From the NCBI GenBank assembly GCA_002600635.1, contig CP021374.1:186001-250000 (forward strand): 64,000 nucleotides of DNA, written 5' to 3'. The notes beneath the pieces are model-generated. The model was not told the DNA's origin, made no database searches, and saw only the letters and a list, made by a program, of their open reading frames with translations. Position 1 is the first letter of the stretch. Every line of letters begins with the position of its first letter. Both the position numbers and the translations under genes were made by a program. Below are positions 1-64,000 of the stretch, piece after piece. The DNA is from Rhizobium sp. ACO-34A (lineage in GTDB: Bacteria > Pseudomonadota > Alphaproteobacteria > Rhizobiales > Rhizobiaceae).

Positions 1-1786
1 CGACGGTCGCTTCGGTGTTGTAGGTCGCGAAATCGAAGGGTATCACCAGTTCCGGCATATTTGCCTTTACGAGCTCGTCGCGAAGCGTCTGCCGGGCGGA
101 GACCGCAAAACGGGCGATTTCGGCATTTGTTTCCGGATCGATGGAGCTGCGCAAGGCGAGGTCGAGCACGTCCTCCGTCAGCAACACGGTGTCGAGAACG
201 CCAAGCATCCAGGTGTTGAGCGTATCCTTGTCAACCGCGCTGTCTGGCGTCACCGCAGCGCTGATCCATTCTCCCTCGATGTCGAAATCGACGTTTCCGG
301 CGAGCCGCGCCTCCGTTATTTCCCAACGACGGCGCGTCGCGGCCTTTCCTTCGCGCTCCAGCGGTTGCAGGGGAGCGTGTTTGAGGCCGTAAAGCAGGTT
401 GTCCTTCAGGCTTCCATGGAAGAAGTAGCTTTCCGCCGAGACATAGCTGATGCGGCGGCCGGTCACGGATTCGGGAAGGTCCCGAATGTCGATGTCTCCC
501 GCGGCGACCTTGCCGACCGTCGGCCAGACGGCGCGTCCGATCGCATCCGCGATCATGCTGCCGGCGCTGCCGTTCGCATCGAGGAAGGCAATGGTCTGGC
601 CGGAATCGACGTGCAGCGAGACGTGGTCGACCATGCGGCCGCCGCTGTCGTCGTCTATGGCGAGGTTGACCGCGGCGAGCGGGCCGGGCAGGGGCGATGG
701 AACCCCCGTAAAGATCTGCTGGATCTCCGGTTCGAGGATGGAATCGGATTGGAACTGCTCTACAACCTGCTCGAACTTGACCTGAACGTCCTGCCTCGCC
801 TGATCCCAGTCGATCAGGTCCTTCAGCGGGCTCGGGAGTTCCTTGTAGGCGTTGATGACGGCGACGAGCTGGCCGACGTCGAGATGGCCGCGAAGTGTCA
901 GATAACCGCCGATACTGTAGAACAGAAACGGCGTGATCTGGGCCAGGAAGTTGTTGATGAACTTCACCATGAACTTCCACTGGTAGAGATCGTAGCGGAT
1001 CGCGAAGATCTCTCCGAGGCGGCGCGCCATGTCGGCGCGCTCATAGTTCGAGGTGTCGTAGGCATGGATCGTGGGCATGCCGTCCACCATCTCGCTGACA
1101 CGGCCGGCAAGGCGACGAGCGGTGATCTGCCGTTCGCGGCCGAGACGGATCAGGCGCCGCCGCATGCGCGGAATGATGCCGATCTGCAGGAGCGCCATGA
1201 AAGCGGCGATCAGGCCGAGCCAGAGGTTCTGCGCCAGAATGAAGGCAAGAGCGGCGATCACCTGACCGCCCAGCAGCGCCGGTTGAACGAAGGCATCGCC
1301 GGCGAAGCCGCCGAGTGGCTCCACCTCGTCCTTGATCATGCTGGCGACTTCCGCGCTCTTCGTGCGCTTGAAATAGATCGGCGGAAAGCGGAGAAGCCGA
1401 TCGATGAGCTGGAAGCGGATCCGGCGCAACAGGCGCTCGCCAAGACGGCCCTTATAGGTATTGATGACGTATTTGAAGGCGTTGTTGATGACGACGAGTG
1501 CCAGAAACTCGACGCTGAGCGCCATCAGCATGGACAGGCGGTCGAGGGGATAGCCGGCGTAAAGCTCCACATAACCCACGAGCGGCATGTCGAAGCCAAG
1601 CTCGAAGAAAGGCTGGATCGCATCCGGTGTCGAAAAGCCTTCTCCCTGAATAGGACCGTTGATGATCTGCTTAGGCAGATCCAGCGATATGAAATAGGGG
1701 ATCATCGACACTGCGACGATCAGAAGAATAATGACTTGCTGACGCCACGTGTGCTTCCAGATGTATCGGGAAAGACTTTTTTCCAT
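1..1786 (-). CDS. ABC-exporter-type membrane protein with degenerate ATPase domain (partial, C-terminus beyond window)
   Basis: The frame is open from an ATG at 1786 to the window edge (about 595 codons, no stop seen), so the C-terminus is missing. The N-terminal half reads as an ABC-exporter membrane domain: a hydrophobic segment right after a basic N-terminus (MEKSLSRYIWKH), then a coupling region rich in Arg. The following nucleotide-binding-like region is degenerate. Where a Walker A P-loop is expected (complement of about 560-600) the residues are DANGSAGSM, with Gly in place of the invariant Lys, and the Q-loop reads YVSAESYFF without its Gln. Long proteins of this kind occur in rhizobia, probably with a second domain further on (from memory, not checked). 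Substrate unknown. A GTG at 1813 is in frame but lies almost at the predicted transcription start, so ATG 1786 is preferred. Confidence 0.75.
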   Translation of the reverse strand, partial: MEKSLSRYIWKHTWRQQVIILLIVAVSMIPYFISLDLPKQIINGPIQGEGFSTPDAIQPFFELGFDMPLVGYVELYAGYPLDRLSMLMALSVEFLALVVINNAFKYVINTYKGRLGERLLRRIRFQLIDRLLRFPPIYFKRTKSAEVASMIKDEVEPLGGFAGDAFVQPALLGGQVIAALAFILAQNLWLGLIAAFMALLQIGIIPRMRRRLIRLGRERQITARRLAGRVSEMVDGMPTIHAYDTSNYERADMARRLGEIFAIRYDLYQWKFMVKFINNFLAQITPFLFYSIGGYLTLRGHLDVGQLVAVINAYKELPSPLKDLIDWDQARQDVQVKFEQVVEQFQSDSILEPEIQQIFTGVPSPLPGPLAAVNLAIDDDSGGRMVDHVSLHVDSGQTIAFLDANGSAGSMIADAIGRAVWPTVGKVAAGDIDIRDLPESVTGRRISYVSAESYFFHGSLKDNLLYGLKHAPLQPLEREGKAATRRRWEITEARLAGNVDFDIEGEWISAAVTPDSAVDKDTLNTWMLGVLDTVLLTEDVLDLALRSSIDPETNAEIARFAVSARQTLRDELVKANMPELVIPFDFATYNTEATV

Positions 1787-1821
1787 AGGGGCGGGACTGG
1801 CCTGATCGAGCACAAATCGGA

Positions 1822-1850
1822 TTTTTAATCCCGTACTTATGTATTGTCAA
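1822..1850 (-). promoter_or_regulatory. Candidate sigma70-type promoter for the ABC-type gene
   Basis: On the minus strand a perfect TTGACA (complement of 1845-1850) is followed by a 17-nt spacer and TAAAAA (complement of 1822-1827). Transcription would begin near 1815, about 29 nt upstream of the ATG at 1786. The spacing is ideal; the -10 box is only moderate. Confidence 0.45.
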
Positions 1851-1892
1851 AAGCCCCCGCAAGACGCGTGTTCAGGCTTCGTTCGTGCGGGC

Positions 1893-2939
1893 CTAGGACA
1901 CTGTCTCCGGGATTTGTTCGGCAACTGCGCTCTCGCGCTTCCATTCTCGGTACCAACAGACGAATTCCAGAACGCCCTTGTCGACGGGCGTATCCGGTTT
2001 GTAGCCGGTCAGTGCCTGAAGAAGATCGGGAAGCGCAAATGTGCGAGGCACGTCGCCCTTCTGCATCGGCAGCATGCGTCGGATGGCGGGCTCTCCGACG
2101 GCGGCTTCCACCGTTTCCACGAAACGGATCAGCTCTACCGGCTGGCCCCCTCCGATATTGACGATACGGAATGGCGCATGCCGGGAAAGCGTGTCCTCCA
2201 CGCCGGGCGCCGTCACGCGGTTTTCCTCTGATGGCACGACATCGATCAGCCGGACGATCGATTCGACGAGATCGTCGATATAGGTGAAATCACGGCTCAT
2301 CTTGCCTTCGCCGTAGATCTCCAGCGGGCGTCCGTTGAGGATCGCGTCGGTGAACTTGAACAGCGCCATGTCAGGGCGGCCCCACGGGCCGTAGACCGTG
2401 AAGAACCGGAAGGCCGTCGTCGGGATCTTGTAGAGATGGGCATAGGAATGGCCCATGGCCTCCATGGCCTTCTTGGTGGCGGCATAGAGCGTGAGCGGCT
2501 CGTCGGCATGATCGGTCTCGGCAAACGGCACTTTTTCGTTCGCGCCATAGATCGAGGAGCTGGAAGCAAGCAGAAGATGTTTCGGCTGAACCCGCTTGGC
2601 GAGTTCCAGCACGGTCCATGAGCCGGTCAGGTTGGAAGTGACGTAGGCCTGCGGGTTTTCGAGGCTGTAACGTACGCCTGCCTGTGCGGCGAGATGGATG
2701 ATGGCATCCGGCTGTTCCACCGCGGCGGCGCGGTCGAGAGCGGCCATGTCCTCCAGCGCTCCGATGACGGGATCGAAGTTCGGGTAGGTCTCGAGGATGC
2801 CGTGGCGCTTCTGCTTCAGCGAAACGTCGTAATAGGGCGTCATGCCGTCGAAGCCGGTCACGCTATGGCCAGCCTCAAGAAGCCGTCGGGCCAGATGGAA
2901 GCCGATGAAGCCCGCCGTCCCGGTAATCAGATAACGCAT
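1893..2939 (-). CDS. lpsL: UDP-glucuronate 4-epimerase-like NAD-dependent epimerase
   Basis: This is a 348-residue short-chain dehydrogenase/reductase of the extended epimerase class. It would interconvert UDP-glucuronate and UDP-galacturonate in the cytoplasm to supply uronic acids for LPS or capsule. The N-terminus is a Rossmann loop (GTAGFIG, residues 7-13). The active site has the Ser cluster SSSS (126-129) and YAATK (Tyr152, Lys156). The frame stays open upstream to 3059, but the Rossmann strand begins directly at the ATG at 2939, which fixes the start. The length fits rhizobial LpsL-type enzymes. It lies just upstream of and co-oriented with the ABC-type gene, but a separate promoter in between argues against obligatory co-transcription. 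The assignment to UDP-GlcA rather than another UDP-sugar is by overall resemblance. Confidence 0.8.
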
Positions 2940-3117
2940 GGTCTGCCTTCGTTCCGCGTCGCTACTTCGATGTCCGAAGCCTTCTGGGCGCGGCTCGAAA
3001 CCGTCACCATGTCGCGGTCCTAGAGCTTCCAGCGAAAGACGACAACCGGATTCTGTCATAAAACCCCTTCAACTCCGCGAGAACGGAGATGATATTTCGT
3101 GATCGCGGAGCGCTGCG

Positions 3118-3138
3118 CCAGCAATTCTTGGTTGCTGG
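3118..3138 (-). terminator. Hairpin just after the MocR gene, possible terminator
   Basis: CCAGCAA (3118-3124) and TTGCTGG (3132-3138) form a perfect 7-bp stem with a 7-nt loop, 18 nt past the stop of the MocR gene on the minus strand. No clear T-run follows, so it may only stabilise the transcript end. The rest of 2940-3156 shows no gene. Confidence 0.35.
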
Positions 3139-3156
3139 CTGCGGGTGAAGACTGTT

Positions 3157-4665
3157 TCACATTCCAAGTTTCGGGACGATTTCACCGCGCAGAAGGTCGA
3201 GATTGCCGAGGCCGCGGCGGATTTCGTCCTCGTTGAAGGCGGAAAAGCCGACAAGCAGGCCATTCCTGCGCTCTTCCGTCATGTAGTAGGGAGACAGCGG
3301 TCTCAAAACGAGGCCCTTTTCCAGAGCCCGGCTGGCAACGGCCCGATCGTCGGCTCCCTTGATCAGCGGCAGGATGACATGCGTGCCGCTGTCGGGCGCC
3401 GACATGTAACAGTCTTTTCCGAAGATATCCTCCAGCCCGGTCGTCAGTTGCTGGCGACGCGCCTGATAGAGATTGCGCATCCGGCGGATATGCGACACGA
3501 AAAGCCCGCGCAGCATGAATTCCGAGAGGACCATCTGCTCGATCAGCGAGGCATGCCGGTCCACGACCGCACGCGCCTTGGCGAAATGCTCGCTGAGATC
3601 GAGGGGAACCACGATATAGCCGAGCCTGAAGGACGGCAGCAGGGTTTTTGAGAAGGTGCCCATGTAGATGGTGCGCTGTTCGCCATCCATCGCGAAGATC
3701 GAGCGCAGGCTATTGCCATTGTAGATGAACTCGTTGTCGTAGTCGTCCTCGACGATCCAGGTGCCGTTACGCGCTGCGATCCGGACCAGTTCCTCGCGCC
3801 GCTCCTGATCGAGTTGGCCGCCAAGGGGATAGTGGCGGGACGATGAGGTGAAGATCAGCCGGGGCACGGGATAGGTTTGCATGGCTTCGTCGAATTTCGC
3901 CCCGTTTTCGTCAACGGGAACCGGACAGACGAAACCGCCGTTGGCGCGAATGATCGAGCGGGCGCCGACATAGCCCGGCTCCTCCAGCCAGACCGGATCT
4001 CCGGCGTCGAGCAACATACGACAGATGAGATCCAGGCCCTGCTGCGAGCCGGTGGTGACGATGACCTGCTGGTAATTGCAGTTCATGCCTCTCGATGCGT
4101 TCAGGTGCTGGGCGATTGCGCGCCGTAGCGGTTCGTAGCCGGCATTCGATGACTCCGCGAGGATCTGCCCCGTCAGGCGGCCGGATGTTTCGTTCAGCAG
4201 GCGCATCCACGTGCGGATCGGAAATTCGCGCAGGTCGGGCAGGTCCGGCATGAAGGGCGTCGGTCGTTCCGAAAACTCCCCCGTTGCAGAGACCACGAGG
4301 CTCTTGCCGCGCCGGGAAAGCGAGCGGAACGGGTAGCCTCCCGCGCGGCTCGCGGGTTCGATCGGCGTGTCCGGCTCGATGATCGTCTGGTCCTGGATGA
4401 TGTCGGAGACGAAGGTGCCGGCCCCCACCCGGCTCGAAAGCAGCCCTTCTTCGGTCAGCATCTCGAAGACCTGCACGACGGTATTGCGTGACACGCCAAG
4501 CTCATCGGCAAGGATACGCGTCGAGGGAAGTTTCGTTCCGGCTGCCAGTCGTCCGCTCAGGATCGCGGTTTTCATCCACTCGGTGATCTGGCGATAGATG
4601 GGCACATCCGCCGACTTGTCGAATTCCACCGTCACCAGTGAACCGGTGATTGCTGTCTTGGGCAT
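3157..4665 (-). CDS. MocR/PdxR-type GntR regulator with aminotransferase-like domain
   Basis: A 502-residue fusion typical of MocR regulators. Residues about 14-85 form a GntR winged helix (PIYRQITEW, KLPSTRILADELGVSRNT). After a linker, about 130-500 is a fold-type I aminotransferase-like domain with PLP-binding Lys340 in GTFSK and the DDYDNEF motif (307-313). Such proteins sense amines, amino acids or vitamin B6 through PLP and bind repeated sites in divergent promoters. The gene is divergent from the Tat-SBP operon at 4950, leaving 284 bp between start codons, so it most likely controls that operon. The effector is unknown; an amine or amino acid would agree with the downstream enzymes. 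Confidence 0.9.
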   Translation of the reverse strand: MPKTAITGSLVTVEFDKSADVPIYRQITEWMKTAILSGRLAAGTKLPSTRILADELGVSRNTVVQVFEMLTEEGLLSSRVGAGTFVSDIIQDQTIIEPDTPIEPASRAGGYPFRSLSRRGKSLVVSATGEFSERPTPFMPDLPDLREFPIRTWMRLLNETSGRLTGQILAESSNAGYEPLRRAIAQHLNASRGMNCNYQQVIVTTGSQQGLDLICRMLLDAGDPVWLEEPGYVGARSIIRANGGFVCPVPVDENGAKFDEAMQTYPVPRLIFTSSSRHYPLGGQLDQERREELVRIAARNGTWIVEDDYDNEFIYNGNSLRSIFAMDGEQRTIYMGTFSKTLLPSFRLGYIVVPLDLSEHFAKARAVVDRHASLIEQMVLSEFMLRGLFVSHIRRMRNLYQARRQQLTTGLEDIFGKDCYMSAPDSGTHVILPLIKGADDRAVASRALEKGLVLRPLSPYYMTEERRNGLLVGFSAFNEDEIRRGLGNLDLLRGEIVPKLGM

Positions 4666-4724
4666 TTACGCTCCCTCATGGGGTTTGGTCGGCAGGAACA
4701 GGGCTGGGCCAATGCCGGGAATTG

Positions 4725-4907
4725 GTACCAGACAAATTTTCCAAAATGGCACTAACACCGTAATTGTCGCGCAGATATCGTGAAAATGCAAATACACCAA
4801 AAGAATGGTGCAGCGCACAACAAAGTATCCGTTGGTTGCAATTCGTGAATTTGATCTATTCACGATAATATACTTCTTTGTTTTTGCGTGAAAAGTACCA
4901 GTAAATT
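4725..4907. promoter_or_regulatory. Candidate MocR operators in the divergent promoter region
   Basis: The element GTACCAG followed closely by AAATT occurs twice in direct orientation, at 4725-4738 and 4895-4907, 170 bp apart. Between them an inverted repeat CACCA/TGGTG lies at 4795-4799 and 4806-4810. Direct repeats with an ACCA core are known operators for MocR proteins such as GabR. The second copy lies about 45 nt upstream of the SBP start. The region is markedly AT-richer than its surroundings. Function is inferred. Confidence 0.35.
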
Positions 4908-4949
4908 CTTATGCTGAGTTCACCTTGGCAATATACTCCAGAGGGAAAA

Positions 4950-6518
4950 ATGCAAAAGAACAAAGAACAGATTGAATCCACACTCGATGGGTTCGACGCA
5001 GGTCAAATGAGCCGACGTGGCTTTCTGCAGCGGATGAGTGCTCTTGGTGTGTCTGCCATGGTGGCGAACACGGTCATGCTGTCGCCGCTTGGCGCCCGCA
5101 AGGCTTTTGCCGCCATCGGTGGTGCCGAGGAGCGTGCCTGGGCGCTCGCCAAGGAGGCGGCGGCAAAGGCGACCAAGAAGAGCCTGACGCTGCTCATTCC
5201 GACCGGCTCGATCGGCAACATGACGCCCTATGTCGACAAGTGGAAAAGCGAACTCGGCATCGACCTTATCTTCATCGAAGAGCCGGACGAAGTGGTCCAC
5301 ACCAAGGGCATGCAGGAAGCCGTTGCCAAGACCGGCAGCTATGACGTGATGATGCCGACCGCCATGTCCTATCCGGACTGGATCGACAGTGGCGTCATCT
5401 ACGACCTCACCGACTGGGTCGAAAAGCACGATCCGGAAATCTTCAATCCGGACTACGGCGTCGTCTTCCCCGCCAACCACCACGCGCAGCTCTATAACGG
5501 TCGCGTCGCCGGTCTCCTGAACGATGGTGACCAGATCACGCTGCTCTGCCGCAGCGACTACATCGAGAACAGCGACAAGGCGAAGGCCTTCTCCGACAAG
5601 TTCGGCTATGCGCTTTCGACGCCGAAGACCTGGAGCGAGTACCACGACATCGCTTCGTTCATGCATGATCCGGCCAACAACTTCTACGGAAGCCTTGAAT
5701 ACCGCTCACGCTATTATGTGAAGTGGATGTTCATGCAGCGCCTGATCTCGAAGGGCCGTCTCTACTTCGATAACGAGATGAACCCGACCTTCAACTCCGA
5801 AGAAGGTCTGGCGGCACTCGAAGACATGCTGAAGATGAACGAGTTCCTGCATCCCGACGCCTTCAGCTTCACCTGGTCCTCGAACTACAACGCCTTCGGT
5901 CGTGGCGAGGGCTTCATGAATATCTGCTGGCCCTCGGGCTTCAAGTATTCGAAGGCCCCGTCTACCGGACCGGCGACGTCCGGCAAGATCGCCGCAACCG
6001 TCATGCCGGCCGACAAGCTGAAGGACGGCACGCTGCTTTATGCCGGCATGTTCTGCTGGGGTTACGGCTATGCCGTGTCGAAATACTCGGCCAATCCGGA
6101 ACTGGCCTATGCCTATGCCCAGTGGATGACGTCGCCGACGATCTCGATGGATGCCATTCCCTATCTCGGCGGCTATTCCGACCCCTACCGCGTCAACCAC
6201 ATGAAGCAGCCTTCGGAGCGGATGCTGGACACCTACACGGCACCCTATCTCGATACGCTCTACAACAACATGGTCAACACGGTTCCGGACTTCTGCCTGC
6301 CGGGTGGCTTCGAATACCAGGATGCCCTCGACAAGGAAATCCATGCCTGCATGACCGGCGAGAAGAAGCCGCAGCAGGCCCTCGACGACGCTTCGCGTTC
6401 TTTCGAACGCATCACCCGCCGCGTCGGAAAGGAAAAGGTCCAGAAGTCCTGGCTCGCCCTCACCAAGAACCTCGCCGAGCCGATCAAGAAGGCCAGCGGC
6501 GCCGACAAGTGGGGCTGA
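4950..6518 (+). CDS. Tat-exported ABC-importer substrate-binding protein
   Basis: A 522-residue extracellular solute-binding protein. A twin-arginine signal (SRRGFLQ, Arg22-Arg23) is followed by a hydrophobic stretch and a cleavage-like ARKAFAA near residue 50. It would reach the periplasm folded, and deliver ligand to the permeases encoded downstream. The ATG at 4950 is preceded by GAGGG (4941-4945); an upstream in-frame ATG at 4911 would add 13 residues before the Tat signal and has no such site. First gene of the operon controlled, probably, by the divergent MocR gene. The ligand cannot be read from sequence; the operon's glutamine-synthetase-like and amidase genes suggest a nitrogenous compound rather than a sugar. 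Confidence 0.85.
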   Translation: MQKNKEQIESTLDGFDAGQMSRRGFLQRMSALGVSAMVANTVMLSPLGARKAFAAIGGAEERAWALAKEAAAKATKKSLTLLIPTGSIGNMTPYVDKWKSELGIDLIFIEEPDEVVHTKGMQEAVAKTGSYDVMMPTAMSYPDWIDSGVIYDLTDWVEKHDPEIFNPDYGVVFPANHHAQLYNGRVAGLLNDGDQITLLCRSDYIENSDKAKAFSDKFGYALSTPKTWSEYHDIASFMHDPANNFYGSLEYRSRYYVKWMFMQRLISKGRLYFDNEMNPTFNSEEGLAALEDMLKMNEFLHPDAFSFTWSSNYNAFGRGEGFMNICWPSGFKYSKAPSTGPATSGKIAATVMPADKLKDGTLLYAGMFCWGYGYAVSKYSANPELAYAYAQWMTSPTISMDAIPYLGGYSDPYRVNHMKQPSERMLDTYTAPYLDTLYNNMVNTVPDFCLPGGFEYQDALDKEIHACMTGEKKPQQALDDASRSFERITRRVGKEKVQKSWLALTKNLAEPIKKASGADKWG

Positions 6519-6535
6519 TCCCTCGGCTTGCCCAT

Positions 6536-6566
6536 CCCGGCGGTATCTCGCTGCCGCCGGGTCTTT
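6536..6566 (+). terminator. Intra-operon hairpin after the SBP gene (attenuating terminator or stabiliser)
   Basis: CCCGGCGG (6536-6543) pairs perfectly with CCGCCGGG (6554-6561) around a 10-nt loop and is followed by TCTTT. It starts 18 nt after the SBP stop and precedes the first permease. Such elements usually keep binding-protein mRNA in excess over permease mRNA. Confidence 0.55.
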
Positions 6567-6630
6567 CCCCGAATGGCGGGGTTCTGGACTGCTCCGGCGA
6601 CTGGGTCGTCGGACCAAGAAGAGGTCAGGG

Positions 6631-7614
6631 ATGAATCTTCACGTAACCCCGAATACGGACGGGGCGGATATGGCGACGGTGGGCAATGAGGCCACGCCTG
6701 TCGCAGCAGCACCGCCGGTGAAGGCAGTCGGCAATCTCGGGCCGGCCCGTTTCTTCGCCGTGCCCGGCCAGATCGTCTCGCTGGTCGTTCTGGTCATGCC
6801 ATTGCTCGTCGCGCTCTACATGAGCTTCACCGACTGGTCGCCGACGCGCGGCTCGCTGGCGGAAGCCTATTTCGTCGGGCTGGAAAACTATTACGAGCTG
6901 CTGGTCTATGACACCCGCTTCATCGAGGCCGTCGTCCGCACGGTCCTGATTTCCGCGGTCTGTCTGATGCTGGAGTTCACGCTCGGCCTCGGGCTCGCGG
7001 TACTCTTCCTGCGCGAATTTCGCGGCAAGGCGGTGCTCTTCTCCGCCTTTCTCACGCCGATGATGATCCTACCCGTCGTGGTGGGTTACACTTTCTGGAT
7101 GCTGTTCCAGTCGAACGGCCCGATCAATCAGGTCATCGCCCTGATTGCCGGTCCGGGTGCCATGCCGGAATGGTTTCGCAGCGCGCCGTTCGCGGTTGCG
7201 ACCGTCATCATCACCGAAGTCTGGCACTGGACGCCGCTTTTCTTCCTGATCCTGCTGTCAGGCCTCAACGCCGTTCCGGAAAATCCCGTGCGTGCCGCCG
7301 TCATTCTCGGCGCCTCGCCCCGGCAGGTATTCTGGCAGGTGGTTCTGCCGATGCTCAAGCCGGTGATCATCGTCGCCTTCGTGATCCGGGCGATGGAAGT
7401 GATCAAGCTGTTCGACGAGGTGTTCATGCTGACGCGTGGCGGGCCGGGTTCGGCGACCGAGACGATCAGCCTTTACATCTACAAGCTCGCCTTCAACGAC
7501 TTCCAGCTCGCCTATGGCGCTGCCGCCGCCTTCCTGGTGCTGATCGGCACGCTCGTCATCATCAATCTCATGCTCCTTCCCGTGCGTGACCAGCTTCTGG
7601 AGGCTCGGCGCTGA
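6631..7614 (+). CDS. ABC importer permease, MalF/UgpA type
   Basis: A 327-residue inner-membrane permease. After about 35 residues of polar N-terminus come roughly six membrane helices, starting with QIVSLVVLVMPLLVALYMSF. The EAA-type loop contacting the ATPases is seen as AAVILGASPRQVFWQVVLPM near residues 225-245. It forms a heterodimer with the next permease. The ATG at 6631 has GAGGTCAGG directly upstream. The C-terminal region KLAFNDFQLAYGAAAAF is typical of carbohydrate-type (CUT1) permeases, but substrate class cannot be inferred safely from this. Confidence 0.88.
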   Translation: MNLHVTPNTDGADMATVGNEATPVAAAPPVKAVGNLGPARFFAVPGQIVSLVVLVMPLLVALYMSFTDWSPTRGSLAEAYFVGLENYYELLVYDTRFIEAVVRTVLISAVCLMLEFTLGLGLAVLFLREFRGKAVLFSAFLTPMMILPVVVGYTFWMLFQSNGPINQVIALIAGPGAMPEWFRSAPFAVATVIITEVWHWTPLFFLILLSGLNAVPENPVRAAVILGASPRQVFWQVVLPMLKPVIIVAFVIRAMEVIKLFDEVFMLTRGGPGSATETISLYIYKLAFNDFQLAYGAAAAFLVLIGTLVIINLMLLPVRDQLLEARR

Positions 7615-8474
7615 TGCTTTCCCGTCCGCTTACCCTGCCGCTCGCGATCGTTCTCGGCCTTGCGCTCGTCGTCACGCTGTTTCCGGTGTTCTGGATCGTG
7701 ATGACCGCGATCAAGCCGCCGACCGACTGGAATGCGACACCCGCCATCTGGATCCCGGAACAGCCGACGCTCGTCAACTTTCGCACCCTGTTCGACCCGG
7801 ACGCCATCCGCGAATACGGTGTCGGCGGCGTCAGCCAGCCTGCTACCGCGTCCGTTCTCGGCTCCATATTCGCCTCGGTGATTGCGACCTTCTTCTCGAT
7901 CCTGATCGGCCTGTTCTCGGCCATCGGTCTGTCGCGTTACTCGACCATGACCAAGGCGACGCCGCTGGTCATCTTGTCGGGGCGGATGTTTCCGCCTGCG
8001 GCGATCGCGGTGCCGTTCGTCATCATCTTTTCGGTCACCAATGTCATCGACACCTATAGCGGGCTGATCGCCATCTATGTCGCGGTGACGCTGCCTTTCT
8101 CGACCTGGATGCTGAAGAGCTTCATCGATGATCTGCCGCGCGAGATCGAGGAGGCGGCCATGCTCGACGGCCGCTCCCGGCTGATGGCGCATCTGACCGT
8201 CACGATCCCTCTGGTCAGAGGTGGTCTCTTCGCCACCACCATGTTCATCTTCATTCTCAACTGGTCGGAATTCATGTTCGCGTTGGTGCTGTCCTATACC
8301 AATGTCACCACCATTCCCGTTCAGCTCGCGAAATACGTCACCGCGACGGCCGGCACGCTCTACGGCGTTCAGGCGGCCCTCGCCGTGCTCGCCATGCTGC
8401 CGCTCGTCGTCGGCGGCTTCATGATCCAGTCCCATCTTGCCCGCGGCATGACCTTCGGAGCAGTGAAACGATGA
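7614..8474 (+). CDS. ABC importer permease, MalG/UgpE type
   Basis: A 286-residue permease with about six membrane helices; the first is LAIVLGLALVVTLFPVFWIV. The EAA loop is EEAAMLDGRSRLMAHLTVTI (about residues 180-200). It partners the preceding permease: the ATG at 7614 overlaps the last base of that gene's stop codon (TGATG), showing tight translational coupling. The pair forms the channel for the Tat-exported binding protein. Confidence 0.88.
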   Translation: MLSRPLTLPLAIVLGLALVVTLFPVFWIVMTAIKPPTDWNATPAIWIPEQPTLVNFRTLFDPDAIREYGVGGVSQPATASVLGSIFASVIATFFSILIGLFSAIGLSRYSTMTKATPLVILSGRMFPPAAIAVPFVIIFSVTNVIDTYSGLIAIYVAVTLPFSTWMLKSFIDDLPREIEEAAMLDGRSRLMAHLTVTIPLVRGGLFATTMFIFILNWSEFMFALVLSYTNVTTIPVQLAKYVTATAGTLYGVQAALAVLAMLPLVVGGFMIQSHLARGMTFGAVKR

Positions 8475-9586
8475 ACACGCCCAAGCTTCAGATCGTCAAT
8501 CTCCGCAAGGAATTTTCCGATGGCTCCGTCGCTGCCGTGGATGGCATCGACCTCGAGGTTGCCGCCGGTGAAACCGTCGCGCTGCTTGGCTCGTCTGGTT
8601 GCGGCAAGTCCACGACGCTCAACATGGTCGTCGGACTGGAGAACCCGACATCGGGCGACATCCTGATCGACGGCAAGTCCGTCATCGGTCTGCCGCCCGG
8701 CAAGCGCAATGTCGGCCTCGTGTTTCAGGACTATGCCGTCTTCACCTCCATGTCCGTCCGTCAGAACCTGGCTTTCGGACTGAAGGTGCGGGGCGTGGCG
8801 AAAGCCGAGATTGCCCGCGCGGTGGATGAAGTGGCGGAACTGCTCGGCATGACCGGCAAGCTCGACGCCCGTGCCCGGGATCTCGGCGGCTCGGAACTGC
8901 AGCGCGTCGCCATCGGTCGCACGCTGGTGACCAAGCCGGATATTCTCCTGCTCGATGAACCGCTTTCCAACCTGGAGGCGGCTGCGCGCCTTGCCATGCG
9001 CAAGGAGCTGAGGCGATTGCAGAAGGAGGCAGGCCTCACGATCATCTATGTGACGCACGACCAGGTCGAAGCGCTGTCGCTTGCCGACCGCATCGCGGTC
9101 ATGAGTGCCGGCAAGATCAAGCAGGTGGAGAAGGCCTCCCTCATCTGTCAGGAGCCGGGCCATCTCTTCGTTGCCAATTTCATGGGCTCGCCGCCAATGA
9201 ACCTGATCCGTGGATGGCTTTCGCGTGATGCAGGGCGGATCTCGTTCATGCGCGACGATTTTTCGGTCTCGTTGCCCGCGGAAACCATCCTGCCGGAAAA
9301 GGAACGAAGCGGTCCTGTTGTTCTCGGCATTCGTCCTGAAACGGTCCAGCTCGCAAGATCGGGGCCGGATACGTTCGAGGTTGCCGTTCGCGCCGTCGAA
9401 CCCCGCGGGGCCGAGGCGGTGCTGACGCTGGAATATGCCAGCCAGACGCTGAAGGCGGTCGTGCCGGCGCAGGAACGCCCGCTGGAGGGTGCGCTCGTCA
9501 ATGTCGTGGTCGATCCGCAAACCTTTGTCTTGTTCAGCGGCGAGACCGACCTACGGTTGCCACTTCGCGCAGGAGACGCAGCATGA
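8471..9586 (+). CDS. ABC importer ATPase 1 (intact Walker A, Q-loop and His-switch; altered signature motif)
   Basis: A 371-residue MalK/UgpC-type ATPase. Walker A GSSGCGKST (about residues 40-48), Q-loop VFQDYAVF and His-switch VTHDQVEAL are intact, and Walker B LLLDEP is present. The ABC signature is unusual: LGGSELQR instead of LSGGQxQR, and the D-loop reads SNLEA rather than SNLDA. A regulatory TOBE-like region follows residue 240. It overlaps the preceding permease by 4 nt (ATGA) and the next ATPase by 4 nt. With the second ATPase, which has the opposite set of changes, it probably makes a heterodimer with one competent ATP site. Confidence 0.88.
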   Translation: MNTPKLQIVNLRKEFSDGSVAAVDGIDLEVAAGETVALLGSSGCGKSTTLNMVVGLENPTSGDILIDGKSVIGLPPGKRNVGLVFQDYAVFTSMSVRQNLAFGLKVRGVAKAEIARAVDEVAELLGMTGKLDARARDLGGSELQRVAIGRTLVTKPDILLLDEPLSNLEAAARLAMRKELRRLQKEAGLTIIYVTHDQVEALSLADRIAVMSAGKIKQVEKASLICQEPGHLFVANFMGSPPMNLIRGWLSRDAGRISFMRDDFSVSLPAETILPEKERSGPVVLGIRPETVQLARSGPDTFEVAVRAVEPRGAEAVLTLEYASQTLKAVVPAQERPLEGALVNVVVDPQTFVLFSGETDLRLPLRAGDAA

Positions 9587-10704
9587 ACGCTTTTTCTCCC
9601 GCTCACACCCTTGCCCAGACCCAGCAGGTTCCGGCTCTCGTTGTCGATCGACTGGCGAAATCCTATCGTGGCAGCAAGGCGCTCGATGATGTCAGCTTCA
9701 CCGTGCCGAAGGGCGCGCTGACGGTCGTACTCGGTGCCGCCGGTGCCGGCAAAACCACGCTTCTGCGGTCGATCGCCGGGCTCGAGGTGCCGGATCACGG
9801 CAGCATCCATCTCGGCGGCCGGGACAGTGCCGGGCTGGAACCAAAGGATAGGGATCTGGCGATGATCTTCGACAACCTGGCGCTCTATCCGGACAAGACG
9901 GGCTACGACAACATCGCCAATCCCCTTCGCATTCGCGGCCAGAGCAAGGCGGAGATCGAGGAAGCGGTCAAGGATGTCGCCGCGCGGCTGAAGATCGCGC
10001 ATATCCTCGGTCGTAAACCGAAAACGATGAGTGGCGGCGAACGCCAGCGCGTCGCCCTCGGTCGTGCTCTCGTCCGCTCGCCGTCCCTGTTCCTGCTCGA
10101 CGAGCCGCTGTCGAGCCTCGATGCGATGCTGCGCATAGAACTGCGCGCGGAGCTGCGCCGCATGCAGCGCGAGTTGGGATACAGCTTCGTCATGGCCACG
10201 CCGGATTTCACGGAGGCGATGGCGATTGCCGATACCGTCATCATGCTGCGGCAGGGCCGCATCGTGCAGATCGCAGATCCGCAGACGCTTTATGATGCGC
10301 CCGCGGACCGCGAGGTGGCCCGTTTCGTGGGCGCTCCGGAAATCAACCTGCTGCCGGCGCAGATATCGACGGATGGCCTGAGATTTGCGGGCGCGATCCG
10401 GCCGCTGCCGGGCAAGATGAGGCATCTTGCGACATCCGGTCCCATGCCGGTCGAGGCGGGGATCCGGCCGGAAGACATCCGTCTGGTCCCGACCGGCGAC
10501 GCGTCTGTTGTCGGCAAGGTCACCGATATCGAGGCGCTCGGCACCAATGCCGCCGTCACGGTGGAGACCGGCGATATCGAGTTGAGGCTCGTGGCGCTCG
10601 CTTCCTCGCTGCTTTCCGTCGCGCCTGGGGCCGAAGTCGGCCTGTCGGTGGCGATGGAACGCGTCCACCTTTTCGATCCCGGTACGGGAATGCGGCTTGC
10701 GTGA
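9583..10704 (+). CDS. ABC importer ATPase 2 (intact signature motif; altered Q-loop and His-switch)
   Basis: A 373-residue MalK-like ATPase. Walker A GAAGAGKTT (about 51-59), signature MSGGERQRVALGRAL and Walker B LLDEPLSSLD are intact. The Q-loop is IFDNLALYP (Asp for Gln), and the His-switch is ATPDFTEAM (Pro for His). Both residues position or sense the gamma-phosphate, so this subunit's own site is probably weak or inactive. A TOBE-like C-terminal region follows. It overlaps ATPase 1 by 4 nt. Two different ATPases in one importer operon are known from the rhizobial glycerol transporter GlpSTPQV; I do not claim the same substrate here. Confidence 0.87.
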   Translation: MNAFSPAHTLAQTQQVPALVVDRLAKSYRGSKALDDVSFTVPKGALTVVLGAAGAGKTTLLRSIAGLEVPDHGSIHLGGRDSAGLEPKDRDLAMIFDNLALYPDKTGYDNIANPLRIRGQSKAEIEEAVKDVAARLKIAHILGRKPKTMSGGERQRVALGRALVRSPSLFLLDEPLSSLDAMLRIELRAELRRMQRELGYSFVMATPDFTEAMAIADTVIMLRQGRIVQIADPQTLYDAPADREVARFVGAPEINLLPAQISTDGLRFAGAIRPLPGKMRHLATSGPMPVEAGIRPEDIRLVPTGDASVVGKVTDIEALGTNAAVTVETGDIELRLVALASSLLSVAPGAEVGLSVAMERVHLFDPGTGMRLA

Positions 10705-10757
10705 GACGCGGGCCGGTCGGTGACGGAAACCCATAAGAACACATCCAAGGAGAATAC

Positions 10758-11495
10758 ATGCGCATTCTGGTACTTCAGCATCTCGACGTCGAGCATCCCG
10801 GCATTTTCCGTGATTTCTGGAAGGAGGATGGCCATCAATGGGATGCCGTCGAACTCGACGCCGGCGGGGCAATTCCGCCCCTCGAAGACTATGACCTGCT
10901 GGTGGTCATGGGCGGTCCGCAGGATGTCTGGCAGGAGGATATCCATCCGTGGTTTATCCCGGAGAAGGCCGCGATCCGGCGATGGGTCATGGAGCTCAAG
11001 CGCCCCTATCTGGGCGTGTGCCTCGGGCACCAACTGTTGGCTGAGGCGCTCGGCGGCAAGGTAACGCCGATGCAGATGCCCGAGGTCGGGCTCGCCGATG
11101 TTGCCTTCACCTCGGAAGGCAAGGCGGATCCGCTGCTGGCCGGATTGGGCGAGGGCATGCTGACCTTCCAGTGGCACGGCGCCGAGATTTCGACGATGCC
11201 GGAAGGAGCGGTGATCCTCGCGGAAAACCCCGCCTGCGCCACGCAGACGATCCGTTGGGGCGATCATGCCTATGGTCTGCAATATCACGTCGAAATCACG
11301 CCGACGACGGTGCCGGACTGGGAGAGCGTTCCCGCCTATGCCGAAAGCCTGCAGATCGCGCTGGGGCCGGAAAAGGCCGCCCGTCTTCAGGAGACAGTTG
11401 CGCCCCGGCTTGCCGATTTCGGGCAGACCGCGCGCACGCTCTATGACAATTTCTCACGAATTCTTGCCGCCAATGCCGACCGCAAGGTCGCCTGA
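10758..11495 (+). CDS. Class I glutamine amidotransferase-like hydrolase
   Basis: A 245-residue cytoplasmic protein of the GMP-synthase-like GATase1 group. The nucleophile is Cys88 in GVCLGHQ, with His177 and Glu179 in QYHVEI completing the triad. AAGGAG precedes the ATG at 10758. Stand-alone members include PuuD-type gamma-glutamyl hydrolases, which release glutamate from gamma-glutamyl compounds. Since the next gene encodes a glutamine-synthetase-like ligase, hydrolysis of a gamma-glutamyl intermediate is the most economical reading (inference). It could alternatively donate ammonia to an unknown partner. Confidence 0.8.
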   Translation: MRILVLQHLDVEHPGIFRDFWKEDGHQWDAVELDAGGAIPPLEDYDLLVVMGGPQDVWQEDIHPWFIPEKAAIRRWVMELKRPYLGVCLGHQLLAEALGGKVTPMQMPEVGLADVAFTSEGKADPLLAGLGEGMLTFQWHGAEISTMPEGAVILAENPACATQTIRWGDHAYGLQYHVEITPTTVPDWESVPAYAESLQIALGPEKAARLQETVAPRLADFGQTARTLYDNFSRILAANADRKVA

Positions 11496-11529
11496 CGCGT
11501 AAGCTCTAACGATAAAAAGGGGTTCCCAC

Positions 11530-12915
11530 ATGCTGAAAGTGATTGATGAAGGTACGCAGCGTCGCCATGTGCCGCCGCTGGCGCTGGCAACGCGCGATGA
11601 GGCAGATGCCTTCGTCGAAAAGGTGAAGGCGGCAGGTTACGATTTCCTGCGCTTCGAACTGCCGGATATGGCCGGCATGAGCCGCGGCAAGACCATCCCG
11701 ATCAATCATGTCGCCGGCTATATGCGCTCCGGCCTCAATCTCTACGGCGGCACCGTCGCGCTCGACAGTTACTCGATCCCGGTCCGCAATTCCGGCTACA
11801 ACGAGGAAATGAACTATCAGGACTGCGTGATGGTCGTCGACCAGGATACGCTGTCTCCCGTTCCGTGGCTCGAAAAGACCGGCCGTGTGATCTGTGACAC
11901 CATGTGGTATGACGGCACGGTGCAGCTCGCCTCGCCGCGCATGCTCCTGAAGAAGATGCTGTCGGTTGCAGACAGCCTCGGTTTCAAGGTGATGATGGGT
12001 CACGAATATGAGTTCTACGTGGTCGATGCGGAAACCCGTCAGCCGATCTTCGGCGGCCAGCCGATTTTCGCAACCGCGCGCACGCACCAGCATCCGGCGA
12101 TAGACGATCTCATCAAGGTCCTGCAGGCACAGGGCATCGACATCATCACTTACAATGTCGAGCACGGCCCGGGTCAGGTCGAGATCAACTATTCGGCCGA
12201 AGTCGGGGTCGCGGCCGCCGATACCGCCTTCGTGTTCAAGAGCACGGTGAAGGAATATCTGGCAAAGCACGGCCTGCTCGCCACCTTCATGACAAAGCCC
12301 TACAAGGGGCTCTCGGGCAGCTGCTCGCACTACCACATTTCGCTGCTGGACAAGGAGACCGGCAACAACGCTTTCCTCGATATCGCCGATCCGGACGGCA
12401 TGTCGGCCACCTTCAAGAGCTTCATCCAGGGCGTGCTCGACCACGCGCGCGGCGCGATGGCGATCTGGAGCCCGACGCCGAACTGCTATCGCCGCATTCG
12501 CCCGCGCACCTACGCACCCTCGAACATTTCGTGGGGCATCCAGGACCGTTCGGCTTCGGTGCGCGTCAAGGCCAGCCGGGACAAGTCGACCCATATGGAG
12601 GTGCGCGTTCCCGCGGCCATGTCCAATCCCTATCTCGTCGCCGCTTCGGTCATCGGTTCCGGCCTGCTCGGTCTGATGCAGGAGCGCGAGCTCATGCCCT
12701 CCGGCAATGGTCCGAAGGAGGACGATGCCAGCTATGCGAAGCTCCCGACCGAAATCGACGATGCGCTCGACGCCTTCGAAGCGGATACGGCGCTGCGCGA
12801 TCTGCTTGGCGAGGAATTCGTGAAGGTCTACCTTGCCATGAAACGGCAGGAAACGGCGCGTCTGCGCGATGAAATCCCGGCAGCGGAAATCAATGAATAC
12901 TTCGAAGCCTATTGA
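11530..12915 (+). CDS. Glutamine-synthetase family ligase (GlnT / gamma-glutamylamide synthetase type)
   Basis: A 461-residue ATP-dependent ligase. The beta-grasp N-terminus is followed by catalytic motifs GHEYEFY (metal-binding Glu), VEHGPGQVEINY, GSCSHYHIS (variant of the usual GSGxHxH) and a nucleotide-binding RIRPRTYAPSNISWG. Members of this subfamily join glutamate to amines (PuuA, GmaS, IpuC) or act as GlnT, rather than being housekeeping glutamine synthetase. The ATG at 11530 has AAAAAGGGG upstream. Position between a GATase1 hydrolase and an amidase supports a gamma-glutamylation route. The amine is unknown. Confidence 0.85.
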   Translation: MLKVIDEGTQRRHVPPLALATRDEADAFVEKVKAAGYDFLRFELPDMAGMSRGKTIPINHVAGYMRSGLNLYGGTVALDSYSIPVRNSGYNEEMNYQDCVMVVDQDTLSPVPWLEKTGRVICDTMWYDGTVQLASPRMLLKKMLSVADSLGFKVMMGHEYEFYVVDAETRQPIFGGQPIFATARTHQHPAIDDLIKVLQAQGIDIITYNVEHGPGQVEINYSAEVGVAAADTAFVFKSTVKEYLAKHGLLATFMTKPYKGLSGSCSHYHISLLDKETGNNAFLDIADPDGMSATFKSFIQGVLDHARGAMAIWSPTPNCYRRIRPRTYAPSNISWGIQDRSASVRVKASRDKSTHMEVRVPAAMSNPYLVAASVIGSGLLGLMQERELMPSGNGPKEDDASYAKLPTEIDDALDAFEADTALRDLLGEEFVKVYLAMKRQETARLRDEIPAAEINEYFEAY

Positions 12916-14353
12916 TGCGCCGATCGTTTCCTCGTCCGCTTTGCCGGGCGAGGACGTATGCTGGCTGACAATCACCGAACTGACGGATGGCTACCGTGCG
13001 GGCAGGCTTTCGCCCGTCGAGGTCGCCAGAGCCCTGATCGACCGCATTCGTGCACTCGATCCCGTCGTCAATTCGGTCGTCCATCTCGACGAGACCTACA
13101 CGCTTGCTATGGCGGAGCAGTCATTGGCGCGCTGGCGGGCGGGGACGCCGCTTTCCGCCATGGATGGCGTGCCGGTGACGATCAAGGATCTCTCCGCCGT
13201 GGCCGGCATGCCGAAGCGGCGTGGTTCGCTTCTCTTCGGCGCGGACCCGGTGCAGGAAGATACTCCCTGCGTGGCGCGCATGCGCGAGGCGGGGGCGGTG
13301 TTTCTTGCCAAGACGGCAACGCCGGAGGCCGGCTGCAAGGTCGTGACCCGCAGCCAGGTTCATGGCGCGACCGCCAATCCCTATGACCTCACAAAGACGC
13401 CGGGCGGCTCCTCGGGTGGCGCAGCGGCAGCGCTGGCACTCGGTTTCGGACCGGTGGCGCTCGGCAGCGATGGAGCGGGTTCGATCCGTATTCCTGCCGC
13501 CTACACCAACCTCTTCGGCATAAAGCCCGGCTTCGGCCGTGTCCCGGCCTTTCCGCCGGATATCGACATGCCGCATTCGGTGGTCGGTCCTCTCGCGCGA
13601 ACCGTGGAGGATGCGGCGATCATGCTGGACGTGATCAGCCGTCCCGAGCCGCGTGATCCTTATATGTGGCCGGTGCCGTTCACCGCGCCTGAGGATTTGG
13701 GGAACCCGTCGCTGACCGGCATGAAGATCGCCTTTTCCGCCCGGCTCGGATGCAACGCCCCGCTGGTGGATGCCGAGACCGACAGGCTTGTGGCGGAAGC
13801 CGCTCCGCTGCTTGCGGAGGCGGGGGCGCTTGTTTCCGAAGAAAACCCGGTCTGGCCGGTCGATCCGTTCGAGCCATTCAAGGTGTTCTGGGAAACTGCC
13901 TGCCTTTCCTGTGTCGAAGGGGCCGCACCGGACAAGCGCCACCTGCTGGATCCGCTGATCCTGAGCGTCGGCGCTTCGGGGGCCGATGTATCGCTTTCAG
14001 GATACATGAAGGCGATGGAGCAGCGCATGGCGATTGCCGCTGCATCCAAGGCCTTTTTCGAGCGATACGACCTGCTTGTCGGTCCTGTCATGCCCGTGCC
14101 GCCCTATTCGGTCGAGCGTGACGTGCCGGTCGGCTATGCCAGCGAAGACTGGGACTGGTGTCCCTATACCTATCCCTGGAACATGACCGGCCAGCCGGCC
14201 GCTTCAGTCCCGATCGGGTTCACCGAAGGTGGCCTGCCGGTGGGTGTGCAGATCATCGGACGGATGGGCGGCGAGGCGGATATCCTGCGTGCCGCCCGTG
14301 CCATCGAGGCCCGCCGTCCGCTTTACCGCAGAAGACCGGCGATGCTGGGCTGA
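12893..14353 (+). CDS. Amidase signature family enzyme
   Basis: A 486-residue amidase with the complete Ser-cisSer-Lys triad: Lys98 in VTIKDLS, Ser173 in GGSSGG and nucleophile Ser197 in DGAGSIRIPA. It would hydrolyse a carboxamide in the cytoplasm. The coding region overlaps the end of the preceding ligase gene by 23 nt from ATG 12893; an alternative ATG at 12869 would lengthen the overlap to 47 nt, and neither has a strong ribosome-binding site. The tight overlap indicates joint function with the ligase. The substrate is not evident. Confidence 0.85.
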   Translation: MNTSKPIDAPIVSSSALPGEDVCWLTITELTDGYRAGRLSPVEVARALIDRIRALDPVVNSVVHLDETYTLAMAEQSLARWRAGTPLSAMDGVPVTIKDLSAVAGMPKRRGSLLFGADPVQEDTPCVARMREAGAVFLAKTATPEAGCKVVTRSQVHGATANPYDLTKTPGGSSGGAAAALALGFGPVALGSDGAGSIRIPAAYTNLFGIKPGFGRVPAFPPDIDMPHSVVGPLARTVEDAAIMLDVISRPEPRDPYMWPVPFTAPEDLGNPSLTGMKIAFSARLGCNAPLVDAETDRLVAEAAPLLAEAGALVSEENPVWPVDPFEPFKVFWETACLSCVEGAAPDKRHLLDPLILSVGASGADVSLSGYMKAMEQRMAIAAASKAFFERYDLLVGPVMPVPPYSVERDVPVGYASEDWDWCPYTYPWNMTGQPAASVPIGFTEGGLPVGVQIIGRMGGEADILRAARAIEARRPLYRRRPAMLG

Positions 14354-14364
14354 CGCGATGCCAT

Positions 14365-14382
14365 AGACCGCACAAGCGGTCT
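14365..14382 (+). other. Short perfect hairpin between amidase and ferredoxin genes
   Basis: AGACCGC (14365-14371), loop ACAA, GCGGTCT (14376-14382). No T-run follows, so it is more likely an mRNA processing or stabilising element than a full terminator. Confidence 0.4.
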
Positions 14383-14442
14383 GTCGCCCGGAATGGCTGA
14401 GTGCGTTCCGGGCCATTTCCCCAGAGAACAGGAAGACCAGAC

Positions 14443-14751
14443 ATGACGAAGATTTTCGTAACGGACCCGGCTGGCCGGGAGACGGCGCTCGAAGCCGAAA
14501 ACGGCGAGCTGCTGATGAAGGTGCTGCGTACAGCGGGCCTCGGTATCAAGGGATCGTGCGAGGGCGCCCTGTCCTGCGGCTCCTGCCACGTGCACATCGA
14601 TCCGGCGACCAACGACCTGCTGGAACCGCCGGCCGAAGACGAGATCGACATGATCGACCTCGCCGATGGCGCCATTTCGACCTCGCGGTTCAGCTGTCAG
14701 ATCCGCATCTCGCCCACGCTGGACGGCTTACGTCTTTCCATTCCGGCCTAA
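14443..14751 (+). CDS. [2Fe-2S] ferredoxin, adrenodoxin/bacterial Fdx type
   Basis: A 102-residue electron carrier. Cluster ligands are Cys39, Cys45 and Cys48 in CEGALSCGSC plus Cys85 in SRFSCQI, the C-x5-C-x2-C...C spacing of the adrenodoxin-like class. The ATG at 14443 has AGGAAG (14430-14435) before it; a GTG at 14401 is in frame but less likely. Such ferredoxins serve oxygenases or P450s and need a reductase. No oxygenase is encoded in this operon, though a ferredoxin-NADP reductase lies 1.4 kb away on the other strand. Its redox partner is therefore unknown. Confidence 0.88.
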   Translation: MTKIFVTDPAGRETALEAENGELLMKVLRTAGLGIKGSCEGALSCGSCHVHIDPATNDLLEPPAEDEIDMIDLADGAISTSRFSCQIRISPTLDGLRLSIPA

Positions 14752-14784
14752 AGGCACGGACTTTCAAGCAAGGATGATCCCGAA

Positions 14785-16068
14785 ATGAAAACCAATCCGA
14801 AACCTGCCTCATCACCATTGGATCCTTTGACCGAACAGGATCCCGACATCGCGTCCTTCATCGCGGCGGAGCGTGAGCGGCAGATCAATTCCATCGAGCT
14901 GATCGCTTCCGAGAACTTCGCAAGCCCGGCCGTCATGGCGGCTCAGGGTAGTGTGCTCACCAATAAATATGCCGAGGGCTATCCCGGTCGCCGCTATTAC
15001 GGGGGCTGCGTCAACGCAGATGGCGTCGAGCGCCTGGCGATCGAAAGGGCGAAGGCGCTGTTCGCTTGCGAATTCGCCAATGTCCAGCCGCATTCCGGCA
15101 GCCAGGCTAATCAGGCCGTCTATCTCGCCCTGCTTTCGCCGGGCGACCGGATTCTCGGTTTGGATCTCAAGGCGGGTGGCCACCTCACGCATGGCGCATC
15201 GATGAACATTTCCGGCCGCTGGTTCGATGCCGTGGGTTACGGCGTCGATCCCTCAACGCATCTGATCGACATGGAAGAGGTCGAGCGGCTTGCGCTGGAA
15301 CATCGGCCACGGCTCATCATTGCCGGCGGCTCGGCCTATTCCCGCATGCCGGATTTCGAAGCCTTCCGGCGGATCGCGGACAAGGTCGATGCGATCTTCA
15401 TGGTCGACATGGCCCATTTCGCCGGGCTTGTCGCGGGTCGGGCGGTTTCCTCGCCTTTCCCGCATGCCCATGTCGTCACCTCAACCACCCACAAGACATT
15501 GCGGGGGCCGCGTGGCGGCATCATTCTGACCAATGATCCGGAGATCTCGAAGAAGATCAATTCGGCGATCTTTCCCGGCCTTCAGGGCGGACCGCTGATG
15601 CATGTCATCGCCGCCAAGGCCGTTGCTTTCGGCGAGGCGTTGCAACCCGCCTTCCGGCAATACGCCATCGATGTCATCGGCAATTGCCAGGTGCTGGCCG
15701 ATACGCTCAAGGCCGGCGGATTGCCGATCGTCTCCGGTGGCACGGACACGCATCTCGCCGTCGTCGATCTTCGGCCGTTCGGCGTGACGGGGGCTGACGC
15801 GGAAGCGATGCTGGAACGCTGCGGCATTACTCTCAACAAGAATGCCATACCGGGCGACGAGGCCAAGGCGATGGTGACATCCGGTATTCGCGTCGGCAGC
15901 GCGGCCGGAACGACGCGCGGCTTCGGCGCGGCGGAATACCGCGCAATCGGTGAAATGATCCTCGAGGCGCTGACCGTTCTGCAGACGGGGATCGGCGTCG
16001 AGGTTGCCGAGACTGCTATCCGAAAGCGCGTTCTGGCGCTGACGGCGCGGTTCCCCTTGCCTTACTGA
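14785..16068 (+). CDS. glyA: Serine hydroxymethyltransferase
   Basis: A 427-residue PLP enzyme interconverting serine and glycine with tetrahydrofolate. The PLP Lys is Lys237 in [12 protein letters not shown], and the substrate loop [14 protein letters not shown] (residues 61-74) is intact. AAGGATG precedes the ATG at 14785. Being the last gene of a catabolic operon, it is probably a second, pathway-specific copy, which suggests glycine or a one-carbon unit arises from the imported compound (inference). Rhizobia normally carry another housekeeping glyA. Confidence 0.92.
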
Positions 16069-16075
16069 CTTCCTG

Positions 16076-16105
16076 AAAAAAACGCCGCCTCCAATCGGAG
16101 GCGGC
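16076..16105 (-). terminator. Rho-independent terminator of fpr, shared with convergent glyA
   Basis: GCCGCCTCC (16084-16092), loop AATC, GGAGGCGGC (16097-16105) form a perfect 9-bp stem. On the minus strand it is followed at once by a seven-T run (complement of 16076-16082), a classical terminator for the reductase gene ending at 16132. On the plus strand no T-run follows, but the stem may still cap glyA transcripts. Confidence 0.85.
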
Positions 16106-16131
16106 CAGTCGGGGGGACTAAATTGCTGCGG

Positions 16132-16905
16132 CTATTTCTCGGCAAAGGCCCGTTCGATGACGAAATGTCCGGGGGTCGAGGTGTTGCCTTCGTGGAATCC
16201 GCGCTCTTCCAGCATGGTCTTCAGATCGGCCAGCATGGCCGGGGAACCGCACAGCATGACCCGGTCGTGTTCGGGGTCCAGCGGCGGAAGGCCGAGATTG
16301 GAGAACAGCCGGCCGTCTTCGATCAGCGCCGTTATGCGTCCCTGGTTCTGGAACACCTCGCGGGTCACGGTGGGGTAGTAGAGGAGCTGCGCCGAGATCA
16401 ATTCGCCGATCACCTCGTCACGCGGCAACTCCTCGGTGAGATAGCTCTGATAGGCCAGTTCGCTTACCTCGCGCACGCCGTGCACCAGCACCACCTGTTC
16501 GAATTTCTCGTAGGTTTCCGGATCGCGGACGATCGACAGGAACGGCGCGAGACCGGTGCCGGTTCCCAGCAGATAGAGCCGCTTTCCTGGCAGCAGATAG
16601 TCAATGAGCAGCGTGCCGGTCGGCTTTTTCCCGATGATGAGGGAATCCCCGGGCTGGATGTGCTGGAGGCGCGAGGTCAGCGGCCCGTCCTCGACCTTGA
16701 TGCTGAGGAATTCGAGGTGTTCCTCATAGTTTGCGCTGGCGATCGAATAGGCGCGCATCAGCGGGCGACCCTCCACCTGAAGGCCGATCATGGTGAAATG
16801 GCCGTTGGAGAAGCGAAGAGCGCTGTCGCGCGTGGTCTTGAAGCTGAAGAGACGGTCGGTCCAGTGGTGAACCGAAAGCACCGTCTCCTGATGAAAGCCC
16901 GCCAT
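16132..16905 (-). CDS. fpr: Ferredoxin-NADP reductase
   Basis: A 257-residue flavoprotein of the bacterial Fpr subclass. The FAD-binding motif is RAYSIAS (about residues 50-56), and the NADP-binding loop is GTGTGLAPFLS (about 115-125). The C-terminus FVIERAFAEK, with no extra domain, is typical of subclass I enzymes in proteobacteria. AGAGGA lies upstream of the ATG at 16905. It transfers electrons between NADPH and ferredoxin or flavodoxin, usually in oxidative-stress defence. It could reduce the ferredoxin encoded at 14443, but it is in a separate convergent unit. The 177 bp upstream (16906-17082) hold no gene. Confidence 0.9.
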   Translation of the reverse strand: MAGFHQETVLSVHHWTDRLFSFKTTRDSALRFSNGHFTMIGLQVEGRPLMRAYSIASANYEEHLEFLSIKVEDGPLTSRLQHIQPGDSLIIGKKPTGTLLIDYLLPGKRLYLLGTGTGLAPFLSIVRDPETYEKFEQVVLVHGVREVSELAYQSYLTEELPRDEVIGELISAQLLYYPTVTREVFQNQGRITALIEDGRLFSNLGLPPLDPEHDRVMLCGSPAMLADLKTMLEERGFHEGNTSTPGHFVIERAFAEK

Positions 16906-17082
16906 GGGAATATCCTCTGTGGGCGCGCGACCCGAAAAGGGGTTGCGGCTGCAAATGAAACATCGAGCCCGGCAAAAGTTCCAGCCATTGGGCCGGACAT
17001 GCGGGCAGTGGAGTGGAATTCAGATATCGTGCGGCCAGCACAAGGATCCGCATTTCTGCAGATCCCTGAGAGGTGGCGGCAG

Positions 17083-17766
17083 TTACTTCGCGCCGACGTA
17101 GCGGAAGTTCTTCACGAAGGCCGGCATTTCGATGCCGTCGCGCAGCTTCGGATCGGCGACGGGTTCAAGCTGTACGGTCCTGAGCGCGATGGAGCCCGCC
17201 CAATTGTCGGTTGCGTAGTCCTCGTCATCCTCGCTGGGGAGACCGTCCGCCACCTTGGCTGAGACTTCGTCGAGCTTCATGCGGATGACCTTGGTCGCCT
17301 TCCATTCCTGTTCCGCCGGCGGGCGCGCATAGGCCCAGAGACCGGGGGCGAGGCGGTCGGTGAAGGTTTCGAGCGCCTTGCGCTTGACGTCTTCCTCGCA
17401 AAGCTCTGCTTCGCCAAATGCCATGACCGAACGATACTGGATATTGTGGTTGAAGGCCGCCCGGGAAAAGACGATGCCGTCGAGATGGGTGACGGTGAAG
17501 CAGACCGGGATACCCTTCTGTTGCGCCTTCAGCATGCGGCTGGCTGACGAGCCGTGCCAATAGATGTAGTCATCGATGCGCCAGTGGTTGGTGGGGGTGA
17601 CATACGGCATGCCGTCGATCACGTAACCGACCTGACAGACAATGCCTGCGTCGATGATATCGTTGATCGTGTCGCGGTCGTATTTGGCCAGCCAGTTGTA
17701 TCGGCGAAGGCGCGTCTTGTCGCTCGGAGGGGCGGCTGTTTCGGTGTTGACGTCGGGGGCGCTCAT
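17083..17766 (-). CDS. Pyridoxamine 5'-phosphate oxidase-like flavin-binding protein
   Basis: A 227-residue protein of the NimA/PNPOx-like split-barrel group: AGIVCQVGYVIDGMPYVTP is the first strand pair, followed by IYWHGSSASRMLKA and GIPVCFTVTHLDGIVFSRAAF. These bind FMN (or haem in some relatives) and reduce small molecules; this one cannot be assigned to vitamin B6 synthesis. The start is ATG 17766. Upstream on the minus strand a small palindrome, CCATT-AC-AATGG at 17781-17792, could be an operator for an unlinked regulator. Confidence 0.8.
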   Translation of the reverse strand: MSAPDVNTETAAPPSDKTRLRRYNWLAKYDRDTINDIIDAGIVCQVGYVIDGMPYVTPTNHWRIDDYIYWHGSSASRMLKAQQKGIPVCFTVTHLDGIVFSRAAFNHNIQYRSVMAFGEAELCEEDVKRKALETFTDRLAPGLWAYARPPAEQEWKATKVIRMKLDEVSAKVADGLPSEDDEDYATDNWAGSIALRTVQLEPVADPKLRDGIEMPAFVKNFRYVGAK

Positions 17767-17897
17767 GGTCTTTTACCCTTCCATTACAATGGCTAACATG
17801 GACCATCGAAATAGCGTCCCGATGTCGGCTTCCCTAAGAGCCATTTTGCAAAAGAGTATGGGACCACTGGGTAGGCGAGGCTGCCGGCCGGCTTGCC

Positions 17898-19544
17898 TCA
17901 GATCGTGACCGTGGCCCTCTCGATCAGCAAAGCGACCGGTGCGTCAGGCCCCAGTGTTCCAAAGGCGAGGCCATGCTCCTTTCCAAGCCGGGAACGGCAG
18001 AAGGATGCCGCAATGGCAGGCTCGGCGGATTTCAAGAGAATGGAAGCCTGCAGCAGGAGTGCGGCGCGCTCGACGATGGAGCGGCTGCGATATTCGAGGG
18101 TTTCCGCATTTGCGAGGGAGCCGGCGAGCGCCTTCAGTTCCGCATCATAGGCCGGGTCGAGGCCTCTGGCGGTGGCGAGTTCGTCGAACAGCGCATCGTG
18201 TGAGGCGGGCTCCTTTCGCAGGGCTCGAAGTACGTCGAGGCACTGGACGTTGCCACTACCTTCCCAGATCGAGTTGAGCGGTGCCTGCCGATAAAGGCGC
18301 GGCATCATCGTCTCTTCCACATAGCCGATGCCGCCAAGGCATTCCTGCGCTTCATTGATATGCGGGGGCGCGCGCTTGCAGACCCAGTATTTGCCGATCG
18401 CCGTGGCGATGCGGGCAAAGGCGCCCTCGCGCTGGTCGTGTCCGGCGGCATCTATCGCGCGGGCAACACGCATCGTCAGGGCAATCGCCGCCTCGCTTTC
18501 GAGCGCGAGGTCGGCCAGTACATTGCGCATCAGCGGCTGATCGACGAGATAGGCGCCGAAGGCCTTGCGCTGGCGGGTATGGTGCAGGGCCTGCACCGTC
18601 GCCTGTCGCATCTGGCTGGCTGAACCGATCATGCAGTCGAGGCGGGTGAGTGCCACCATGTCGAGGATCGTCACGATGCCGCGGCCTTCCTCACCGACGA
18701 GTTCCCCGAAGGCACCTTGAAACTCAACTTCCGAAGAGGCATTCGACCAGTCGCCGAGCTTGTCCTTCAAACGCTGGATCTCGACCGCGTTGCGGCTGCC
18801 GTCCGGGCGAAAGCGCGGCACGAGGAAACAGCTCAGGCCACCCTCCGCCTGCGCGAGCACCAGATGAGCGTCGCACATCGGCGCGGAGAAAAACCATTTG
18901 TGCCCGACCAGCTCGTAGGGGCCGTCAGGTTGGCGGATCGCCCGTGTCGTGTTGGAGCGGACGTCGGAGCCGCCCTGCTTTTCCGTCATGCCCATGCCGA
19001 TGGTGCAGCCGGTCTTCTGCTCCATCGGAAGGCTGCGCGGGTCGTATTCGGTGGAAATGAGCTTCGGGATCCATTTCTCGGCAAGCGCGGGTGCGCGCCT
19101 GAGGGCCGGGATGGCCGCGTGGGTCATCGACATCGGGCAGCCGACGCCGGCATCCGCCTGCGAGCCGATATACATCACAGCGGCGCGCGCCACATGCGCA
19201 CTGTCCCGGTTGGCATTGCGCCATGCAAAGCCGTTCATGCCGTACTTCATCGCTTCTGTCATCAGTCGATGATAGGCGGGGTGAAATTCCACCTCGTCGA
19301 TGCGGCGGCCATACCTGTCGAACGACCGCAGCCGCGGGCGGTTTTCATTCGCTTCGTAACCGGCCTGGACAAGCTCGCCGCCGGCGAGCGAACCGTATTC
19401 GCTCAGGTGTTCATGCGCCCAGCCCCCGCCGTTGTGTTCGACGGCTTCTCGGAGCGCGGTGTCCGTCTCCCACACATTGTATTCCTTCAACACTTCCGGC
19501 TGATTTTGCACTTCGTGCGTCTGGAATTGACTGGTAAGTGACAT
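17898..19544 (-). CDS. aidB: AidB-like acyl-CoA dehydrogenase family protein
   Basis: A 548-residue flavoprotein resembling AidB of the adaptive response to alkylation damage, which binds FAD and DNA. Characteristic stretches are ADAGVGCPMSMTHAA, MTEKQGGSDVRSNTT and the C-terminal NEAQECLGGIGYVEE. The length suits AidB (about 540) better than ordinary acyl-CoA dehydrogenases (about 380). The start at 19544 is fixed by a strong GAGGAGG just upstream; an in-frame ATG at 19574 lacks this. It is divergent from a PaaX-like regulator with only 48 bp between starts, so that regulator probably controls it. It could also have an undiscovered dehydrogenase role. Confidence 0.85.
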   Translation of the reverse strand: MSLTSQFQTHEVQNQPEVLKEYNVWETDTALREAVEHNGGGWAHEHLSEYGSLAGGELVQAGYEANENRPRLRSFDRYGRRIDEVEFHPAYHRLMTEAMKYGMNGFAWRNANRDSAHVARAAVMYIGSQADAGVGCPMSMTHAAIPALRRAPALAEKWIPKLISTEYDPRSLPMEQKTGCTIGMGMTEKQGGSDVRSNTTRAIRQPDGPYELVGHKWFFSAPMCDAHLVLAQAEGGLSCFLVPRFRPDGSRNAVEIQRLKDKLGDWSNASSEVEFQGAFGELVGEEGRGIVTILDMVALTRLDCMIGSASQMRQATVQALHHTRQRKAFGAYLVDQPLMRNVLADLALESEAAIALTMRVARAIDAAGHDQREGAFARIATAIGKYWVCKRAPPHINEAQECLGGIGYVEETMMPRLYRQAPLNSIWEGSGNVQCLDVLRALRKEPASHDALFDELATARGLDPAYDAELKALAGSLANAETLEYRSRSIVERAALLLQASILLKSAEPAIAASFCRSRLGKEHGLAFGTLGPDAPVALLIERATVTI

Positions 19545-19592
19545 GTTTTCCTCCTCGTGCCCTCCAGCACGCATGAAAGAAAATTACGATTG

Positions 19593-20411
19593 ATGTCGAA
19601 TAGTGTCAAACACGGTAATTTTGAGGTGCCGAATGCGCGGCGTCTGATCCTCAATCTGCTTGGCGTGGCCGCGGGTGGCGTGTTGAGCGTTGCCGATGCC
19701 CTGAGAGCCTGTGCACTCTTCGATATTTCCGAAAACAGCGTTCGGGTGACGCTCGCGCGTCTCGCCCAGTCGGGTCTGGTCGAGCTTGTCGAGCGCGGCG
19801 TCTATCGGCTGGGGTCCGAGAGACGAAGGATCCGTGACGATGTCGCGGGGTGGCGGACGGTCGAGGAGCGTCTTGTCCGATGGAACGGCGACTGGATCGC
19901 GGCATCGACCGGAGGGCTTTCCCGCAGCGACCGCAAGGTGCTGAGGGCGCGGGAGCGTGCGCTTTCCATGCTGGGCATGCGGGAGCTCGGCAACGGTCTC
20001 TTTATTCGCCCCGATAATCTGGCGGGCGGCGCGGGAATGGCGCGTCAACGCCTGATCGCACTGGGTCTGGGAGAAGATGCCGCCGTTTTCCGGGCCGCGG
20101 ATTTCGATCCGGATCGACAGAAGCAGGCTCTCGGTCTCTGGGAATGCGACACGCCGGTCGCGGCCTACAGAGAAGGCGTGCAGCGTCTGGAGGCGTGGCT
20201 GGAGGGCATGGCAGGCTTGCAGCCCGAAATTGCTGCACGCGAGAGCTTCTTGCTGGGCGACGATGCCATCCGCCAGATCGTCTTCGATCCCATGTTGCCC
20301 GCGCCATTGGCGGACGAGGCCGCCCGCCACGATTTCATCGAGGCGGTGACACGGTTCGACGATCAGGGCAGGCGCATCTGGAAGGAATTCTTCGGCGCAT
20401 CCGCTTCATGA
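19593..20411 (+). CDS. PaaX-like transcriptional regulator
   Basis: A 272-residue protein with an N-terminal winged helix of PaaX type (ARRLILNLLGVAAGGVLS, then ENSVRVTLARLAQSGLVEL) and the middle/C-terminal PaaX domains. PaaX represses phenylacetate catabolism in response to phenylacetyl-CoA. No paa genes are present here; the divergent neighbour is aidB-like. The ligand may be an acyl-CoA handled by that flavoprotein (inference). The start may be ATG 19593 or an in-frame GTG at 19557. Confidence 0.8.
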   Translation: MSNSVKHGNFEVPNARRLILNLLGVAAGGVLSVADALRACALFDISENSVRVTLARLAQSGLVELVERGVYRLGSERRRIRDDVAGWRTVEERLVRWNGDWIAASTGGLSRSDRKVLRARERALSMLGMRELGNGLFIRPDNLAGGAGMARQRLIALGLGEDAAVFRAADFDPDRQKQALGLWECDTPVAAYREGVQRLEAWLEGMAGLQPEIAARESFLLGDDAIRQIVFDPMLPAPLADEAARHDFIEAVTRFDDQGRRIWKEFFGASAS

Positions 20412-21104
20412 GCGGCCGAACCAATTCCTGAGAAGGGCAATCGTCTCATCCGGTTTTTCGATCGAGGGCAGGTGACCGCAATCGTGGAAGACATGAAGCT
20501 CTGAACCGGGCACGGCCTTGTGAATGTCCATCGAACGCTCGGGCGGGGTCACCATATCCTGATCGCCGACGCTGATCAGGGTCGGGACGGCGATCGTCGA
20601 GAGGACGGGCCGGAAATCCTCGCGAGCGAGAATCGCCTCCTGCTGGCGGATGAAAGCGTCGCGGCCGACCCGTTCCGCCATGGCGATGACCTCCGCGCCC
20701 ACCGGGCCGCCGATATGGGAGGGGTGAACGAGCTGGGTGAGAAGGCGTCGGCTGACACCGACGAAGCGGCCGGTGCGAACTGTCGAAAGTGCTGCCCGCC
20801 GGTATCGCTGCTTGCCGGGGCTGTCGGGGGCGGCATCGGTGTCGAACAGGGCAAGCCGGAGAACCCGTTCCGGAGCCTGCCGCATGATCTCCATGGCGAC
20901 ATAGCCGCCCATCGAAAGCCCGGCGAGGAAGAAGGGACCTTCGACGCTGGCGAGAGCGCGGGTAGCCATCGTCGAAATGCTGTTGTCGAGGGTCAGATCG
21001 GCGAAGACGGGGGTGGCGATGTCGGCAATGCCAGCGGCAGGTTCTCGCCAGAGCCTCTCGTCGCAGAGAAGCCCGGGCAGGAAAACAACGGGATGCCTGT
21101 TCAT
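20406..21104 (-). CDS. Alpha/beta hydrolase
   Basis: A 232-residue alpha/beta-hydrolase. The nucleophile elbow is GLSMGGY, the acid is in VGDQDMVTPP and the His is in DCGHLPSIEKP, in the standard order and spacing. It most resembles small carboxylesterases or acyl hydrolases; substrate unknown. Its ATG at 21104 overlaps the stop of the upstream MFS gene by 4 nt (ATGA), so the two are co-translated. The 3' end overlaps the convergent PaaX-like gene by 6 nt. Confidence 0.85.
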   Translation of the reverse strand: MNRHPVVFLPGLLCDERLWREPAAGIADIATPVFADLTLDNSISTMATRALASVEGPFFLAGLSMGGYVAMEIMRQAPERVLRLALFDTDAAPDSPGKQRYRRAALSTVRTGRFVGVSRRLLTQLVHPSHIGGPVGAEVIAMAERVGRDAFIRQQEAILAREDFRPVLSTIAVPTLISVGDQDMVTPPERSMDIHKAVPGSELHVFHDCGHLPSIEKPDETIALLRNWFGRS

Positions 21105-22360
21105 GCTTGCTGTCCTTTGCGGGCGGGGATGGTCAGCGCGATGGCTGCGCCGGTCAGGGCGCAAAGACCTGCAAGCGCCGCGACCCATGGCCAGCCGCCA
21201 TGCTGCCAGAACCACCCGCCGATCGACCCCGTGATGCTCGATCCCATGTAATAGAACAGCAGGTAAAGGGAAGAGGCATGGCTCTTGGCCGAGCCCGCAT
21301 TCGCCCCGATTGCGCCACTGGCCGCCGAGTGGCCGATGAAAAAGCCGGTGGTGATCAGTGCGATGCCGGCAATGATCAGCGGCATGGCGTCGAACAGCGT
21401 CAGCACGACACCGAAGAGCACGGTCAGGAAACCGGTGAGCAGCATGGTGCGGCGACCGAAGCGGTCGGCGAGTGCACCCCCGACCGAGGAGGAGACGATG
21501 CCGAAGGCAAAGGTCAGGAAGATCATGCTGATCGCGGTCTGACCAAGGCCGTAAGGCTCTCCGACAAGACGGAAGGTGGTGTAGTTGAACACGGTGACGA
21601 AGATGCTGGTTAGCAGGAAGCCGATGAAGAACAGCCGCGCCAACACGGGCTTGCGCAAATGACTGGTCCAGGTCTCGATGTGCCGGATGAAGGGCGTGCC
21701 GCGGGTGACGGTGAAGTTCCGGGATGCCGGCAGCAGACAGAGAAAGCCGATTGCCGAGGCGATACCCGTGAGGCCCATGACCGCAAGAGCGATGCGCCAA
21801 GAAGCGAATTCGGTGATGACGCCGATGCCGACGCGGCCCATCATTGCGCCGAAGGCTGTGCCACCGACATAAAGGCCCATGGCCCTGCCGAGATGGGCGG
21901 GTTCGATCTCTTCGGCGAGATACGCCATGGCAATGGCCGGGACACCGCCGAGCACGAGGCCTTCCAGCGTACGCGCGGCAAGCAGCCAGTACCAGCCCGG
22001 GGCGACGGCCGCGGCGAGGTTGCAGAGTGCCGCCAGCGCCATGGAGGCGAACATCAAACGGCGGCGACTGAAAAGCTGCGAGAAGGCGCCGCTGGCGAGG
22101 ATGGCGAGCGCAAGAGTGCCGGTCGTCAGCGAAAGCGCCAGCGATGCCGTTGCCGGGCTGAGGCCGAAAGCGTTCTTGAATTCCGGCAACAGGGGCTGCA
22201 CGCAATAGATCAGCGAAAAGCTGGAGAAGCCGGCAAGGAACAGGGCAAGGCTTGCCCTGCCATAGTCGCGGCTGCCCTTGCGGATCCATTGCTCGCTGAA
22301 ATCTTCTGCCGAGGAAATGGCCACGGCGCCGGTGGTTTCGCCAATTCTGAGGGTACGCAT
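21101..22360 (-). CDS. MFS transporter, YnfM-like
   Basis: A 419-residue inner-membrane transporter with about 12 hydrophobic segments. The loop motif ADRFGRRTM is the MFS A-type signature. Relatives efflux arabinose, drugs or other small molecules. It forms a two-gene unit with the alpha/beta hydrolase and is divergent from a LysR regulator. Import of an ester followed by hydrolysis, or export of a product, are both possible. Confidence 0.88.
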   Translation of the reverse strand: MRTLRIGETTGAVAISSAEDFSEQWIRKGSRDYGRASLALFLAGFSSFSLIYCVQPLLPEFKNAFGLSPATASLALSLTTGTLALAILASGAFSQLFSRRRLMFASMALAALCNLAAAVAPGWYWLLAARTLEGLVLGGVPAIAMAYLAEEIEPAHLGRAMGLYVGGTAFGAMMGRVGIGVITEFASWRIALAVMGLTGIASAIGFLCLLPASRNFTVTRGTPFIRHIETWTSHLRKPVLARLFFIGFLLTSIFVTVFNYTTFRLVGEPYGLGQTAISMIFLTFAFGIVSSSVGGALADRFGRRTMLLTGFLTVLFGVVLTLFDAMPLIIAGIALITTGFFIGHSAASGAIGANAGSAKSHASSLYLLFYYMGSSITGSIGGWFWQHGGWPWVAALAGLCALTGAAIALTIPARKGQQA

Positions 22361-22456
22361 CTTTCCTGTCCTTTCTGACAGGCGAGATGTAGTCGTACGA
22401 GGCCATTCGATCTAATATATGATACTGACGTTCTTCATACGAAAAATGAATATCAT
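22361..22456. promoter_or_regulatory. Divergent promoter region of MFS and LysR genes
   Basis: The 96 bp between the two divergent starts is AT-rich towards the LysR gene (TCTAATATATGATA near 22410-22423). LysR proteins normally bind such regions at T-N11-A sites. No single clear palindrome stands out. Confidence 0.4.
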
Positions 22457-23362
22457 ATGGAACTGAGACATATCCGGTATTTCCTCGCCGTGGCCGAGGA
22501 GGAGAGCTTCACCCGGGCCGCGGAAAGGCTCGGTATCGGCCAGCCACCGCTCAGCCAGCAGATCAAGGCGCTGGAGGAGGAAATCGGTGCCCGGCTTTTC
22601 CGGCGGCTCTCCCATGGAGCGGAGCTGACGGAAGCCGGCAAGGTTTTCCGGGATCGCGTGGGTGGCATGCCGGCCGAAGTGGCGGAAGCCGTTCGCCTCG
22701 CACGGCGCGCGGCAGCCGGCGAAACCGGCACGCTTCGCCTGGGTTTTACCGGGACGGCGGCGCTCAGCCCCATTGTGCCCGCCTGTGTGCGGGCCTTTCG
22801 CCGAACCTATCCCGATGTCGAATTCATTATCGAGGAGGCGAACTCGATGGCGCTCACGAAGGCACTTGTCGAGGGACGTCTCGATGCTGCTATCCTGCGG
22901 CCCTCGGCATCCGATCCGGCCGAGCTGACGGAAGAGCGTGTGGCCGAGGAGCCATTGGTGGCGGCTCTCCCCGCCGGGCATCCATTGGCTGAACAGTCCG
23001 GCGAACTGAAATTAGCCCGTCTTGCCGACGAACCTTTCATCCTGACCTCGCGGGATCTGGGGATCAGCCTGCATGATGCAGTGCTCGCGGCTTGCCGCGA
23101 AGCGGGCTTCGAGCCCCGGCTCGGCCCCTTTGCGCCCCAGATCGCCTCCATCCTCTCTCTCGTTGCCGCCGAACTCGGAGTTTCGCTCGTTCCGGCTTCC
23201 ATGGGGCAGATCAATGTGAGCGGCGTAGTATTGCGGCAACTGGAAGACGCGCCGCATACGGTGGGTCTTGCACTCGCCTATCGTAAGGCGACGACTGCGG
23301 TGGTGGTCCGGCATTTCGTCCAAACGGTACGGCAGGTCGCTGCCGGAAGTTCGATTGACTGA
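22457..23362 (+). CDS. LysR family transcriptional regulator
   Basis: A 301-residue regulator. Residues 1-60 are the LysR winged helix (MELRHIRYFLAVAEEESFTR, RLGIGQPPLSQQIKALEEE), followed by a periplasmic-binding-protein-like effector domain. It probably controls the divergent MFS/hydrolase pair. The N-terminus resembles the CatR/CbnR/BenM branch, which often senses aromatic acids, but ligand prediction from this is weak. Confidence 0.9.
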   Translation: MELRHIRYFLAVAEEESFTRAAERLGIGQPPLSQQIKALEEEIGARLFRRLSHGAELTEAGKVFRDRVGGMPAEVAEAVRLARRAAAGETGTLRLGFTGTAALSPIVPACVRAFRRTYPDVEFIIEEANSMALTKALVEGRLDAAILRPSASDPAELTEERVAEEPLVAALPAGHPLAEQSGELKLARLADEPFILTSRDLGISLHDAVLAACREAGFEPRLGPFAPQIASILSLVAAELGVSLVPASMGQINVSGVVLRQLEDAPHTVGLALAYRKATTAVVVRHFVQTVRQVAAGSSID

Positions 23363-23517
23363 CGACGCTCCGTCGAGCTGCTGCCCACCTTTATATCGCG
23401 CCTATTTCATAGCCCGTCGATCCCAATCGAAAGGCTATGCGCTCGCGGCTACCTTTCTCGATGCCCGGTCTCATAGACATCCCGTCGTGCGACCGGAAAT
23501 CGAGAAGGAGTAATGGC

Positions 23518-23712
23518 ATGTACGGTCGTTTGGGAAGTTTCTTTCTGGCGCAATATCTCGCGGAAAACGACGCGCGAAATGGCGACAGACGTTGGCCCGA
23601 GCGTCGGCCAGTTCGTCGGATTGCCAATCGGGATGCCGGGGTTCTGCTGACGTGGTTCGCGCTCGCTGGCGTGGCCTGTTGTGTTCTCGTCCTCATTGCC
23701 GCGCTTTACTGA
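23518..23712 (+). CDS. Small single-pass membrane protein, hypothetical
   Basis: A 64-residue protein with a basic, polar N-terminal half and one C-terminal membrane helix (GVLLTWFALAGVACCVLVLI). AAGGAG at 23505-23510 supports the ATG at 23518. Its stop at 23710-23712 overlaps the ribosome-binding site of the next small gene. I do not recognise it. It starts a series of tiny genes leading to kdp. Confidence 0.6.
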   Translation: MYGRLGSFFLAQYLAENDARNGDRRWPERRPVRRIANRDAGVLLTWFALAGVACCVLVLIAALY

Positions 23713-23723
23713 GGAGATTTCCC

Positions 23724-23996
23724 ATGGGCAAAGCAGAGATGCGTGCCGCACCCTCGGCTTCTGGCGTGCGATTTACCGTCGGGCGCGATGCGCAGGGACG
23801 ATGGGTCGTCGCCGACCGCGATGGTCTGGTTGGAGGCCTCTTCACCGATCGCGCCTCCGCGGTGCATTTCGCCATGTTCGAGAGCGACCACCAGCCGGGA
23901 GCCGTCTGGTGCGTTCCCGATCACGTCAGGCTGAAGCTCGGCAGGCTTTTCGCCGGGCGTCCTGCCAAGCCGGCTAGAAGCGGCGCAGGGGCGTAA
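23724..23996 (+). CDS. Small conserved-looking hypothetical protein
   Basis: A 90-residue protein from an ATG at 23724 with GAGGAG at 23711-23716. It contains a compact block, RFTVGRDAQGRWVVADRDG, and GGLFTDRASAVHFAMFES, which looks like a small alpha/beta fold, and a basic C-terminus. No signal peptide or membrane helix. Function unknown; the ribosome-binding site and codon usage support a real gene. Confidence 0.6.
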   Translation: MGKAEMRAAPSASGVRFTVGRDAQGRWVVADRDGLVGGLFTDRASAVHFAMFESDHQPGAVWCVPDHVRLKLGRLFAGRPAKPARSGAGA

Positions 23997-23999
23997 GGC

Positions 24000-24191
24000 G
24001 TGTCCCGCGCTTCCCGCCGCCGTTTCAGGGCAGCATTTGCGCGTTCGTGGTACGCAGGCGGCGGGTGTGGTGAGCGTCTGCACGTCCTGAACATCGTGTC
24101 CGGTGCACTCACCATCATGTTGCTTGCGCTGCTGGCAACATACGGGCTCGCACTTGCCGCCTGCATCCGGGCAAGGCCGGAATTCCTATAG
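24000..24191 (+). CDS. Possible small membrane protein, GTG start
   Basis: A 63-residue frame starting GTG, 3 nt after the previous stop. The N-terminus is very basic (SRASRRRFRAAFARSW) and a membrane helix follows (IVSGALTIMLLALLATYGLALAACI). This is a plausible inner-membrane protein coupled to the upstream gene, but there is little evidence beyond that. An in-frame later start is possible. Confidence 0.4.
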   Translation: MSRASRRRFRAAFARSWYAGGGCGERLHVLNIVSGALTIMLLALLATYGLALAACIRARPEFL

Positions 24192-24200
24192 AATTCCTAT
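24180..24200. repeat. Tandem 10-mer GAATTCCTAT in the kdp leader region
   Basis: GAATTCCTAT occurs at 24180-24189 and again at 24191-24200, an 11-bp period (one helical turn), ahead of the kdp genes. It could be a tandem binding site, for example for KdpE. The 172 bp 24192-24363 otherwise hold no gene. Confidence 0.3.
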
Positions 24201-24363
24201 TTCTTTCCCGGGTGCCCGCTCTCGAAACTATATGCGCCCGCGCCGCATATTCCTAATCGAGGGATCGAAACGATCTTCTTCAGGCCAGAAACAGGGAGAT
24301 GCCGCCATCGGCCGGTGCCCTTCGTTCTGCCTGCTTCCAGTCATTGAAAAGGAGTGAAGATCA

Positions 24364-24447
24364 ATGATGGATGTAATTCTGCTCGCAACGGCGCTGATCT
24401 TCTTCGGACTATGCTTTGCGTATGTCCGCGCATGTAACGAACTTTGA
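24364..24447 (+). CDS. 27-residue membrane peptide upstream of kdpF
   Basis: A 27-codon ORF. AAAAGGAG (24347-24354) stands 9 nt before the ATG. The peptide is almost entirely one hydrophobic helix (VILLATALIFFGLCFAYV) ending in CNEL. Short hydrophobic peptides of this kind with a Cys-acidic-Leu tail occur just before kdpF in other proteobacteria (from memory). It may assist the Kdp complex. Too short for usual gene callers. Confidence 0.6.
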   Translation: MMDVILLATALIFFGLCFAYVRACNEL

Positions 24448-24459
24448 GGAATTGCGCCG

Positions 24460-24549
24460 ATGGTTCTCGACTACGTCTTGAGCGGTGCCGTGACCGTGCT
24501 TCTCGCCGTCTACCTCACCTATGCTCTCATCCGTCCCGAACGCTTCTGA
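24460..24549 (+). CDS. kdpF: KdpF, small subunit of the K+-transporting ATPase
   Basis: A 29-residue peptide with one helix (GAVTVLLAVYLTYALI) and the C-terminus RPERF that is characteristic of KdpF. GAGGA overlapping the previous stop gives a 9-nt spacing to ATG 24460. KdpF stabilises the KdpABC complex in the inner membrane. It lies 33 nt before kdpA. Confidence 0.85.
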   Translation: MVLDYVLSGAVTVLLAVYLTYALIRPERF

Positions 24550-24582
24550 TCAGGCAGCCGGGCTATCGAAAGTTTTCCAACC

Positions 24583-26286
24583 ATGACCCTCAACGGATGG
24601 TTTCAGATCCTGCTCTTCTGCGGGATCGTTTTCGCGCTGGTCAAACCGCTCGGCGGTTACATGACACGCGTCTTTTCTGGCGAGCGCACGTTCCTTTCAC
24701 CGGTCCTCGTTCCGATCGAACGAGGGCTCTATGCCATCGCCGGCACTGGCGAGCGCGAGGAACAGCATTGGACCACCTATGCCTTCGCCCTGCTGATGTT
24801 CAACCTGCTCGGTGTACTGTTTCTTTACGCGCTGATGCGCCTGCAGGCAGGGTTGCCATATAACCCGGCCGGCATGGGTGCGGTGCCGGAAGAACTCGCC
24901 TTCAACACGGCCGTCAGCTTCGTGACCAACACCAACTGGCAGAACTATGGCGGCGAAAGCACCATGTCCTATCTGACCCAGATGGCGGGGCTGAGCGTCC
25001 AGAACTTCGTGTCAGCAGCCACCGGCATGGCGATTGCCATCGCCCTCATTCGCGCTTTCTCGCGGGCATCGGGCAAGGCAATCGGCAATTTCTGGGTCGA
25101 TATGGTCCGCAGCATCCTCTACGTCCTGCTGCCGATCTGCATCGTGTTGACGCTGGTCTATGTCTGGCTCGGCGTGCCGCAGACCTTCGGTCCCTATGTC
25201 AACGCCACGACGCTTGAAGGCGCGCAACAGACCATTGCGGTAGGCCCTGTCGCTTCCTGGCTTGCCATCAAGATGCTTGGTACCAATGGCGGCGGCTTCT
25301 TCAACGCCAACTCGGCGCATCCCTTCGAAAATCCCGATGCGATCTCGAACCTGATCCAGATGGTCTCGATCTTCGCGATCGGTGCGGCGTTCACCAATGT
25401 GTTCGGCCGCATGGTCGGCAACCAGCGCCAGGGGTGGGCGATCCTCTCCGCCATGGGCTTACTGTTTATTGCCGGTGTCCTGGTCACCTACTGGGCCGAA
25501 GCTGCCGGCAATCCGCTGATGCAGTCGCTCGGCCTTGCGGGCGGCAACATGGAAGGCAAGGAGGTCCGCTTCGGCATCGTCCTGTCCTCGCTGTTTGCGG
25601 TCATCACCACGGCGGCGTCCTGTGGCGCGGTCAATGCCATGCATGGCAGCTTCACCGCGCTTGGCGGCCTGATCCCGCTCATCAACATGCAGCTCGGCGA
25701 GGTCATCGTCGGCGGCGTGGGCGCAGGCTTCTACGGCATCGTGCTTTTCATCGTCGTCGCCGTCTTCGTGGCGGGCCTGATGGTCGGCCGCACGCCGGAA
25801 TATCTCGGCAAGAAGATCGAGGCGAAAGAGATGAAGATGGCCGTTCTCGCCATTCTCTGCCTGCCGCTGGCGATGCTCGTCTTCACGGCAATCGCTTCGG
25901 TGCTGCCTTCGGCGGTTGCCTCGATCGGTACGGCCGGGCCGCATGGTTTCTCCGAAATCCTCTATGCCTACACTTCGGCCGCCGCCAACAACGGCTCGGC
26001 TTTCGGCGGCCTCACCGGCAATACCCCCTGGTACAACGCGACGCTCGGCATCGGCATGCTGGCCGGTCGCTTCCTGGTCATCATTCCGGCGCTCGCAATC
26101 GCGGGATCGCTGGTCGCCAAGAAGACGGTTCCGGCTTCCGCAGGCACGTTCCCGACCGATGGTCCGCTCTTTGTCGGTCTGCTCGTCGGCACCATCCTGA
26201 TCGTTGGTGGCCTGACATTTCTCCCGGCGCTGGCGCTGGGACCGGTGGTCGAACACCTGTCCATGATCGCCGGACAGACGTTCTGA
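24583..26286 (+). CDS. kdpA: KdpA, K+-binding channel-like subunit
   Basis: A 567-residue, ten-helix membrane protein that selects K+ at the periplasmic side. Pore-loop motifs include [30 protein letters not shown] and [18 protein letters not shown], all typical of KdpA. Full length for the family. Second structural gene of the operon. Confidence 0.97.
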
Positions 26287-26295
26287 GGTGCGGCC

Positions 26296-26436
26296 ATGAC
26301 CACGCATAAACGACCCTCTAAAGCCTCGGTGAACCGAGGCATGGAGGTCCCGCAGTGGCGGGCCTCCACCGTCATCGTGCTGATGACGGTCGGGCTCCTG
26401 GTCCTCGTGGCCGCCATCCGAATTCTGCACGGCTGA
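26296..26436 (+). CDS. 46-residue single-pass membrane ORF between kdpA and kdpB
   Basis: ATG 26296 has GAGGTG about 6 nt upstream, overlapping the kdpA stop region. The product has a basic N-terminus (MTTHKRPSKASVNRG) and one C-terminal helix (STVIVLMTVGLLVLVAAIRI). It is too short for standard gene calling. The message through this ORF folds into two strong hairpins (see separate entry), so the stretch could instead be an RNA element that happens to be open. Sequence conservation at the protein level would decide. Confidence 0.45.
   Translation: MTTHKRPSKASVNRGMEVPQWRASTVIVLMTVGLLVLVAAIRILHG
26323..26367 (+). other. Two consecutive RNA hairpins between kdpA and kdpB
   Basis: First, GCCTCGGT (26323-26330), GA, ACCGAGGC (26333-26340), which needs the loop to open slightly. 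Second, GGAGG-T-CCCGC (26343-26353), loop AGTG, GCGGG-CCTCC (26358-26367) with one bulged T. Together they could set the relative output of kdpA and kdpB. Confidence 0.5.
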
Positions 26437-26481
26437 CCGGTCATCCGGTCCGCCATCTTCATTTCAACGCTGGAGTCTTTT

Positions 26482-28569
26482 ATGAGCCAGGCAAAATCCG
26501 CGAGCATCATGGATTTTCGCATCCTTATTCCGGCCATTGGGGCCGCTTTCAAGAAGCTCAACCCGAAAACCCTTGCCCGAAACCCGGTCATGTTCGTCGT
26601 GGCTGTGGTTTCGGTCCTGACGACCGTTCTCTTCCTCCGTGATCTCGCCACCGGCGGCGGAAATCTCGGCTTCTCCTTCCAGATCAACCTCTGGCTCTGG
26701 TTTACCGTGCTTTTCGCCAATTTCGCCGAAGCTGTCGCCGAAGGCCGCGGCAAGGCGCAGGCGGACTCGCTTCGCAAGGCACGCACGGAAACCCAGGCCA
26801 AGCTGCTGACCGGCAACGACCGGGCCAGCTTCCGCATGGTGCCAGGCACCAGCCTCAAGGTGGGCGATATCGTACTGGTCGAGGCCGGCGATATCATTCC
26901 GTCCGATGGCGAGGTGATCGAAGGTGTGGCCTCGGTCAACGAAGCAGCCATCACCGGCGAATCCGCACCGGTCATCCGTGAGTCCGGCGGCGACCGCTCG
27001 GCCGTCACCGGCGGTACGCAAGTGCTGTCCGACTGGATCCGCGTTCGTATCACGGCTGCTGCCGGTTCCACTTTTCTCGACCGCATGATCTCGCTCGTCG
27101 AAGGCGCAGAACGCCAGAAGACGCCGAATGAAATCGCACTCAACATCCTGCTTGCCGGCATGACGCTGATCTTTGTTCTCGCCACCGCGACCATCCCGAG
27201 CTTCGCAGCCTATGCCGGCGGTTCCATCCCGATCTTCGTGCTCGTCGCGCTCTTCGTCACGCTGATCCCGACCACCATCGGCGCTCTTCTTTCGGCCATC
27301 GGCATTGCCGGCATGGACCGCCTCGTGCGCTTCAACGTGCTCGCCATGTCGGGCCGTGCCGTCGAGGCCGCCGGTGACGTCGATACGCTGCTTCTCGACA
27401 AGACCGGTACGATCACGCTCGGCAACCGTCAGGCAACGGCGTTTCATCCGGTGCGTGGTGTCTCCGAACGGGATCTCGCAGATGCCGCGCAACTTGCTTC
27501 TCTTGCCGACGAAACGCCGGAGGGCCGCTCCATCGTCGTGCTTGCCAAGGAAAAATACGATATCCGCGCCCGTGACATGGCAAGCCTCAAGGCGACCTTT
27601 GTGCCGTTTACCGCCCAGACGCGCATGAGCGGGGTGGATCTCGATGGTTCCACCATCCGCAAGGGCGCCGTCGATGCAGTTCTTTCCTATGTGAACTCTG
27701 GATCGCTCAGCGCCGGAACAAGCGGGACGAGCGCCGTTCGCACGGATACCCCCGCGGTGAGCGAACTGCAGTCCATTGCCGATGAAATCGCCCGGAGCGG
27801 CGGCACTCCGCTTGCCGTTGTTCGCGACGGAAAGCTGCTCGGCGTCGTGCAGTTGAAGGATATCGTCAAGGGCGGCATCCGCGAGCGTTTTGCAGAATTG
27901 CGCCGCATGGGCATCCGCACGGTCATGATTACCGGCGACAACCCGATGACGGCGGCCGCGATTGCTGCCGAGGCGGGCGTGGACGACTTCCTCGCCCAGG
28001 CAACACCGGAAAACAAGCTGCAGCTCATTCGCGAGGAGCAGGGCAAGGGCAAGCTGGTCGCCATGTGCGGTGACGGCACCAACGACGCTCCGGCGCTGGC
28101 CCAGGCGGATGTCGGTGTCGCCATGAACACCGGCACGGTCGCCGCCCGCGAGGCCGGCAACATGGTCGACCTCGACAGCGACCCGACCAAGCTCATCGAG
28201 ATCGTCGAAATCGGCAAGCAGCTTCTCATGACCCGCGGCGCGCTGACGACGTTTTCGATCGCCAACGATATTGCCAAGTATTTCGCCATCATCCCGGCGA
28301 TGTTCCTGGCCTTCTATCCGCAGCTCGGCGTGCTCAACATCATGGGTCTTGCAACGCCCCAGAGCGCCATCCTTTCGGCGATCATCTTCAACGCGCTGAT
28401 CATCATCGCCCTGATCCCACTCGCGTTGAAAGGCGTGCGCTATCGCCCGGTCGGCGCCGGTGCGCTGCTCTCCCGCAACCTGCTTATCTACGGTGTCGGC
28501 GGCATCATCGTCCCCTTCATCGGCATCAAGGTGATCGACGTCGTCATCACGGCAATCGGTCTCGCCTAA
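26482..28569 (+). CDS. kdpB: KdpB, P-type ATPase subunit
   Basis: A 695-residue P-type ATPase. The phosphorylated Asp is D306 in DKTGTIT. The actuator motif is TGES (158-161), whose Ser is a known inhibitory phosphorylation site in E. coli KdpB. The hinge [16 protein letters not shown] is intact. It hydrolyses ATP to drive K+ uptake through KdpA. Confidence 0.97.
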
Positions 28570-28581
28570 GGAGTCATAAAA

Positions 28582-29148
28582 ATGCTCAAGCAACTTCGTC
28601 CGGCCATCGTCCTGCTCGTCGCCACGACGGCCATCACCGGCCTCGCCTATCCCTTCGCCATGACAGGCGTCGCGCAGGCGATCTTCCCGCAGCAGGCCAA
28701 TGGCAGTCTGGTCGAGAAGGATGGCCAGGTGATCGGCTCGTCGCTGATCGGTCAGTCCTTCACCAGTGAGAAGTATTTCCACGGTCGTCCCTCTGCGGCT
28801 GGCGATGGCTACAATGCTGCCGGCTCCTCCGGATCGAACCTCGGCCCGACCAGCGCCAAGCTGATCGACCGCGTCAAGGCCGATTACGAAGCGGCCAAGG
28901 CGACCAATCCGGATACGGAAGTGCCGATCGATCTCGTGACGGCATCAGGCAGCGGACTTGATCCGCATGTGTCGCCTGAGGCCGCCTACTTTCAGGTGCC
29001 GCGCGTCGCCAGGGCGCGTGGTATGGACGAGGCGGCAGTCCGGACTTTGGTCGATAGTCATGTCGAAGACCGCGAGTTCGGTGCCCTTGGCGAACCGGTG
29101 GTCAACGTGCTGGCGCTCAATCTGGCGCTTGACCAGACGTATCCATAA
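28582..29148 (+). CDS. kdpC: KdpC subunit
   Basis: A 188-residue protein with one N-terminal membrane helix ([18 protein letters not shown]) and a periplasmic domain with the family's [11 protein letters not shown] and [19 protein letters not shown] motifs. It helps assemble KdpA and KdpB. AAGGAG lies before the ATG at 28582, 12 nt after kdpB. Confidence 0.96.
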
Positions 29149-29223
29149 ATTGAAATAGGCGCAATATCGCATCGGACGGACATCGGTTGATGATCGTCCG
29201 ATGCGCCCGAGAGATTTCAACCC

Positions 29224-31929
29224 ATGCCGGACGACACGCGCGAAATGCTGAACAGGCCATCGCCGGATGCATTGCTGGAGAATGCCGAGCGGGAGACGCG
29301 AGGCAGGCTGAAGATCTTTCTCGGTGCCGCCCCCGGCGTGGGCAAGACCTACGAAATGCTGATGTCCGGCCGTGCGCTCCGGGTGGATGGTGTCGACGTG
29401 GTCGTCGGTGTCGTGGAAACTCATGGCCGCAGGGAGACCGAGGCGCTTCTCGACGGTTTCGAGATCATTCCGCGTAAGCGGATCGACTATCGCGGGCAGT
29501 TTCTCGAGGAAATGGACATCGACGCCATTCTGGCCCGGCGTCCGGCGCTGGTCCTCGTCGATGAACTTGCGCATACGAACGCCGCCGGCAGCCGCCATCC
29601 CAAGCGCTACATGGATGTGCAGGAGATCCTTTCGCAGGGGATCGATGTCTATTCGACGCTCAACATCCAGCATGTCGAGAGCCTGAACGACGTCGTTGCC
29701 CAGATCACCCGTATCCGGGTTCGCGAGACGGTGCCGGATTCCATCATCGACCGCGCCGATGACGTGGAGATCATCGACCTCACGCCCGACGACCTGATCA
29801 AGCGGCTGAAGGACGGCAAGGTCTATGTGCCGACGACGGCGCGCCGGGCAATCGAGAACTACTTTTCGCCGGGCAATCTGACGGCGCTTCGTGAGTTGGC
29901 GCTGCGGCGAACCGCGCAGCGGGTGGACGAGCAGCTTCTCAACCACATGCAGGCGCATGCGATCTCCGGCCCGTGGGCGGCGGGCGAGCGCATTCTGGTC
30001 TGCCTCGATCACAGCCGCAACGGCGCGAGCCTCGTGCGCTATGCCCGGAGGCAGGCCGAACGCCTCCGCGCGCCCTGGGCCGTGCTGCATTTCGAGACAC
30101 CGCAGTCGATCAACCTTTCCGAAGAGGACAAGGACCGGCTCGCTGCCAACATGCGGCTTGCCGAACAGCTTGGGGCCGAAACCGTGACGCTTCCCGGGCT
30201 TCGTGTCTCGCGGGAGATCATCGCTTATGCCCATGCCAACAATTTCACCCATATCGTGGTGGGACGGCCGGGCAAGCCGCGATGGCGGCAGCTCTGGCAG
30301 GGTTCGGTCACCCATGATCTGATCCGTCACGCGGGCGATATCAGCGTCCATGTGATTTCCAACGATGCGAAGGAACACGATCCGCGGCGCGGCATGAAGC
30401 CGGCATCGCAGCCGAAGCCATTCCGCATCAAGCCCTACCTGAAGAGCACGCTCTTCATCGCGCTTGCGGTTGCGGTCGGAGTTTTGCTCGACCAGACGCT
30501 TGCTGTGCAGAACCTTGCCCTTGTCATCCTGATGGCGGTGATGGCGGCTGCGATCCGCGGCGGGCTTGGAGCCGGTCTCTATGCCTCGCTGCTTGGCGTC
30601 CTCTCCTTCAGCTTCTTCTTCCTCGAGCCGCGCTACACTTTCACCGTGCGGGACCCGGAAAGCCTCGTCGCGCTCTTTTTCTTCCTCGGCGTGGCGCTGG
30701 TTGCGTCCAACCTGACGGCGGCCGTCCAGCGGCAGGCCGTTGCGGCGCGCCAGAGGGCACGGACGACGGAAGATCTTTACCTCTTCTCGAAGAAGCTCGC
30801 CGGCACCGGCACGCTCGACGATGTGCTGTGGGCGACAGCATTCCAGATCGCGTCCATGCTGAAGGTGCGCGTCGTCATCCTTCTGCCTGAAAAGGGAACG
30901 ATCGCCGTGAAGGCCGGCTATCCCCCTGACGATACGCTTGTCGATGCAGATATCGCCGCGGCAAAATGGGCATGGGAACATAACCGCCCAGCGGGCCGCG
31001 CCGCCGATACCCTACCGGGGGCAAAGAGGCTTTATCTACCGCTGCGAACGGGCCGCGAGGCCATCGGTGTCGTTGGCCTCGACAACGACAGGCAAGGTCC
31101 TCTGCTGACACCGGAGCAGCAGCGGTTGTTCGATGCCCTGGCCGATCAGGCAGCACTGGCCATCGAGCGCATCCAACTGGTTTCAGATGTCGACAAGGCG
31201 AAGCTGGCAGCCGAGACGGACCGGCTGCGCACGGCTCTCCTCACCTCCATCTCGCACGACCTCAAGACGCCGCTTGCCGCGATCATGGGTTCGGCGGGCA
31301 CCCTCAAGGATTTCGGCGGCAGCCTGTCGGAGGAGGCGCGCAGTGAACTGCTCTCGACCGTCATCGACGAATCCGAGCGGTTGAACCGCTTCATTGCCAA
31401 CCTGCTCGACATGACGCGCATCGGTTCCGGAGCGATGGAGCCGAATTACGCCCTGCATTTCGTCGGCGATATCGTCGGAACGGCGCTCAACAGGGCCGCG
31501 AAGATCAGCTCCCGGCATCGGGTCGTCGTCAACATTCCGGCCGATCTGCCGATGCTGAAGGTCGATGCCGTTCTCTTCGAGCAGGTGCTCTTCAACCTGA
31601 TCGACAACGCCGCCAAATATGCCCCGGATGAAACGGTGATCGAGATACGCGGCGCGCGGGAAAATGGCTCGGTGACGCTTTCGGTGATCGACGAGGGGCC
31701 GGGAATTCCGGCCGACGACATCGAGCGGATCTTCGACAACTTCTACCGTGTCAGCAAGGGCGATCATGTGCGCGCCGGCACGGGGCTCGGTCTTGCAATC
31801 TGCCGCGGCTTCGTGGAAGCCATGGGCGGCACCGTCCGGGCGGCCAATCGCTCCGACCGGTCCGGTGCGGTTTTTACCATCCGAATGCCGGTGCCGGCCG
31901 AACTGCCCGTTCTGGGAGAAAGCGAATGA
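29224..31929 (+). CDS. kdpD: KdpD sensor histidine kinase
   Basis: A 901-residue membrane kinase. Order: KdpD N-terminal domain with a P-loop-like GAAPGVGKTY (34-43), a universal-stress-like domain, four membrane helices around residues 405-500 (for example FIALAVAVGVLLDQTL), a GAF domain, HisKA with His678 in SISHDLKTP, and an ATPase domain (NAAKYAPDE, GTGLGL). It senses low K+ or salt and phosphorylates KdpE. In several proteobacteria EIIA-Ntr also binds KdpD, which matters here because a PtsN-like gene follows kdpE. Confidence 0.96.
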   Translation: MPDDTREMLNRPSPDALLENAERETRGRLKIFLGAAPGVGKTYEMLMSGRALRVDGVDVVVGVVETHGRRETEALLDGFEIIPRKRIDYRGQFLEEMDIDAILARRPALVLVDELAHTNAAGSRHPKRYMDVQEILSQGIDVYSTLNIQHVESLNDVVAQITRIRVRETVPDSIIDRADDVEIIDLTPDDLIKRLKDGKVYVPTTARRAIENYFSPGNLTALRELALRRTAQRVDEQLLNHMQAHAISGPWAAGERILVCLDHSRNGASLVRYARRQAERLRAPWAVLHFETPQSINLSEEDKDRLAANMRLAEQLGAETVTLPGLRVSREIIAYAHANNFTHIVVGRPGKPRWRQLWQGSVTHDLIRHAGDISVHVISNDAKEHDPRRGMKPASQPKPFRIKPYLKSTLFIALAVAVGVLLDQTLAVQNLALVILMAVMAAAIRGGLGAGLYASLLGVLSFSFFFLEPRYTFTVRDPESLVALFFFLGVALVASNLTAAVQRQAVAARQRARTTEDLYLFSKKLAGTGTLDDVLWATAFQIASMLKVRVVILLPEKGTIAVKAGYPPDDTLVDADIAAAKWAWEHNRPAGRAADTLPGAKRLYLPLRTGREAIGVVGLDNDRQGPLLTPEQQRLFDALADQAALAIERIQLVSDVDKAKLAAETDRLRTALLTSISHDLKTPLAAIMGSAGTLKDFGGSLSEEARSELLSTVIDESERLNRFIANLLDMTRIGSGAMEPNYALHFVGDIVGTALNRAAKISSRHRVVVNIPADLPMLKVDAVLFEQVLFNLIDNAAKYAPDETVIEIRGARENGSVTLSVIDEGPGIPADDIERIFDNFYRVSKGDHVRAGTGLGLAICRGFVEAMGGTVRAANRSDRSGAVFTIRMPVPAELPVLGESE

Positions 31930-32618
31930 CCAATTCAGCCGTCAGGGTGCTCATCGTCGATGATGAGCCGCCGATCCGCAAGCTGCTGCGCGTCGGCCTT
32001 TCCACCCAGGATTACGCGATCAGCGAGGCGATGAATGCCAAGGTCGCGATCGAGGCGGTGAAAACGGAAAAACCGAACCTCATCATTCTCGACCTCGGTT
32101 TGCCGGATATGCCCGGCCTTGATCTTCTGGCGAAGTGGCGGGGCGAGGGGCTGGATCTTCCCATCGTCATCCTGTCGAGCCGCACAGACGAGGCCGGCAT
32201 CGTCAAGGCGCTCGAACTTGGCGCCGACGACTATGTTACCAAGCCCTTCGGCATGAACGAACTCGTCGCCCGCATTCGTGTCGCCCTTCGTCACCGGTTG
32301 CAGAGCCAGGGGGAAAAGCCTGTCTTCCAGACCGGCGATCTTTCGGTCGATCTGGTCAAGCGCATCGTGAAGGTGGCGGGCAGGGAAGTGAAGCTCTCGC
32401 CCAAGGAATACGACATCCTGCGCATCCTGGTGCAGCATGCAGGCAAGGTGTTGACCCACCGTTTCCTGCTGGAACAGGTGTGGGACAGCCTCACGGACGT
32501 CCAGTATCTGCGTGTCTATGTCCGCCAGCTTCGCCAGAAAATCGAACAGACGCCTGACCAGCCGCGTTACATCCTGACTGAAACCGGTGTCGGTTACCGG
32601 TTGCAGGAAGGCCAGTAA
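31926..32618 (+). CDS. kdpE: KdpE response regulator
   Basis: A 230-residue OmpR-type regulator. The receiver has D12/D13 and phospho-acceptor Asp56 (IILDLGLP), with a Lys in VTKPFG. The C-terminal winged helix (YDILRILVQHAGKVLTHR) binds DNA. It overlaps kdpD by 4 nt (ATGA). It should activate the kdp promoter. Confidence 0.96.
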   Translation: MTNSAVRVLIVDDEPPIRKLLRVGLSTQDYAISEAMNAKVAIEAVKTEKPNLIILDLGLPDMPGLDLLAKWRGEGLDLPIVILSSRTDEAGIVKALELGADDYVTKPFGMNELVARIRVALRHRLQSQGEKPVFQTGDLSVDLVKRIVKVAGREVKLSPKEYDILRILVQHAGKVLTHRFLLEQVWDSLTDVQYLRVYVRQLRQKIEQTPDQPRYILTETGVGYRLQEGQ

Positions 32619-32637
32619 GGTCCATATTCCTCAAAAC

Positions 32638-33099
32638 ATGGATAGCATCATGAAGCTCCGAGATTGCCTTCCGGCAGAAAACGTCGTGGTCGGCCTGCAG
32701 GCCACCACCAAGGCCGGTCTGATCAGACAGCTTTCCGAGCTGGCGGCAGGCAGGTTGCCGATCACCGCCGAGGAAATCTCGAAGGCGCTTCTGGGGCGGG
32801 AAAGGCTGGGGTCCACCGGCATCGGCGATGGTATTGCCGTGCCGCACGCGCGCGTGAAGGGTCTTGATAGGCATTTCTGCCTGTTCGCCCGTCTTGCCAA
32901 GGCGGTGGATTTCGAGGCGGTCGACGAGTTGCCCGTCGATCTCGTTTTCGTGCTGCTCAACCCGGACAATCAGCCCAATCACCTGAACATCCTCTCCGGC
33001 ATCGCCCGGCAGATGCGGGAGGATAAGGTTGCCCAGGCCGTTCGCATGGCGATATCGCCGGCGGACATCTATCGCGAGTTATGTCCGCCGGATCGCTGA
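32638..33099 (+). CDS. PTS EIIA-Ntr (PtsN-like) protein of the kdp operon
   Basis: A 153-residue EIIA-fructose/nitrogen type domain. The phosphorylated His is His70 in GIAVPHARV, so the protein can still be phosphorylated by NPr. EIIA-Ntr is known to bind KdpD and to adjust K+ uptake; rhizobia have more than one copy and PTS-Ntr affects Kdp activity there. Location right after kdpE, in the same direction with a 19-nt gap, points to a dedicated regulator. ATG 32638 and ATG 32650 are both possible; no strong ribosome-binding site distinguishes them. Confidence 0.85.
   Translation: MDSIMKLRDCLPAENVVVGLQATTKAGLIRQLSELAAGRLPITAEEISKALLGRERLGSTGIGDGIAVPHARVKGLDRHFCLFARLAKAVDFEAVDELPVDLVFVLLNPDNQPNHLNILSGIARQMREDKVAQAVRMAISPADIYRELCPPDR
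33058..33091 (+). terminator. Inverted repeat at the 3' end of the ptsN-like gene
   Basis: CCGGCGGACAT (33058-33068) and ATGTCCGCCGG (33081-33091) form a perfect 11-bp stem around a 12-nt loop, inside the last codons. A second small repeat, GCCTGA/TCAGGC (33103-33108 and 33118-33123), overlaps the convergent dadA stop. No T-run; probably a transcript-end stabiliser or factor-assisted terminator. Confidence 0.45.
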
Positions 33100-33117
33100 T
33101 CGGCCTGATTCCTGGCG

Positions 33118-34368
33118 TCAGGCGTAACGGCTGATCGCAAGGTCGGTGGCGTCGATCTCAGCCTTGCGGCCGCTGACGATGTCGCTGATCACGCGGGCGG
33201 AACCGCAACTCATCGTCCAGCCGAGCGTGCCGTGACCGGTGTTCAGGAAAAGGCCCTGGATCTTGGTCGGGCCGATGACTGGGGTGCCATCCGGCGTCAT
33301 CGGACGAAGGCCCGACCAGAAGAGCGCCTGCGATACGTCGCCGCCCGGGAAGAGATCGGTGACGGAGTGCTCGAGCGTGCGGCGGCGGGCAAGCCCAAGG
33401 TCGTTGGTATAGCCCGAGATTTCCGCCATGCCGCCGACGCGGATACGATCTCCGAGGCGGGTGATGGCGATCTTGTAGGTTTCGTCCATGACAGTCGATT
33501 CTGGAGCGCGGCTGACATCCGTGATCGGGATCGTCAAGGAGTAACCCTTGACCGGATAGACCGGCAGGCTGATGCCGACCTGCTTGAGAAGCAGCGGCGA
33601 GAAGCTGCCGAGCGCCACGACTACGGCGTCGCCGCGCACCGGCGCTCCGTCCGTCACGATGCCGCGCACGCGGCCTCTTTCGATGTCGAAGCCCTTGATG
33701 GTGGTGCCGTACTGGAACTTGACGCCGAGTTCTGCGGCCTTTTCGGCGAGCGCATTGGTGAACTTGAAGCAGTCACCGGTTTCGTCCTTCGGTGTCAGAA
33801 GACCGCCGACGATCTTTTCGCGGACGTGCCGGAGAGCGGGTTCGACCCGGATGCAACCTTCCGGATCCAGAACTTCATAAGGGATGCCGTCCGCGGCAAG
33901 CGCCTTCACGTCCTTTGCCGAGGCGTCGAGCTGATCCTGTGTGCGGAAGAGTTGCAGCGTTCCCTGCATGCGCTCGTCATAGGCAAGGCCGGTTTCCTCG
34001 CGCACGGCGGCGAGCGAGGTTCGGCTGTAATCGGCGAGACGGAGCATGCGGCTCTTGTTGAGCGCATAGCGATCCGTGGTGCAGTTCGCCAGCATCTTGA
34101 ACATCCACGACAGCATGGCCATGTCCAGCTTGGGGCGCAGGATCAGCGGTGCATGTTCCATGAAAAGCCACTTCATGGCTTTCAACGGAATTCCGGGTGC
34201 GGCCCAGGGCGAGCAATAGCCGAACGATACCTCGCCGGCATTGCCGAAGCTTGTTTCGAGTGCCGGACCGGGCTGGCGGTCGACGACGACGACCTCATGT
34301 CCGGCCTTTGCGAGCTGATAGGCGGACGTCACGCCGACTACGCCGGCGCCGAGAACGATGACTTTCAT
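33118..34368 (-). CDS. dadA: D-amino-acid dehydrogenase, small subunit type
   Basis: A 416-residue FAD enzyme. The dinucleotide-binding loop [17 protein letters not shown] starts at residue 7. Conserved DadA parts are [22 protein letters not shown] and the C-terminal [19 protein letters not shown]. It oxidises D-alanine to pyruvate and ammonia, passing electrons to the respiratory chain. It is 27 nt downstream of the racemase on the same strand, giving an L-Ala to D-Ala to pyruvate route. Confidence 0.95.
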
Positions 34369-34395
34369 GATTGCCTCAATGACAGAAGAGAAATG

Positions 34396-35529
34396 TTAGC
34401 GGTATTGGCGGCGGTAGCGGTGGCCGAGACTGGTCAGCATCTCATAGGAAATCGTTCCGGCATCTGCGCCGAGCATTTCCAGCGTCTGGTTCGGGCCGAT
34501 GACCTCGACCAGACTGCCCAGTGACAGCGTGCCTGCGGGCAGGGCAGAGATATCGATCGTGATGCTGTCCATGGATACGCGGCCGACGATTGGCAGGCGC
34601 ACGCCATTGTAATAGACGGCGCCGCGGTCGCTCAGGCTGCGCGGCAGGCCATCGGCATAACCGGCGGCGATGGTCGCAAGCCGCATCTCGGTTTGGGCCA
34701 CATAGGTCGCGCCATAGCCGACACGGGCACCGGCGGGAACGGTCCGCGTCTGGATTACCGCCACATCGAGGCGGACGACCGGTTCCATCGGATTGATTTC
34801 GCCATTGTTCGGCGCACCGCCATAAAGGGCGATGCCGGGGCGGGCGAGCACGCCGTGATATTCGCTGCCGAGGAAGACGCCGCCGGAATTGGCAAAGCAG
34901 ACGCTGAATGCAGGAAATTCTTCTGCGATCCGGCGCATTTCCGCAAGCTGGTCGCCATTCTGCTGGCTGTTTTCATCATCGGCGGAAGCCAGATGGCTCA
35001 TGATGAAGAGAATTTCGATGTCCTTGTTGCCGCGCAGTTCATCAGCCAGAAGGGCACGTTCTTCCGGCGGGAAGCCCAGCCGGGACATGCCTGTGTCGAA
35101 CTGCAGCACGGCGGGCAGGCGGCGATTGAGCGCGCGCGCGGTCGCAGACCACAGCTGCAACTGTTCCATCGAGTTCAGCACCGGGATGATGCCGGCTTCG
35201 GCGGCCGGTGTCTCGTTGCCCGGTTGCAGCCCGTTCAGGACGAAGATGCGAGCTTCTTCCGAGAGATGCGGCTTGATCTCGGTCGCCTCGCAGAAATGGG
35301 CGACGAAGAAATGGCGGCAGCCGGCGGCAAGAAGCGTGGCTGAGATTCTTGCGGCGCCGAGTCCGTAGGAGTCGGCCTTGACCACGGCTGCGGCCTTGGC
35401 CGGTGATACGGCGGCCGAAAGCTTCTCGTAATTGCGGCTGATGGCGCCGAGATCGATGGTGAGATAGCCGGACGCGCCTTCATCGCTCGTCCGTTCTCGA
35501 ATGCGGTTGTTCCAGATGGCGTTGTCCAC
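34396..35529 (-). CDS. dadX: Alanine racemase (catabolic, DadX type by context)
   Basis: A 377-residue PLP enzyme. The Schiff-base Lys is Lys51 in VVKADSYGLG, and the catalytic Tyr lies in VGYGATYVAQ. It interconverts L- and D-alanine. Coupling with dadA and a divergent Lrp-family gene suggests the catabolic rather than the cell-wall enzyme, though one enzyme may serve both. Confidence 0.93.
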   Translation of the reverse strand: MDNAIWNNRIRERTSDEGASGYLTIDLGAISRNYEKLSAAVSPAKAAAVVKADSYGLGAARISATLLAAGCRHFFVAHFCEATEIKPHLSEEARIFVLNGLQPGNETPAAEAGIIPVLNSMEQLQLWSATARALNRRLPAVLQFDTGMSRLGFPPEERALLADELRGNKDIEILFIMSHLASADDENSQQNGDQLAEMRRIAEEFPAFSVCFANSGGVFLGSEYHGVLARPGIALYGGAPNNGEINPMEPVVRLDVAVIQTRTVPAGARVGYGATYVAQTEMRLATIAAGYADGLPRSLSDRGAVYYNGVRLPIVGRVSMDSITIDISALPAGTLSLGSLVEVIGPNQTLEMLGADAGTISYEMLTSLGHRYRRQYR

Positions 35530-35603
35530 GTCGTTCCCTCATTTTATCGGACAAGGATATTGAAACAATCGGAGAATTTTCCATTGATTTGCGCCGTATT
35601 GTT

Positions 35604-35621
35604 CGATGAAATAAATCATCG
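35604..35621. promoter_or_regulatory. Candidate Lrp-family operator between dadX and the regulator
   Basis: CGATGA (35604-35609), AATAAA, TCATCG (35616-35621): a perfect inverted repeat in the 125-bp AT-rich divergent region, 34 nt before the regulator start. Lrp proteins bind short, often imperfect repeats of this size. Confidence 0.4.
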
Positions 35622-35654
35622 TGAAACGATCTTCGAATTTATGGAATAATCTGC

Positions 35655-36140
35655 ATGAGCGCTCTGGACGCCGTCGATCGCAATCTCCTGCGCCTCCTGC
35701 GGCTTGATGCCCGCATGAGCAATGCGGCGCTGGCCGCCGAGGTCGGGCTTTCGCCTTCAGCCTGCCTGAGGCGGATCAAGCTTCTGGAGAAATCCGGTGT
35801 CATCAGGGGCTACACCGCGCTTGTCGACAGCGGCCAGATGGAGAATTCCATCGCCGTGATCGTCAACATCACGCTGGAGCGGCAGACCGAGGATTACCTC
35901 AATCGCTTCGAGGCGGCTGTGCGTAAGCACCCGGAGATCCAGGAGTGTTTCCTGATGACCGGCGGTTCCGATTACCTGCTGAAAGTAGAAGTCGCCAATG
36001 CCGGCGAGTTCGAGCGCATCCACAAGGAGATTCTCTCGACCATGCCGGGTGTGCTGCGAATCCATTCGAGCTTTTCGATCCGCGATGTTCTCGCCACCCG
36101 CGCCAAAACCTCCCGCAACAGACAGCCACTGGCGCGATAG
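35655..36140 (+). CDS. Lrp/AsnC family regulator (DadR-like by position)
   Basis: A 161-residue regulator. Residues about 5-60 are the helix-turn-helix (DRNLLRLLRLDARMSNAALA, GLSPSACLRRIKLLEKSG), followed by the RAM ligand-binding domain ending in MPGVLRIHSSFSIRDV. In rhizobia and Agrobacterium a divergent Lrp-like gene activates dadAX in response to alanine, so the same is likely here. It converges on the AI-2E family gene with only 9 nt between stops. Confidence 0.9.
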   Translation: MSALDAVDRNLLRLLRLDARMSNAALAAEVGLSPSACLRRIKLLEKSGVIRGYTALVDSGQMENSIAVIVNITLERQTEDYLNRFEAAVRKHPEIQECFLMTGGSDYLLKVEVANAGEFERIHKEILSTMPGVLRIHSSFSIRDVLATRAKTSRNRQPLAR

Positions 36141-36149
36141 AAAAGCCGA

Positions 36150-37346
36150 TTACGACGATGAGGCCTTCGAGATTACCTTGGTGCGATCGATATCGTCGGA
36201 TGACGTGACGACCTTGGGGCCTGCTGATCCGGGTTCGTCGGCGACCTCGCGGATCCATTCGCGGAGAATCGCGACAAGCAGCGCCATCAGCACAGGGCCG
36301 ACGAAGAGGCCGAGGAAGCCCATGGTCTTGACGCCGCCGATCAGGCCGAAAAACGTCGGCAGGAACGGGAGCTTGATCGGACCTCCGACGAGATGCGGGC
36401 GTAGTGTCTTGTCGACGATGAAGAGTTCCGTCGTGCCCCAGACGAACAGGGCGATACCTGGGCCGACCGACCCGCTGGCGAGGAGGTAGATGGAAACCAG
36501 CGTGAAGCTCAGCGGTGCGCCGCCGGGGATGAGGGCCATGACGCCGGTGATGAGCCCGAGCGTCACAGCGGATGGCACGCCGGCCAGCCAGTAGGCGACG
36601 CCGAGCACGACGCCTTCGCCGATTGCGATGATGGTCATGCCGGTCACCGTCGAGCTGATCGTCATAGGCACGATCCGCGACACGCGCTCCCAGCGGTTAG
36701 GCAGTATGCGCTCGCCGAGCTTGTCGAGCTGGGCGGCGAGGTAGCTGCCGTCGCGATAGACGAAGAACAGGGTGATCAGCATGAACAGCAGTGTCAGGAA
36801 CCACTGGAAGGCCGAGGTGCCGAAAACCAGCAGGCCTCTGTAGATGCTGCCGATATTCGAGCCGCTCGTCAGTTGGACCAGCTCGCCGAGACCGCCGGGA
36901 TGACCGAGATACTTATCCCATTGTTCCAGCAGGGATACACCGATGATCGGAAGGGCACCCAGCCATTGTGGTGCGGGAGCGCCGGTCGCATTGGCCTGAA
37001 CCGCCCAGGCGGCCCAGATCTTGATTTCCTGCACGGCATAAAAGGCGGCGAGCGAAATTGGAACCACAATGAAGGATATGACGGAAACGATCGCAATCGT
37101 CGCGGCGAGAGTGCGATTGCCGCTGACGGATTCGAGCAGGCGACGATAAAGCGGCCAGCTGGCAAAGCCGATTACCAGTGCTGCCAGCACCGGCACGACG
37201 AAGCCGTGAAAGAAATAAACCCCGGCGAGCAGTACGAAGACGAGAAGCCAGCGGGCTGCCGATCGCGGACCCACGAGGAATGCCGGATCGTCGTGGTCAT
37301 TGTCGGACGGACTGGGCGTTTTCACGGCCTTTTCACCTTCATGCAT
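36150..37346 (-). CDS. AI-2E family (PerM/YdiK-like) membrane protein
   Basis: A 398-residue membrane protein with about eight helices and the family region SSTVTGMTIIAIGEGVVLG, followed by GVPSAVTLGLITGVMALIPGGAP. Members are exporters or Na+/H+ antiporters; a role in AI-2 export is proven for few, so no substrate is claimed. Upstream on the opposite strand lies the sugar-importer promoter. Confidence 0.88.
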   Translation of the reverse strand: MHEGEKAVKTPSPSDNDHDDPAFLVGPRSAARWLLVFVLLAGVYFFHGFVVPVLAALVIGFASWPLYRRLLESVSGNRTLAATIAIVSVISFIVVPISLAAFYAVQEIKIWAAWAVQANATGAPAPQWLGALPIIGVSLLEQWDKYLGHPGGLGELVQLTSGSNIGSIYRGLLVFGTSAFQWFLTLLFMLITLFFVYRDGSYLAAQLDKLGERILPNRWERVSRIVPMTISSTVTGMTIIAIGEGVVLGVAYWLAGVPSAVTLGLITGVMALIPGGAPLSFTLVSIYLLASGSVGPGIALFVWGTTELFIVDKTLRPHLVGGPIKLPFLPTFFGLIGGVKTMGFLGLFVGPVLMALLVAILREWIREVADEPGSAGPKVVTSSDDIDRTKVISKASSS

Positions 37347-37643
37347 GGTCTCTTGCGCATTTCGGTTCCAGTTGACCTTATCCGGACTCGCGGCGCAATG
37401 ACTTTGTTCGGTTTCGCGAGCGCGGCGAAGCTTTCTTGCGCACCGTCCCGAGCGTGGCCTGCATAACAGGTGGTCGGACTGATTTGAAGTTCACAAAACG
37501 TTTTCGCGGTGATGAAAAATGAGTGTATATGCATTGCTTATACACTTTTAACGGGTATATATTTACATATAATAGTACTATTGCTAGCGTCACGACATGC
37601 CGAACCTGCGGAGGGCAGGTCAGGCAATTTTGGGGAGGAAATC
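37347..37643. other. Intergenic region, AI-2E gene to ytfQ
   Basis: About 300 bp without a gene. The half next to ytfQ is very AT-rich and holds the operator and -10 described below; the half next to the AI-2E family gene shows nothing distinct. Confidence 0.6.
37522..37573 (+). promoter_or_regulatory. Operator palindrome and promoter of the ytfQRT-yjfF operon
   Basis: AGTGTATA (37522-37529) and TATACACT (37539-37546) are perfect inverted arms with a 9-nt spacer. A consensus TATAAT follows at 37568-37573, and the start codon at 37644 is 71 nt further. The palindrome would overlap or flank the -35 region, as expected for a repressor site. The GntR/FadR gene at the operon's end is the natural candidate to bind it (inference). 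Confidence 0.5.
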
Positions 37644-38606
37644 ATGTCTGTTCTATCGAAACTCGCGCTTGGCGCGGGTGTGTCTATCCTTTTGTCCACG
37701 ACTGCGATGGCGGCTGATCTGACGGTCGGTTTTTCGCAGATCGGATCGGAATCCGGCTGGCGTGCGGCGGAAACGTCCGTGACCAAGGCCGAAGCCGAAA
37801 AGCGTGGTATCGATCTCAAGTTCGCCGATGCGCAGCAGAAGCAGGAAAACCAGATCAAGGCGATCCGTGGCTTCATCGCCCAGGGCGTCGATGCGATCCT
37901 CGTCGCGCCGGTTGTCGCTACCGGCTGGGAAGCGGTTCTCGGCGAAGCCAAGGATGCCAAGATCCCGGTCATCCTGCTCGATCGCGGTGTCGATGCATCG
38001 CAGGATCTCTACCTGACCTCGATCGCTTCCGATCAGGTCGAGGAAGGCCGTGTGGCCGGACGCTGGCTGACTGAAACCGTGAAGGACAAGGACTGCAAGG
38101 TCGTCGAACTGCAGGGCACCGTCGGCTCCACGCCGGCGATCAACCGCAAGAAGGGCTTCGAGGAAGCTATCGCCGATCACAAGAACGTCTCGATTGCCCG
38201 CAGCCAGACCGGCGACTTCACTCGCTCCAAGGGCAAGGAAGTCATGGAAGGTTTCATCAAGGCCGAGAATGGCGGCAAGGGCATCTGCGCAGTCTACGCC
38301 CATAACGACGACATGGCCGTCGGCGCGATCCAGGCCATCAAGGATGCCGGCCTGAAGCCGGGCTCCGACATTCTCGTCGTCTCCATCGACGCCGTTCCGG
38401 ACATCTTCGCTGCCATGGCCGCAGGCGAAGCCAACGCCACGGTCGAACTGACGCCGAACATGGCCGGGCCTGCCTTCGATGCGCTCGCAGCCTATCTGAA
38501 GGACGGCAAGGAGCCGGCGAAGTTCATCATCACCGAGTCGAAGCTCTACACCCCTGCCGATAACCCCCAGGGTGAATACGACGCCCGCAAGGGTCTCGGG
38601 TACTGA
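37644..38606 (+). CDS. ytfQ: Sugar-binding periplasmic protein, YtfQ-like
   Basis: A 320-residue periplasmic-binding-protein-like (type I) sugar receptor. A Sec signal ends at AMA-AD near residue 25. The ligand-binding pattern (FSQIGSESGWRAA, QKQENQIKAIRGFIAQGVDAI, AHNDDMAVGAIQAIKDAG) matches YtfQ, the galactofuranose receptor of E. coli. GGGGAGGAA stands before ATG 37644; a farther in-frame ATG at 37509 would place 45 unlikely residues before the signal peptide. Galactofuranose or a related sugar is the probable ligand. Confidence 0.88.
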   Translation: MSVLSKLALGAGVSILLSTTAMAADLTVGFSQIGSESGWRAAETSVTKAEAEKRGIDLKFADAQQKQENQIKAIRGFIAQGVDAILVAPVVATGWEAVLGEAKDAKIPVILLDRGVDASQDLYLTSIASDQVEEGRVAGRWLTETVKDKDCKVVELQGTVGSTPAINRKKGFEEAIADHKNVSIARSQTGDFTRSKGKEVMEGFIKAENGGKGICAVYAHNDDMAVGAIQAIKDAGLKPGSDILVVSIDAVPDIFAAMAAGEANATVELTPNMAGPAFDALAAYLKDGKEPAKFIITESKLYTPADNPQGEYDARKGLGY

Positions 38607-38622
38607 TCTTTCTGCCCAGACT

Positions 38623-38656
38623 GGGGCGCCAGCAATGCCGGCGCCCCTTGCATTGC
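38623..38656 (+). terminator. Overlapping inverted repeats after the ytfQ-like gene
   Basis: Stem A: GGGGCGCC (38623-38630) with GGCGCCCC (38640-38647). Stem B: GCAATGC (38632-38638), lying in the loop of A, with GCATTGC (38650-38656). Both are perfect but cannot easily form together. Probably limits read-through from the receptor gene to the ATPase gene. Confidence 0.5.
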
Positions 38657-38700
38657 AGATGAGGTCGGCGAAATATCGTCGCGGAGTGAGGGGGAAGGCT

Positions 38701-40230
38701 ATGGAGACAGTGGATCCGGGCACGGATTTCGTGCTGGAGGCGCGCGGTGTCGGCAAGATATTCGGCCAGAACCGTGCGTTGAACGATGTGACGCTGGGTT
38801 TGCGGGCGGGAGAGGTGCATGCCCTTCTGGGTGAAAACGGCGCCGGCAAGTCGACGCTGATCAAGATCCTGACCGGAGCCTATCAGCCGGATGCCGGCGA
38901 AGTCGTGCTCGATGGCAAGGCGGTGCAGTTTCGCGATCCCCTGGATGCCCAGTCCCATGGCATCGGAACCGTTTACCAGGAAGTCAACCTTCTTCCGAAC
39001 CGCTCCGTCGCGGAAAATCTCTATCTCGGCCATCAGCCGACGCGCTTCGGTTTCGTGCGCAAGTCGCTGATCGCGCGCAATGCCCGCGCGCTTCTTGCGC
39101 GTTACGGCCTCGACATCGATGTCGAGGCGGAGCTTGGCAGCTATTCGGTCGCCGTGCAGCAGATCGTTGCCATCTGCCGGGCCGTCGAGCTTTCCGGCAA
39201 GGTGCTGGTGCTGGACGAACCCACGGCAAGCCTCGACCGTCACGAGGTCGACAGGCTGTTCGAGGTGATCGCCGCGCTAAAGGCCGAGGGGCTTGCGATC
39301 GTCTTCATCACCCATTTCCTCGATCAGGTCTTTTCGATTTCCGACCGCGTGACGATCCTGCGCAATGGTCGCCTCATCGGCACGCGTCCGCTTGCTGGCC
39401 TGACGCGCACCGATGTCGTTCGCATGATGCTTGGCAAGGATGTCAGCTTCGTTCCCGCCGTGACCGGCATAGAGGAGCGTGAGGCCGGCCCCGCCATGGT
39501 CGAGTTCGATGGTTGCGGCAAGAGCGGCAAGGTGAAGCCGTTCTCGGTGCGCATCCACAAGGGCGAGGTGGTCGGCGTAGCCGGGCTTCTCGGATCGGGC
39601 CGTACGGAAATGGCGCGTGTCATGTTCGGCGTCGATCCTTCCGACAGCGGGGAGATCCGCATGGGAAAGAAGCGCATCGACCTGAAGAACCCGGTGCAGG
39701 CCATTGCACACGGCTTCGGCTTCTGCCCGGAGGACCGCAAGGCGGAGGGTATTCTCGGGGATCTCTCGGTGCGCGAAAACATCGTCATCGCGCTGCAGGG
39801 CAAGCTTGGTTGGTTCCGGGCACTCAATCGCGACGAGCAGATGGAAATCGCGGGCAGGTTTGCCGAGGAACTCGATATTCGTGCCGCCTCTCATGATATG
39901 CCGGTGAAGCTTCTGTCCGGTGGCAACCAGCAAAAGGTGATCCTCGCCCGCTGGCTGGCGACAGATCCGGATTTCCTTATTCTCGACGAGCCGACGCGCG
40001 GCATCGACGTCGGCGCCCATGCCGAAATCGTCCGCACCATCAATCGCCTTCGTGAAGACGGTCTGGCACTGATGGTCATCTCGTCCGAACTAGATGAAAT
40101 CGTTGCCTATTCGTCCCGCGTCGTCGTCATGCGCGACCGCGAGATGGTGGCGGAACTGCATGGCGACCAGATAACGCCGGCGGTCATCGTCCAGGCAATC
40201 GCCGCCCAGCCCGAAGGAGAAACCGCATGA
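38701..40230 (+). CDS. ytfR: Sugar ABC importer ATPase with two ATPase domains, YtfR-like
   Basis: A 509-residue tandem-ATPase protein of the CUT2 (ribose-type) class. Domain 1 has Walker A GENGAGKST; domain 2 has a degenerate Walker A (GLLGSGRTEM), as is normal for this class, with signature LSGGNQQK. AGTGAGGGGGAAGG precedes ATG 38701; the frame stays open further upstream to 38572 but this gives no conserved sequence. Works with the two permeases that follow. Confidence 0.92.
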   Translation: METVDPGTDFVLEARGVGKIFGQNRALNDVTLGLRAGEVHALLGENGAGKSTLIKILTGAYQPDAGEVVLDGKAVQFRDPLDAQSHGIGTVYQEVNLLPNRSVAENLYLGHQPTRFGFVRKSLIARNARALLARYGLDIDVEAELGSYSVAVQQIVAICRAVELSGKVLVLDEPTASLDRHEVDRLFEVIAALKAEGLAIVFITHFLDQVFSISDRVTILRNGRLIGTRPLAGLTRTDVVRMMLGKDVSFVPAVTGIEEREAGPAMVEFDGCGKSGKVKPFSVRIHKGEVVGVAGLLGSGRTEMARVMFGVDPSDSGEIRMGKKRIDLKNPVQAIAHGFGFCPEDRKAEGILGDLSVRENIVIALQGKLGWFRALNRDEQMEIAGRFAEELDIRAASHDMPVKLLSGGNQQKVILARWLATDPDFLILDEPTRGIDVGAHAEIVRTINRLREDGLALMVISSELDEIVAYSSRVVVMRDREMVAELHGDQITPAVIVQAIAAQPEGETA

Positions 40231-41234
40231 TCGCAGGCCGGCTGACACGGGCTATAAACCCGCAAACCATTGCCCTGCTCGGCGTGCTGTTCATCAACTG
40301 GCTGCTGTTTCCGGGTTTCTTCGATATCACTTGGCAGGACGGTCGGCTGTTCGGCAGCATGATCGACGTGCTCAATCGCGGTGTCCCCGTGGCTATCCTT
40401 GCCATCGGCATGACCGCGGTCATCGCGACCAAGGGCGTCGACCTCTCGGTTGGCGCTGTCATGGCGATTTCGGGCGCCGTGGCGGCCACCATGGTGACGG
40501 CCGGTTATCCGGGCTACATTGCGGTGTCTGCGGCACTCGCCGCCGGCCTTGTCTGCGGGTTGTGGAACGGCATTCTCGTGACTTTCCTCGAAATCCAGCC
40601 GATCGTCGCAACGCTGGTGCTGATGGTGGCGGGGCGCGGCATCGCGCAGCTCATCACGGAAGGTTCCATCGTGACCTTCTCGGATCCGATCCTGATCTTC
40701 CTTGGCACGGGTTCCCTCTTCGGCCTGCCCATGCCTGTGCTGATTGCCGCATGCCTGCTGATCATCAGCGTTGTGGCGGTGCGATCCACCGCAATAGGTC
40801 TCTTCATCGAGGCCGTCGGCGTCAACCGGACCGCGGCCAGCCTGGCCGGCATTCACAGCCGGCTGCTGCTGCTTGCGATCTACACCTTCTCCGGTTTCTG
40901 CGCCGCCATCTCGGGTATCATCGTTGCCGGCGACATCAGGGGCGCGGACGCCAACAATGCCGGTCTCTGGCTTGAGCTGGATGCGATCCTTGCCGTTGTG
41001 ATCGGCGGCACGTCGTTGCTCGGCGGTCGCTTCTCGATCGCCATGTCGGTGATCGGCGCGATCATCATCCAGGCCATGAACACAGGCATTCTCGTGTCGG
41101 GCTTTCCGCCCGAATTCAACCTCGTGGTCAAGGCCGGTGTCATCATCCTCATCCTGCTGATGCAGTCTCCGCTCGCAGGGCGGCTCGTCGAAGCCCGGCG
41201 CAACCGTCGCCTTCTTTCCGGAAAATCCTCATGA
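40227..41234 (+). CDS. ytfT: Sugar ABC importer permease, YtfT-like
   Basis: A 335-residue CUT2 permease with eight to ten helices and the family motif GVDLSVGAVMAISGAVAA. It overlaps the ATPase gene by 4 nt (ATGA). Together with the next permease it makes the channel. Confidence 0.92.
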   Translation: MIAGRLTRAINPQTIALLGVLFINWLLFPGFFDITWQDGRLFGSMIDVLNRGVPVAILAIGMTAVIATKGVDLSVGAVMAISGAVAATMVTAGYPGYIAVSAALAAGLVCGLWNGILVTFLEIQPIVATLVLMVAGRGIAQLITEGSIVTFSDPILIFLGTGSLFGLPMPVLIAACLLIISVVAVRSTAIGLFIEAVGVNRTAASLAGIHSRLLLLAIYTFSGFCAAISGIIVAGDIRGADANNAGLWLELDAILAVVIGGTSLLGGRFSIAMSVIGAIIIQAMNTGILVSGFPPEFNLVVKAGVIILILLMQSPLAGRLVEARRNRRLLSGKSS

Positions 41235-42217
41235 ACCGCAGCCTTCGTCCTCTGGCGGCAACCGCCCTGATCTTCGCGCTCGCCTATGCGGCCAGCGTCC
41301 TGCAATATCCCGGAATGTTCTCGACGCGTGTCCTCGGCAACTTCCTGACCGACAATGCATTTCTCGGCATCGCGGCAGTCGGCATGACCTTCGTGATCCT
41401 TTCCGGCGGCATCGATCTTTCCGTCGGCGCGGTGATCGGCTTCACCGGGGTCATGATCGCGGTTCTGGTGTCGTGGTATGGCTATCATCCGCTCGTCGCC
41501 TTCGCCGTGGCACTGGGGCTTTCCGCGGCTTTCGGAGCGGCGATGGGTGCTGCCATCCATTATCTTCAGGTGCCATCCTTCATCGTGACGCTAGCGGGGA
41601 TGTTTCTTGCGAGAGGTGTCGCATCGGTGATCACGCAGGATTCCATTCCGGTCACCCACGCATTCTATTCCAGCGTCTCCTCCACCTATTTCCTCATGCC
41701 CGGAGGCGGGCGGATCAGCCTGATCGGCGGGCTGATGATCCTGGTCTTCATCGTCGGTGCCTTGCTTGCACACCGCACGCGCTTCGGCTCATACGTCTAC
41801 GCTCTCGGTGGCAACACCACGTCGGCACAGTTGATGGGCGTTCCGGTGGCGCGCACCACGATCCTCGTCTACACGCTCTCTGCGACTTTATCGGGTCTCG
41901 CGGGCATTGTTTTTTCGCTGTATACCTCCGCCGGCTATCCGTTGGCGGCGGTGGGTGTAGAGCTTGATGCCATCGGGGCCGTGGTCATCGGGGGAACCCT
42001 GCTGACGGGCGGTTACGGCTTCGTCTTCGGAACCTTCATCGGCGTCATGCTGCAGGGGCTCGTGCAGACCTACATCATCTTCGACGGTACGCTTTCGAGC
42101 TGGTGGACGAAGATCGTCATCGGCGGACTGCTGTTCGTCTTCATCGTATTGCAGCGGCTGGTCTTCTCGGCTTCCTCGGCACGGGCAAAGGGCTTTTGGA
42201 AATTGAAACATGAGTGA
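41231..42217 (+). CDS. yjfF: Sugar ABC importer permease, YjfF-like
   Basis: A 328-residue CUT2 permease. The motif GGIDLSVGAVIGFTGVM is intact, as is GVPVARTTILVYTLSATLSG. It overlaps the previous permease by 4 nt. The order receptor, ATPase, two permeases equals ytfQRT-yjfF of E. coli. Confidence 0.92.
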   Translation: MNRSLRPLAATALIFALAYAASVLQYPGMFSTRVLGNFLTDNAFLGIAAVGMTFVILSGGIDLSVGAVIGFTGVMIAVLVSWYGYHPLVAFAVALGLSAAFGAAMGAAIHYLQVPSFIVTLAGMFLARGVASVITQDSIPVTHAFYSSVSSTYFLMPGGGRISLIGGLMILVFIVGALLAHRTRFGSYVYALGGNTTSAQLMGVPVARTTILVYTLSATLSGLAGIVFSLYTSAGYPLAAVGVELDAIGAVVIGGTLLTGGYGFVFGTFIGVMLQGLVQTYIIFDGTLSSWWTKIVIGGLLFVFIVLQRLVFSASSARAKGFWKLKHE

Positions 42218-42974
42218 ACCAGGTAGCCTGATCCGCGCGCGTTCCGGGCGGTCGGCTGCACCCAACTTTCATTCGTTCATCATCAACGAGATCGGGGCCG
42301 GCATCGTTTCCGGCCGCTTTCCCGTGGGTTCCATCCTGCCCAGGGACGCCGAGCTTATGGACATCTATGGCGTTTCCCGAACCGTGCTGCGGGAGGCGCT
42401 GAAGACGCTTGAGGCCAAGGGGCTGGTCGAGGCCCGGCCAAAGGTTGGAACGCGAGTCTCGCCGAAGAGCCGCTGGCAGCTCTTCGACCAGCAGGTGCTG
42501 CTCTGGCATTTCGAAGCGGGCCTCGATCCGCAGTTCGTCGGTTATCTCTTCGATGTCCGTCGCCTGCTGGAACTGGAAACGGTACGTCTTGCCGCAAAAC
42601 TGCGCACCGCCGATCACATCCGCATGCTCTACTACTGGCTCCAGCAGATGAGCGTGTCGCGCGGCATGGCTGATTCCTTTGCGCTCGCGACCCTGGAGCT
42701 TCATCGCATCCTCGCGGATACCTCACAGAACCCCATGCTTCGGGCGGCGCTGGGTGTGACAGAGTTCACGCTTGCCGCCGCCATGCCCGTCGGAGACAGC
42801 CGCGATAACAGCGTTTTCTACGAGACCGCGATCAACCGGCGGCGCAATCTCGTGCAGGCCGTGGAGGCGGGCAACGCTGCCGAGGCGGAGACGAGCATCC
42901 TGCAGGCGATCGAGGCGGATCTTGCCGGAGCGCGGGCCCGCAGCGCTGCCGGGATATTGCAAAACGATCATTGA
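42210..42974 (+). CDS. GntR-family (FadR/FCD) regulator of the sugar operon
   Basis: A 254-residue regulator. Winged helix at about 30-100 (GSILPRDAELMDIYGVSRTV, LREALKTLEAKGLVEARPKVGTRV) and an FCD all-helical ligand domain with its metal-binding His residues (LELHRIL). It overlaps yjfF by 8 nt, so it is part of the operon and most likely autoregulates it through the palindrome at 37522-37546. The effector is probably a sugar acid or the imported sugar. Confidence 0.9.
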   Translation: MSEPGSLIRARSGRSAAPNFHSFIINEIGAGIVSGRFPVGSILPRDAELMDIYGVSRTVLREALKTLEAKGLVEARPKVGTRVSPKSRWQLFDQQVLLWHFEAGLDPQFVGYLFDVRRLLELETVRLAAKLRTADHIRMLYYWLQQMSVSRGMADSFALATLELHRILADTSQNPMLRAALGVTEFTLAAAMPVGDSRDNSVFYETAINRRRNLVQAVEAGNAAEAETSILQAIEADLAGARARSAAGILQNDH

Positions 42975-43042
42975 TTTCAGTGGCTTCCCTTCTGTTCTCT
43001 CGCCGCGAGCGGCATGAAAAGGTTTACAAGCGAATTCCGATA

Positions 43043-43061
43043 TTAACCATTTGTTAACCAT
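43043..43061 (+). promoter_or_regulatory. CtrA-type binding site upstream of minC
   Basis: The sequence TTAA-N7-TTAAC (43043-43058) is the full CtrA consensus, and the octamer TTAACCAT occurs as a direct repeat at 43043-43050 and 43054-43061. It ends 37 nt before minC. CtrA is the cell-cycle master regulator of alphaproteobacteria, and in Sinorhizobium meliloti it has been reported to regulate min genes. The match is exact; function is inferred. Confidence 0.7.
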
Positions 43062-43098
43062 GGCGAGGGTACTTACGGTCAACGATTTGTTTACGTAG

Positions 43099-43839
43099 AT
43101 GACCAAAGTGCTAACAGACGCCCGCTCGATCCGAATCAAAGGTCGCTCCTTCCTGGCGGTCGTATTGTCGCCGGACATGCCGCTTGATCAGTGGCTGGAA
43201 AGGCTCGACGATCTTGCCGCGCGTTCGGCGGGTTTCTTCCTGTCCAGGCCTGTCGTTCTCGACGTGAGTGAGCTGTCGCTCGACAAGGCGCAGATCAAGG
43301 ATCTTCTCGCCGAGCTTGCCGCGCGCAATGTCAGCATCATGGGTATCGAAGGCGCGCGTCCCTCGGCCATCGGGCCGGGAATGCCGCCGGCGCTGAAGGG
43401 TGGCCGCCCGGCATCGGACTTCGAGATCACGCCCTCGGAGTCGGCTGACGAGCCGGAAGAGAAGAAGGAAGAAAGCGCGCCTGTGCTGGTGCCGGAAGTG
43501 CGTCCGGTGCTGCAGTCGCTGGTTATCCGTGAGCCGGTGCGCTCGGGGCAATCGGTGATTTTTCCGGAAGGCGACGTGACGATCATCGGATCGCTCGCCT
43601 CGGGCGCCGAGGTTATCGCCGGTGGGTCGGTTCATATCTACGGCGCGTTGCGCGGCCGCGCCATGGCGGGGTCGCTCGGAAACGCCGAAGCACGCATTTT
43701 CTGCCGCAAGCTCGAAGCGGAGCTGGTCGCTATCGACGGCATCTACAAGATGGCCGAAGACCTGCCCGCCGCACTTCGCGGTCAACCCGTACAGCTATGG
43801 CTCGAAGACGATTCGATCATGGCAGCAAAAGTTATCTGA
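43099..43839 (+). CDS. minC: Septum-site inhibitor MinC
   Basis: A 246-residue cell-division inhibitor. The N-terminal domain (about 1-80) would block FtsZ. A Pro/Glu-rich linker follows (about 110-130). The C-terminal beta-helix (about 140-230; VTIIGSLASGAEVIAGGSVHIYGALRGR split by linkers) binds MinD. First gene of the minCDE operon; start ATG 43099. Confidence 0.94.
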   Translation: MTKVLTDARSIRIKGRSFLAVVLSPDMPLDQWLERLDDLAARSAGFFLSRPVVLDVSELSLDKAQIKDLLAELAARNVSIMGIEGARPSAIGPGMPPALKGGRPASDFEITPSESADEPEEKKEESAPVLVPEVRPVLQSLVIREPVRSGQSVIFPEGDVTIIGSLASGAEVIAGGSVHIYGALRGRAMAGSLGNAEARIFCRKLEAELVAIDGIYKMAEDLPAALRGQPVQLWLEDDSIMAAKVI

Positions 43840-43869
43840 GCCGATGCCGGCCGAAAACAGGAGAGCAAG

Positions 43870-44685
43870 ATGGGGAAGGTAATCGTCGTCACTTCAGGCA
43901 AGGGCGGGGTCGGCAAGACGACCACGACTGCCGCGCTCGGCGCGGCCCTGGCGCAGCGGAATGAAAAGGTTGCAGTCGTGGACTTCGATGTCGGCCTGCG
44001 CAACCTCGACCTCGTCATGGGGGCGGAGCGCCGAGTGGTCTACGATCTGGTCAACGTGATCCAGGGCGACGCCAAGCTGCAGCAGGCTCTGATCCGCGAC
44101 AAGCGGCTTGAGACGCTCTTCCTGCTTCCGGCCTCCCAGACACGCGACAAGGACAACCTGACGCCCGAGGGTGTCGAGTGGGTCATCAACGAGCTGCGTC
44201 GTTATTTCGACTGGATCATCTGCGACAGCCCGGCCGGCATCGAACGCGGTGCGACGCTTGCCATGCGGCATGCGGACGTCGCCGTCGTCGTCACCAACCC
44301 GGAAGTCTCCTCCGTCCGCGACAGCGACCGCATCATCGGTCTTCTGGACGCCAAGACCCTCAAGGCCGAACGCGGCGAGCGCATGGAAAAGCACCTGCTG
44401 CTGACCCGCTACGACCCCGCCCGCGCCGAGCGTGGCGACATGCTGAAGGTGGATGACGTCCTCGAAATCCTGTCCATCCCGTTGCTCGGCATCATCCCGG
44501 AAAGCATGGATGTGCTGCGTGCCTCCAATATCGGTGCGCCGGTTACGCTCGCCGATGTCCGCAGTGCTCCGGCCATGGCTTATTTCGACGCGGCACGGCG
44601 TCTGGCGGGCGAAACCCTGCCGATCACCATTCCGGGAGAAAAGCGCGGGATCCTCGGCAAGATCTTCGCCCGGAGGGCAGCATGA
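43870..44685 (+). CDS. minD: Septum-site ATPase MinD
   Basis: A 271-residue ParA-like ATPase with the deviant Walker [10 protein letters not shown] (Lys11, Lys16) and a C-terminal amphipathic membrane-targeting tail ([11 protein letters not shown]). It recruits MinC to the membrane and oscillates with MinE. AGGAGAGCAAG precedes ATG 43870. Confidence 0.97.
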
Positions 44686-44942
44686 GCATCTTTCGGCTTT
44701 TCACCCGGCAGAGATCTGCTCCGATGGCGCGGGAGCGCCTGCAGGTCCTTCTCGCCCATGAACGCGCCTCATCTGGCTCGGATCTGGTGGCAACGCTGCG
44801 CGAGGAAATCCTCGCCGTCATCGCGAAGCACGTGGAGCTCGACAGCGATCGCGTGCAGGTGAAGATGGACCGCGACGAGCATTATTCGATCCTCGAGATC
44901 GATGTCGAAATCCCGCTCGAGACGACCATGCAGGCCGCCTGA
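44682..44942 (+). CDS. minE: Cell division topological factor MinE
   Basis: An 86-residue protein with the N-terminal MinD-stimulating segment ([14 protein letters not shown]) and the C-terminal topological domain ([20 protein letters not shown]). It overlaps minD by 4 nt (ATGA). It restricts MinCD to the poles so that division occurs at mid-cell. Confidence 0.96.
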
Positions 44943-44991
44943 GTTTTCAGGGCTTCGTCATGTGACAGGCCCATGGGATCTGTCTTTTCAT

Positions 44992-45029
44992 TCAGGCTGT
45001 CGCCCTTGGGGCGGCGGCCTGATTGCTTT
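44992..45029 (+). terminator. Terminator of the minCDE operon
   Basis: TCAGGCTGTCGCC (44992-45004) pairs with GGCGGCGGCCTGA (45010-45022) over 13 bp, two of them G-U, around a 5-nt loop, followed by TTGCTTT. It is 50 nt past the minE stop. The remaining 170 bp before asnB (45030-45202) contain no gene and should hold the asnB promoter. Confidence 0.6.
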
Positions 45030-45202
45030 AGCGTTGGCGGGTTTTCGCGCCGAATGTTGTTACAATCTTAAGACTCATTTCATCCGTTTTCGATAACGAG
45101 ATCATGGATAGATCGGAACGCCGCCGGTGTGCGGGGTTTCAGGCCGTGGAGTGCGGCCAAAGCAGCCTTTCAGGCGCATGAAGCATCCGAAGGAATGGCG
45201 AT

Positions 45203-47164
45203 ATGTGCGGCATTGCCGGCTATATGATCCCCCGCGAGGCACCGGCTATGCCGGCGCTGCTGCGGCGCATGGCCGGTGTCATCCGTCACCGCGGGCCTGA
45301 TGCGACCGGCATTCATACCGCTCCGGGGATCGGCCTCGCCCACGCCCGTCTCTCCGTCGTCGACGTCGAGGGCGGCACCCAGCCGATGTCGCTTGCCGAT
45401 GGCAGCGTTTGGATCTCCTTCAACGGGGAGATCTTCAACCACGTCGAGCTGCGCGAAAGCCTCAGGCAGCGTGGCCGCATCTTCCGCAGCCGGTCCGACA
45501 CGGAAGTCATCCTGCACCTCTATGACATGTTCGGGCCGGATTGCGTCGATCACCTGAACGGCGATTTCGCCTTCGCGCTCTGGGACGCACGACGCGGGCG
45601 GCTGATGCTGGCGCGCGACAGAATGGGTGTCCGGCCGCTCTACTACACGGAAGCCTGCGAGGGGCTCTACTTCGGTTCCGAGATCAAGGCCTTGTTCGAG
45701 GTGCCCGGTATCGACCCGGAACCCGATCCCTTGGCGCTCGACCAGATCTTCACCTTCTGGTTCCCGCTCGCTCCCCGCACGCCCTTCAAGGACATTCTGG
45801 AACTTCCGCCCGGCCACATGCTGCTGGCCGAGGGGGGAACGACCAGGGTCCATTGCTACTGGCAGCCAAGTTTTCCCGATGCCGAAGAGGCCGGGCGAGG
45901 GGCGGATGAAGGCTCGGTCAAGGAGGAGCTGCGATCCCTGCTGACGGATGCGGTGCGTATCCGGCTCAGGGCCGATGATCCCTGCGGGGCCTATCTCAGC
46001 GGCGGGCTCGATTCCTCCCTGATTTCCGCAATCGCCGCGGAACTGTCGCCCCAGCCGCTGAAGACCTTTTCGGTCACTTTCGATGATGCCGAGTTCGACG
46101 AGGCGGGACCGCAGCAGATCGTCGCCAATGCGCTTGGGACGGATCACCATGCATTGCGATGCGCCGCCGGTGAAATCGGCAGGCTTTTCCCTGACGTGAT
46201 CCGCCATGTCGAGCAGCCCCTGCTGCGCACCGGGCCGGTGCCGCTCTTTGCCCTTGCCGGTCATGTTCGGGAAAACGGGGTCAAGGCGATCCTGACAGGT
46301 GAGGGAGCCGACGAGGTCTTCGCCGGCTACGATATCTTCAAGGAAGCCAAGCTTCGCCGCTTCGTCGGGCGTCAACCCACCTCTCGCCGCAGGCCTCTGC
46401 TTTACCAGCGGCTTTATCCCTATCTGCCGCGCCTCAATCGCCAGTCACCGGCCTATCTCTCTGCGTTTTTTGCCGCGACGCCTCGTCCCGACGATCCGAT
46501 CTATTCGCATCAGCCGCGGTTCCGGGTCACGGCAGGGGCCAAGCTGTTCTTTTCCCGCGCACTGTCCGATGACATCGGAAGTTACAGCGCGCTCGACGAT
46601 CTTCGCGGTCGTCTGCCTGCCGATTTCTCGCGCTGGCACGAACTGCATCAGGCCCAGTATCTGGAAATGACCGGTCTTCTGCCGGGCTACATCCTCTCCG
46701 CCCAAGGCGACCGGGTGAGCATGGCCCATGGCATAGAGGGCCGCTATCCCTTCCTCGACCATCGGCTGGTGGAATTTGCCGCGCGCATTCCGCCGTCGAT
46801 GAAGCTGAAGGGGCTCTGCGAAAAACACATTCTGCGCGAGGTGGCGGGAGACCTCCTGCCGGAGAGCATTCGCGATCGGCCGAAACAGCCGTACCGGGCA
46901 CCTGATGGTGCAGCCTTTATCGGTGAAAGCACGCCCGCCTATGTGCGAGAGCTTCTCTCGGAGGGAACGCTTCGCGAGGCCGGGCTGTTCGATCCCGCAG
47001 CCGTTGGCCGGCTGTTCGGGAAGCTGTCGTCCGGTTCTGCGCCCAGCGCCCGCGACAGTATGGCGCTGACCGGCATCTTGTCGACGCAGCTATGGCATGA
47101 AAAATTTCCTCGCCCTGCGCTGGGCGAGAACGACGCGCATCCAAGGGGAGTGGCCGCTTCATGA
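45203..47164 (+). CDS. asnB: Asparagine-synthase-like glutamine-dependent amidotransferase
   Basis: A 653-residue enzyme. The mature N-terminal nucleophile is Cys2 (MCGIAGY), with the class II glutaminase domain to about 200. The ATP-pyrophosphatase domain carries SGGLDSSLISAIAAEL (about residues 268-283). It would transfer ammonia from glutamine to an adenylated carboxylate. Membership of an operon with an acyl carrier protein and an acyl ligase suggests it amidates a carrier-linked or released acid rather than making asparagine (inference). AAGGAA precedes ATG 45203. Confidence 0.9.
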   Translation: MCGIAGYMIPREAPAMPALLRRMAGVIRHRGPDATGIHTAPGIGLAHARLSVVDVEGGTQPMSLADGSVWISFNGEIFNHVELRESLRQRGRIFRSRSDTEVILHLYDMFGPDCVDHLNGDFAFALWDARRGRLMLARDRMGVRPLYYTEACEGLYFGSEIKALFEVPGIDPEPDPLALDQIFTFWFPLAPRTPFKDILELPPGHMLLAEGGTTRVHCYWQPSFPDAEEAGRGADEGSVKEELRSLLTDAVRIRLRADDPCGAYLSGGLDSSLISAIAAELSPQPLKTFSVTFDDAEFDEAGPQQIVANALGTDHHALRCAAGEIGRLFPDVIRHVEQPLLRTGPVPLFALAGHVRENGVKAILTGEGADEVFAGYDIFKEAKLRRFVGRQPTSRRRPLLYQRLYPYLPRLNRQSPAYLSAFFAATPRPDDPIYSHQPRFRVTAGAKLFFSRALSDDIGSYSALDDLRGRLPADFSRWHELHQAQYLEMTGLLPGYILSAQGDRVSMAHGIEGRYPFLDHRLVEFAARIPPSMKLKGLCEKHILREVAGDLLPESIRDRPKQPYRAPDGAAFIGESTPAYVRELLSEGTLREAGLFDPAAVGRLFGKLSSGSAPSARDSMALTGILSTQLWHEKFPRPALGENDAHPRGVAAS

Positions 47165-47418
47165 TCAATTCCAAGCTTTTGCAGACCGTTCGCGGCTTCA
47201 TTGCCGACAATTTCCTTTTCCGCGCCGAGAACGAAGCGTTGGATGACGACCAGTCGCTGCTGGATAGCGGCATCGTGGATTCCACCGGCGTTCTGGAAAT
47301 CATCGCCTTTCTCGAACAGACCTACGAAATCTCCATCGCCGACAGCGAGATTGTTCCCGAGAACCTCGATTCCGTCGGCCGCATCGCGGATTACGTGGAG
47401 CGCAAGCGCGCCGCCTGA
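47161..47418 (+). CDS. Acyl carrier protein
   Basis: An 85-residue carrier protein. The phosphopantetheine attachment site is Ser41 in GIVDSTGVLEI, preceded by LLDSG; this DST pattern differs from the DSL of fatty-acid ACP and is usual in specialised carriers. The ATG overlaps the asnB stop by 4 nt (ATGA), so translation is coupled. The next gene can load it with an acid. Confidence 0.9.
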   Translation: MINSKLLQTVRGFIADNFLFRAENEALDDDQSLLDSGIVDSTGVLEIIAFLEQTYEISIADSEIVPENLDSVGRIADYVERKRAA

Positions 47419-47445
47419 GGTGCTGCCGGAGAGACGGAAAAGCCG

Positions 47446-48987
47446 ATGCGCATCGAGGATCATTTGCGCGCAAGCGCCCGCAAGCTGCCTGAAAAGGTGG
47501 CGTTGATGGCGGGCGAGACACAGCTGACCTATTCCGGCCTTGATGAAGCGAGTGACAGACTGGCTTCTGTCTTGTTTCGGTCGGGTGTCAGACCTGGCGA
47601 CCGGGTCGTGCTGCTTCTGGAAAACGGATCGGAATTCGTCACATCGCTCTTCGCAATCTGGAAGGCAGGCGCGGTTGCCTGTCCGCTGCATCCGTCCACC
47701 CGGGCGGAAAAGCTTGGACGCATCGTCGAAAGCCTCGGCGCTTCCGCTCTGGTGACGCAGGCTCGATTGCTGCCGACCGCACAAGCCGCTGTTGCGCGTC
47801 GTGACGGTTCGACTGTTCTGCTCGCATGGGGACTGGCGGAGGAGGCGCTGAACGAGGCCGCTGCCCGTTGTGAGCAGCTCCTTGCCGAGGGAACTGACGC
47901 CCCTGCATTGAATAATGACGAGCGCGCACTCGCTTTGATCCTTCATACCTCCGGCTCGACCGGCGAGCCGAAGGGAGTGATGCATACCCATGCGAGCCTC
48001 GGTGCTGCCTGCGCCTCGATCATCGTTTATCTCGGCAATGACGAGAACGATGTCGTCTTCAACGTCCTGCCGTTGTCCTTCGGCTACGGGCTGACGCAGG
48101 TTGTGACCATGGCCATGGTGGGCGGCACTCTGCATCTGGAAAAATCCTTCGCCTTCCCTGCCGCCATCCTCAAGCGACTGGCGGAAACGCGAGCGACGGG
48201 CCTGCCTCTGGTCCCTTCGATGGCTGCAGCGATTGCCAACATGAAAGAGCTGGAACCCGGCTTCCTGCCCGACATCCGTTACATCACCAGCGCAGCCGCG
48301 GCGCTGCCTCCGGCTATCGCCGGCAAGATCAGGCGGCTCTTTCCCGCTGCCCGGCTGCACATCATGTATGGCCAGACGGAATGCATCCGGGCCTTGAGCC
48401 TGCCGCCGGAAGCACTCGGTGCACATCCTGCCTCTGTCGGCTTCGCTATTCCGGGAACGGAGGCGTTCGTCATCGACGAGAATGGCGAACGGGCTGCTCC
48501 GGGAACGGTCGGCGAACTCTTGATACGCGGTCCCCACGTGATGACCGGTTACTGGAACGATCCCGATGCGAGCGCCACCAAGCTGCGGGAAGAGGCTGGC
48601 GGCGACAGCCGTATCCTGCAGACGGGGGATCTGTTTTCCGCCGATGAGAACGGGTTCCTGACCTTCGTCTCTCGCCGCGACGACATCATCAAGTCTCGTG
48701 GCGAGAAGGTCAGCCCGCAGGAGGTCGAGCGGGCGCTTTATGCCATCGAAGGAATCGTGGAGGCGGCCGTGACCGGAGTGCCGGATGACTTCCTTGGTCA
48801 GGCGGTGAAGGCCTTCGTTGTCTTGGCGCCCGGCGTCTCGCTCTCCCATCGGGACATCGTGCGCAGCCTCGCGCGGACACTGGAAGATTACATGCTGCCC
48901 CAGAGCACGGAGTTCTGCGAGAGCCTGCCGAAAACCGCATCGGGCAAATTGCGACTGGGACTGGCACAGGAAACGATTGGGGATTGA
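47446..48987 (+). CDS. AMP-forming acyl ligase, acyl-CoA/acyl-ACP synthetase type
   Basis: A 513-residue adenylate-forming enzyme. Motifs: P-loop LILHTSGSTGEPKGVMHTH, YGQTE near 313, SRRDDIIKSRGEKVSP, and the C-terminal Lys in KTASGKL. It would activate a carboxylic acid as AMP ester and pass it to CoA or to the ACP encoded just upstream. The acid is unknown. Codon use matches its neighbours. Confidence 0.9.
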   Translation: MRIEDHLRASARKLPEKVALMAGETQLTYSGLDEASDRLASVLFRSGVRPGDRVVLLLENGSEFVTSLFAIWKAGAVACPLHPSTRAEKLGRIVESLGASALVTQARLLPTAQAAVARRDGSTVLLAWGLAEEALNEAAARCEQLLAEGTDAPALNNDERALALILHTSGSTGEPKGVMHTHASLGAACASIIVYLGNDENDVVFNVLPLSFGYGLTQVVTMAMVGGTLHLEKSFAFPAAILKRLAETRATGLPLVPSMAAAIANMKELEPGFLPDIRYITSAAAALPPAIAGKIRRLFPAARLHIMYGQTECIRALSLPPEALGAHPASVGFAIPGTEAFVIDENGERAAPGTVGELLIRGPHVMTGYWNDPDASATKLREEAGGDSRILQTGDLFSADENGFLTFVSRRDDIIKSRGEKVSPQEVERALYAIEGIVEAAVTGVPDDFLGQAVKAFVVLAPGVSLSHRDIVRSLARTLEDYMLPQSTEFCESLPKTASGKLRLGLAQETIGD

Positions 48988-48992
48988 GGGAT

Positions 48993-49979
48993 ATGACGGG
49001 GTTCAGCGCAGACGAATTGCGGCTCGATGCAGATGGGGAGATCGCACGGATTTCCGGCTGGATGGTCGAGACCGTGGGAAAGACGTTGCGCAAGCGCGGC
49101 GTCGTGGTTGGCCTTTCCGGCGGGATCGACAGTTCGGTGACCGCCGCGTTGGCGGTCCGCGCGCTCGGGGCGGACAAGGTGTTCGGCATTTTCATGCCGG
49201 AAGATGAATCCGATCCGCAGAGCCTCGAACTCGGGCGGCAGCTTGCGGAGAAGCTTGGTATTTCGACCGCCGTGGAAAACATCGGCCCGATCCTTGTCGC
49301 CGCCGGTTGTTATACCCGCCGCGATACCTTCATCCGGGAGATCCTGCCGGAATACGGCGAGGGATGGCGATGCAAGGTGGTGTTGGAATCGGCTCTGTCC
49401 GGCCGGGGCTACAATATCTCCTGGCTGGTTGCCGTCGATCCCGATGGCCGCGAGTACAGGCAGCGCATGCCGCTCACCGTCTATCTCGGCATGATCGCGG
49501 CCGCGAACATGAAGCAGAGAACGCGCAAGCAACTGGAATACTACCACGCCGACCGCCTGAATTTTGCCGTTGCGGGAACGCCGAACCGGCTGGAATACGA
49601 TCAGGGGTTCTTCGTGAAGAACGGTGACGGTGCCGCCGACCTGAAACCCATCGCCCATCTCTACAAGACGCAGGTCTACCAGTTGGCGGAAGCGCTCGGC
49701 GTTCCCGAGGGCATCCGTCAGCGGCCGCCGACCACCGATACCTGGTCGCTGCCGCAGACGCAGGACGAGTATTACTTCTCCCTGCCTTATCGCGAAATGG
49801 ACCTCAGCCTCTACGCTCTCGACCGGGGAAAGAGCCTTGCGGATACGGCAGCCGTCGTCGGACTTTCGGAAGCCGAGGTAGAGGCTGTTTGGAAGAGCAT
49901 CGAGGCGAAGCGTCGCGTTGCCGCCTATCTCGGCGCCCCGCCGCTGACCATGCTGGAGAAGACGCAAGGCGTCAGCTGA
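48993..49979 (+). CDS. nadE: Ammonia-dependent NAD-synthetase-like protein
   Basis: A 328-residue ATP-pyrophosphatase with the P-loop SGGIDSSV (42-49). It has no N-terminal nitrilase domain, so it needs free ammonia or a partner. It is longer than usual NH3-dependent NadE (about 275) and carries an unusual insertion-rich middle (YGEGWRCKVVLESALSGRGY). ATG 48993 with GAGGG fits, 5 nt after the ligase stop. It could be true NAD synthase, or a relative that amidates the product of this pathway; the first is annotation by family only. Confidence 0.8.
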   Translation: MTGFSADELRLDADGEIARISGWMVETVGKTLRKRGVVVGLSGGIDSSVTAALAVRALGADKVFGIFMPEDESDPQSLELGRQLAEKLGISTAVENIGPILVAAGCYTRRDTFIREILPEYGEGWRCKVVLESALSGRGYNISWLVAVDPDGREYRQRMPLTVYLGMIAAANMKQRTRKQLEYYHADRLNFAVAGTPNRLEYDQGFFVKNGDGAADLKPIAHLYKTQVYQLAEALGVPEGIRQRPPTTDTWSLPQTQDEYYFSLPYREMDLSLYALDRGKSLADTAAVVGLSEAEVEAVWKSIEAKRRVAAYLGAPPLTMLEKTQGVS

Positions 49980-51078
49980 AGCGTTCGCCGATCAGTGGAG
50001 ACCATGTTTCTCCCGCAAGACCGGTGATTAGGGCCTTGCCGCTATCGATCGCCTCGCGAATGTCAGGGTCTTTCGTCTGGGCAACCACGAAGGAACGGCC
50101 GAGGAACAGCGCCTTCTTGCGCAACAGGAAGGGTGTGAGCCATGGCTGGCCAGCACCGCGGATCGCGGCGCAGCCTGCATCGGCGGCGTGGTGAAGCATA
50201 TCGTCCACCATGGCTTCCATCCGTTCAGGACGGGCGAGCGATTGCAGCACCCAGGCGATGCCACCGGGGCGGCCGTAATAGACATGGGCAGCAACCGGTG
50301 CTCCATCCGATCCATAGGCGACGCGACGCACGATCGGGCCGAACTGGCTCTTTTCCCTTGCCTGAGCGAGCAGCCAACCGAGAGATTGCCGGTTCCAGAC
50401 GGGAGCAAGGGGAAAGGCGGGCGCCAGTGCTATCAGTGCTTCGGCAAGCTCGTCTTCCCCGACGGCCTGAAACGCCGGACCTTTTCCGCTCGACGTCTCA
50501 AGACCGAAGGAGGCACCGCCGCCCACTCGTGCGATCCGGTCGGCAAGCGCTCCGAAGGGCTTCAGCAATCTCGCGGCGGGGTGCACGCGGTTCAGGACAT
50601 CGATGCCGGTAGACCCCGGCCGGAAAACCCTGAGCCAGTTCATGCTGTAGGCCGGGATCAGGTCGTGGCCGAGCTTGCGCCACATGCCGAGCGCCGTGGC
50701 GTTGGCTGTCTCGCTGATCGAGACATCCTGCGGACCTGAAAGAAAGGCCCGGATGAGACGTGCTCCGGCCAGCGGATTTTCCTTCGGGCGTTCCACCATC
50801 ATGCTGCCGGCAAAAGCTGCGCGGATTTCCCGGCCACCGATGGTCATGCGGGCGGGATTGACGCCGATGAAGCCCGAGACCTTGCCGGCCTCGTTTACGA
50901 ACACATGCGAAGGCAGGTCCGGGTCCGCGAAGAGATGGTCGATGAAAGTCTGCCGCAGAGCGGTCTCAAGTGCCGGCGAAGCTGCGGTCTCGTCACGAAA
51001 CGTCCGCTGGAAAAGATCTGCGACCGGGGCCAGATCGTCTTTGGTCAAGGGACGGACGGTGGAAGCAGGACTGTTCAA
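49972..51078 (-). CDS. GNAT-type N-acetyltransferase-like protein
   Basis: About 368 residues. The N-terminal GNAT half begins STVRPLTKDDLAPVADLF and has the acetyl-CoA strand region HVFVNEAGKVSGFIGV. A C-terminal half follows (VVRRVAYGSDGAP unlike, rather IVRRVAYGSDGAPVAAHVYY) resembling a second GNAT fold. No ATG or GTG fits; TTG at 51078 is preferred, while the open frame runs further up without conserved sequence. It converges on nadE with an 8-bp overlap of the ends. Substrate unknown; it could acetylate the product of the neighbouring cluster. Confidence 0.65.
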   Translation of the reverse strand: MNSPASTVRPLTKDDLAPVADLFQRTFRDETAASPALETALRQTFIDHLFADPDLPSHVFVNEAGKVSGFIGVNPARMTIGGREIRAAFAGSMMVERPKENPLAGARLIRAFLSGPQDVSISETANATALGMWRKLGHDLIPAYSMNWLRVFRPGSTGIDVLNRVHPAARLLKPFGALADRIARVGGGASFGLETSSGKGPAFQAVGEDELAEALIALAPAFPLAPVWNRQSLGWLLAQAREKSQFGPIVRRVAYGSDGAPVAAHVYYGRPGGIAWVLQSLARPERMEAMVDDMLHHAADAGCAAIRGAGQPWLTPFLLRKKALFLGRSFVVAQTKDPDIREAIDSGKALITGLAGETWSPLIGERFS

Positions 51079-51233
51079 GGGTTCAAATATCCAAAGAGCC
51101 TGAAATCGTGGAAATACCCGAGTTCTACACGACGTTGAGCCTCGTCGCGACTGCAATTTCCCCTGCAGAAGAGTGATAGAGGCCTTCCGGCCATGACGGA
51201 GTGACGCAGCCGCTGGGGAAATAAAGGCGTCCG

Positions 51234-52109
51234 TTACCAGACGGACCCGGGCAGCGCATCCAACGGTATCTTGAGATAGCGCTGGCCGCTTTCCTCCGGC
51301 TCCGGCAGGCGACCGCCGCGGATATTCACCTGAAGCGCATGCAGGATGAGTTTCGGCATTGGCAGGGTCTTGTCCCTCGCCGTCCTCAAGGTGACGAACG
51401 CAGCCTCGTCCTTGCCGTTGACATGCGCGTTGCCCCGCTTCTGTTCCGCAACGGTGGATTCCCACAGCGGTTCGCGCCCTCCCGGCTGATAGTCGTGACC
51501 GACGAAAAGCCTAGTGTCTTCGGGAAGCGACAGGATCTGCTGGATCGAGTTCCACAGCCGGCTTGCGCTGCCGCCGGGAAAATCGGCTCTAGCCGAACCG
51601 CTGTCGGGCATGAAGAGCGTATCGTGAATGAAGGCGGCATCGCCGATCACATAGGTAATCGAGGCGAGCGTGTGCCCGGGCGAAAAGAGCACGCGTGCCT
51701 CAAGCTCGCCTATCGTGAAATTGTCACCCTCAGCGAAAAGGCGGTCCCATTGGGAGCCGTCGGCCGGGAATTCGGGCCAGTTGTAGATGCCCTTCCAGAG
51801 TTCCTGAATTGCCGTGACATGACTGCCGATGGCCGTCGGCGCACCGGTCCGGCCTTTCAGGTAATGGGCGGCCGAGAAGTGATCGGCGTGAGGATGGGTG
51901 TCTAGGATCCATTCGAGTTCCAGTTCCTGCTCTTGGATGTAAGCAAGCAAGCGATCCGCATTGATCGTGGCCGTCGAGCCGGATTTCTCGTCATAGTCCA
52001 GCACCGGGTCGATGATGGCGCATTTGCGCGTTGCCGGATCGGAGACGACGTATTGCACGCTGAAAGTCCGCTTGTCGAAAAAGCCCTGAACGACCGGCTT
52101 GCAGCTCAT
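51234..52109 (-). CDS. Metallo-beta-lactamase-fold hydrolase, ETHE1/persulfide dioxygenase-like
   Basis: A 291-residue protein. The metal motif is THPHADH (71-77), with further ligands in FSPGHTLAS and GHDYQPGG. The pattern HPHADHFSAAHYLK is that of ETHE1-like persulfide dioxygenases or Blh proteins that detoxify sulfide. No rhodanese domain is fused. GGAGAC precedes the ATG at 52109. It is co-oriented with the GNAT gene but separated by 155 bp that hold no gene. Confidence 0.82.
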   Translation of the reverse strand: MSCKPVVQGFFDKRTFSVQYVVSDPATRKCAIIDPVLDYDEKSGSTATINADRLLAYIQEQELELEWILDTHPHADHFSAAHYLKGRTGAPTAIGSHVTAIQELWKGIYNWPEFPADGSQWDRLFAEGDNFTIGELEARVLFSPGHTLASITYVIGDAAFIHDTLFMPDSGSARADFPGGSASRLWNSIQQILSLPEDTRLFVGHDYQPGGREPLWESTVAEQKRGNAHVNGKDEAAFVTLRTARDKTLPMPKLILHALQVNIRGGRLPEPEESGQRYLKIPLDALPGSVW

Positions 52110-52445
52110 GAAAAGTCTCCATTGTTTTCGAAGCGCGCCATCACTCAGGGCGTCGCGCGGTTGGGAAATAACATCGCTGAAAGACAGTTTTTCATTTGCC
52201 GTTTCGGTTCCGGGGCAGGCCGATATCTTCGTTGGTTTTCTCACGGCTGGCGAGAACCCTGCGCCTCATCTCTTCGGATGTGGTCGGGGTGGCGGAAAGG
52301 TTTCGGGCGCTGCAAACGAAGCCTTGAAACTCGTGTGCCGGGCGCGGACCATTTTTTCGCCATATGCGTTGACCAAAGGTAATCGTGTCCCGTCGATCGC
52401 TCGATTCCATATCAGCGGTCGCAACAGCTTTGAAGGAGTACAGGG
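52110..52445. other. Intergenic region without recognised gene
   Basis: 336 bp between divergent genes. I see open frames but none with a ribosome-binding site or a family resemblance. It must contain the promoters of both neighbours. AAGGAG at 52432-52437 serves the DUF992 gene. Confidence 0.5.
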
Positions 52446-52979
52446 ATGAAAAAGATTCTTGCCGTGGCGCTCGTCGCCCTGCCGGTTCTGGCAGGCGCCG
52501 GAGTTGCCGTTTCGGCCGATGCCATCTCCCGTCAGGAACCGGTTCCGGATTTCAAGGAGCAGGATAGCCGCGGTGGCGTCCGGATCGGCTATCTCGATTG
52601 CTCGATCGGTGGCGGCGTCGGTTATGTTCTCGGATCCGCCAAGGAAGCCGATTGCGTATTTACCTCCGCCATCGGCAGCGAGCCGCTCGACCGTTACACC
52701 GGCGTCGTCCGCAAGATGGGTGTCGATGTGGGCTTTACCACCCGCAGCCGTCTGGTCTGGGCCGTATTCGCTCCGACTGCCGGCTATCATCATGGCTCGC
52801 TCGGCGGCCTCTATCAGGGCGCGACTGCGGAAGCGACGCTTGGTGCGGGCATCGGCGCCAACGTCCTCGTTGGTGGTACTTCCGGATCGATCCATCTGCA
52901 GACGATCAGCGTGAGCGGTCAGCTCGGCCTGAACCTTGCCGCGACCGGCACGTCCGTGACGCTCACACCGGAAAGCTGA
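52446..52979 (+). CDS. DUF992 secreted protein
   Basis: A 177-residue protein. A Sec signal (KKILAVALVALPVLAGAG, cleavage near AVSADA) precedes a DUF992 domain with two conserved Cys (YLDCSIGGGVGYVLGSAKEADC) and the pattern GVDVGFTTRSRLVWAVFAP. DUF992 proteins are periplasmic or envelope proteins typical of Rhizobiales, of unknown function. It stands alone and ends in a strong terminator. Confidence 0.9.
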   Translation: MKKILAVALVALPVLAGAGVAVSADAISRQEPVPDFKEQDSRGGVRIGYLDCSIGGGVGYVLGSAKEADCVFTSAIGSEPLDRYTGVVRKMGVDVGFTTRSRLVWAVFAPTAGYHHGSLGGLYQGATAEATLGAGIGANVLVGGTSGSIHLQTISVSGQLGLNLAATGTSVTLTPES

Positions 52980-53038
52980 TCTCGCGGCATCGGCTGCCGG
53001 TCGAGCGATCGGCTGGTGGGCGAAATTCCGTGAAAAAC

Positions 53039-53070
53039 AAGAAGGCGCGTCCAACGGGACGCGCCTTCTT
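53039..53070. terminator. Strong bidirectional terminator
   Basis: AAGAAGGCGCGTCC (53039-53052) and GGACGCGCCTTCTT (53057-53070) form a perfect 14-bp stem with loop AACG. On the minus strand TTGTTTTTC follows, ending the nine-gene operon; on the plus strand it ends the DUF992 gene. Confidence 0.9.
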
Positions 53071-53089
53071 GCATTCTGGATGGAAGAGA

Positions 53090-54253
53090 TCAGCGCTTCA
53101 GGTGTTTGCCCAGCGCGCGGAATATCTGCAGCGTCTGCTGGTCAAGGTCGTCGTCGGCCGGAATGGGCTGGGAAGAAAGCTTGACCGCCGTCATTTCTGC
53201 GTCCGGATCGACATAGATCCATTGACCGTGAATGCCGATGGCGCAGAACTCGCCGGGCACATCGTCGGGGACGTACCACTTCGACCGGTAGCGACCGGAA
53301 GCGAAGAGGTCGGTGAGGTCGCCGCGCGCCCATGCCTGCCGGTCGCCGCCATTGAGGATGTCGTCGATCCAGCTTTCCGGGATGACCTGCCGGCCATCGA
53401 CGCGACCCTTCAGCCGCATCAGCTCGCCGAAACGCGTGAGATCCGCAACCGTGGTGCAGATGCCGCCCGCGGTTCTGGCGCCGCCCTTTCGGTCTACGGT
53501 GATATAGGCGTCGCTTTCCGCACCCATCGGTTGCCAGATGTGGCGCGACAGCAGTTCCGCCATCGGCATGCCGCCGGCGCGTTCGAGGATCCAGCCGAGA
53601 ACGTCGGAGTTGGGCGAAACGTAGTGAAACTTCTCTCCATGCGGACCGGCGTCGTGCGGAAGGGTCGCGACGAAGTCGTGTAGACCGCCTTCATATTCGA
53701 AAGCCTTTGGCGGATCCCAGTCCATCGCCACGCGGTAGCGGGCGACATCGCCCTTCGGATCGAGATAGTCCTCGATGAAGCGAACCGATACGGTCATATC
53801 CAGGATATGGCGGACCGTGCAGTCGCCATAGGCAGAGGAGGCCAGTTCCGGGACGTAACGGATCACCGGCTGGTCGACATCGAGTTCGCCGCGCTCGACC
53901 AGCACACCGGCAAGCGTGCCGGTGAGGGACTTGCTCACCGAAAAGACGATGTGGCGCGTCTCTGCGTCGGTGGTGGGGCCATACTGCTCGGCGATGATCC
54001 GGCCGCGATGCAGGACCATGAAGCCGTCGGTAAAGCTGTCGGCCAGAGCGGCGCTGATGGTCTTGCCACCATCCGTCGAGATCGTCGACAGGTCGAGCTG
54101 CTCGGCGCGGGGCAGGGGATGCGTGTCCTGCCCGGTCTTGATCGGCTGGGTGGTAACCAGCCGGTCGACATGGCTGAAGCCCCAGGTATTGTAGGGATGA
54201 CGACGCCAGTTCTCCAGCGTCGCCTCGGGCATTTCGGTTGTCATTGTTGTCAT
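53090..54253 (-). CDS. Class C beta-lactamase-like serine hydrolase
   Basis: A 387-residue serine hydrolase. The nucleophile motif is SVSK (Ser105, Lys108), and the Tyr motif appears as YVSPNSD. No signal peptide, so it should be cytoplasmic and act as an esterase or amidase, such as the 6-aminohexanoate-dimer hydrolase-like group, rather than as an antibiotic resistance enzyme. It lies 7 nt after the ThDP enzyme gene as the last gene of the operon, so it probably cleaves the operon's substrate or an intermediate. Start ATG 54253; an in-frame ATG at 54382 lies inside the previous gene. Confidence 0.82.
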   Translation of the reverse strand: MTTMTTEMPEATLENWRRHPYNTWGFSHVDRLVTTQPIKTGQDTHPLPRAEQLDLSTISTDGGKTISAALADSFTDGFMVLHRGRIIAEQYGPTTDAETRHIVFSVSKSLTGTLAGVLVERGELDVDQPVIRYVPELASSAYGDCTVRHILDMTVSVRFIEDYLDPKGDVARYRVAMDWDPPKAFEYEGGLHDFVATLPHDAGPHGEKFHYVSPNSDVLGWILERAGGMPMAELLSRHIWQPMGAESDAYITVDRKGGARTAGGICTTVADLTRFGELMRLKGRVDGRQVIPESWIDDILNGGDRQAWARGDLTDLFASGRYRSKWYVPDDVPGEFCAIGIHGQWIYVDPDAEMTAVKLSSQPIPADDDLDQQTLQIFRALGKHLKR

Positions 54254-54260
54254 CGTGTTC

Positions 54261-55865
54261 TCAGGCGAGGAATTCGGCACTTTCGCGAACGTGAATAACA
54301 GTCGGGCCATCCGCTGCAAAGGCCGCGGTGACGGCTGCTTCCAGTTCGTCGAAGCTTGTCGGTTCGGCAGTGTGGCAGCCATAGGCCTTTGCCAGTGCGA
54401 CGAAATCCGGATTGTGCTGGTTGACGCCGATGGTCGGGATGTTTCGTACGATCATGCCGTCGCGGATCTGGGCGAGACTGTCGTTGTTCCACAGGATGAT
54501 CGCCATCGGCAGCTTGTTTTCAACCGCCGTGCCGAGTTCCTGAAGCGTGAACTGGAAACCGCCGTCGCCGACGATGACGGCAACAGGTGTTTCCGGCGAG
54601 GCGATCTTGCCGCCGATAGCTGCCGGAAGCGCAAAGCCGAGCGTGCCGTAACCCGCCGGGAAGAACCACTTGCCGGGTTTCTCGGTCGGGAAGAAGGCAT
54701 AGCCGGTGTAAGCAAGCTGGGTCATGTCGGTATAGACGGCGCCTTCCGGCGGGATAGCCCTGCGCAGCGCGTCGAGTACGCGCACATGCTTCTGTTCCAG
54801 CGGCGTGAGGTTGTCGCGCTCGCTCTGGCGAAGGTCGGCAATGGCGTTCGATCCGTTGAAGCCGCCGATGACGGCGTCGGGCAATGCATCGAGCAGGCCT
54901 TCTACCGCGAGCGTCGCATCGGCGCAGATGGCGATTTCGGCATCGTAATCGCGGGCCAGTACGCTGCGGTCGATATCGACGCGGATCAGCTTGCCGGACA
55001 TCGGCAGCGGGCCGTCCATCCAGATATCGGGTTCGGCGAGTTCGGTGCCGATGGCGAGGATGACGTCGGCGCTCTCGATGAACTCCTGCGTCTTGCCGCG
55101 GTCGAGCGTGGTCTCGATGGCCAGCGGATGGCTGTCCGGCAAAACGCCCTTGCCGGCGATGGTCGGAACGACGGCCGCGCCGACCTTTTCCGCCAGCATT
55201 TTCACGGCAGATGCCGCGCGGGCCGCACCGCCGCCGACGATGATGAGGGGACGCTTCGCCTGCGCCAGCAATTGGGCTGCTGCGGCAAGATCTGCGGACG
55301 CGGGTGCTGCTTCGCCACCGGCGCTGCGCGCCTTCACCGGCTTGTCGTCCGGCGTCTTGAATACATCGAGCGGGATGGAGATATGGACAGGGCGCTTGCG
55401 GCCGGTCTCGAAGAGCGCGAAGGCGCGTGCCACATATTCACGGACCTGCTCGGGGTCGGTCGCGATGGCGGAGAAGGCTGTGAGCGGTTCGGTCACGCGG
55501 GCCTGATCGGTGATTTCGTGCAGACGGCCGCGCCCCATGCCAAGATCCTTGGTGGCGGCGACGGAGGTGATGACGAGCATCGGGATGCTGTCGGAATAGG
55601 CCTGTCCGATCGGGGTCGCGGCATTGGTGACGCCGGGGCCGGAAATCAGCAGGCAGACGCCCGGCTTGCCGGACATGCGCGCATAGCCATCGGCCATGAA
55701 ACCCGCACCCTGTTCGTGGCGTACGCCGATATGGCGGATGCCGGCGGCCTCAAGCCCGCGATAGGCTTCGAGCGTGTGAACGCCCGGCATGCCGAACACG
55801 GTGTCGACGCCATAGGCGGCAAGGATCTGCATGAGGCGGCTGCCGCAGGAAATTGCTTCGGTCAT
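54261..55865 (-). CDS. ThDP-dependent 2-oxoacid decarboxylase/synthase, acetolactate synthase-like
   Basis: A 534-residue ThDP enzyme with three domains. The catalytic Glu is Glu51 in RHEQGAGFMADGYAR. The ThDP-Mg motif begins GDGGFQFTLQEL and ends at WNNDS. Relatives include acetolactate synthase and 5-guanidino-2-oxopentanoate decarboxylase (AruI), to which it seems closer in length and N-terminus. It would decarboxylate a 2-oxoacid. No small regulatory subunit gene is near, arguing against branched-chain amino acid synthesis. Confidence 0.85.
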   Translation of the reverse strand: MTEAISCGSRLMQILAAYGVDTVFGMPGVHTLEAYRGLEAAGIRHIGVRHEQGAGFMADGYARMSGKPGVCLLISGPGVTNAATPIGQAYSDSIPMLVITSVAATKDLGMGRGRLHEITDQARVTEPLTAFSAIATDPEQVREYVARAFALFETGRKRPVHISIPLDVFKTPDDKPVKARSAGGEAAPASADLAAAAQLLAQAKRPLIIVGGGAARAASAVKMLAEKVGAAVVPTIAGKGVLPDSHPLAIETTLDRGKTQEFIESADVILAIGTELAEPDIWMDGPLPMSGKLIRVDIDRSVLARDYDAEIAICADATLAVEGLLDALPDAVIGGFNGSNAIADLRQSERDNLTPLEQKHVRVLDALRRAIPPEGAVYTDMTQLAYTGYAFFPTEKPGKWFFPAGYGTLGFALPAAIGGKIASPETPVAVIVGDGGFQFTLQELGTAVENKLPMAIILWNNDSLAQIRDGMIVRNIPTIGVNQHNPDFVALAKAYGCHTAEPTSFDELEAAVTAAFAADGPTVIHVRESAEFLA

Positions 55866-55889
55866 AATGGTTGATCCATCCAGTGTGTT

Positions 55890-56609
55890 TTACTTGGCCG
55901 CGTCGGCAAGGCCCGACATGATCGAGCCATACTCATCGGCAACGACCATCAGCGAGGCGCCGAGGTTCCTGGCATAATCCCGTTCCGTGCGCGACCACGC
56001 CGGCATGATCCAGGGCTTGCCGGCAGCCTTCGCCGCGGCCGCGATCCGGGCGAGATCTGCCTTGTCGGCATCGGTGTTGCGATAGGCGCCGCGGCCGCTG
56101 TCGAGTGAAAGGTCGCTCGGGCCGACGAACACGCCATCGACGGTCGGCAGGGCCAGGATCGCCTCGATGTCGACGAGTGCTGCGGCCGATTCCACCATCG
56201 GATAGCACTTCGTGTTGGCGTTCTCGCGCTCGTAATATTCCGGCGAAACACCGCCATAACGGGCCGGCCGGGTGCCGGAGAAGCTGCGATTGCCGAGCAT
56301 CGGATACTTGGCGGAACGGGTCACTTCGCGGGCGTGTTCCAGATTGCCGATATGCGGGATGATGACGCTGTCGGCGCCCATGTCCAGCGCCTGCTGGATC
56401 GGGATCGCCTGCGGTCCCAGCACCTTGGCATGCATCTTCATGCCGAGAGCCTTGCCGAGTGCGATGATGCGGTCGAGAGCTTCGAGATCAAAGAGGCCAT
56501 GCTCGATATCGAGCACGGTATGACGATAGCCGATATCATGGGCGATCTCGATCATCGCCTGATGCGGCGTCGAAAGCCAGACGGCAAGGGTGTCGATCGT
56601 GTCAGCCAT
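55890..56609 (-). CDS. HpcH/HpaI-family aldolase
   Basis: A 239-residue class II pyruvate aldolase-like protein. The base His37 lies in DIEHGLF, and metal ligands Glu140 (MVESAAAL) and Asp166 (GPSDLS) are present. The Arg that usually orients the pyruvate moiety (VRVP in relatives) is replaced by HAKVLG around 60-65. It would make or cleave a 4-hydroxy-2-oxoacid. It overlaps the RraA-like gene by 8 nt. Confidence 0.85.
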   Translation of the reverse strand: MADTIDTLAVWLSTPHQAMIEIAHDIGYRHTVLDIEHGLFDLEALDRIIALGKALGMKMHAKVLGPQAIPIQQALDMGADSVIIPHIGNLEHAREVTRSAKYPMLGNRSFSGTRPARYGGVSPEYYERENANTKCYPMVESAAALVDIEAILALPTVDGVFVGPSDLSLDSGRGAYRNTDADKADLARIAAAAKAAGKPWIMPAWSRTERDYARNLGASLMVVADEYGSIMSGLADAAK

Positions 56610-57297
56610 GGAGTTCAGCGTCCTTCCGGTTGCGTTCGGCGATCATGCCGGCGATGTCGACGAGGTCCTGCAGGCTTTCGCCCTTCTTCAGCCGCTCGAT
56701 CCAGCCGCCTTCGTCGGCCTGATCGGCCAGAGCGATGGCGGTGAGGCCTTCGACCTCGGACGGTGGCAGAACGAGGATACCGCAGTCATCGGCGAGCACC
56801 GCGTCGCCCGGATTGACAGCCACGCCGCCACAGGAGATCGGAATATTGAAGCCGCCGCCCATGTTGAGCAGCTTGGTGGTGATCGGCGAGACGCCGCGGG
56901 CCCAGGTCGGAACGCCGGCTTCGTGGATTGCTTCCGGATCGGTGATCATCCCATCGACGATCACGCCGGCAATACCGCGCAGCTTAGCAACGGCCGCCAT
57001 GAAGCCACCCCAGGGAGCATGGCGTTCATCGCCGGCGCGGTCGATCACCAGCACGTCGCCGGGGCGCACCCGGTCCATGGCGTGGTAGAGCAGCGTGGAG
57101 TCCGCACCCGCGATGGAAACGGTCACGGCTGTGCCGGCGATCCTGACACCATCGATCAGCGGGCGCAGGTCGTTGCGCATGAAGCGGTCGTGCAGATAGT
57201 GGCCGACGGTTGCCGCTTCCACGCCGCGGAAGCGGGCGAGAAGCGTCTCGTCGAGGGCGGCCGGCATGTCGCCGAACCGGTAGGATTTCATGGGCAT
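56602..57297 (-). CDS. RraA-like protein with altered aldolase active site
   Basis: A 231-residue RraA/HMG-CHA aldolase-fold protein (GVEAATVGHYLHD, PGDVLVIDRAGD, VNPGDAVLADDCGILV). Characterised aldolases of this family share D/E-X20-R-D. Here the corresponding residues are Gly98 and Thr119-Asp120 (VDGMITDPEA), so the acid and the Arg are missing. It may therefore lack classical aldolase activity or act as isomerase, decarboxylase or a structural partner of the overlapping HpcH-like enzyme. Confidence 0.82.
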   Translation of the reverse strand: MPMKSYRFGDMPAALDETLLARFRGVEAATVGHYLHDRFMRNDLRPLIDGVRIAGTAVTVSIAGADSTLLYHAMDRVRPGDVLVIDRAGDERHAPWGGFMAAVAKLRGIAGVIVDGMITDPEAIHEAGVPTWARGVSPITTKLLNMGGGFNIPISCGGVAVNPGDAVLADDCGILVLPPSEVEGLTAIALADQADEGGWIERLKKGESLQDLVDIAGMIAERNRKDAELHG

Positions 57298-57306
57298 TTC
57301 AGGGCC

Positions 57307-58449
57307 TCAGTTGGTGAGAAGGTGGATGGCGGCAAGCGGGCAGGAGACGGTCAGCATCTCGCCGGGCAAGGGTACGGGTGCTGCACCCAGCCGGTTCCTG
57401 ACGCGCATGGTCAGTGTCTCGCCGGTTGCCAGCGTGATCGGGATCAGACGGTCCGTGCCGGTGTAGACGGTCGTGCCACAGGAGCCGGTAAAGGAAACCG
57501 TCTCGCTTCCGCCCGCGCCGAGCGTCAGGGCCTCGGGGCGAATGGCGATCGTTGCCGTGTCTCCGATGCCAAGCAGCCGAAGCGGACGCGGAAGAACGAG
57601 GTCCAGCCCTCCGGCCGAGACGGTCGCTTCGCGGTCATCGATGTTCGTGACCTTGGCGTCGAGCATGTTCATGTCACCGATGAAATTCGCGGTGAACCGG
57701 TCGCAGGGACGCTCATAGATACCGACGGGGTCATCGACCTGACGGATGATGCCGGAGGACATCACTGCGATGCGGTCGGACATCGTCAGCGCTTCTTCCT
57801 GGTCGTGGGTGACGAAGATGAAGGTAATGCCGAGCTTTCGCTGCATTTCCTTGATCTCTACCTGCATCTCCCGCCGAAGCTTCAGGTCCAGCGCGCCAAA
57901 GGGCTCGTCGAGCAGCAGCACGGACGGCTCGTTCACCAGCGCGCGGGCGAGCGCCACGCGCTGCTGCTGTCCGCCGGAAAGGGCTGACGGCTTGCGGTCG
58001 GCAACATGCGCCATCCGGACAGAGGCGAGCGCTGCCTGTATACGGTCGCGTCGTTCGGCCTTCGGCACGCGCTTGACTGCAAGCCCGAAGCCGACATTGT
58101 CCGCCACCGTCAGGTGAGGGAAGAGCGCATAGCTCTGGAAGACGGTATTGACGTTGCGCAGGTGCGGCGGCGAGCCGGAGACCTCGCGACCGTCAAGCAC
58201 GATATTGCCGCTGCTCGGTTCCTCGAAGCCGGCGATCATGCGCAGCGTCGTGGTCTTCCCGCAGCCGGACGGGCCGAGAAAGGTGAAGAACTCGCCGGCG
58301 CGGATCTTCAGGTTCATGTGGTCGACGGCATAGGACGGATTTTCCGCATCGGAGCCGAAAACCTTGCACAGGTTGATCAGCTCGATGGCGGTCCCGTCCG
58401 GCCGCTGGGTGTTCCGGGTGTCGGGCGGCATCGCTCTTTCCAGGCTCAT
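57307..58449 (-). CDS. ABC importer ATPase, PotA/FbpC type
   Basis: A 380-residue ATPase. Walker A GPSGCGKTT, Q-loop FQSYALFPH, signature LSGGQQQRVALARAL, Walker B LLDEPFGALD and His-switch THDQEEAL are all canonical. The C-terminal TOBE domain follows 280. It is the only ATPase of this operon and so serves both permeases. Confidence 0.93.
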   Translation of the reverse strand: MSLERAMPPDTRNTQRPDGTAIELINLCKVFGSDAENPSYAVDHMNLKIRAGEFFTFLGPSGCGKTTTLRMIAGFEEPSSGNIVLDGREVSGSPPHLRNVNTVFQSYALFPHLTVADNVGFGLAVKRVPKAERRDRIQAALASVRMAHVADRKPSALSGGQQQRVALARALVNEPSVLLLDEPFGALDLKLRREMQVEIKEMQRKLGITFIFVTHDQEEALTMSDRIAVMSSGIIRQVDDPVGIYERPCDRFTANFIGDMNMLDAKVTNIDDREATVSAGGLDLVLPRPLRLLGIGDTATIAIRPEALTLGAGGSETVSFTGSCGTTVYTGTDRLIPITLATGETLTMRVRNRLGAAPVPLPGEMLTVSCPLAAIHLLTN

Positions 58450-58461
58450 TCTGCAACAGGG

Positions 58462-58506
58462 ATAAAAGGGGCGGCGGTCGGGGTTGGGGATTCTCGGCCG
58501 CCGCCC
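58462..58506 (-). terminator. Intra-operon hairpin between the PotD-like and ATPase genes
   Basis: GGGCGGCGG (58469-58477) and CCGCCGCCC (58498-58506) are perfect arms; on the minus strand CTTTTAT follows. It begins 16 nt after the SBP stop, so it probably acts as a partial terminator protecting the SBP message. Confidence 0.55.
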
Positions 58507-58522
58507 ACCGCTCAGATGGGAG

Positions 58523-59557
58523 TTACTGAGCGGTCTTCACCTTGGTCCAGCCATCCTGGTAGAGCTTGGTCGCGTCGCCGACATCGAGGATGAAGTCGAC
58601 CTTCGTCAGCTTGTCGGCCGGCGGATAGATGGCCGGGTTTTCTGCGACATCCTTCGGGAGCAGCGCCTTGGCTGCATCGACGACGGTTGCGGACTTCGAA
58701 AGGTTCGCGGCCTTGGCCGCGACTTCCGGCTTCATGATGTAATCCATGAACTTGTAAGCGGCCTCGGCGTTCTTGGCAGCCTTCGGAATGGAGAAGCCGT
58801 CGATCCACATCGAACCGCCTTCTTCCGGGATCACATAGTGAACCTTCGGGTTGGTGGTGATCGCCTGGGCGATGCTGCCGTTCCAGCCCTGCACGATGCA
58901 GGCTTCGCCCGAGGCGACGAGATCGCCGAAGTTGCTGCTGTTGTAGCCGCCGAGCACCTTTTTCTGTTCGATGAGCGACTGGGTGGCCTTTTCGATTTCC
59001 TCGGGGTTGGTGGTGCCGGCGTGGAAACCGTTGACCTGCAGGCCGGCGATGTAGGCGGCGAGCATGTTGTCGAGCATGTAGATGCGGCCTTCATAGGCCG
59101 GATCCCAGAGCGCCTTCCAGCTTGTCGGGGCGTCCTTCACGCATTCCTCGTTATAGGCGAAGCCGGTCGTGCCCCAGATATAGGGAACGCTGAACTTCTG
59201 GCCCGGGTCGAACGATACGTTCTTGAAGGCTTCGCCGAGATTGCCGAGGTTCGGCAGCTTGGCATGATCGAGTTCCAGCAGCAGGCCCTGCTTGGAAAGT
59301 ACCTGAACCGAATACTGGCTCGGCTCGATGAGGTCGTAACCCGATGCGCCGGCCGAAAGCTTGGCCATCATGGTTTCGTTGGAATCATAGGTGTCCATGG
59401 TCACCTTGATGCCGGTTTCCTTGGCGAAATCGTCGACGATTTCCTGCGGAAGTTCGCCCGACCAGGCGTAGATGGCGAGTTCCTCGGCGGATGCCGTGGA
59501 GGCCAGCAACAGCGAGGCAAGGCTCACCGTGGCGATGAGATATTTGCGGTTATGCAT
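58523..59557 (-). CDS. ABC importer substrate-binding protein, PotD/PotF type
   Basis: A 344-residue periplasmic protein. A Sec signal (LIATVSLASLLLASTASAEE) is cleaved after ASA. The body has the PotD-like pattern LAIYAWSGELPQEIVDDF and YDLIEPSQYSVQVL. Relatives bind polyamines or similar cationic or small organic compounds. AAGGGGAA precedes the ATG at 59557. It is the receptor for the two permeases encoded upstream. Confidence 0.9.
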   Translation of the reverse strand: MHNRKYLIATVSLASLLLASTASAEELAIYAWSGELPQEIVDDFAKETGIKVTMDTYDSNETMMAKLSAGASGYDLIEPSQYSVQVLSKQGLLLELDHAKLPNLGNLGEAFKNVSFDPGQKFSVPYIWGTTGFAYNEECVKDAPTSWKALWDPAYEGRIYMLDNMLAAYIAGLQVNGFHAGTTNPEEIEKATQSLIEQKKVLGGYNSSNFGDLVASGEACIVQGWNGSIAQAITTNPKVHYVIPEEGGSMWIDGFSIPKAAKNAEAAYKFMDYIMKPEVAAKAANLSKSATVVDAAKALLPKDVAENPAIYPPADKLTKVDFILDVGDATKLYQDGWTKVKTAQ

Positions 59558-59596
59558 GTGGTTCCCCTTTTTTGGTTGGAATTTTTGGCATGCGGT

Positions 59597-60391
59597 TCAT
59601 CCGGTCTTGCGGACCGTTTTCAGGTAGCGCCCCATCACCAGAGCGATGGCCAGCACGTTGATGCCGATCAGCATGGTGCCGAGCGCGTTGATCTTCGGGG
59701 TGAGGCCGGTCTTCAGCATCGCGTAGATCTGGATCGGAAGCGGCGTCGTGCCGACACCGGATACGAAGGTCGAAATCACGAAGTTGTCGAACGAGATGAC
59801 GGCGCAGAGCAGGGCCGAGGAAAGAATGGCCGGGGCCAGCAGCGGCAGCGTCACGCGCATGAAGGTCTGGGGGCCGTTGGCGCCGAGGTCGGCGGCCGCC
59901 TCGTCCAGCCGCGGATCCAGACCGGAAGCGGCAGCTCGCACGATCAGGAAGCTGAACGGCACCGAGACCAGAACATGCCCCGCGATCAGGGTCGTGTAGC
60001 CGAGCGCCATTCCCATCCACACGGTCGCGACCAGAATGCCGACGGCCAGCACGATTTCAGGCAGGACGAGAGGCGCGATCAGCGTGGTAGAGAAGAGAGT
60101 CTTGCCGGAGAACTCGCGCTTGACGACGGCGAGTGCGGCACTCGTGCCGATCGCGGTCGCAAGAACCGCGGAAATGACGGCGACGATGGCGCTGACCTTC
60201 AAGCCGTTCTGCAGGCCGCGATCCGAAAGCGCCTGCTGGTACCAGTCGAGCGAGAAACCGGTCCAGACCACCGTCGAGCGGCCGGCATTGAAGGAATATA
60301 TGACGAGCACCACCAGCGGCGCGAAGAGGAAGAGATAGCCGAGCGCCGTGATCGCCGGCACGAAGAAGCCTGTGATGCGATGGAGCCTCAT
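59597..60391 (-). CDS. ABC importer permease, PotC type
   Basis: A 264-residue permease with six helices and the EAA loop DEAAADLGANGPQTFMRVTL. ATG 60391 overlaps the stop of the preceding permease gene by 4 nt; the reading frame continues upstream but only antiparallel to that gene. Confidence 0.9.
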   Translation of the reverse strand: MRLHRITGFFVPAITALGYLFLFAPLVVLVIYSFNAGRSTVVWTGFSLDWYQQALSDRGLQNGLKVSAIVAVISAVLATAIGTSAALAVVKREFSGKTLFSTTLIAPLVLPEIVLAVGILVATVWMGMALGYTTLIAGHVLVSVPFSFLIVRAAASGLDPRLDEAAADLGANGPQTFMRVTLPLLAPAILSSALLCAVISFDNFVISTFVSGVGTTPLPIQIYAMLKTGLTPKINALGTMLIGINVLAIALVMGRYLKTVRKTG

Positions 60392-61248
60392 GCCCGCGCC
60401 TCCTCGACCCGGCGCAGCACGCCCATGTAAAAGACGATGATGACGGAGGAGATGACCAGCAGCGTCACCGACACCGCGGCGCCGAGTGGCATATTGCGGA
60501 AATCGAGGAAGAGCTGAACGATCAGGTTGCCGATGATGATGCTCTTGCCGCCACCAAGCAGGACCGGGATGGCATAGACACCCATGGCCGGGACGAAGAC
60601 GAAGAGCACGGCGGCCATGACGCCTGGTAGAGACAGGGGGAAGGTGACCCGCCAGAAGCTCTCGATCGGGCCGGCGCCGAGATCGTCGGCAGCTTCGAGC
60701 AGCTTGCGGTCCATGCCCTGGAGGGCGGCGTAGATCGGCAGGACTGCGGTTGGCAGGAAGGCATAGAGCATGCCGGCCATGACGGCGGGATAGGTGCCGA
60801 TCATTCTGACCGGGGCTTCCAGTATGCCAAGCCCCGTCAGAATGCTGTTCAGCGTGCCTGTGCGGCCAAGCAGCACCATCCATGCCGACATGCGGATCAT
60901 GAAATCGATCCAGAAAGGAATGATGAGAAGGGCGAGAAGTAGCGTCGCGTGGCGTCCGGCGCGAAACGCCAGGAAATAGGCCATGGGATAGGCGACCAGA
61001 ATGCAGATGGCCGTGGAGTAGAACGCGATCTTCAGCGAGTTCCAGAAGATCGGCAGATAGCTCGGCTGCAACAGTTCGCTGTAGCTTTCGAACGTGAAGT
61101 TCCAGACGGCGCCGCCATAGGCATCGCGCTCGGCAAAGCTGTAAGCGACGATGATCAGGATCGGGATAATAAGCAGCAGGATCGCCATGGCGACCGAGGG
61201 CGCCAGCATCAGGAAGGTGGTGAAGTTCCTGTTACCGGCGCGGCTCAT
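60388..61248 (-). CDS. ABC importer permease, PotB type
   Basis: A 286-residue permease with six helices and EAA loop LEAADDLGAGPIESFWRVTF. It overlaps the regulator gene by 4 nt, so regulator and transporter are one transcript. Confidence 0.9.
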   Translation of the reverse strand: MSRAGNRNFTTFLMLAPSVAMAILLLIIPILIIVAYSFAERDAYGGAVWNFTFESYSELLQPSYLPIFWNSLKIAFYSTAICILVAYPMAYFLAFRAGRHATLLLALLIIPFWIDFMIRMSAWMVLLGRTGTLNSILTGLGILEAPVRMIGTYPAVMAGMLYAFLPTAVLPIYAALQGMDRKLLEAADDLGAGPIESFWRVTFPLSLPGVMAAVLFVFVPAMGVYAIPVLLGGGKSIIIGNLIVQLFLDFRNMPLGAAVSVTLLVISSVIIVFYMGVLRRVEEARA

Positions 61249-61943
61249 GCGTTGGCCTCGCTGTCCGGTGCGACTGGCGCAGGAGCGACTGACGGCCTCG
61301 TGACCAGCTGAACGGAAGCGACAGTCAGGTGCTGTCGCATCGCGGCTTCCGCCCGGTCGGGGTCGCGCGCTTCGAGTGCGGCGTAGATCGCATCGAAGTT
61401 GGAGAGTTCGTCGAATATCAGCGTTACCGGCAGGCGGGAGACGTAAAGGCTGCGTACCGAGAGTGCGTAAAGCCTGCGAAGGGCCTGGGCCAGATAGGGA
61501 TTGCCGCTCGCTTCAGCGATGATGCCGTGCATGCGTTCGTCGATGCCGAGATGCCAGTCGATTTCCGACCGCTGTTCGGCAACGCCCTGACGCGCCTCTT
61601 CGATCAGGCCGGCAAGTGTCCTCAACTGAACGACGCTCATCCGGATGGCTGCGGTGCGGACTGCCATGATCTCGCTGTGCAGGCGGAACTCCTGCAGGTG
61701 GAAGAAGTCCGAGGCCGAGGTCGAGGAGACGAAGTAGCCACGCTGCGGCACCGCGAGAACCAGATCCTCCTGCGAAAGCCGCTGCAGCGCCTCGCGCAAC
61801 GGTGTGCGTCCTACATCGAGCATTTCCATGCAGGAGCGTTCGTCGATCGGGGCTCCGGGCAGAAGTTCGGCGCGAATGATGGCGGAACGCATCCCCTCAT
61901 AGGCCGTGTCGCTCATGCGTTTCTTTGGAGAGTTGGACGTCAT
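61245..61943 (-). CDS. GntR-family (FCD) regulator of the Pot-type operon
   Basis: A 232-residue regulator with a GntR winged helix (MRSAIIRAELLPGAPIDERS, LREALQRLSQEDLV) and an FCD ligand domain. It is the first gene of the nine-gene minus-strand operon and very probably autoregulates it through the palindrome at 61952-61981. Effector unknown. Confidence 0.9.
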   Translation of the reverse strand: MTSNSPKKRMSDTAYEGMRSAIIRAELLPGAPIDERSCMEMLDVGRTPLREALQRLSQEDLVLAVPQRGYFVSSTSASDFFHLQEFRLHSEIMAVRTAAIRMSVVQLRTLAGLIEEARQGVAEQRSEIDWHLGIDERMHGIIAEASGNPYLAQALRRLYALSVRSLYVSRLPVTLIFDELSNFDAIYAALEARDPDRAEAAMRQHLTVASVQLVTRPSVAPAPVAPDSEANA

Positions 61944-61951
61944 GTCAGCTT

Positions 61952-61981
61952 GATATATGGAAAATATATTTTCATAATATC
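61952..61981. promoter_or_regulatory. 30-bp near-palindromic operator upstream of the GntR operon
   Basis: Two 15-bp half sites meet at 61966/61967 with three mismatched pairs; the core GAAAATATATTTTC (61960-61973) is a perfect palindrome. It ends 9 nt upstream of the regulator ATG at 61943, so binding would block transcription start or elongation. Confidence 0.55.
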
Positions 61982-62288
61982 CGTGAAGGCCGAGCCGTCA
62001 ACCGTCAATTTTCCCGAAGCGGATTCTTTACCGCGCAGGGTTGTCGGAGCTGTGGATTTCGGCTGGGAGCTGCGGCCAACGGCTTCGATGCGGGGCGGCA
62101 AACTCTATTTGGCAGGTGTGAAACCCTCACGGTTTCGTGTTTTGGAGTGAGGAGCGGGCGTCCGCGTTTCAGCAATCGGTAAAGATTACATTTAACATTT
62201 GCCGGTAAAACTCTGTTAGCAAATGCTGTCAGTGGTCCCGGCCGGAGCGGAATGAAGCCGCCCGCCGTTTGTATAGAGTATCGGTGCC
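61982..62288. other. Intergenic region between the GntR operon and the GH25 gene
   Basis: 307 bp with no gene. Near 62177-62225 are two GGTAAA copies and a wide inverted repeat CATTTGC (62196-62202) / GCAAATG (62219-62225). These may belong to the promoter of the lysozyme-like gene. Confidence 0.4.
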
Positions 62289-63353
62289 ATGCGTCTTTCC
62301 ACCCTGTCCTCGATCGTCCTCGGGTGCCTTGTCGTTGCCGGATGCAGATCGACGTCCAGTCCGGTAGAGGCGCTGAACATCGCCCCCTCCCGGGAGACCA
62401 CGAGCGCGGTCAGCACGGCTTCCGCCCCCATTCCCGCAGCGCCGGTAGGGCAGGCAAGCATGCAGGTCATGCCGCCACAGCAGGTTTCTGTCGTTCAGCC
62501 GCAATCTTCGCCGATGCTGGCATGGGCCGGTACTGTACCGGAGCCGCAGGCGCTCCAGCCGACGACCCTTTCGGCGGGTATGCCTGTTCCGAATGAAAAG
62601 CCGGTGGCCATGCTGGTTCCCTCCGCTCCTCAGCTCGACCCGGCGCCGCGAGGCCGTTCACGGATCTACGGCCATCAGTTCCGGGATGCCAAGCCGATCA
62701 ATTTCGGCAAAGCCTCGCCGCGAAGACATGCCGTGCACGGTGTCGATGTCTCCCGCTGGCAGGGCGATATCGACTGGGTCAAGCTGCGTACGCAGGGGGC
62801 GAACTTCGCCTACATCAAGGCGACGGATGGTGGCGATCATCTCGATCCGATGTTCCGTACCAACTGGAAGCGTTCGAAGGATGCCGGCCTGAAGCGGGGT
62901 GCCTACCATTTCTTCTACTGGTGCCGTACCGCCGGCGAGCAGGCCGAGTGGTTCATCCGCAACGTGCCGCGCGATCCCGATGCGTTGCCGCCGGTGATCG
63001 ACGTCGAATACAATGCCGAATCAAGTTGCAAGCGTCGTCTCTCTTCGACCAAGGTGCGTGAGAAGATGCAGGTCTTCATGGACATGCTGGAGCGCCATTA
63101 CGGGAAGCGCCCCGTGATCTATACGGCGCCCGATTTCTACGAGGATCATCTGGACGGGCAGTTCAACGAATATCCCTTCTGGCTTCGTTCCGTGGCGGCA
63201 CATCCTTCCAAGCGTTATCCAGGCCGTAAGTGGATCTTCTGGCAGTATTCCGGTTCCGGCCTGTCGCAGGGCGTATCCGGCAAGATCGATCTCAACGCCT
63301 TCCACGGCAGCGAGGACGAATGGCATCGCTGGACATCGCGCAACGGCGCCTGA
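62289..63353 (+). CDS. GH25 lysozyme-like lipoprotein
   Basis: A 354-residue envelope protein. A lipoprotein signal ends in the lipobox VVAGC (Cys19). A Pro/Ala/Ser-rich linker (about 20-125) leads to a GH25 domain with catalytic Asp in HGVDVSRWQG and the DVE motif in PPVIDVEYN. It should cleave peptidoglycan between MurNAc and GlcNAc, tethered to a membrane, for wall remodelling. The final Asp/Glu-Trp region (KWIFWQYSGSG) is present. Single gene with its own terminator. Confidence 0.9.
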   Translation: MRLSTLSSIVLGCLVVAGCRSTSSPVEALNIAPSRETTSAVSTASAPIPAAPVGQASMQVMPPQQVSVVQPQSSPMLAWAGTVPEPQALQPTTLSAGMPVPNEKPVAMLVPSAPQLDPAPRGRSRIYGHQFRDAKPINFGKASPRRHAVHGVDVSRWQGDIDWVKLRTQGANFAYIKATDGGDHLDPMFRTNWKRSKDAGLKRGAYHFFYWCRTAGEQAEWFIRNVPRDPDALPPVIDVEYNAESSCKRRLSSTKVREKMQVFMDMLERHYGKRPVIYTAPDFYEDHLDGQFNEYPFWLRSVAAHPSKRYPGRKWIFWQYSGSGLSQGVSGKIDLNAFHGSEDEWHRWTSRNGA

Positions 63354-63377
63354 GACAAAGTCCGATGGGTTAAATCG

Positions 63378-63402
63378 AAGGGCCGCTTGTGCGGCCCTTT
63401 TC
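63378..63402 (+). terminator. Rho-independent terminator of the GH25 gene
   Basis: AAGGGCCGC (63378-63386), TTGT, GCGGCCCTT (63391-63399), then TTTCTCGTT. The stem is 9 bp and starts 25 nt past the stop. Confidence 0.85.
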
Positions 63403-63435
63403 TCGTTCAGCATCCGAACGCCGGTGGCGTGTCGG

Positions 63436-64000
63436 CTATCTCAGCATCTTTTTCAGTTCAGCCTGCACGGCCTGCAGTTTCGGGAGATAGCGGAGGGCGA
63501 GATCGCCGATATCCTCGCCTCTCGCCGGAAGGCCGATGTTGAGGGCCGCAACCGTGATGCCGCGGGCAGTCAGTACCGGCACGGCGATCGAGCGCAGGCC
63601 GAGTTCCACTTCCTGATCGATAACGGCATAGCCTTGGGCGCGCACCGTGCGGATGCGTTCCATGAGCGTATCCGGATCGGTCACGGTCATGGGCGTACGC
63701 GCTGTCAGGGGATGAAGGGCGAGGCGCTGGCGGATTTCTTCCTCAGGAAGTGCTGAAAGCAGGACCCTGCCCATCGAGGTGCAGAAAGCGGGAAGGCGCG
63801 ATCCCGGCATCAGTGCGATCGACATGACTTTCCGTTGCGCGGCGCGCGCCACATAGACGATTTCGTCTCCGTCGAGGATGGATACGGAAGAGCTTTCCCC
63901 GAGCTTGTCGGAAAGCGTGTCGAGGAGCGGCTGCACCATCTGTGGAAGCGGCATGGTGGCAAGACAGGCGGTCCCGAGCCGCAAGACTCTGGGCGTCAGC
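63436..64000 (-). CDS. IclR-family regulator, C-terminal part (cut by window edge)
   Basis: 188 codons of the effector domain; the N-terminal helix-turn-helix lies beyond the window. The ligand-domain signature AFCTSMGRVLLSALP and GYAVIDQEVELGLRSIAVPV are those of the PcaR/PobR branch, which senses beta-ketoadipate-type compounds. The target genes are outside the window. Confidence 0.85.
   Translation of the reverse strand, partial: LTPRVLRLGTACLATMPLPQMVQPLLDTLSDKLGESSSVSILDGDEIVYVARAAQRKVMSIALMPGSRLPAFCTSMGRVLLSALPEEEIRQRLALHPLTARTPMTVTDPDTLMERIRTVRAQGYAVIDQEVELGLRSIAVPVLTARGITVAALNIGLPARGEDIGDLALRYLPKLQAVQAELKKMLR

Follow-up and report, generated by a model that had tools for sequence, protein, structure and literature searches.

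The exosortase A (XrtA/PEP-CTERM) exopolysaccharide genes include an AsnB-type amidotransferase and an AMP-forming ligase, as does the five-gene cassette of Rhizobium sp. ACO-34A described here. Among NCBIfam models, that of the XrtA amidotransferase (TIGR03108) ranks second for the cassette AsnB, and that of the XrtA ligase (TIGR03098) ranks first for the cassette ligase, but both proteins fall under the cut-offs (447 versus 817 bits and 380 versus 592 bits). The cassette further includes a NadE-like enzyme and a tandem GNAT, which sets it apart from the XrtA genes, and the linked Rhizobiales loci examined have Wzx/Wzy genes. In a distant relative (L171), the cassette is found among XrtA-type genes, with a TIGR03006 deacetylase at 391 bits (cut-off 276), and the TIGR03108 and TIGR03098 scores are likewise below their cut-offs.

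DltA-DltC and similar pairs also place one adenylating ligase of ~510 residues beside a free-standing carrier protein. The cassette carrier is under the DltC cut-off, at 24 versus 68 bits, and the cassette differs in having two additional amide-forming enzymes; no DltB-type membrane acyltransferase was seen among the genes scanned, in a scan that carried no DltB model. The N-acetylglutaminylglutamine amide system also ties an AsnB-type amidotransferase genetically to a GNAT, the partner of TIGR03104 being presumably a GNAT protein. The cassette AsnB scores 366 bits against the TIGR03104 cut-off of 570, and the cassette has a carrier and a ligase in contrast to that system.

A further comparison is HfsK of the Caulobacter holdfast (PMC5362036). 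The holdfast is an adhesive polysaccharide system with a deacetylase. HfsK, which we take to be a predicted acyltransferase, would resemble the cassette GNAT in its link to such a system, a likeness of description and not of aligned sequence, and we know of no carrier, ligase, or amidotransferase partner of HfsK. For Zoogloea and Aquincola, PMC9012009 mentions a conserved exopolysaccharide cluster that contains two genes for asparagine synthetase. No description of the five-gene set was found in the open-licence PMC literature, where a passing mention may still exist (e.g., of ‘asnB’ in PMC7662799 or ‘NadE’ in PMC12855168).

Gene Layout at the Locus

Positions below are those of the window, the whole stretch of 64,000 nucleotides that was analysed. 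The cassette consists of four genes on one strand and a convergent fifth.

44992 to 45022, plus strand: terminator-like hairpin of 14 pairs in the minE/asnB interval, from a consensus scan alone
45203 to 47164, plus strand: asnB-like glutamine-dependent amidotransferase, 653 aa (TIGR01536)
47161 to 47418, plus strand: acp, free-standing acyl/peptidyl carrier protein, 85 aa (PF00550)
47446 to 48987, plus strand: AMP-forming acyl/aminoacyl ligase, 513 aa (PF00501, PF13193)
48993 to 49979, plus strand: NadE-like ATP-pyrophosphatase, 328 aa (NF002048)
49972 to 51078, minus strand: tandem-GNAT acyltransferase gene, 368 aa, TTG start, convergent

The asnB and acp genes overlap by ATGA, 27 bases separate acp from the ligase gene, and the 3′ ends of the nadE-like and GNAT genes overlap by 8 bases. 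The mechanical reading frame of the nadE-like gene starts at TTG 48984 (331 aa); the ATG at 48993, with GAGGGAT just upstream, is the likelier start. The hairpin may separate the operon from minCDE. The consensus scan, which is no evidence of function, finds 10 terminator-like sites versus 5.3 in shuffles, and an Rfam scan of the window at gathering scores gives no match. A sequence-only reading had named these five genes, and all of them lie where it placed them. Its enzyme names are backed by Pfam and NCBIfam profiles, that of the GNAT by a weak match to PF13527 (22 bits, where the cut-off is 25).

Enzymes of the Cassette

The AsnB-like protein is a member of the general asparagine synthase family TIGR01536 (515 bits, cut-off 267) and falls below the cut-off of NF006949, the E. 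coli-type AsnB (346 versus 499 bits). It has an N-terminal Cys, the PP-loop SGGLDSS, and the family motif E-x-P-x-x-RT-x-P-x-P. All 103 aligned members, the window protein among them, keep Cys2, the PP-loop Asp, and the R-T of the motif. Opposite the E. coli stretch VTTIRAST, which we take to hold the aspartate-binding residues, the protein reads LLRT, a two-residue gap, and GPV, and RT-x-P-x-P is fixed across the family. The closest solved structure is 7ylz (241 bits), a hydroxyamidotransferase with presumably a natural-product role.

The carrier protein matches PF00550 at 28 bits (cut-off 20.8) with DST as its phosphopantetheine site, and its closest solved structures are peptidyl carrier proteins (best 38 bits). 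Against NF052616, the ornithine-lipid carrier protein, it is below the cut-off, at 54 versus 130 bits. The ligase, which presumably loads the carrier, scores 287 bits for PF00501 and 68 bits for PF13193, and its sequence holds the C-terminal motif PKTASGK. At the site aligned to the Asp of peptide-synthetase domains, which we take to be the amino-acid-binding residue, 119 members have D (62), G (34), T (12), N (6), or another residue or gap (5), and the window ligase is among those with G. Reading the acid substrate from this position was tried and given up: because the family is split between D, G, T, and N, the acid is not deducible from sequence.

The NadE-like protein belongs to a named NAD synthase subfamily, NF002048 (PRK00876), at 489.4 bits (cut-off 313). 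Its length had been thought unusual and proves ordinary for the subfamily, whose profile length is 330. With that subfamily it shares the conserved PP-loop and the NAD-synthase fold; an AlphaFold2 model (pLDDT 89) has 2e18, an NH3-dependent NAD synthetase, as its closest solved fold. It differs in the company of ligase, carrier, and AsnB genes, the lack of a glutaminase domain, and an insertion of ~50 residues that separates the two NAD-synthase halves: the PF02540 match is broken into two parts with 63 residues between them, whereas only 10 profile positions separate these parts. It is presumed to be an amide synthetase. A separate full-length glutamine-dependent NAD synthase is encoded on contig C1 (NF010588, 834 bits, cut-off 479), so the NadE-like protein is not needed for that role and is not, as had been entertained, the only NAD synthase of the strain.

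Co-Inheritance and Gene Order

The five genes are a real unit, co-inherited in rhizobia and other Proteobacteria. The sequence-only reading had allowed that they might not co-occur elsewhere; a neighbourhood check finds that they do. The NadE-like protein is found in 28 of 151 family genomes, and an AsnB of at least 743 bits, a cut-off outside which more distant asparagine synthases fall, is found in exactly these 28. One genome without the NadE-like gene (G041) has an AsnB 42% identical (442 bits), which is excluded by the score gap; at 44%, its counterpart in the Azospirillum cassette is barely closer. The GNAT accompanies the NadE-like protein in 26 of its 28 genomes, and three extra GNAT matches are at the level of paralogues (26–27% identity). 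A HemK/PrmC-like methyltransferase above 200 bits is confined to 10 genomes, all within the 28.

Of 27 family loci, 25 keep the order AsnB-ACP-Lig-NadE, as do 60 of the 80 named ones, which include Sinorhizobium, Mesorhizobium, Rhodopseudomonas, and Bosea. Among the 80 named loci, the NadE-like gene is partnered by a ligase in 77, a carrier in 78, and AsnB in 63. In Azospirillum, the cassette genes are present in a different order and are followed by a 368-aa GNAT-type protein; this protein has no match to the GNAT profile, and its identity with the window GNAT gene is thus unsupported.

Besides the cassette, the recognised gene clusters present in at least 3 of 29 stretches are the methyltransferase, minCDE, a flippase, and ABC ATPases. 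The ABC ATPase group is a loose one (5 of the 29), and the further shared clusters include one group of three without recognised identity and one antisense to the cassette. At one locus, that of Shinella XJ20, lipid genes lie downstream.

Linkage to Polysaccharide Genes

Genes of the Wzx/Wzy type are enriched near the cassette. With a panel of 19 polysaccharide proteins, which detects relatives of those alone, at least two polysaccharide-type genes are found near 20 of the 80 named loci (Fisher p = 1.6e-4) and near 4 of the 27 family loci (p = 0.02), whereas none of 40 control regions has as many; both p values are uncorrected for kinship and for genomes common to the sets. The same is true of 6 of 12 distant loci, two of which supplied panel queries. 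No panel match lies within ~10 kb of 56 named loci and 19 family loci, some of these loci being incomplete.

Individual genomes give the arrangement of the linked genes. In S. medicae and on pSymB of S. meliloti 1021, the cassette, minD, GNAT, methyltransferase, and a Wzx-Wzz-Wzy-deacetylase-GT cluster are within ~30 kb; on pSymB, the asnB, ligase, nadE-like, and GNAT genes fall at about 1,439,000–1,455,400. In Azospirillum, the cassette is preceded on the same strand, with a gap of ~0.6 kb, by genes for two GT4 enzymes and one polysaccharide deacetylase. Where asnB is apart from nadE, it sits within a flippase-Wzz-Wzy-deacetylase-GT4 cluster (2 of 2 genomes searched of that type), and a paralogous GNAT adjoins the flippase in polysaccharide clusters. 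The GT4 of the linked cluster is present in 6 of 123 cassette-negative genomes and absent from 20 of 28 cassette-positive ones. SMb21506, which appears in a reference title on succinoglycan, may be the Wzz gene of the linked cluster. Equating the cassette with SMb20481-SMb20484 of S. meliloti was wrong, as excerpts of PMC4961836 and PMC4581636 give SMb20484 as SupA, part of a sugar transporter.

The earlier suggestion that the operon modifies a surface molecule gains from this recurrent Wzx/Wzy linkage in relatives and finds no support in the surroundings of the window itself. There, the panel has no match in 24.8 kb around the operon. In the rest of the window's contig (C4) it gave one weak glycosyltransferase-like place, and neither the flippase (at E 1e-15) nor the GT4 (at E 1e-60) of the linked cluster finds a match in the genome of the strain.

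Proposed Pathway and Alternative Explanations

Since the set travels together and slime-polysaccharide genes lie beside about a quarter of cases, it probably provides a small amide-bearing group of the outer coat. For the specific proposal that the five-gene cassette builds a small acyl group with an amide and puts it on a surface polysaccharide, we rate the prospects as about even. Going by family membership, a small acid would be adenylated by the ligase and loaded on the carrier protein. The AsnB-like enzyme, using glutamine as its ammonia source, and the NadE-like enzyme, with ATP plus ammonia or another amine, would then form amides on one or two carboxylates of the loaded acid, or of a sugar acid. 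The carrier-bound acyl amide proposed from the sequence is consistent with these enzyme families. The tandem-GNAT enzyme would take the acyl group off the carrier and transfer it to a free amine. The most plausible acceptor would be an amino sugar whose amine is freed by the polysaccharide deacetylase recurring in linked clusters. In some species, the product may then be methylated by the HemK/PrmC-like enzyme.

The product could instead be a soluble small molecule, such as an N-acyl amide metabolite, signal, or osmolyte, with the polysaccharide linkage incidental, for example through accessory islands. The absence of panel polysaccharide genes near most loci, window included, fits this explanation, as do flanking genes that vary between genomes, the hydroxyamidotransferase structure closest to AsnB, and the peptidyl carrier proteins closest to the ACP. 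We consider it rather unlikely, given that the recurring neighbours are the methyltransferase, minCDE, flippase, and ABC ATPases, that inspection of the shared clusters, without models, pointed to no dedicated exporter or synthase, and that the separated asnB sits in a polysaccharide cluster in both genomes checked. Alternatively, the GNAT might be an N-acyltransferase akin to N-myristoyltransferases and put the carrier-bound acyl group on a lipid, peptide, or protein; a lipid or protein of the envelope would then be what the cassette modifies. This is improbable: the identity is 14%, where a common fold does not mean a common function, the GNAT paralogue adjoins a flippase in polysaccharide clusters, and no lipid gene is among the recognised shared clusters of the 29 stretches.

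That the genes lie together by chance and serve ordinary primary metabolism, AsnB making asparagine and NadE making NAD, is suggested by annotated records, which name the genes asnB and nadE, and by AsnB being the one protein of the genome with a full Asn_synthase domain match. Against this stand the second, complete NAD synthase, the E. coli-type AsnB cut-off that the protein does not reach, and the company that this AsnB type keeps with the NadE-like protein, other genomes being without both at the cut-offs used. The grouping was set aside given the second NAD synthase and the AsnB/NadE-like co-inheritance, and we regard it as very improbable.

The chemistry of rhizobial coats matters for attachment and symbiosis. 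If decoration of a surface polysaccharide is the function of the cassette, it would add a polysaccharide substituent and a use of the NadE fold, neither yet tied to rhizobial coats; we know of no description of such a substituent or of such a use. Since asparagine synthase and NAD synthase names mask this conserved set in symbionts as well studied as S. meliloti 1021, automatic annotation and metabolic models likely misassign it. A tentative extension, possible although we would not lean on it, is that several hundred proteobacterial PRK00876-type ‘NAD synthases’ are amide synthetases of a carrier-protein pathway with an AsnB-type partner, amidating an N-acyl decoration of adhesive exopolysaccharides. 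Genes of this type are found in at least 566 encoding stretches.

Organization of the locus

The genome comprises 6.28 Mb in five contigs, of which C4 (306 kb) contains the window. The cassette and its neighbor upstream are arranged as follows:

43099-44942, minC, minD, and minE, just upstream of the operon
45203-49979, asnB, acp, AMP-forming ligase, and nadE-like genes, head to tail
GNAT acyltransferase gene, opposed to the operon and overlapping the nadE end by 8 bases

A terminator-like hairpin lies between minCDE and the asnB operon. Beyond the GNAT gene, at higher window coordinates, come genes encoding an MBL-fold protein, a beta-lactamase-fold protein, a TPP enzyme, and an aldolase. The sequence-only reading had noted no polyketide or peptide synthase module here, and likewise a scan of genes surrounding the operon shows none. 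Min genes also occur within a few kb of the cassette in S. medicae, S. meliloti, and S. fredii, in a different relative order.

Inheritance of the cassette

The cassette genes are one unit. The NadE-like protein is present in 28 of 151 genomes of the family, and AsnB (E 1e-120) in these 28 and G041, whose AsnB is only 42% identical, with 442 bits versus at least 743 bits in the other 28. GNAT (E 1e-20) is found in 29 of the 151: 26 are among the 28 cassette genomes, one interrupted by a contig end, and the remaining three match at 26–27% identity, the level of a paralogue beside the flippase. At the same threshold, cassette genomes G054 and G106 have no GNAT match. A HemK/PrmC-like methyltransferase (E 1e-25) occurs in 24 of the 151, with all 10 matches above 200 bits within the 28 and the 14 weaker ones (at most 110 bits) nearly all outside. 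Fisher tests on the co-occurrence tables ignore kinship and leave out G041 and the weak matches. Co-occurrence of the five genes elsewhere, the check named by the sequence-only reading, is found in family genomes and also in named loci.

The named loci are the 80 top matches out of at least 566; they contain NadE in 80, ACP in 78, ligase in 77, GNAT in 69, AsnB in 63, methyltransferase in 20, flippase in 13, and MinD in 3. Three of the 17 loci lacking AsnB are interrupted by contig ends; the other 14 belong to Neorhizobium, Pseudorhizobium, and relatives, and asnB is placed elsewhere in both searched genomes of this kind. Within the same best 80, the GNAT gene immediately precedes the cassette on its strand in 24 and lies downstream in convergent orientation in 33. 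A wider draw of the phylum gives 15 positives among 398 genomes, three of these already met; the 12 distant loci left all have the four core genes, in changed order in six. Order is changed in Azospirillum too.

Genome G059 carries a second copy, L065 (contig C2), beside L045 (contig C4), with equal GNAT, ACP, and ligase match scores. Its asnB match is in two pieces and its NadE match reaches only 40%; L065 is probably a decaying or recombined duplicate. In L177, an AMP-ligase with a thioesterase domain (6681-9413, 911-aa ORF) precedes the cassette and is perhaps another kind of loading enzyme. At the corresponding place, L178 and L179 also show a ligase match.

The possibility that the NadE-like protein is the only essential NAD synthase of the strain, which would have undone the sequence-only reading, does not hold: the genome also encodes a separate glutamine-dependent enzyme of 559 aa (NF010588, 834 bits, cut-off 479). 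The NadE-like protein is absent from 123 of the 151 family genomes (E 1e-30). It is not needed for NAD.

Association with polysaccharide genes

A panel of 19 polysaccharide-type proteins was compared with the cassette loci and with 40 control regions of cassette-bearing genomes, picked at round coordinates. At least one panel gene occurs in 24 of the 80 named loci (best 80 of at least 566) and at least two in 20, with 8 and 4 of the 27 family loci; these two sets are not independent because they partially overlap, as in L039 and L069 (same place, 284748-nt contigs). The distant loci give 6 and 6 of 12, with L171 and L176 having supplied panel queries, and the controls 3 and 0 of 40. The window itself has zero panel matches near the operon. 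The linked glycosyltransferase GT4 is found in 8 of 28 cassette genomes versus 6 of 123 others, so the polysaccharide linkage amounts to an enrichment rather than a rule.

Taken one by one, the loci below show this linkage most strongly. In the Neorhizobium-like G047 and G140, where Pfam was run on a selection of proteins from both loci, asnB lies with flippase, second GNAT, Wzz, Wzy, deacetylase, and GT4 genes. Plasmid p1 of Azospirillum brasilense encodes, on one strand, GT2, GT4, GT4, deacetylase, ACP, ligase, AsnB (44% identical to that of the window), NadE, and a GNAT-type protein. S. medicae and S. meliloti 1021 combine the cassette, min genes, GNAT, and methyltransferase with Wzx, second GNAT, Wzz, Wzy, deacetylase, and glycosyltransferases. 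The distant locus L171 has an XrtA-type deacetylase above its cut-off; the chain-length and ATPase matches there fall short of theirs. Shinella zoogloeoides XJ20 has two glycosyltransferases and a Wzz-like gene upstream of GNAT on the opposite strand; the Shinella WSC3-e locus has none of this kind. Beyond these cases, Mesorhizobium ciceri WSM1284 has one glycosyltransferase at most 4 kb away.

The second GNAT, a distant paralogue (~25–28% identity to that of the window), adjoins the flippase of the linked polysaccharide cluster in L055, L057, L059, L106, L107, L110–L112, L182, and L183. Three genomes that lack the cassette have matches resembling it.

Proposed function

The cassette proteins exceed the cut-offs of TIGR01536 (asparagine synthase) and NF002048 (NAD synthase), yet the gene context argues against both names. 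Its mode of action may resemble that of the amidotransferase/ligase pair associated with exosortase in exopolysaccharide clusters, and that of Dlt-type ligase–carrier pairs, though the cassette proteins fall below the cut-offs of TIGR03108, TIGR03098, TIGR03104, NF006949, and NF052616. The ligase would load the ACP, AsnB and the NadE-like protein would form amides, and GNAT would transfer the acyl group onto an amine. Free amino groups would come from the action of the deacetylase that recurs in linked clusters. The acid substrate cannot be read from the ligase sequence. With two amide-forming PP-ATPases, one may speculate that it is a dicarboxylate, or that one of the two steps uses the acid and the other a sugar acid. 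The cassette would then carry out a carrier-dependent acyl modification, a kind already known; a literature search aimed at this gene set, which passing mentions could escape, found no description of the set.

Other features of the window

Between the MBL-fold and beta-lactamase-fold genes, a 262-aa ORF (52269-53054, minus strand) matches nothing in Pfam or NCBIfam at E 0.001 and may not be a real gene. The TPP enzyme (54264-56609, minus strand) resembles 5-guanidino-2-oxopentanoate decarboxylase (649 bits, cut-off 500) and, with the adjoining HpcH/HpaI aldolase, possibly forms an arginine-derived catabolic pair. At 24583-31926, kdpA, a kdpB-like ATPase gene, and a KdpD-type sensor kinase gene make up a potassium uptake operon. 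A D-amino acid dehydrogenase gene adjoins an alanine racemase gene at 33121-35529 (minus strand), perhaps for D-alanine catabolism.
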